Below are positions 1-20,142 of a stretch of DNA of 20,142 nt, piece after piece; positions within the stretch are counted from its first letter, which is position 1; each line of letters starts with the position of its first letter. The translations under genes were made by a program, and so were the position numbers. The notes under the pieces were generated by a model that did not search any database, was not told the DNA's origin, and saw nothing but the letters and a program-made list of their open reading frames with translations. The DNA comes from a virus: positions 1-20,142 of IMG/VR virus record IMGVR_UViG_3300033571_000913. One strand, given 5' to 3'.

Positions 1-3542
<3,542 letters not shown>

Positions 3543-3553
3543 GGGCTACTCCT

Positions 3554-4080
3554 TCACTTCCTCTTCCGCGCCTGCTCCATCTCCCAGATGCGGATCCGCT
3601 CTAGGGCCTCCCACTCCGTGAGTTCCTCAGACGAGAGGGGCCGGTGGGCCGGACTGCCGTACAAGAGTTCCTCGACAGTCCGGCCCAACCGCTCCGCTAA
3701 CTCGAAGACGAACCTTCGGTGTCCGGCTCGGAGGAGTCTTTTCCCGCTTCGTCAGCGGCCTCCTTCGTGAACCCGGACAGCCGCATCCCCGCCAGGGCGA
3801 TACGGTCCACGGCGGTAGCGGCCTTACCGAGGAGCGCGTCACGATCGCTCGGCTCGAACACCTGCATCCCAGTCTCGGGATCGAAGGACGTTGCGATCAC
3901 GATCTCCGGATACACCATCTGGAGGTCAAGATCACCGCCGTCCTTCATGGCGAGGTTCATGATGCGGGTCCGCTCGGCAGCGGTCATCCCACGAACCTCG
4001 ACGGTGAGTTTCCACTCGGGAACTTCCACCGACTCAGTTGCGATGTCCTTTACGGCGAGGATCTGATCGCGCAGGGACAC
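3554..4080 (-). CDS. Tail assembly chaperone, -1 frameshift product (gpGT-like)
   Basis: Longer form of the tail assembly chaperone, made by -1 ribosomal frameshifting at GGGAAAA (3739-3745). After the slip the reading frame continues through residues RFVFELAERLGRTVEELLYG and ends ...EMEQARKRK at TGA 3554-3556. The FELAERLG...EELTEWEAL pattern is that of the gpT-like part of siphophage chaperones, which recruits tail tube protein to the tape measure protein. The unshifted frame lacks it. Stop to tape measure start is 11 bases, and the tape measure ribosome site lies in that junction. Slippage itself is inferred from the sequence, but the slippery heptamer is in the correct zero frame (GC-G GGA AAA) and the gene position is canonical. 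Confidence 0.88.
3697..4080 (-). CDS. Tail assembly chaperone, unshifted form (gpG-like)
   Basis: A 127-aa protein starting at GTG 4080, seven bases after AAGGAG, and ending TAG at 3697-3699. It begins MSLRDQILAVKDIATESVEVPEWKLTV (read from the frame), with a central EVRGMTAAERTRIMNLA segment, which is typical of the first tail chaperone of actinobacteriophages, and ends in an acidic/serine tail containing the slip site. It lies between the major tail protein and the tape measure gene. It is expected to act only in tail assembly and not to be in the mature virion. Confidence 0.9.
   Translation of the reverse strand: MSLRDQILAVKDIATESVEVPEWKLTVEVRGMTAAERTRIMNLAMKDGGDLDLQMVYPEIVIATSFDPETGMQVFEPSDRDALLGKAATAVDRIALAGMRLSGFTKEAADEAGKDSSEPDTEGSSSS
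3739..3745 (-). promoter_or_regulatory. Programmed -1 frameshift slippery site GGGAAAA
   Basis: Minus-strand heptamer of the X XXY YYZ class, phased GC[G GGA AAA] GAC in the chaperone frame. It resembles the lambda G/T site GGGAAAG. Slipping back one base opens the frame that runs to 3554. No attempt was made to score a downstream pseudoknot or stem. Confidence 0.88.
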
Positions 4081-4099
4081 TAGGTCACTCCTTCGGTTA

Positions 4100-4114
4100 G
4101 GCCACTAGGGCACG
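4100..4114. repeat. 15-bp repeat, copy 1
   Basis: GGCCACTAGGGCACG, identical to 5596-5610. It lies between the major tail protein stop and the chaperone ribosome site, about 20 bases before the chaperone GTG. Function unknown. Confidence 0.75.
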
Positions 4115-4140
4115 GATTACGCGGTGTGGGTATTCAGTTA

Positions 4141-4569
4141 TCAGGCGACGGCGCGGGTGATCGCACCCGTGACCTGGGCCTCGGCGGAGAACGTCACGGC
4201 GTCGCCAACGGAGCCGGTGATCTCGTAGGAGGTCAGGAGGCACTCGCCCGTGTACTTCGGGTTCGTGGACGACGCCGAGCCACCGCCGGGGGTGTAGGCG
4301 AAGGACACCGTGGCGTCCTGACCCAGCACACCCGAGAGGACAGCATCGACAGTCGAAGCGCCAGCGGCGTCGAACTTGCCGGAGATGCTGATCGTCGCGT
4401 CCGAGAGGCCCATGATGTACTCCTTGGCGTTGTCGCCGAAGGTAGTGACCTCTGCGGTCTCCAGGGACCGGCTGAACGTAACCTCATCGCAGAACGCGGA
4501 GATGTCGGTCAGCGTACCGCTGGAGTTGTCGATCTCGAACTTGGACTTCTTGCCGTGAATGTATGCCAT
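4141..4569 (-). CDS. Major tail (tube) protein, short paralogue
   Basis: A 142-aa protein starting ATG 4569, seven bases after AAGGAG. Motifs such as SAFCDEVTFSRSLETAEVTTFGD and YIMGLSDATISISGKFD are characteristic of the phage tail tube family found in actinobacteriophages. The protein ends with a beta-rich segment ITGSVGDAVTFSAEAQVTG. It is followed by the tail chaperones, the usual partner genes. It is clearly paralogous over its whole length to the N-terminal 140 residues of the gene just upstream (4582-5301), with which it shares MAY-HGK, the SAF---E-T-SR--ETAE-T-FGD block and SYEI--SPVGD-like segment. It is the more likely core tube subunit because it is compact and closest to the chaperones; this choice is inference. 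Confidence 0.85.
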   Translation of the reverse strand: MAYIHGKKSKFEIDNSSGTLTDISAFCDEVTFSRSLETAEVTTFGDNAKEYIMGLSDATISISGKFDAAGASTVDAVLSGVLGQDATVSFAYTPGGGSASSTNPKYTGECLLTSYEITGSVGDAVTFSAEAQVTGAITRAVA

Positions 4570-4581
4570 GTGCTTTCTCCT

Positions 4582-5301
4582 TTACCGGCGGGCGAATGTC
4601 ATCGAGTAGGTGACTGACCCGGTGGACCCACCGGGGGCGTGCGAGGCACGGAGGTAACGATTCACCGTGCCAGAGACCACGACACGCTCGGCGGTCGTGG
4701 ACGATGTGCCGACCGACGTGAACGTGGCGAGATCCACGAAGGTCGTGTTGTCGGACGAGTGCTGCACCTTGAAGGTGCTAGATCCGTTGCGGGTGTTCGC
4801 GGTGACGTGGAGGTACGCGGCTCCGCCGTTCGCGCTCGAAGCGGTGTTGTCCTGCGATGCTCCGGTGCCGTTCGAGGTCACCGCGGCGTTCCCGGCGAGC
4901 ACGACTGCGCGATCGACGCCGCCGTCCGCCTGCACTTCCAGGCTCGCCGCTACAACGTCGCCCACGGGCGACGATATCTCGTAGGAGGTCTGCTTCACCG
5001 CGGCGGAGAAGGCGACCTTCCCGGCGGTCAGGCCCTCGGGGGCCACGGAGATGACATCGTTCGCGTCTGCTCCGATCGTGGTCGAGAGCGTCTCGTCCAC
5101 GGCGGCGGTGTTCCCGTCGAACATGCCGGACAGGGACAGGGTGCCGTCCTGAAGTCCGACGATGTACGTCTTCGCGGAGTCACCGAACGCAGTCGTCTCC
5201 GCGGTCTCCACGACGCGGCTCGCGGTCGCCTCATTGAAGAAGGCGGACAGGTTCGCGGCCCCGTACAGGACCGCCGTGTTCTTGCCGTGGGTGTATGCCA
5301 C
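4582..5301 (-). CDS. Major tail protein, long paralogue with C-terminal domain
   Basis: A 239-aa protein starting GTG 5301 and ending TAA 12 bases before the short tail protein. The first about 140 residues are a tail tube domain closely related to the next gene. Residues about 150-239 add a beta-rich domain with AAYLHVTANTRNGSSTFKVQ, a DNTTFVDLATFTSV segment and a final YSMTFARR, resembling the small beta-sandwich (discoidin/Ig-like) display domains attached to some tail tube proteins. It may decorate the tube surface, form a minority subunit, or be the main tube protein with the short form as its partner. The sequence alone cannot separate these. The preceding gene stops 2 bases before its start, so the two are probably translationally coupled. 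Confidence 0.82.
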   Translation of the reverse strand: MAYTHGKNTAVLYGAANLSAFFNEATASRVVETAETTAFGDSAKTYIVGLQDGTLSLSGMFDGNTAAVDETLSTTIGADANDVISVAPEGLTAGKVAFSAAVKQTSYEISSPVGDVVAASLEVQADGGVDRAVVLAGNAAVTSNGTGASQDNTASSANGGAAYLHVTANTRNGSSTFKVQHSSDNTTFVDLATFTSVGTSSTTAERVVVSGTVNRYLRASHAPGGSTGSVTYSMTFARR

Positions 5302-5303
5302 CG

Positions 5304-5519
5304 CTACTCACTCTCCTCGGGCTCGGGCTCCGGCGTGGGCTCGGGCTCGGGCTCCGAGGCGGGAGCGGACTTCGACGGCTTGCCCTCGGCGGGCTCGATG
5401 TAGCCCTGTTCGAGGAGCCACTTGATGCTCTTAGACGGGATGTCGCCCGTGATCTCGCCTGCTTCGACGCGGCGGTCAGGGGGAAACTCGATCCCTGCGA
5501 GCGCCCGGTACTGGGCCAC
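5304..5519 (-). CDS. Small protein with acidic Pro-Glu tail, before tail tube genes
   Basis: A 71-aa protein read from GTG 5519, preceded by GGGAGG four bases upstream; an in-frame start further up (5576) has no such site and adds a low-quality N-terminus, so I prefer the shorter form. Residues 1-48 (QYRALAGIEFPP..., then GDIPSKSIKWLLEQGYIE) are a short domain often seen near structural genes of actinobacteriophages, of unknown function. Residues about 55-71 are a Ser/Pro/Glu repeat coded by a GGCTCG-type tandem repeat. It is the first gene of the tail operon downstream of the promoter-like element at 5618-5628. A virion or assembly role is inferred from position only. Confidence 0.75.
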   Translation of the reverse strand: MAQYRALAGIEFPPDRRVEAGEITGDIPSKSIKWLLEQGYIEPAEGKPSKSAPASEPEPEPTPEPEPEESE

Positions 5520-5595
5520 TTCGCCTCCCTCGGGGTATGACGCAGCCCCGCACCGTCGCAGGGCCACAGGGGGCACGTCGAGGGAGACGGCTAGG

Positions 5596-5610
5596 GGCCA
5601 CTAGGGCACG
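5596..5610. repeat. 15-bp repeat, copy 2
   Basis: GGCCACTAGGGCACG, identical to 4100-4114. It lies in the leader of the tail operon, immediately downstream (in transcription) of the shared promoter-like element. Confidence 0.75.
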
Positions 5611-5617
5611 CAGGACG

Positions 5618-5628
5618 AGCGTAGCACG
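5618..5628 (-). promoter_or_regulatory. Shared promoter-like element before tail operon
   Basis: Minus-strand CGTGCTACGCT, identical to the element at 19746-19756 before the capsid operon. TACGCT fits a TAnnnT -10 box, but no good -35 is seen at 16-18 bases. It lies about 100 bases upstream of the GTG at 5519 and just after two hairpins that should end upstream transcription. Promoter activity is inferred from recurrence and position. Confidence 0.45.
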
Positions 5629-5660
5629 CTGCGAGAGGGATCTAACGGGAGTAGATAAGC

Positions 5661-5699
5661 CTCTCCCCCCGGTAGGAGCCACCTAGACCGGGGGGAGAG
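5661..5699 (-). terminator. Strong hairpin 2, probable terminator
   Basis: Perfect 13-bp inverted repeat, CTCTCCCCCCGGT (5661-5673) and ACCGGGGGGAGAG (5687-5699), with a 13-base loop. No clear U tract follows on either strand, so it is a GC-rich terminator or a transcript-end stabiliser. It lies between the 243-aa gene and the tail operon. Confidence 0.7.
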
Positions 5700-5704
5700 A
5701 CGGG

Positions 5705-5748
5705 CCGATCTCTACCCGAGGGACGGGGGAGAACCTCGGGGAGATCGG
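5705..5748 (-). terminator. Strong hairpin 1, probable terminator
   Basis: Inverted repeat CCGATCTC-TA-CCCGAGG (5705-5721) and CCTCGGG-GAGATCGG (5734-5748): 15 paired bases with a two-base bulge and a 12-base loop. It starts 19 bases after the stop of the 243-aa gene. Together with 5661-5699 it forms a double hairpin. Confidence 0.7.
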
Positions 5749-5766
5749 AGCCTTACGGGGGTTAGG

Positions 5767-6498
5767 TTACCGAGCGGTGAGGACGCCCGCAAGGGACGCC
5801 TCGACCTTCGAGGTGATGAACTGATCGACGGTGAGGCCCGCCTGACGCGCCGCGGCCTCGATCATCTCGGGCATGTCCTCGGCGGTCTGCGCCCACCCCG
5901 CGGTGAGGCGCTCACGCTCGGACTCGACCTTCGCCTGTTCCCGCGCCTCCACGGTCGCAGGATCGACGGTGACGACGGGGCGCTTGCCGAACCCGAACAT
6001 CGGGTCGCGGTCGGAGCGGGTGATCGTGGCGGTGAAGGTGATCCGGTCGCCGACCTCGACAGTCGGGCGGACTCGCGCCGGGTAGCCGGTGAACGCGGTG
6101 AGTGCCTGCGGGACAGTCATCCACGCGGACCAGCCCTCGTCGGTCTGCACCGTCATCTTCCACTCGGGGAAGTGCTCGTCGCCCTTGTTCGCGATCTTCG
6201 TCACGACTGCGGCGATGTCGCGGACGCGGCCCTCGGGGGCGACCGTCCCGGCCTCGGCGGCGGCTGCCTTCTCGGCCTTCAGGGCATCCTCGCGAGCGGT
6301 CTGCTCGGCGCGAGCGGCCTGCCACGCGGGGTTCGGGATGCAGCGGTGCGAGGGCCAGAAGGTGCGGAGGGATCCGAAGTCGCTCCCGCACCAGTCTTTG
6401 CGCTGCGCGAGGTACTTCGAGCCGGACTTGCTTTCGGTCCAGCGGACGGTCGCGCCGCAGTCGCGGCAGGGAAACTCGGGGGAGAGTGCTCGGGTCAT
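5767..6498 (-). CDS. Unknown 243-aa protein with N-terminal zinc-binding motif
   Basis: Starts ATG 6498, six bases after AAGGAG; ends TAA 5767-5769. I do not recognise the family. The first 55 residues contain Cys in CRDCG (11, 14), Cys in DWCG (37) and His/Cys in SHRC (52, 53), a likely zinc-binding module with tryptophans. Residues about 65-85 are an Ala/Glu-rich helix, residues about 90-175 a beta-rich region (EVGDRITFTATITRSDRDP, then FGFGKRPVVTV) resembling an OB-fold-like layout, and the C-terminal third is helical. This layout would suit a nucleic-acid-binding protein, but that is inference. It stands alone as a transcription unit: its own promoter at 6539-6568 and a double hairpin after it. 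It separates the head-tail genes from the tail operon. Confidence 0.85.
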   Translation of the reverse strand: MTRALSPEFPCRDCGATVRWTESKSGSKYLAQRKDWCGSDFGSLRTFWPSHRCIPNPAWQAARAEQTAREDALKAEKAAAAEAGTVAPEGRVRDIAAVVTKIANKGDEHFPEWKMTVQTDEGWSAWMTVPQALTAFTGYPARVRPTVEVGDRITFTATITRSDRDPMFGFGKRPVVTVDPATVEAREQAKVESERERLTAGWAQTAEDMPEMIEAAARQAGLTVDQFITSKVEASLAGVLTAR

Positions 6499-6538
6499 CG
6501 GTGGCTCCTTCGGTCGGTTGCCCTTTCGGGATACCCCG

Positions 6539-6568
6539 AGCCTAACTAACCCCGGTTAGGTCTGTCAA
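6539..6568 (-). promoter_or_regulatory. Sigma70-type promoter with embedded inverted repeat
   Basis: Minus strand TTGACA (6563-6568), an 18-base spacer, then TAGGCT (6539-6544), about 40 bases before the ATG at 6498. It is the best promoter in the window. The spacer holds the inverted repeat CTAACC-CC-GGTTAG (6546-6559, plus-strand reading), exactly where a repressor would block RNA polymerase. Confidence 0.75.
6546..6559. promoter_or_regulatory. Operator-like inverted repeat, copy 1
   Basis: CTAACCCCGGTTAG on the plus strand: six-base half-sites around two bases, between the -35 and -10 boxes. An additional CCTAAC/GGTTAGG overlap extends the dyad. It matches 12 of 14 bases at 13913-13926. 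Confidence 0.55.
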
Positions 6569-6672
6569 GCGATACGGCAGGGAGTGTCCAGCCCTCACAA
6601 TCCCCCGAACCCGAGCCCCCTCCTAGGACACCGCCCACGCCCCGATAGTGCCCCTACGGGCCCCCTAGAGCC
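6569..6672. other. Intergenic leader region without a gene
   Basis: C-rich on the plus strand. It separates the 77-aa gene stop (6673) from the promoter at 6539-6568. I see GGGCCC-type short dyads near 6655-6665 but no convincing terminator, RNA gene or ORF. Confidence 0.5.
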
Positions 6673-6906
6673 TCAGAAGGGCACTAGGTCGCGGATCTGC
6701 CTCACCCGTATGTGCAACTGACAGGCGTACACGACGAGATCCTCGATCTCCTCTAGGGCGTCCTGCACGATCGCGTCCGCGGGCCGCTTCTCGAACCGCT
6801 GCACCCCGGACCCGTCGTCGTACTGGATCATCCCCGGCCCCAAGATCCGATCGGTCAGCCGGTCCACGATCGCCGCAACCTCGGCGGCGTGCTCCTCGGA
6901 AGTCAT
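6673..6906 (-). CDS. Small helical protein of unknown function
   Basis: A 77-aa protein, ATG 6906 to TGA 6673, starting 10 bases after the phosphoesterase stop without a clear ribosome site, so it may depend on reinitiation. The C-terminal half (ADAIVQDALEEIEDLVVYAC, then QLHIRVRQIRDL) has the Glu-rich helix followed by a YA-x-LHIRV-type helix that resembles part of the MazG-like / NTP pyrophosphohydrolase all-alpha fold, but it is too short for a complete catalytic unit and I would not assign an activity. Last gene of the small non-structural group. Confidence 0.72.
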   Translation of the reverse strand: MTSEEHAAEVAAIVDRLTDRILGPGMIQYDDGSGVQRFEKRPADAIVQDALEEIEDLVVYACQLHIRVRQIRDLVPF

Positions 6907-6916
6907 GCCCCGGAGC

Positions 6917-8110
6917 CTAGAGCACGGCTAGGTCAGCCCACCCGCCGTCGCCGATCACGATCGACACCATGCCCGCCGGAGAGTCCTGACCCGTGCGATG
7001 CCGCCACCACGTCGAGCCCCCGTCGAGCGCCGGGATCTGCATGAAGGACTTCGCCCCCGACTGCTCGACCCGCAGGTGGTGAAGGTGCGCCGCGAGGAGC
7101 ATCGTCGCCGAGCCGATCGGCTGCATCCCGTGGGCCTGACCCGCCCACCACTTAATCGGATCCCGCCCGAACTGGTGCCCGTGCGCGAACCCGACCGCCG
7201 TGCCCGCCACGTCGAGCGTGATCGTGAGTTCGTCATGCTGCGGGAACACGAAAGACACATGGTCGTAGCCCTCCGCGAGTTTCAGGGCGTCAGCGACCGC
7301 GGCAGCGCCTTCCACGGCCCACGAGTCGTCGTAGCGGCGCACGACCTTGCCCTCGCGCTGCGCCTCATCGTGGTTGCCCGGAACCACCGGGACCACGATC
7401 CGCTCGGCTAGCGGTGCGAACTGCTGCACTTGATGGAGCATGAGCCGCCGATACACCCGCAACTGCTCGGTCATCGTCAGGTCGAGACGGCCCCCACGGG
7501 CCAGCGCCCCCCCCTGCGACACGAGACCCTCGATGCAGTCACCGAGCCACGCGAGCGTAATCGAGTCGATCTTCCGCCCGAGCCTGCGAAGTTCCTTCAG
7601 CCGCCGCACCGACAGGTCAGTCTTCACGAGGAACCGCTCGATCGTGCCCTCGGTGCCGTCCCCGTCCGGCTTACCGAGTTGCAGATCCCCAGCGAGGACG
7701 CAGTAGGACAGGCCCTCACCCGTTGCCGCCACGGGAGGCTTCGGCTTCCGCTTCCCGATCGCCGCCACGAGTTCATCTATCGAGGCCCCGTCACGGAACC
7801 GCCGCCGGATGATGTTCGCCCGGTAGTAGTAGAGCCGCTGCACGTTGCCCTCGCCGATCCCGGCGTCCCACGCCCGGTACTGCACCGGCTCGATGACCTC
7901 ATACTCGGCAGGGTCGAGATCCCACACCGCGAGCAGTTCAGCCCAGTCCCGAGGCGGAGCGTCGAGCGGGCTCGTTGTCAGGGTGCCGGAGTTACCGTCC
8001 CACGCGACACCGGGCTCCCATCCCGCAGGCGGGCGAGGCGCTGCGGCCCCGCGATAGTCCGAGGTCGGGCCCGGTGACAGGAGAGCGTCGAGGTCTTCGT
8101 CAATGGACAC
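6917..8110 (-). CDS. Calcineurin-like metallophosphoesterase
   Basis: A 397-aa protein from GTG 8110, seven bases after GAGGAG. The metal-site motifs are in order: GD at 141-142 (LAGDLQLG), GD at 190-191 (WLGDCIEG), GNHDE at 245-249, H310-G-H312 (FAHGHQFG) and H342-x-H344 (AAHLHHLR). These fit the calcineurin-like family (dimetal phosphoesterases/nucleases, including Mre11/SbcD-type enzymes). Residues about 38-115 form an extra N-terminal domain (DWAELLAVWDLDP..., VQYRAWDAG) seen in phage relatives and possibly DNA-binding. Known substrates of this family range from DNA to nucleotides and phosphoproteins, so the substrate here is open. It overlaps the preceding gene by 11 bases, implying coupling. 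Finding it inside a structural gene cluster, between tail terminator and tail tube genes, is unusual. Confidence 0.88.
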   Translation of the reverse strand: MSIDEDLDALLSPGPTSDYRGAAAPRPPAGWEPGVAWDGNSGTLTTSPLDAPPRDWAELLAVWDLDPAEYEVIEPVQYRAWDAGIGEGNVQRLYYYRANIIRRRFRDGASIDELVAAIGKRKPKPPVAATGEGLSYCVLAGDLQLGKPDGDGTEGTIERFLVKTDLSVRRLKELRRLGRKIDSITLAWLGDCIEGLVSQGGALARGGRLDLTMTEQLRVYRRLMLHQVQQFAPLAERIVVPVVPGNHDEAQREGKVVRRYDDSWAVEGAAAVADALKLAEGYDHVSFVFPQHDELTITLDVAGTAVGFAHGHQFGRDPIKWWAGQAHGMQPIGSATMLLAAHLHHLRVEQSGAKSFMQIPALDGGSTWWRHRTGQDSPAGMVSIVIGDGGWADLAVL

Positions 8111-8360
8111 GACGGCTCCTCATCGTCTCTCGCGCTTCCATACCGGCGAGAGTGAGACTGTCGGCGATCTGGCGCAGCGCATCGGAAACCGCCAACGCTG
8201 CCGTGTGTTTCCACGGATCCCCGGCAGCCTTCGCAGCCTGCCCGTGTTCGTGGCCTTCGGTCTCGACGTTGCGTAGGTAGACGATCATCGACTCGCAGTC
8301 GAGCCACACGCGATCGTCACCCTGCACCATGAGCGTGATGTCTTTCAGGGGCACAAGCAT
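8100..8360 (-). CDS. Unknown 86-aa protein
   Basis: ATG 8360 to TGA 8100. Not recognised. N-terminus is beta-type (PLKDITLMVQGDDRVWLDCE), then an amphipathic helix region with His residues (GHEHGQAAKAAGDPWKH) and a basic end. It overlaps the upstream HTH-type gene by 16 bases and the downstream phosphoesterase by 11, so it is part of a tightly packed translational unit. No transmembrane segment is evident. Confidence 0.68.
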   Translation of the reverse strand: MLVPLKDITLMVQGDDRVWLDCESMIVYLRNVETEGHEHGQAAKAAGDPWKHTAALAVSDALRQIADSLTLAGMEARETMRSRRVH

Positions 8361-8611
8361 CCTGTCCCGTTCGTCCTACGGCGACGGTGCCTCGTGAGCG
8401 ACGAGTACGAGACGTTGTAGCCGTGGCGTTCGAGCACCTGAGAGATACGGGCCGAGGACACGCTCTCCTTCAGCAGGAGGGCCTCGACCTTCTCGCGCAC
8501 ATCCTCGGGCAGCGCCGCGATCACGACACCCGCCGTACACGGTGTCTTCGGCCTCGACGGGGAAGTCAGTAGGTCATCGAGATCCGCTAGGAGATCCTTC
8601 GAGTCGGACAC
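8345..8611 (-). CDS. Small helix-turn-helix-like DNA-binding protein
   Basis: An 88-aa protein from GTG 8611 (weak ribosome site) to 8345. Residues about 30-75 (AALPEDVREKVEALLLKE, SSARISQVLERHGYNVSYSS) suggest a helix-turn-helix in which SARISQVLERHG precedes the recognition helix, followed by the basic run RHRRRR and an end with CLC. This resembles the small RHRR...C-x-C proteins of actinobacteriophages, sometimes annotated as HTH or terminase-small-subunit-like. A DNA-binding role is likely, but calling it terminase small subunit is not supported here, since it sits far from where terminase genes should lie. It starts 4 bases after the preceding zinc-ribbon gene stop. Confidence 0.7.
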   Translation of the reverse strand: MSDSKDLLADLDDLLTSPSRPKTPCTAGVVIAALPEDVREKVEALLLKESVSSARISQVLERHGYNVSYSSLTRHRRRRTNGTGCLCP

Positions 8612-8615
8612 GCGA

Positions 8616-8768
8616 TCACGACTCGCTCTTGTTGTCGGCCTTGCACCGGGAGCACCTGATCTCCCACGGCCTAGATACGCGCACGGCTAGAAGCCTATTG
8701 CATCTCCAGCAACGGGGGGCCTCATCTGTCACAACGCCACGCCCGTAGGCGTCCGGCTGCCCGCTCAT
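8616..8768 (-). CDS. Com-like small zinc-ribbon protein
   Basis: A 50-aa protein, ATG 8768 to TGA 8616-8618, with AGGAG five bases before the start. The protein has C20-x-x-C23 (PRCWRCNRLL) and C39-x-x-C42 (IRCSRCKADN), the spacing and context seen in the Mu Com zinc-finger family, short regulators of translation of the mom DNA-modification gene. No mom-like gene is present here, so the Com comparison is a fold resemblance only. It overlaps the previous gene by four bases (ATGAGC reading over TCA 8765), so it belongs to the same packed unit. Confidence 0.78.
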   Translation of the reverse strand: MSGQPDAYGRGVVTDEAPRCWRCNRLLAVRVSRPWEIRCSRCKADNKSES

Positions 8769-8968
8769 CCCTGCTCCTGACAGTCAGGGCACATCCAGCC
8801 GTCAGGGTTCGTGAAAGTCGCCAGGGACACCCGGTTCCGATGCGTGCAGCCCGGCTCCCCGTCGAGAACCGCCACGAGCATCTTCCTTGCAGCGAACAGA
8901 CCCGCGATCGCCGCGTCAAGCGCCCCGACCGCCGCCTCGGCAGCCACGCGCTCCTTTCTTACGCTCAC
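8765..8968 (-). CDS. Small zinc-motif protein
   Basis: A 67-aa protein from GTG 8968. The start overlaps the preceding stop as GTGA, which favours this start over a second in-frame GTG closer to the internal AAGGAG. The first 40 residues are an Ala-rich helix; the C-terminus holds CTHRNRVSL...NPDGWMCPDCQ, a Cys-His-x(n)-C-x-x-C zinc site known in small actinobacteriophage proteins near tail genes. Function unknown; binding of nucleic acid or a protein partner is possible. Confidence 0.72.
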   Translation of the reverse strand: MSVRKERVAAEAAVGALDAAIAGLFAARKMLVAVLDGEPGCTHRNRVSLATFTNPDGWMCPDCQEQG

Positions 8969-9366
8969 GGCAGCACCATAGCCTCGAAGTTCACCGACAC
9001 GAGCGGACGATCATTCTGGTCAGGGCCGAGCGGGTTCACCGAGCCCACGGGCCGGATCCGCATAATCCGGATCCCCGAGAGGGTCGTGTCCGTGATCGCC
9101 CCCACGAGTGCCCGCAGCGTGTGCGCCTTGTCCCGGGCCGTGGGGTAGTCGTCGCGACCTGCCCGGCACATGATCTGGATACGGGGCCGGTCGATCGCCG
9201 TCGCCGCAGCCCCGAACGTCTCATCGGGCAGACCCCCCTCGTACTCGAACACGCCCACGCACACGTCAGGGCTCGACGGCATCCGCCCCAGGTACAGGTT
9301 CGTCCCGAGGGTGCCGTGCCCCTGCGCTTGCAGGTAGTTGCCTACCGCCTCTAACACCGTGCTCAT
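8965..9366 (-). CDS. Tail terminator / tail completion protein
   Basis: A 133-aa protein, ATG 9364-9366, overlapping the preceding stop by ATGA. The layout (VLEAVGNYLQAQG at the N-terminus, RIQIMCRAGRDDYPTARDKAH in the middle, and a VNFEAMVLP end) matches the minor-capsid/tail-terminator family of siphophages, which caps the tail tube and joins it to the head. It is the last of four consecutive head-tail connector genes. Assignment rests on pattern and order; the family is divergent in sequence. Confidence 0.8.
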   Translation of the reverse strand: MSTVLEAVGNYLQAQGHGTLGTNLYLGRMPSSPDVCVGVFEYEGGLPDETFGAAATAIDRPRIQIMCRAGRDDYPTARDKAHTLRALVGAITDTTLSGIRIMRIRPVGSVNPLGPDQNDRPLVSVNFEAMVLP

Positions 9367-9767
9367 GCGAGTCCTCTCATCGCCGCGTCCACGCGGTCAG
9401 CGATCCTCGACGCGATATCTCTCGCGCCCTCGACCACGGGCTGCTCTAGGAACTTCGCCTGCGTCGGAGAGTCGTGGGACGTGTCTAGCCGTTCGTGGAC
9501 ATACGTCGCGTACGGGGCAGCCGCGCCGCCGTAACCCATCTCGACCTCGATATCCGAACCCGACACCTTCGGCGGAAGCACCTGACCGGAAGCCCGCAGC
9601 GCACCCGTCCGCACCGGGACGAGCCTCTGCGACTCCGCGAAGATGATCTGCGCCTCCTCATAGATCGCGCGAGCCGTGGCCTGCGCCGCCGCAGGCCCAC
9701 CCTTAGCAAGCAGGTTTAGAAGTTTCTCCTCACCGAGGAGGTCGATGCTGACGCGAACAGTCGCCAC
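9363..9767 (-). CDS. Neck / head-tail joining protein (HK97 gp10-like)
   Basis: A 134-aa protein from GTG 9767, 3 bases after the preceding stop. Ala-rich helices with AQATARAIYEEAQIIFAESQ, then the family signature RLVPVRTGALRASG and a C-terminal YATYVHERLDTSHDSPTQAKFL. V-P-V-x-T-G-x-L-R-x-S is the hallmark of the HK97 gp10-like neck family. Its position before the tail terminator is typical. Confidence 0.88.
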   Translation of the reverse strand: MATVRVSIDLLGEEKLLNLLAKGGPAAAQATARAIYEEAQIIFAESQRLVPVRTGALRASGQVLPPKVSGSDIEVEMGYGGAAAPYATYVHERLDTSHDSPTQAKFLEQPVVEGARDIASRIADRVDAAMRGLA

Positions 9768-9770
9768 GGG

Positions 9771-10097
9771 TCACCGACCTAACGTGACAACGGTGTGATG
9801 ATCCCCGGCCTCATCGCCCACCACGTCCACGGCGACGATGATCGGCGACGTGCCGTCCGGCAGCACGATCCGGTGGTTCGTTGTAAGCGCCGGAGCCCCA
9901 TACAGATACACGACCCCGATCACCGCGACCTCACGGCCCTGATCGTCACGAGTCAGCCGCGAGTCCGCCTGGATCCGCGCGTTGTACGTCGTCCCCGACG
10001 CGCTGAACGTGCGCTTCCCGTAGGCATCGGTCGAGGACTGCGGATACACCGTCACGGTGTCCACCATCATCGACAGGAACTCAGACTCGATCGCCAC
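9771..10097 (-). CDS. Head-tail closure protein
   Basis: A 108-aa protein, GTG 10097 to TGA 9771. Beta-rich, with MVDTVTVYPQSSTDAYGKRT near the start, YNARIQADSR in the middle and GTSPIIVAVDVVGDEAGDHH at the end, a layout found in head-closure/stopper proteins of siphophages (SPP1 gp16-like). It closes the portal channel after DNA packaging. Separated from its neighbours by 3 bases on each side, so likely coupled. Confidence 0.8.
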   Translation of the reverse strand: MAIESEFLSMMVDTVTVYPQSSTDAYGKRTFSASGTTYNARIQADSRLTRDDQGREVAVIGVVYLYGAPALTTNHRIVLPDGTSPIIVAVDVVGDEAGDHHTVVTLGR

Positions 10098-10100
10098 GTC

Positions 10101-10517
10101 TCACCCTCGCAGGTTGTCGAGCATCCCGACCGCGAACTCGGTCCCCGTGTTCGTGGTGCGCTTCTCCGAGCGCACGATCGCGTCCGCCTTGATCCACGGC
10201 TCGGGAGGCGCGGTGCGGTTCCGCTGCGACGCGAGCCTGTCAGCCACGTCACGGAACTGTTGCGCCGCCGACGAGTAGTCCTTCGACAGGGACAGGTCAC
10301 CGACCGACTTCGAGGTCGTGGCCTTCCCCGAGTACCGGGCCGCGAGACCCTCCGCTGCCGCGCGAGCGGCCTCGTACACGTCAGGCCAAGATTCGAGAAG
10401 GTACTCGATCTCCTCGTCCGTGAGTGTCGCCTCGGCGGTCGAGGACACGTCACCGACAAGGAAGCGCACCTTGTCACGGTCGGAGACCGAAGGATCCCCG
10501 GTGTATGTCCAACTCAT
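10101..10517 (-). CDS. Head-tail adaptor (connector) protein
   Basis: A 138-aa protein, ATG 10517, five bases after TAGGAG. N-terminus (YTGDPSVSDRDKVRFLVGD, then LTDEEIEYLLE) is the typical opening of HK97 gp6 / SPP1 gp15-type adaptors in actinobacteriophages, which bind the portal ring. The rest is mainly helical. It begins the connector block, but it is separated from the capsid gene by the 7-kb fibre island. That is unusual because the two are normally adjacent or nearly so. Confidence 0.87.
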   Translation of the reverse strand: MSWTYTGDPSVSDRDKVRFLVGDVSSTAEATLTDEEIEYLLESWPDVYEAARAAAEGLAARYSGKATTSKSVGDLSLSKDYSSAAQQFRDVADRLASQRNRTAPPEPWIKADAIVRSEKRTTNTGTEFAVGMLDNLRG

Positions 10518-10525
10518 GCCGACTC

Positions 10526-11386
10526 CTAGTAGTAGATGAGGACGCGACCGTCGCCGCCCGCAGCACCAGCGCCTCCGGTGCCGGAGCCATTACCGCCGCC
10601 CCCACCGCCGCCTCCGCCAGCGCCACCCGCACCACCGGCTCCGCCGACTGTCGTAGATGCCGCCGCGCTTCCGTTCGATCCGGCAGCGACCATGCCAGCG
10701 CCGCCACCGCCACCGCCGCCAGCGGTATTAGCCGTGCCGCCAGTAGATGCGGCGAATGAGCCAGACTGCCCGCCAGCGCCGCCAGCCGCTCCGGCCCCCC
10801 CGCCGCCGCCGCCGCCGATAAGTCCCGCACCCCCGGCACCGCCCGCCGTGGTACTAACACCGGAACCGCCGCCGCCGCCCGAGATGCCCGCGCCCCCAGC
10901 GCCGCCGCCGCCGCCACCGCCAGCACCGCCGTAGGTGATCAGGAACGTGCTAGCAGCGCCCCCCGCTCCTGGGTTCCCGGAACTACCCCCGGCACCGCCG
11001 CCAGCGGAGCCAAGTGCTCCCGCAGTTCCAGCGACACCATTTGCTCCGACGATACCCGCCCCGCCGCCGCCAGCGACAAGCGAGGAATACTGACTCACTC
11101 CGCCAGTTCCACCAGCGGCTCCAGCGCCCCCAGCGGCACCCCCAGAGCCAATGATGACTCGCGTGACGGCAGGAACCCATGCCTGCATGACCGCTCCGGC
11201 GCCGCCACCCGTACCTGGGTTCGTGGTGCTGGCACCGGCGCCACCCCCGCCACCGCCGATGCAGACCGCATACACGAACGTGACACCCGCCGGTATCGTC
11301 ACCGTACCCGTAGACGTAACCGTGTGACGCAACGTCAACCTAGACGGGTCAACACCCGCAGAAGGAGGGAAGGATGAGACGCCCAT
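10526..11386 (-). CDS. Glycine-rich surface protein 3 (adhesin-like)
   Basis: A 286-aa protein starting ATG 11386, whose A is shared with the stop of the preceding gene (TGATG). The first 35 residues (GVDPSRLTLRHTVTSTGTVT) form a beta-type anchor; a hydrophobic strand VTFVYAVCIGGGGGG leads into about 200 residues dominated by Gly, Ala and Ser in runs up to 9 glycines, ending GGDGRVLIYY. This is the glycine-rich phage tip/fibre family; polyglycine runs can pack as PGII sandwiches in phage adhesins. Receptor binding is inferred. Its plus strand reads as long Pro-rich ORFs, which are shadows. Confidence 0.82.
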   Translation of the reverse strand: MGVSSFPPSAGVDPSRLTLRHTVTSTGTVTIPAGVTFVYAVCIGGGGGGAGASTTNPGTGGGAGAVMQAWVPAVTRVIIGSGGAAGGAGAAGGTGGVSQYSSLVAGGGGAGIVGANGVAGTAGALGSAGGGAGGSSGNPGAGGAASTFLITYGGAGGGGGGGAGGAGISGGGGGSGVSTTAGGAGGAGLIGGGGGGGAGAAGGAGGQSGSFAASTGGTANTAGGGGGGGAGMVAAGSNGSAAASTTVGGAGGAGGAGGGGGGGGGNGSGTGGAGAAGGDGRVLIYY

Positions 11387-11691
11387 CAGGTGATCTCCAC
11401 TCCTGAGACGTGCAGATCCACGGACGTAGCCGACGCGCCGCCCGTGATCGTCTCTGTCGTCGCGAGAGGCTGCTTCAAGTCGAGGACGTACGTCGTATTC
11501 GCAGGCACCGCCGCGGCGTTCAGGATGTCAATACCGTTCAGGAACATCGTCGCCGTCTGCGTCGAGGCTGACGTGTTCACCACGGCGATCTGCGTCACGA
11601 TCGTGGTCGTGGACGCCGGGGTCGTGTACAAGACCGTCGCCGTGTTAGTAGTAGCCGCCCCTCGGAACAGGGCCTTCGCAGTAGCAGCCAT
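11386..11691 (-). CDS. Small beta-rich partner of glycine-rich protein 3
   Basis: Read from ATG 11691 (MAATAKALFRG...), sharing the TAATG overlap with the preceding stop, about 101 aa; a GTG 9 bases upstream is less likely because it gives no ribosome site. It contains strands TTIVTQIAVVNTSASTQTATM and VPANTTYVLDLKQPL, and ends DLHVSGVEIT. It is paralogous in layout and end sequence to 13574-13903 (ends YGTEIT). It fits a small tail/head fibre subunit that pairs with the following glycine-rich protein. The stop overlaps that gene's ATG. Confidence 0.75.
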   Translation of the reverse strand: MAATAKALFRGAATTNTATVLYTTPASTTTIVTQIAVVNTSASTQTATMFLNGIDILNAAAVPANTTYVLDLKQPLATTETITGGASATSVDLHVSGVEIT

Positions 11692-11822
11692 TAGGCCCAC
11701 GCTCCCATTAGGGTCATGATCTCGATCTCATTCGCGTCATCCGCGAGGAACTGGATGTCGCGCGGCACGTTCGGGGTGTCACTACCCGCGGGGTAGCGGA
11801 AACCCACGTTCGTCTCAGGCAT
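11691..11822 (-). CDS. 43-aa fibre-anchor-like protein
   Basis: ATG 11822 to TAA 11691-11693. Begins MPETNVGFRYPAGSDTPNVP and continues DIQFLADDANEIEIMTLMGAWA. The FRYPAGSDTPNVPRDIQ-LA block matches the N-terminus of the larger protein at 16360-16947 (LPFPSSSDAANVPADLQALA), so it looks like a free-standing copy of that N-terminal segment. It overlaps the preceding gene by 8 bases and the next by one. Whether it is a real gene or a remnant of a larger fibre gene is open; the tight overlaps favour translation. Confidence 0.62.
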   Translation of the reverse strand: MPETNVGFRYPAGSDTPNVPRDIQFLADDANEIEIMTLMGAWA

Positions 11823-12039
11823 CGCTCTCGGGCTCCTCGACGGGCTCGGGCTCCTCGACCGCAGGCGGCTCGGGAGCCGGAGGCGCGGTCCACACGCCGT
11901 CCACGAGTGTCCAGCCGATCCACGGATCGCCCTCAGTCTCAACCGCAGACAAACCCGTGACCTCCTCAGCGATATCCTGCGAGTCCGCCACGATCACGTT
12001 CACTACCGTCGAACCGTCGTGAATAGCGAAGTTAGGCAT
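11815..12039 (-). CDS. Small fibre-associated protein with acidic Pro tail
   Basis: A 74-aa protein from ATG 12039, preceded by GAGAGG about six bases upstream; a longer start at 12174 adds a basic N-terminus without support. The N-terminal part (PNFAIHDGSTVVNVIVADS..., WIGWTLVDGVWTAP) resembles the short bacteriophage proteins often found next to fibre genes, including the nearby gene at 15273-15602. The C-terminus (PPAPEPPAVEEPEPVEEPE) is a Pro/Glu tail as in 5304-5519. Function unknown; tail-fibre assembly is a guess by context. Confidence 0.65.
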   Translation of the reverse strand: MPNFAIHDGSTVVNVIVADSQDIAEEVTGLSAVETEGDPWIGWTLVDGVWTAPPAPEPPAVEEPEPVEEPESDA

Positions 12040-12050
12040 ATTTCCCTCTC

Positions 12051-12737
12051 TTACCTGTATTCCTTGCGCGACCAGAACTGACGCTTGTACGAGTTGAACC
12101 AGAGTGAGCGCAGCCTCACAGCCGCTCTCGCCTGAGCGCGGCGATCGTCGTTTCCGCCTAAGGTCATCTTCCACGAGTCACGCCTAAACGGGATCACCTG
12201 AGCGATCGGTGTACCGGCGGGGATTAGGCCCTGCCACTTAGAGTCATTGAGAACGAATGGGAAGTTCACCGGAGCCGTGTATCTATCTGTGTCCACGATG
12301 CCCGGCAGGATAGTGAACATACCGTTGGGGTTGTGCATAGGTGGGACGAACAGGCATGAGTGCCCACGCGGAGTCCTAATCGCCCACGGGTTCATCCACT
12401 TCGGGTATGCGGGCATAGAGTTCGCCTGCGGATGCTTGTCGGCCTGCTCTATGGGATGGAACGAAAGCATCTCAGCGAGAGTCCACTCGTACCAAGGCAT
12501 ACCGTCGCGCTGAGTCACCTGCACATCCGCGTAGGTGCGAAGTATGTATCCAGCCGTCATAGCGTCGAAGACCGGGATGCACTTCTTCACGGTATGCGGT
12601 GTCTGCCCGAAGTCAATAACACGCTTACCGCCAATGTACTCCGGCGTTGCCTTGTACCACTCAGGCAGCAAGCGGCTAGCAGGGACAGGAGCGTACTGCT
12701 CATCTATCCCTACGGTGTCCGTGAGTGTGATCTGCAT
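12051..12737 (-). CDS. Conserved protein of a marine-phage-associated family
   Basis: A 228-aa protein, ATG 12737 to TAA 12051, no clear ribosome site. Its pattern (PASRLLPEWYKATPEYIGGK, TVKKCIPVFDAMTAGYI, WAIRTPRGHSCLFVPPM, GIVDTDRYTAPVNFPFV, GTPIAQVIPFRR) is that of a family I recall from cyanophages and other aquatic phages, described only as a domain of unknown function (DUF6065-like by memory, not verified). It contains many Trp/Tyr/Pro residues and looks like a globular beta-rich protein. GC is clearly lower than in neighbours (30/60 in 12241-12300), suggesting recent transfer. A virion role is inferred only from its place among fibre genes. Confidence 0.72.
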   Translation of the reverse strand: MQITLTDTVGIDEQYAPVPASRLLPEWYKATPEYIGGKRVIDFGQTPHTVKKCIPVFDAMTAGYILRTYADVQVTQRDGMPWYEWTLAEMLSFHPIEQADKHPQANSMPAYPKWMNPWAIRTPRGHSCLFVPPMHNPNGMFTILPGIVDTDRYTAPVNFPFVLNDSKWQGLIPAGTPIAQVIPFRRDSWKMTLGGNDDRRAQARAAVRLRSLWFNSYKRQFWSRKEYR

Positions 12738-12752
12738 CAGATAGTTCGCCCG

Positions 12753-13574
12753 TCACACCAGCGGTAGAACATAGACGACTCCGGCACTACCGGCAGCCCC
12801 GGCATTACGAGCGGGCCACACCCCGCCGCCGCCCGCGCCGTATCCGCTTCCGGCACCACCGGCAACATTGAAGGTAGCGTGGGCACCTCCCGTGCCGATG
12901 CCACTTCCGGCTCCGCCGCCCCCTCCCGTAGTGGCGAAGGCGAGTGTGGTCGTGAACCCGGGTGATGATACGAGACCGGACCCGGCTCCGCCCGGTGTGC
13001 CGCCTACCCCGTTGAAACTACCGCCGTTAGCCGTGAGGGCACCGAACGATGTTGCTCCGCCCGCTGCACCGTACAGTCCAGCCGCTCCGATGGTCACCGA
13101 AGTCGTGGCGTTGGTCGTTATCTTCTGCACAAGAACTCCCCCACTACCTCCGCCAAGACCCTGCACATTCTGGCTTCCGCCTCCGCCGCCGCCGACGACA
13201 CACACGAACATAGTTCCGGTCGTGGTGTAGTTACCCGTAGCGGTGATAGTCGCGGGAGTCCCGAATGTTGTAGAGCCTGCGGTTACAGACGCGAGGCGCT
13301 CAATCGCAAGGATGCCTGCCGACTGAAGCGAGTACATGATCTCAGTTGCGTCTGCCGTGAGTTCCACGAGAACCTCGGCGGTTCCTGTGGCCCCGGCGAT
13401 CCTTGTGCTAGAAGAGTCGAAGAAGATTACGTTGAAGGTCTGTCCGGGGGTGCTGAACTTCACCGCATACGCGCCTGCGGGCAGGTTGACCGTAGCCCGA
13501 GCGACAGCGGTGCTTCCTACCGTGGCCCACGCTCCTACCCTGCTTACGAGGGGAGCGACCCGTGAGATACCCAT
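12753..13574 (-). CDS. Glycine-rich surface protein 2 (adhesin-like)
   Basis: A 273-aa protein starting ATG 13574 with TGATG overlap to the preceding stop. Residues 1-100 form a beta-rich domain (VNLPAGAYAVKFSTPGQTF, then IFFDSSSTRIAGATGTAEV) that could be a trimeric or carbohydrate-contact domain; residues about 115-130 (GTMFVCVVGGGGGG) start the glycine-rich part, which ends SAGVVYVLPLV. The two-domain plan differs from glycine-rich protein 3, which has a short anchor only. Likely a receptor-binding or capsid/tail display protein. Confidence 0.8.
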   Translation of the reverse strand: MGISRVAPLVSRVGAWATVGSTAVARATVNLPAGAYAVKFSTPGQTFNVIFFDSSSTRIAGATGTAEVLVELTADATEIMYSLQSAGILAIERLASVTAGSTTFGTPATITATGNYTTTGTMFVCVVGGGGGGSQNVQGLGGGSGGVLVQKITTNATTSVTIGAAGLYGAAGGATSFGALTANGGSFNGVGGTPGGAGSGLVSSPGFTTTLAFATTGGGGGAGSGIGTGGAHATFNVAGGAGSGYGAGGGGVWPARNAGAAGSAGVVYVLPLV

Positions 13575-13903
13575 CAGGTGATCTCCGTTCCGTACAGGTT
13601 GAACGTTAGATTCGCATTACCCCCGTACACGGTCACCACATCTGCCGCGTCTACGGTGATACCAAGAGACAAGGCCACGATGTCATTCGCGGCGATAGCG
13701 GTGTCGAAGGCGATGTAGTGCTGATTCGCCAGCGTCGCCGCGTTAGGGCGGACGGCGATTCTGAACGTGGTAGCCGATGCCGCCCGGTTAGCGACCACGA
13801 TGGAGGAGATCACGACCTGCGTCGATGCGGTCACCGTGTAGATGTCCGTGTTCGTCGTGGCGCTCGGGGCTGACTGCCCCAACACCTTGTACGCGATCGG
13901 CAT
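13574..13903 (-). CDS. Small beta-rich partner of glycine-rich protein 2
   Basis: A 109-aa protein, ATG 13901-13903, preceded by GGAGAGG five bases upstream. It has strands ASTQVVISSIVVANRAASATT and FRIAVRPNAATLANQHYIAF, a DIVALSLGITVDAADVVTVYGG segment, and the end YGTEIT. It is a paralogue of 11386-11691; both are followed by a glycine-rich gene with the same 17-bp junction (cccatcaggtgatctcc, plus strand). The gene is preceded by a palindrome at 13914-13925. Confidence 0.78.
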   Translation of the reverse strand: MPIAYKVLGQSAPSATTNTDIYTVTASTQVVISSIVVANRAASATTFRIAVRPNAATLANQHYIAFDTAIAANDIVALSLGITVDAADVVTVYGGNANLTFNLYGTEIT

Positions 13904-13912
13904 TAGCCTCTC

Positions 13913-13926
13913 CTAACCCGGGTTAC
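13913..13926. promoter_or_regulatory. Operator-like palindrome, copy 2
   Basis: TAACCCGGGTTA at 13914-13925 is a perfect 12-bp palindrome within CTAACCCGGGTTAC (13913-13926), which agrees with the 6546-6559 element at 12 of 14 positions. It lies between the fibre gene stop (13965) and the start at 13903, close to the ribosome site. No convincing -35/-10 pair is seen next to it. Confidence 0.45.
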
Positions 13927-13964
13927 CCGCTCTATCACGGGGATGGTGTTCAGTCTACCGCCGG

Positions 13965-14723
13965 TCACGCCGCACCCGTGAACACGAACGGATGCGGATC
14001 CCGCACCTCCGCGGCCTCCGCTGCCGCCCTACCGGCCTGCGCCGTAGCCTGCGACGCCTGCGCCGCCGTCGCGTAGTTCTGGATCGCCGCAGACGTGGCG
14101 AGGATCTGCGCGGTGATGAGCGCCGTGTACGTCGCAGGTCCGCTCGACGCGAGCAGCGTGTACGTCGCGTAGCCCACGGGAACCGAGTTGTACACGCTCG
14201 TCATGATGATCCCGGTCGTGGGCGGGGTCGTGTCCACGGTCGCTTCGGCAGCCGTGACCCGGATCGCCAGCGAAGCGTAGATCGCCTGCGACGCGAGCGA
14301 GACGTGCGGGGTCACCGCGGCGGCAGGGGCAAGGTCTGCCATGTCCGCGCTAACCTGCGTCGCCTCTCCGTACGACTCGCCTAGCGTGATCCAGTAGGCG
14401 TACGTCTGCTGCCCGAACTCCGTGTATGTCAAGGGAACGGGTAGAACCATCGAGAACGTCCGGCCCGACGCGAAGGACTCCGTGACCGTGTAGGTGAACG
14501 TCTCATGGAAGTCCGGATCATTCGTTGAAGGTAGCGTCGCCGAGAACTGACCGTTCGCATCCAACGTCGCGTAATACGCCGAGGGAACAAGGATCTGATC
14601 CGCGAGCGCGTTCCGCAGCATCTTCGGCACCCGGAAGATAACCTGACCGGCTATCGCGTTCCCCTGGAAGTCCACATACGTCCCCGTCACGACCACCGTG
14701 GACACGTTCGATGCGAGAGGCAT
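13965..14723 (-). CDS. Fibre protein paralogue B (long)
   Basis: A 252-aa protein from ATG 14723, one base after the preceding stop. N-terminal half is a beta-rich domain (MPLASNVSTVVVTGTYVDFQ, GNAIAGQVIFRVP, LDANGQFSATLPSTNDPDF), continuing FTYTVTESFASGRTFSMVLP; it is paralogous to 14725-15270 in the same segments. Residues about 110-180 are an insert absent from the shorter copy, including TPHVSLASQAIYAS and TTPPTTGIIMTSVYNS. The end is an Ala-rich coiled coil (QASQATAQAGRAAAEAAE) and HPFVF, shared with its paralogue. A trimeric fibre or appendage is likely. Confidence 0.8.
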   Translation of the reverse strand: MPLASNVSTVVVTGTYVDFQGNAIAGQVIFRVPKMLRNALADQILVPSAYYATLDANGQFSATLPSTNDPDFHETFTYTVTESFASGRTFSMVLPVPLTYTEFGQQTYAYWITLGESYGEATQVSADMADLAPAAAVTPHVSLASQAIYASLAIRVTAAEATVDTTPPTTGIIMTSVYNSVPVGYATYTLLASSGPATYTALITAQILATSAAIQNYATAAQASQATAQAGRAAAEAAEVRDPHPFVFTGAA

Positions 14724-14724
14724 G

Positions 14725-15270
14725 TCAGATCCCCAGGAACACGAACGGGTGCAGGATCCTGGCCTCCGCTGCCGCCGCAGCGTTCGCCGCCGTCGTCGCG
14801 GCAGCCGACGCCGTAGCGACCTGCCCCGCCGCCGTCTGCACCGAAGTGGTCACCGTCTCGATCGTGCCGACCCGCGTCTCCAACGCCCCGAACGTCGAAA
14901 GCAGGACGTAAGTGTTCGCTTCAGACGAGCCCGCCGGAACCGCCGGAGCCAGATCCGCGAGGTTCTGTGTCGAAGGTGCAGCAGAGAGCGTGATGTCGAA
15001 CGTCCGCCCCCCCGTGAACGCCTCCTCGACCCTGTAAGTGAACGCCGTGGGAGACACGTCCGGGTCGTCAGTTGCCGGGAGCACCGTAGTGAACGCACCG
15101 TTCGCGTCGAGATCCACCACGATCGTCTTAGGGACGATGATCTGATTCGCTGTCGAGTCCGTGAGGATCGCCCGAGGCGTAAACTTCACCTGACCCGCGA
15201 TAGCGGCACCAGATACGTCCACGAACTGCCCGCCCAGGGTCACCGTAGATAGGTTAGGTGTTAGAGGCAC
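14725..15270 (-). CDS. Fibre protein paralogue A (short)
   Basis: A 181-aa protein from GTG 15270, five bases after GAGGAG. Begins MPLTPNLSTVTLGGQFVDVSG, followed by AIAGQVKFTPRAIL, LDANGAFTTVLPATDDPDV and VEEAFTGGRTFDITL. These line up one-to-one with 13965-14723. A C-terminal Ala-rich helix (AAGQVATASAAATTAANAAA) and HPFVFLGI end complete the pair. Tandem duplication is the simple explanation. Similar N-terminal domains are annotated in actinobacteriophages as minor tail/fibre proteins; attachment site (tail or head) is uncertain here. Confidence 0.8.
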   Translation of the reverse strand: MPLTPNLSTVTLGGQFVDVSGAAIAGQVKFTPRAILTDSTANQIIVPKTIVVDLDANGAFTTVLPATDDPDVSPTAFTYRVEEAFTGGRTFDITLSAAPSTQNLADLAPAVPAGSSEANTYVLLSTFGALETRVGTIETVTTSVQTAAGQVATASAAATTAANAAAAAEARILHPFVFLGI

Positions 15271-15272
15271 AT

Positions 15273-15602
15273 CTACTCCTCACCGTCAGACTCAACGATC
15301 CACGAGTAAGTGTCCGTGTCGAACACGGCATCCGCTGACGGCCTCGGCAGAGGGACGAACATGTCCAGTTCAGCGTCGTAGCACGATCCCGGCCCCGGGT
15401 AGGTGCCGCGAAACGGTGTGCCGCCCGCAACATGCTTACCGAGGATCGTGTTGTAGGAGCAGCGCTTCCAAGTTCCGGGCATCCCGCACTCCGCGAGATA
15501 CACATTCACCGCAGTCTCGTCATCCTCATTCACAGACACGCTATTGACCACGACGACCTCCTCCACGATGCTGTTTTCAGCGAGCCGTGCGTAATGCGCC
15601 AT
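15273..15602 (-). CDS. Fibre-associated protein of marine-phage type
   Basis: A 109-aa protein, ATG 15602 (TAATG overlap with the preceding stop) to TAG 15273. The layout MAHYARLAENSIVEEVVVVN, AECGMPGTWKRCSYNTILGK, FRGTYPGPGSCYDAELDMFV and YSWIVESDGEE closely recalls the short T4-like cyanophage proteins with MAHFA...NNVVTQVIVV...W-QTSYN...YAGIGYTYD...F-PSW order. These are usually next to fibre genes. This is recognition by pattern, not by a search. Two-base spacing to the next gene. Confidence 0.76.
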   Translation of the reverse strand: MAHYARLAENSIVEEVVVVNSVSVNEDDETAVNVYLAECGMPGTWKRCSYNTILGKHVAGGTPFRGTYPGPGSCYDAELDMFVPLPRPSADAVFDTDTYSWIVESDGEE

Positions 15603-16360
15603 TAGCCGATCACCACAATCACGATTCCCGACCCGCCTGTACTAACGATCGCCCCGCCGCCGCCGCCCCTGTTAGCGGTGCCGTTAGTGCCGTTGGGGTT
15701 ACCCGCACCGCCGCCACCTCCTGTTCCGCCTGCGCCGAACCCGCCTGAGTTGTTGTATCCTGCGCCACCGCCTGCGTAGAAAACCGAAGATCCGGTGATC
15801 GAGTTCGATGCACCCGCGCCGCCGTCCAGCCCAATGCCAGCCGCTCCGGCACCCCCGCCGCCGCCGCTCTGAGTACCCGTGCCTGAAGTGCCGTTATTGC
15901 CCTGCGTCAGAATAGCCAGCCCACCCGCGTTCTGCGACGCGCTACCCCCCCCGCCTGACCCGCCCCTGACGGCGGGCTGTGCCGTCCCACCGCCACCTCC
16001 GCCTACCGCGACATAGGGGCCAAGCCGCGAGTCACTACCGAAGTTGGCAATCCCAGAGCCACCCCCCCCGATAGTGACGGTCTGCACGCCAACTGGAAGC
16101 CACACGGTAGTGGAGTAAACATAGCCACCCGCACCTCCACCCCCGGGCTGCGAACCATTGTTCGCTCCGCCCCCGCCGCCGCCGACGATAAGCGCCTCCA
16201 CCATGCCAGCAGCACTAACCGTGATAGACCCTGATCCGGTGAACGTGTAGATCGTCTTTCCCGGCCTGTTAGTCGTGTTAGTCGTGGCCCCAGACGAACC
16301 AGAGACGACCGCAAGCGGTGTGCCACCACCACCGAACGCGAACCCTGCAAACGTAGGCAT
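15602..16360 (-). CDS. Glycine-rich surface protein 1 (adhesin-like)
   Basis: A 252-aa protein, ATG 16358-16360, TGATG overlap with the preceding stop. Short N-terminus (PTFAGFAFGGGGTPLAVVSG), then the strand KTIYTFTGSGSITVSAAGMV leading to EALIVGGGGGGANN and about 170 residues of Gly runs with Asn/Ser/Thr spacers, ending GGSGIVIVVIG. The IVGGGGGG start and GSGIVIV end are standard for the glycine-rich phage tail protein family. Likely a receptor-contact or surface protein. Confidence 0.82.
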   Translation of the reverse strand: MPTFAGFAFGGGGTPLAVVSGSSGATTNTTNRPGKTIYTFTGSGSITVSAAGMVEALIVGGGGGGANNGSQPGGGGAGGYVYSTTVWLPVGVQTVTIGGGGSGIANFGSDSRLGPYVAVGGGGGGTAQPAVRGGSGGGGSASQNAGGLAILTQGNNGTSGTGTQSGGGGGAGAAGIGLDGGAGASNSITGSSVFYAGGGAGYNNSGGFGAGGTGGGGGAGNPNGTNGTANRGGGGGAIVSTGGSGIVIVVIG

Positions 16361-16947
16361 CAGGCAGCCCTCGCCAATCCCTCGATGACCGTGAACGTAG
16401 CGTTCGCGGTCTTGATTATCGTCGCCGTGTAGATGTCGATCGAGTTCGCATTACCGGCGCTGGGAGCGGTGCCGCCGATCCAACGCGGAGTGACAGCGGA
16501 GCCGTCCACCTGAAACGCTGTCTGGTAGTAGGCGGTGCCGCCGTTCGTCACGAGGAACGCGATAGTGATGGACTGGCCCGTGGAGAGGAGCGAGTTCAGA
16601 GTTGTACCCCCGTTGCCGCGTACGTTCAGCGTCCAGTTCGCAGAAGCGTTCGTCGTGTAGTAGACGACGCTCGACGTGATCGCATCGAAAGCGATCGTGC
16701 CAGTCGCAGCCGTGGCGGAGATCGTGATTGTCTCCTCCGGTGCCGTCAGCACGGGCGACGTGAGCGAGGCGTTCGCGAGTGTCGCGTATGTCGAAGCCGC
16801 CGAGGACTGCGACAGGTACGTCGAAGCCGCCGTCGCAGACTTCAGATACGCACCCTCCACGCCGAGCGCGAGCGCCTGCAAGTCCGCGGGCACATTAGCG
16901 GCGTCCGAAGAAGACGGGAACGGAAGCCCGCCCGGAGTCGTAGGCAC
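16360..16947 (-). CDS. Fibre protein with N-terminal anchor and marine-type C-terminal domain
   Basis: A 195-aa protein from GTG 16947, seven bases after GGGAGG. Residues 1-30 (LPFPSSSDAANVPADLQALA) form an anchor motif also present in the 43-aa gene 11691-11822. Residues about 36-65 repeat AASTYLSQSSAASTYATLAN-like units, likely a trimeric stalk. The C-terminal about 120 residues (SSVVYYTTNASANWTLNVRG, STGQSITIAFLVTNGGTAYYQ, GGTAPSAGNANSIDIYTATI) recall a domain common in cyanophage and pelagic-phage fibres. It is coupled to glycine-rich protein 1. Confidence 0.8.
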   Translation of the reverse strand: MPTTPGGLPFPSSSDAANVPADLQALALGVEGAYLKSATAASTYLSQSSAASTYATLANASLTSPVLTAPEETITISATAATGTIAFDAITSSVVYYTTNASANWTLNVRGNGGTTLNSLLSTGQSITIAFLVTNGGTAYYQTAFQVDGSAVTPRWIGGTAPSAGNANSIDIYTATIIKTANATFTVIEGLARAA

Positions 16948-16971
16948 TTATGAACCTCCCCTAGATGCGCC

Positions 16972-17015
16972 GAGCGGCGGGGCCAGCGAGGATCACCCGC
17001 TGAATCCCGCCGCTC
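16972..17015 (-). terminator. Long hairpin inside the fibre island
   Basis: GAGCGGCGGG (16972-16981) pairs with CCCGCCGCTC (17006-17015); inside it CAGCG (16984-16988) pairs with CGCTG (16998-17002). It occupies the only long gap (87 bases) near the start of the island, between the 139-aa gene and the 195-aa fibre gene, and is followed by the latter's ribosome site, so it may attenuate or end transcription coming from the capsid gene. No U tract is seen. Confidence 0.6.
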
Positions 17016-17034
17016 AGGCTGAACTAACTACCTA

Positions 17035-17454
17035 TCAGGTTAGGTCAACCCACAGGTAACGGAACGTATGAGACGCCTCGTTGATCGGTGAATTAGTCGC
17101 ATTGACCGCGTACACCGTGACCGTGTTAGCGCCAGTCACACCAGCACCCGCGAAGGCGAGTCCCGATGTGAGCGCCGGAGGGTTCACCACAATGATGTCA
17201 CCGACAGCAGCGCCCGTGACCGTGATAGTGCCCGATCCGGTAGCCCCGGCAGAGATCGACGGGAGGTCGATAGCGCCGGTGCCCGTGCTAATGCCCTTAA
17301 CTACGGAACCTCCGCCCACGGCGAGCGTACCCGCCGTAAGGTCTCCCGTCACCGTAGCGTCGTCACCGACCGTGAGGTCATCGGTAGCAGCCACATCGTC
17401 GTCGGACTGTAGCCGACCTACAAGTGCTTCTCCCTTAGTGAGACGGTTAGACAT
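17035..17454 (-). CDS. Fibre-type protein coupled to the capsid gene
   Basis: A 139-aa protein from ATG 17454, sharing one base with the stop of the major capsid gene (TGATG). Residues about 18-48 (DDDVAATDDLTVGDDATVTG, DLTAGTLAVGGG) are short repeats typical of fibre stalks built from beta-strands; the C-terminal 90 residues (STGTGAIDLPSISAGATGSG, TVTVYAVNATNSPINEASHT) form a beta-rich domain ending YLWVDLT that resembles a common fibre domain. Direct coupling to the capsid gene suggests production in proportion to capsid protein, which is unusual for a tail fibre. Confidence 0.78.
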   Translation of the reverse strand: MSNRLTKGEALVGRLQSDDDVAATDDLTVGDDATVTGDLTAGTLAVGGGSVVKGISTGTGAIDLPSISAGATGSGTITVTGAAVGDIIVVNPPALTSGLAFAGAGVTGANTVTVYAVNATNSPINEASHTFRYLWVDLT

Positions 17455-18431
17455 CAGGCCACCACGGTGTTCATGAAGTAGCCCAGGTCGCTCGACACGA
17501 CCTTGTTGTCGAAGGCCACCTCGGCCTCGACGCGGCTAGCCTTCAGGTGCTCCATGCGGAACTGCGAAGTGCCGATCGTCTGACCGAGACCGCCGCTGAC
17601 GCCGGTCCACGAGAAGATGTATCCCGCGGACGGGGTGAGCAGGCCCGGGTTCTGGGCGACGTGCATGAGGCACGCAACCTTGCCCGTGGCGAAGCCGTAA
17701 GCCTCCGCAGCGCCCTCGGCGTTCGTGGCCTTGACCGACTTCGCGACGAGAACACGATCGACCTCGAACATGCGTGCGAGCATGTCCGCCGTGACGGTCT
17801 GAGCACTCGTGTACTTGATGCGGTCCACGATGTCGGGGTGGTTACGCAACTTCCGGAACACGTCGTAGCCGAGGACGAGGGTGTTCGCCTCCATGCCCGT
17901 GTTCGAGAGGATCTGCGCCTTGCCAGCCTCGACAGTCTCGATCGGATCCGAGTTCGCGTAGTCGCTCCACTGCTTGAACTCGCCCGCACCGGGAGAGCCT
18001 GCGACACCGGCAACGTCGGTGCCCCACACGCCCGTGGTGAGGAAGTCCGAGACGAACTGAAGTTCGCGACGCACGAGCATACGCATCGTGACGAACTCGG
18101 CAGCCTCGCGGAGCGGGTTCAGCGGAACGTCAGCGTTCGCGAGGGTCTGATCGTCCACGTCCTTGTGGAACGCGAACACGTCAGCGGAGTAGGTGTCCGT
18201 GGTCAGGCCGTATCCGGAGCCCGCGGACTCGGTGCCGGGAGCGCGGCGCTGGGCCTCGTCACGGAACCAGTCATTCTTGGTGTACTTGAAGTACTTGTCG
18301 GACTTCTTCTCGACAGGCACGACAGGGAACACCTTGTCTGCGATGAAGTTCTCCGAACGCTGCATGTACGCGACCGAGATGTTGGTCAGGATCGCATCAA
18401 CGTGAACGGAGTTGATGTGCGGCTGTGGCAT
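17454..18431 (-). CDS. Major capsid protein
   Basis: A 325-aa protein, ATG 18431. Features include NFIADKVFPVVPVEKKSDKY, FKYTKNDWFRDEAQRRAPGT, ADVFAFHKDVDDQTLANADV, PLNPLREAAEFVTMRMLVRR and the C-terminal EVAFDNKVVSSDLGYFMNTV. This is a recognised actinobacteriophage-type capsid protein of the HK97-like fold (fold assignment is from family knowledge). No N-terminal delta domain of about 100 residues is present, consistent with a separate scaffold gene upstream. It follows the decoration gene by 31 bases and leads directly into the fibre island. Confidence 0.9.
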   Translation of the reverse strand: MPQPHINSVHVDAILTNISVAYMQRSENFIADKVFPVVPVEKKSDKYFKYTKNDWFRDEAQRRAPGTESAGSGYGLTTDTYSADVFAFHKDVDDQTLANADVPLNPLREAAEFVTMRMLVRRELQFVSDFLTTGVWGTDVAGVAGSPGAGEFKQWSDYANSDPIETVEAGKAQILSNTGMEANTLVLGYDVFRKLRNHPDIVDRIKYTSAQTVTADMLARMFEVDRVLVAKSVKATNAEGAAEAYGFATGKVACLMHVAQNPGLLTPSAGYIFSWTGVSGGLGQTIGTSQFRMEHLKASRVEAEVAFDNKVVSSDLGYFMNTVVA

Positions 18432-18462
18432 GTCTTATGCCCTTCCCTTCAGGTTGTGCGAA

Positions 18463-18855
18463 CTAGGCCGCGCGACCAGCGGACGCGCAGTTCACGACGA
18501 CGGTGATGATCTCGGCGGAAGCACCCTCGGTGAGAGCCTGCCCGACGACGAACTTGGTGGTGTCGGTGCCGAAGGTGAGGGCAACGCCCGCACCAGCAGC
18601 CGACGTGCCCACGGCAGCGCCCTCGGCGACTGAGCCGCCGAGCACGACCTTGGTGCCGCCGATGACGGTAACCTCGGCCTCCTGACCGGAGAGCGGGGCG
18701 TTCTGGAGAACACCGATCGGCTTGTCAGTCACGGCAGCGCACAGGATGGCCTGCCCGCTAGCGTTCAACTTGACGAACTTGTACTGTGCGCTGGAGAGAT
18801 CCGCCCCCGCGACGAGGGTGATCTTCAGCGCGTTAGGGTTGATCTCGTAGGCCAC
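18463..18855 (-). CDS. Capsid decoration / head-stabilising protein (DUF2190-like)
   Basis: A 130-aa protein from GTG 18855, two bases after the scaffold gene stop, with a GGGGG-type ribosome site. Short beta-strands and Gly/Ala loops: ALKITLVAGADLSSAQYKFV, ILCAAVTDKPIGVLQNAPLS, EVTVIGGTKVVLGGSVAEGA, ending TVVVNCASAGRAA. This is the typical pattern of the DUF2190-like decoration proteins found between scaffold/protease and major capsid genes. It would bind to the capsid exterior. Confidence 0.83.
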   Translation of the reverse strand: MAYEINPNALKITLVAGADLSSAQYKFVKLNASGQAILCAAVTDKPIGVLQNAPLSGQEAEVTVIGGTKVVLGGSVAEGAAVGTSAAGAGVALTFGTDTTKFVVGQALTEGASAEIITVVVNCASAGRAA

Positions 18856-18857
18856 GA

Positions 18858-19664
18858 TTAGGCCCCCTTCTCGCTCGTGTACTGCGCGTACAGTTCCGGA
18901 TTGCTCGTCGCCACGTCGGCGAACGCCTGCTCGAAGGTAGCGGCGCGGCCCTCGGTGACGAGGCTCTTAGCGAGGCTCGTCAGGCGGGCGTAGGCGTCAC
19001 CTTCCACGACCGGGGCTGCCTTGCCGATCTCCGCGAAGATCGCGCCGGACTCGGCCTGCGCGTTAGCGGCGGACAGGGCATCCTCGACCGACTTAGCGAG
19101 GTCTGCGTCGTGGTCGGCGAGGTGGCGCAGGGCCGGGCCGATCACGGTCGGGTCGATGCTCAGGTTCTCCCACGAGCGTGCCTTCTCGATCGCCTCGGCG
19201 TCGAGAGCGGCCTCGCGCTCCTTGCGGAGAATCTCCTCGGCCTCGGCAGCCTTCGCCACGGCCTCCTCGCGCTCGGCGCGAAGGGTCTCGACCATCTTGA
19301 CGACGGCCTCGGGGGCTGACTTCAGGAGGTCGTCGTCGGACGGCTCCTGAACGGGTGCGGGGGCGAGATCGGTGAGGCGTGCCTCCAGATCCGCGATCTT
19401 CTCCTCCGCCTTAGCGAGCGCATCGGTGAGTGTCTCCACCGTGGGCTCCTCGGACACCACGGGGGCGTCCTCAGTAACGGTCTGGTCGGGCACGGGTTCC
19501 TCCTCGGTTCCCTCGGTCTCGGCGACGAGTGCCTCCACGATCTGGTCGGCCTCGGCCTGGTCTGCCGCTTTCACGACGAGCCAGCCCTCGTGCAGATGCG
19601 CGGGGTGATCGACACCCGAGGTCTCCTCGATCGCGAGGTTGACCATCTTGGGGGCCTTCGCCAC
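18858..19664 (-). CDS. Scaffold-like capsid assembly protein
   Basis: A 268-aa acidic protein from GTG 19664 with GGAGGAG four bases upstream. N-terminus VNLAIEETSGVDHPAHLHEG, WLVVKAADQAEADQ is a phage-capsid-assembly type opening (XkdF-like context). Residues about 85-180 form a coiled coil rich in Glu, Ala and Lys (DALAKAEEKIADLEARLTDL, AEREEAVAKAAEAEEILRKE). The C-terminus (FEQAFADVATSNPELYAQYT) recalls scaffold proteins. No catalytic Ser/His/Asp protease signature is obvious, so scaffold is favoured over protease. First gene of the capsid operon. Confidence 0.78.
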   Translation of the reverse strand: MAKAPKMVNLAIEETSGVDHPAHLHEGWLVVKAADQAEADQIVEALVAETEGTEEEPVPDQTVTEDAPVVSEEPTVETLTDALAKAEEKIADLEARLTDLAPAPVQEPSDDDLLKSAPEAVVKMVETLRAEREEAVAKAAEAEEILRKEREAALDAEAIEKARSWENLSIDPTVIGPALRHLADHDADLAKSVEDALSAANAQAESGAIFAEIGKAAPVVEGDAYARLTSLAKSLVTEGRAATFEQAFADVATSNPELYAQYTSEKGA

Positions 19665-19745
19665 GTTGCTCCTCCTAATGACGAACGGGCCGTCGCATCG
19701 AGTCGATCTGACTCGTACGACGACCCGCGGGTCTCGCCATGAGGA

Positions 19746-19756
19746 AGCGTAGCACG
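19746..19756 (-). promoter_or_regulatory. Shared promoter-like element before capsid operon
   Basis: Minus-strand CGTGCTACGCT, identical to 5618-5628. It lies about 82 bases before the scaffold GTG in the 181-base gap 19665-19845. TACGCT could be a -10 box; the -35 is not convincing. Recurrence before both structural operons is the main support. Confidence 0.45.
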
Positions 19757-19797
19757 GCTGACGGGGAGTTATGAGTTCCTCTACCCGGGTATGCCGA

Positions 19798-19830
19798 AGC
19801 CCCCGCCCGCTGGAGGTCAGGACGGGGGCT
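19798..19830 (-). terminator. Hairpin after the 68-aa gene, probable terminator
   Basis: AGCCCCCG (19798-19805) pairs with CGGGGGCT (19823-19830), 17-base loop, 16 bases after the stop of the gene at 19846. No T tract; GC-rich terminator likely. Confidence 0.65.
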
Positions 19831-19845
19831 CCGGGGATCGTGGGG

Positions 19846-20052
19846 CTAGTTGCCGCTGATCTCGTCGCGATAGTAGCGGGTCGCGTCGATGAGGGTGCGG
19901 AACTCGCCGAGCCGCTCGTAGCCGTAGGGGGTGCGACGGACGAGAGCCCACTTCCGGCTGCCCTCGGGGCTGCGCTTCACCCAGTAGCGGCCTCCGACCG
20001 TGGCGTAGGCGGTACCGACGCGGCGGAACGGGCCGATGTCGAGGCGGGTCAT
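19846..20052 (-). CDS. Small basic protein of unknown function
   Basis: A 68-aa protein, ATG 20052 overlapping the previous stop by ATGA. It is rich in Arg, Tyr and Trp (RVGTAYATVGGRYWVKRSPE, KWALVRRTPYGYERLGEF) with a C-terminal helix (LIDATRYYRDEISGN). No recognised family. It is followed by a terminator-like hairpin, so it closes a transcription unit that starts outside the window. Confidence 0.68.
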   Translation of the reverse strand: MTRLDIGPFRRVGTAYATVGGRYWVKRSPEGSRKWALVRRTPYGYERLGEFRTLIDATRYYRDEISGN

Positions 20053-20132
20053 CGTGCGGCCTCGGTGTCGATCGCGGCCTGCTGGATGTAGATCATCGCG
20101 AACGCGGCGGAGCGAGCGGCAGGGGTGAACAT
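20049..20132 (-). CDS. 27-aa ORF, possibly 3' end of a longer gene
   Basis: ATG 20132 to TGA 20049-20051, overlapping the next ATG by four bases. Residues MFTPAARSAAFAMIYIQQAA, IDTEAAR. AGGAG is three bases before the ATG, close but possible. The frame is open to the right edge, so it may instead be the C-terminus of a larger gene. Confidence 0.45.
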   Translation of the reverse strand: MFTPAARSAAFAMIYIQQAAIDTEAAR

Positions 20133-20142
20133 CGGCTCCTCG

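Follow-up and report, generated by a model that had tools for sequence, protein, structure and literature searches.

The window, by which we mean the whole stretch of 20,142 nt analysed here (IMGVR_UViG_3300033571_000913), carries all of its genes on the minus strand. Within it, 13 plausible ORFs (i1-i13) separate the major capsid gene (17454-18431) from the connector genes, which run from 10517 downwards. The first-pass annotation had described ten fibre/surface-type genes directly after the capsid gene; a fibre/adhesin-type block was confirmed in this position, unusual for a siphophage, and its span of 10526-17454 proved exact, although the plausible ORFs number 13. The names "hub", "anchor" and "tailA" to "tailC" used below are labels coined in this analysis. 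The island and its borders comprise the following genes:

17454-18431, minus: major capsid protein (Phage_cap_E type), upstream border; PHROG 1005 'major head protein' 8.5e-102, Pfam Phage_cap_E 9.2e-6
17035-17454, minus: i1, 139 aa, start overlapping the stop of the capsid gene as TGATG; 60 survey ORFs were assigned to i1
16360-16947, minus: i2, 195 aa, YPxxSDxxNVPxDLQxLA-type N-terminus (motif by eye) and knob domain; PHROG 5906
15602-16360, minus: i3, 252 aa, glycine-rich, adhesin-type; Gly_rich_2 2.8e-10, PHROG 2295
15273-15602, minus: i4, 109 aa, small, accompanies adhesins; PHROG 7759, phiPsal1 gp24 42% over 74 aa
14725-15270, minus: i5, 181 aa, N-terminal domain like that of phiC31 gp49, then an Ala-rich stalk and FVFLGI at the C-terminus; putative anchor; PHROG 14726 'tail fiber protein' 2.6e-17
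13965-14723, minus: i6, 252 aa, i5 paralogue (51% over 95 aa), C-terminal FVFTGAA; putative anchor; PHROG 14726 2.6e-15
13574-13903, minus: i7, 109 aa, cassette component; PHROG 1276, phiPsal1 gp21 50%
12753-13574, minus: i8, 273 aa, glycine-rich, adhesin-type, coupled to i7 (TGATG at 13574); PHROG 863 'tail fiber assembly' 2.5e-7
12051-12737, minus: i9, 228 aa, DUF6065-like (0.0075, below cut-off); PHROG 7084 2.4e-60
11815-12039, minus: i10, 74 aa; PHROG 14370 0.0022 (match for 11815-12081)
11691-11822, minus: i11, 43 aa, short putative anchor containing YPAGSDTPNVPRDIQFLA and LMGA close to its C-terminal end (from the translation)
11386-11691, minus: i12, 101 aa, distant i7 relative (39% over 41 aa); PHROG 1276 1e-5 (for 11386-11700)
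10526-11386, minus: i13, 286 aa, glycine-rich, adhesin-type, coupled to i12 (TGATG at 11386); Gly_rich_2 1.2e-4, under cut-off
10101-10517, minus: first connector-block gene, downstream border, probably an adaptor judging from its position and the connector/adaptor-type gene that follows; PHROG 1732 (nameless family) 1.4e-20, present in 31 survey loci
9771-10097, minus: head-tail connector/adaptor; PHROG 3881/793
9363-9767, minus: HK97-gp10-like gene (Pfam)
8965-9366, minus: tail terminator gene (Pfam)

The capsid protein is 55-61% identical to capsid proteins of Arthrobacter and Microbacterium phages. Among the glycine-rich products (i3, i8 and i13), i3 passed the 24.3-bit cut-off for Gly_rich_2 (PF21722) with 41 bits, i13 scored just under it (22.6 bits), and i8 had no Pfam match. 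The PHROG label 'tail fiber protein' was found for i5 and i6 and weakly for i7 (PHROG 693; the best family of i7 is nameless), and 'tail fiber assembly' for i8. Relatives of i9 comprised 53 phage records, mostly of haloarchaeal viruses. i10 is possibly a distant i4 relative, PHROG 14370 also being weakly matched by phiPsal1 gp24 (0.0031).

An assembly error was ruled out as the cause of this arrangement, since a second contig, G001 (52,820 bp; possibly from the same sample as the window), repeats the whole island within 12,289 continuous bases at 99.93% identity (100% against window positions 1-7900), and many relatives carry a block of similar length at the same place. Our IMG/VR survey took the best 80 of 362 stretches encoding a capsid-protein relative together with three reference phages (83 loci), and 31 of these held both a capsid gene and a connector gene and thus form the basis of the gap counts. 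The capsid-connector distance was 69-77 bp in six loci, 331-413 bp in two, 1,874-3,354 bp in four and 6,150-9,160 bp in 19, G001 included; the shared gene order that the first pass had proposed to look for in related genomes was thereby found. In the main clade, the junction carries fibre-type genes in the order i1, i5, i6, i7, i2 ... i4, i11. On the capsid tree, the presence of the island needs only two changes and the deep forks are open, leaving few contrasts. Apart from the description of cluster AL, none of the titles and abstract openings among the listed matches of literature searches on head or capsid fibres and on fibre genes near the capsid gene reports this gene order.

The start of i1 does overlap the capsid stop as TGATG at 17454, as originally described, yet start/stop overlaps also occur at i2/i3, i3/i4, i7/i8, i11/i12 and i12/i13, so the capsid/i1 case is not special. 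Moreover, since i1 also adjoins the capsid gene in two relatives without a fibre island (G013 and G015), it reads as part of the head block, separate from the fibre cassette. The TGATG coupling was accordingly rejected as proof of co-expression of island and capsid. The predicted model of i1 contains a compact beta domain (residues 54-139) resembling tailspike C-terminal domains (best Z 7.8), whereas Foldseek returned no match for i1 at E <= 0.001 and a PDB sequence search with the i1 alignment gave four weak matches to unrelated proteins. Judged by its gene neighbourhood, i1 would be the foremost candidate for a part attached to the head, possibly a small spike or decoration.

The families following i1 also occur at another position, behind the tail genes of other phages. 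In the Pontimonas phage phiPsal1 (MG835450), the tape-measure gene is followed by gp19 (annotated as a putative tail fibre and read here as the hub), the anchor gp20 (ending LMLMGG), gp21 (i7 homologue), an unannotated glycine-rich ORF, gp24 (i4 homologue), an M23 peptidase and a holin. The glycine-rich ORF matched Gly_rich_2 at 1.4e-23; this Pfam comparison was used because BLASTP of i3 against it was uninformative, probably through low-complexity masking. The cassette thus resembles the island in its anchor with a hydrophobic-Gly end, i7 homologue, Gly_rich_2 protein and i4 homologue in the same order, but differs in lying after the tape-measure and gp19 genes and before the peptidase and holin genes and in its single copies, whereas in the window the block sits at the capsid/connector junction, with repeated modules. 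Besides phiPsal1, the whole gene set was found behind tail genes in L223 (gp20-type anchor, i7, Gly-rich, i4, M23), and parts of it in L186 and L189 (gp19-type gene, gp20-type anchor, i7), L196 (gp19-type gene, 309-aa protein ending FLLIGA with PHROG 693 tail fiber, i7), G013, G021 and G027. Overall, i7 was found at 63 IMG/VR loci; 49 of 64 i7 loci were not placeable relative to head or tail genes, and two podo-like i7 contigs (L179 and L192, PHROG 1357 capsid) were set aside as unusable for the head-versus-tail decision. A scan of genome contigs with i7 detected no relative in 118 candidate stretches.

Related capsid genes also accompany this alternative position. G013 (capsid-connector gap 412 bp, i1 only) has two such genes directly after tailC, one i11-type (weak, 15 bits) and one i7-type (73 bits), and G027 (gap 286, no island) has an i11-type gene (40 bits) after tailB, whereas no i2-, i7- or i11-type match was found at the tail end of any of the 13 island-bearing contigs in which it is readable. 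Fisher's exact test gave ~0.01 for 0/13 against 2/2 (G013 and G027) and ~0.002 for 0/13 against 3/3, the latter counting ValentiniPuff although its post-tail gene lies outside the i2, i7 and i11 families; since the compared rows are related, we do not rely on these values. That post-tail-gene protein of ValentiniPuff, which has no island, carries a knob matching Laroye gp28 (26% over 120 aa, E 4e-6), whose gene comes after the capsid gene. Of the tail genes, tailB matches PHROG 1887 'tail protein' (2.3e-57). In G001, where the tape measure was named from its length and position, tailC (223 aa), also a possible tail-tip adhesin, lies behind the tape-measure gene, so the island is not the sole adhesin candidate; in seven of the 13 contigs that carry the island and whose tail end is readable, tailC is just 78-81 aa long. 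PHROG labels of 'head and packaging, virion structural protein' (i11 region, 0.059; tailC, 1.9e-16) were set aside as evidence of location.

Other phages provide further parallels. The i5 family comprises 31 phage records, mostly Streptomyces phages, in which the gene is annotated as tail fibre or minor tail. Among them, phiC31 gp49 (NC_001978), encoded between tail genes and the endolysin gene, shares its N-terminal domain with i5 (~36% over 108 aa, E 2e-7) and, through PHROG 14726, with i6; however, gp49 itself is a single long protein with collagen repeats, encoded behind tail genes, while the island has the domain on short, separate capsid-side proteins. Arthrobacter phage Laroye (Laroyevirus) resembles the island in that fibre-type genes (gp28-gp29; gp28 matches PHROG 6614, minor tail protein) separate its connectors from a related capsid gene, but has only two main genes over ~3 kb, a weak sequence link to i5 (E 0.004) and no Gly_rich_2 match. 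In the Arthrobacter phages Gordon and Zeina, homologues of the capsid-adjacent Laroye fibre lie between the major tail protein and tape-measure genes, which indicates that the position of the fibre genes is labile.

The sequence relatives of i2 include structural or tail fibre proteins of cyanophages and roseophages. Searching PDB sequences with i3, or with alignments of i2 and of i5, found nothing at E <= 1. By fold, the i2 knob came closest to the spike that Pseudomonas phage Pa223 bears on its capsid (9ny6; 13% identity, Z 7.3 over 107 residues), ahead of phage tail proteins (Z 5.3-5.9). Since T4 gp9 and TSP4 are likewise resembled, the knob gives no location, and the likeness to Pa223 was rejected as proof of a head site, its Z lying under 8 and tail proteins matching the same knob. 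No paper titled on the Pa223 spike appeared among the literature matches listed.

These observations bear on the proposal of head fibres, in which i1 and the island proteins would be produced together with the capsid and exposed on the head; from there they would bind cells or surfaces weakly and multivalently, ahead of engagement by the tail. The block between capsid and connector genes with its TGATG-coupled i1, the conservation of this arrangement in 19 of 31 loci, the capsid spike as best structural match of the i2 knob and the spike-like beta domain of i1 all speak for head fibres. In position, the island also resembles the capsid-proximal fibre-like genes of the head fibres known from phi29 (gp8.5) and SPP1 (gp12), though Pfam and PHROG searches revealed no sequence link between such proteins and the island ORFs and no head-fibre match among the island proteins. 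Nevertheless, we regard head fibres as doubtful: the same families stand behind tail genes in phiPsal1, L186, L189, L196, G013, G021 and G027, G013 retains i1 without the island, the families are absent from all 13 readable tail ends of island-bearing contigs, and the structural scores stay below Z 8 and are common to tail proteins. Head display, as first argued from position and TGATG, is thus not supported. As evidence that would refute it, the first pass had also named close relatives shown to use these genes for the tail tip; the relatives agree with this in the position of the genes, not in the location of the proteins. It is also unlikely that a tail-tip adhesin cassette was re-targeted to the capsid, perhaps via i1 or the hydrophobic-Gly motif of the anchors, to give an adhesin array on the head that exchanges rapidly, with a minimal tail tip.

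Other phages have neck fibres whose genes lie near those of the connector, and the island directly precedes the connector genes; yet attachment of its products at the head-tail connector appears very unlikely, as no island ORF matched a collar- or neck-fibre-named family in Pfam or PHROG and the occurrence of this cassette behind tail genes elsewhere requires no neck site. Alternatively, the capsid/connector junction could be a general insertion slot for fibres, lysis genes or sugar enzymes, whose content says nothing about virion location. Consistent with such a slot, the G015 junction contains an endolysin-like gene besides i1 and two small ORFs that look membrane-type by eye, phiPsal1 has glycosyltransferase genes between its capsid and neck genes, and in Laroye 37 genes are described between the capsid and major tail genes (PMC5513430). 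However, the main-clade content is fibre-type and ordered, so the junction seems more than a random slot; we consider this reading quite improbable by itself, and it is compatible with a relocated cassette.

On balance, we think it fairly probable that the island is a receptor-binding cassette, most likely in the service of the tail, which once lay behind the tail genes and relocated to the capsid/connector junction. The island shares families with annotated tail fibres, and the same set lies behind tail genes elsewhere; in its own genome it does not follow the tape-measure and tail genes, a place that is usual for a tail-fibre cassette but not necessary. In the mechanism we propose, a host-recognition cassette would have relocated in this direction, with i1 standing apart as a head-block gene. 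Conserved anchors (i5, i6 and the i11/i2 N-termini) would attach to the virion and bear the putative, exchangeable adhesins, namely the glycine-rich i3, i8 and i13 and the i2 knob, while the small proteins i4 and i10 may aid assembly. The docking site would most likely be the tail tip, given that other phages have members of these families adjoining their last tail gene.

G003, G004 and G005 show the middle genes exchanged: identity is 94-100% for a 65-aa protein, i5, i6 and i7 and 97-100% for the connectors, while the long middle adhesins are unalignable over most of their length. Against this, mean similarity did not differ between island and core in three of six genome pairs, spurious ORF calls depressing both means. 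Constant anchors with exchangeable adhesins make these the likeliest host-range genes in relatives of the Arthrobacter and Microbacterium phages. Gene position is a frequent guide to where a phage protein sits, but because the same adhesin families are encoded next to the capsid gene in some phages and behind tail genes in others, position alone would mislead the annotation of a common environmental phage lineage; the capsid-side block is better read as a relocated host-recognition kit than as proof of head fibres.

A C-terminal hydrophobic-Gly motif, defined as a pattern after inspection of the data, was present in 49 of 215 island gene calls and in 4 of 1,277 others, three of these four being cassette genes. 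In L186, L189, L196 and L223 (4/4), the gene preceding i7 bears it. A Shine-Dalgarno origin of the motif was rejected, because i6 of G001 has the motif without a nearby gene start and the hydrophobic residues are left unexplained. Where the next gene starts at once, the Shine-Dalgarno sequence may contribute to the Gly motif.

The structural genes of the window, a virus record 20,142 bases long, are encoded on the minus strand, and the island is bordered by the following genes:

17454-18431, minus strand, capsid gene, upstream border of the island
from 10517 on, minus strand, connector genes, downstream of the island

The span 10526-17454 given by the first-pass annotation proved exact, while its count of ten genes was too low: 13 ORFs (i1 to i13, read downstream from the capsid gene) were found. 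Its TGATG overlap at 17454 was confirmed, and similar overlaps occur at i2/i3, i3/i4, i7/i8, i11/i12 and i12/i13. The anchor-type gene i6 is a paralogue of i5 (51% over 95 aa), and i7 and i12 are distantly related, both belonging to PHROG 1276. Just before the capsid gene, the gene at 18463-18855 matches PHROG 673 'head scaffolding protein'; gp99 of Arthrobacter phage Ottawa, in the same position, is annotated 'head fiber protein'.

The arrangement recurs in a second contig, G001 (IMGVR_UViG_3300032322_000399, 52,820 bp), which is 99.93% identical to the window over 12,289 bases that span the island and 100% identical over window positions 1-7900. G001 is classed as linear in IMG/VR; its termini, however, share 221 bases (4 mismatches), and it therefore probably represents a nearly whole genome of about 52.6 kb. 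Scanning IMG/VR with the capsid protein, we kept the best 80 of 362 related stretches and added three reference phages. Capsid and connector genes were both present in 31 of these 83 loci, separated by 69-77 bp (n=6), 331-413 bp (n=2), 1,874-3,354 bp (n=4) or 6,150-9,160 bp (n=19). The island is a trait of a lineage. On a capsid tree of 44 distinct proteins, the island label requires two changes and its absence three, with the deep forks unsettled, so the contrast between phages with and without an island depends on a handful of events. Separate support is provided by Pontimonas phage phiPsal1 and three loci with phiPsal1-type capsids (L186, L189 and L196).

In the main clade, i1 comes first, then one or two small proteins and i5 (179-181 aa), followed in several members by a 65-aa protein. 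After i6 and i7 (108-109 aa) there is usually a fibre of i2 type, then variable adhesins; most members have the small adhesin-associated i4, and an anchor of i11/i2 type precedes the connector. The window carries a shuffled version of this order, in which i2-i3-i4, i7-i8 and i11-i12-i13 form three adhesin sets. Contigs G003, G004 and G005 have capsids with 98-99% identity; identity is 94-100% for the 65-aa protein, i5, i6 and i7 and 97-100% for the four connector genes, but the long adhesins lying between these align over at most 44% of their length or not at all, and i4 identity falls to 37-62%. We also compared six genome pairs by identity times coverage, averaged for core versus island genes, a score in which spurious ORF calls depress both means. 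G006 and G007 gave a core mean of 98.1 (17 gene calls) versus an island mean of 39.4 (20 calls, some probably spurious), and two further pairs gave 70.4/50.3 and 65.8/45.8, whereas the core and island means of the other three were no different (77.9/78.9, 73.1/76.7 and 78.8/75.3). Gene by gene, the pattern is that of a constant frame with an exchangeable middle. In G015 (L139), fibres are absent from the capsid/connector junction, where i1 is accompanied by an endolysin-like gene and a pair of small ORFs judged membrane-type by eye; the slot can therefore host other cassettes.

Families found in the island occur at the tail end of other phages. In phiPsal1, the tape measure gene and gp19, annotated as a putative tail fibre and read here as a hub, are followed by an 86-aa anchor ending in LMLMGG and an i7 homologue (50%). 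Next come an ORF that is absent from the annotation and encodes a Gly_rich_2 domain (1.4e-23), a homologue of i4 (42% over 74 aa) and a peptidase, with a holin farther along. Our i7 survey covered 64 loci (63 from the search plus L179), of which 11 were of island type, four had i7 at the tail end behind an anchor-like gene (L186, L189, L196 and L223), and the markers used left 49 unplaced. The gene preceding i7 is a 309-aa protein of PHROG 693 (tail-fiber-type) in L196; in L223 an M23 peptidase comes after the cassette, and no marker match for a tape measure or gp19-type gene was obtained. The glycine-rich ORF missing from the phiPsal1 (L175) annotation is a 302-codon open stretch at 12337-13242, which the small annotated gp22 and gp23 overlie in another frame.

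Three phages with tail genes like those of the window genome extend this comparison; the labels tailA, tailB, tailC, hub and anchor are our own. Directly after tailC, G013 (gap 412 bp, i1 alone between capsid and connector) carries a weakly matching i11-type gene (15 bits) together with one of i7 type; in G027 (gap 286), an i11-type gene follows tailB. In G021, where no capsid gene of the window type was found, tailC is followed by an anchor of i11 type and by an ORF judged glycine-rich by eye, though without a Pfam match. Of 24 contigs read, 13 had a readable tail end as well as an island of 5.7 kb or more (G001-G008, G010, G018 and G023-G025), and none of these had i2-, i7- or i11-type matches there. 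Microbacterium phage ValentiniPuff, which lacks an island, encodes, after the tail genes, a protein with a knob that matches gp28 of Arthrobacter phage Laroye (E 4e-6). The gp28 gene sits close to the capsid gene in Laroye, and its homologues in phages Gordon and Zeina have a major tail protein gene on one side and the tape-measure gene on the other. In G001, tailB matches PHROG 1887 'tail protein' (2.3e-57), tailC PHROG 13989 'virion structural protein' (1.9e-16) and tailA has weak matches alone; the tape measure was named by length (1,273 aa) and place. G001 tailC (223 aa, behind the tape measure gene) has a C-terminal domain missing from the 78-81 aa versions of some relatives and is possibly a second, exchangeable tail-tip adhesin.

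The first-pass annotation had proposed that island products may be displayed on the head, and the strongest single point for this comes from i2. Its residues 71-195 are modelled with confidence, the preceding ones poorly; among solved structures, this knob comes closest to the capsid spike of Pseudomonas phage Pa223 (Foldseek 9.5e-4; Z 7.3 across 107 residues). However, the fold occurs in capsid and tail proteins alike: the next solved matches are a baseplate-region chain from a Klebsiella phage together with T4 gp9 (Z 5.9), followed by CBA120 TSP4 (Z 5.7). Among predicted viral structures, the knob is closest to proteins of uncultured phages, some unnamed and others with collagen repeats, and to two cyanophage proteins, one sericin-like and the other a tail fibre protein. 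A head-bound spike would most plausibly be i1, which also adjoins the capsid gene in two contigs lacking a fibre island, G013 and G015. Its predicted C-terminal beta domain (residues 51-139, confident) most resembles tailspike C-terminal domains, at Z scores (7.8, 7.7, then 6.8) short of the level marking a clear relation, followed by dUTPases (Z 6.2 and lower). Head display is thus possible but not favoured, since the same families stand behind tail genes elsewhere and the fold is common to both sites. Judged from gene content and order, we consider the island a real, conserved and apparently relocated receptor-binding cassette.

The sequence-unrelated anchors i5, the 65-aa protein, i6 and i11 share C-terminal ends of several hydrophobic residues plus Gly (e.g. 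FVFLGI, LLLIGG, FFLVGA and FLLMGA), as do the genes preceding i7 in L186, L189, L196 and L223. The pattern, derived from these anchors themselves, was present in 49 of 215 island gene calls versus 4 of 1,277 others; the four comprise two island genes read prior to contig-end joining, the G013 tail-end anchor and a tailB gene. This motif may act as a docking tag; it may also overlap in part with ribosome-binding sites.

Excerpts of PMC5513430 call the gene order of cluster AL (Laroye) unusual, with 37 genes between the capsid and major tail genes and most of the inserted ones lacking a known function; 'tail fiber' as a term is absent from its main text. Within the sections consulted, PMC6106888 reports phiPsal1 only as a sequencing by-product, and PMC10202952 describes Nanopelagicales phages with a variable region of tail fibre and collagen-like genes tied to host recognition.

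Elsewhere in the window, i9 (12051-12737, DUF6065-like) has relatives in haloarchaeal tailed viruses, that of HSTV-2 sitting near thymidylate synthase and not structural genes. An exonuclease/metallophosphatase-like gene (6917-8110; PHROG 284, 4.9e-67) separates the tail terminator gene from the tail tube genes, and the relatives compared retain it. At 4141-5301, a tandem pair of major-tail-protein-like genes (239 and 142 aa) is present as a doublet in all 16 contigs with a match (19 searched).
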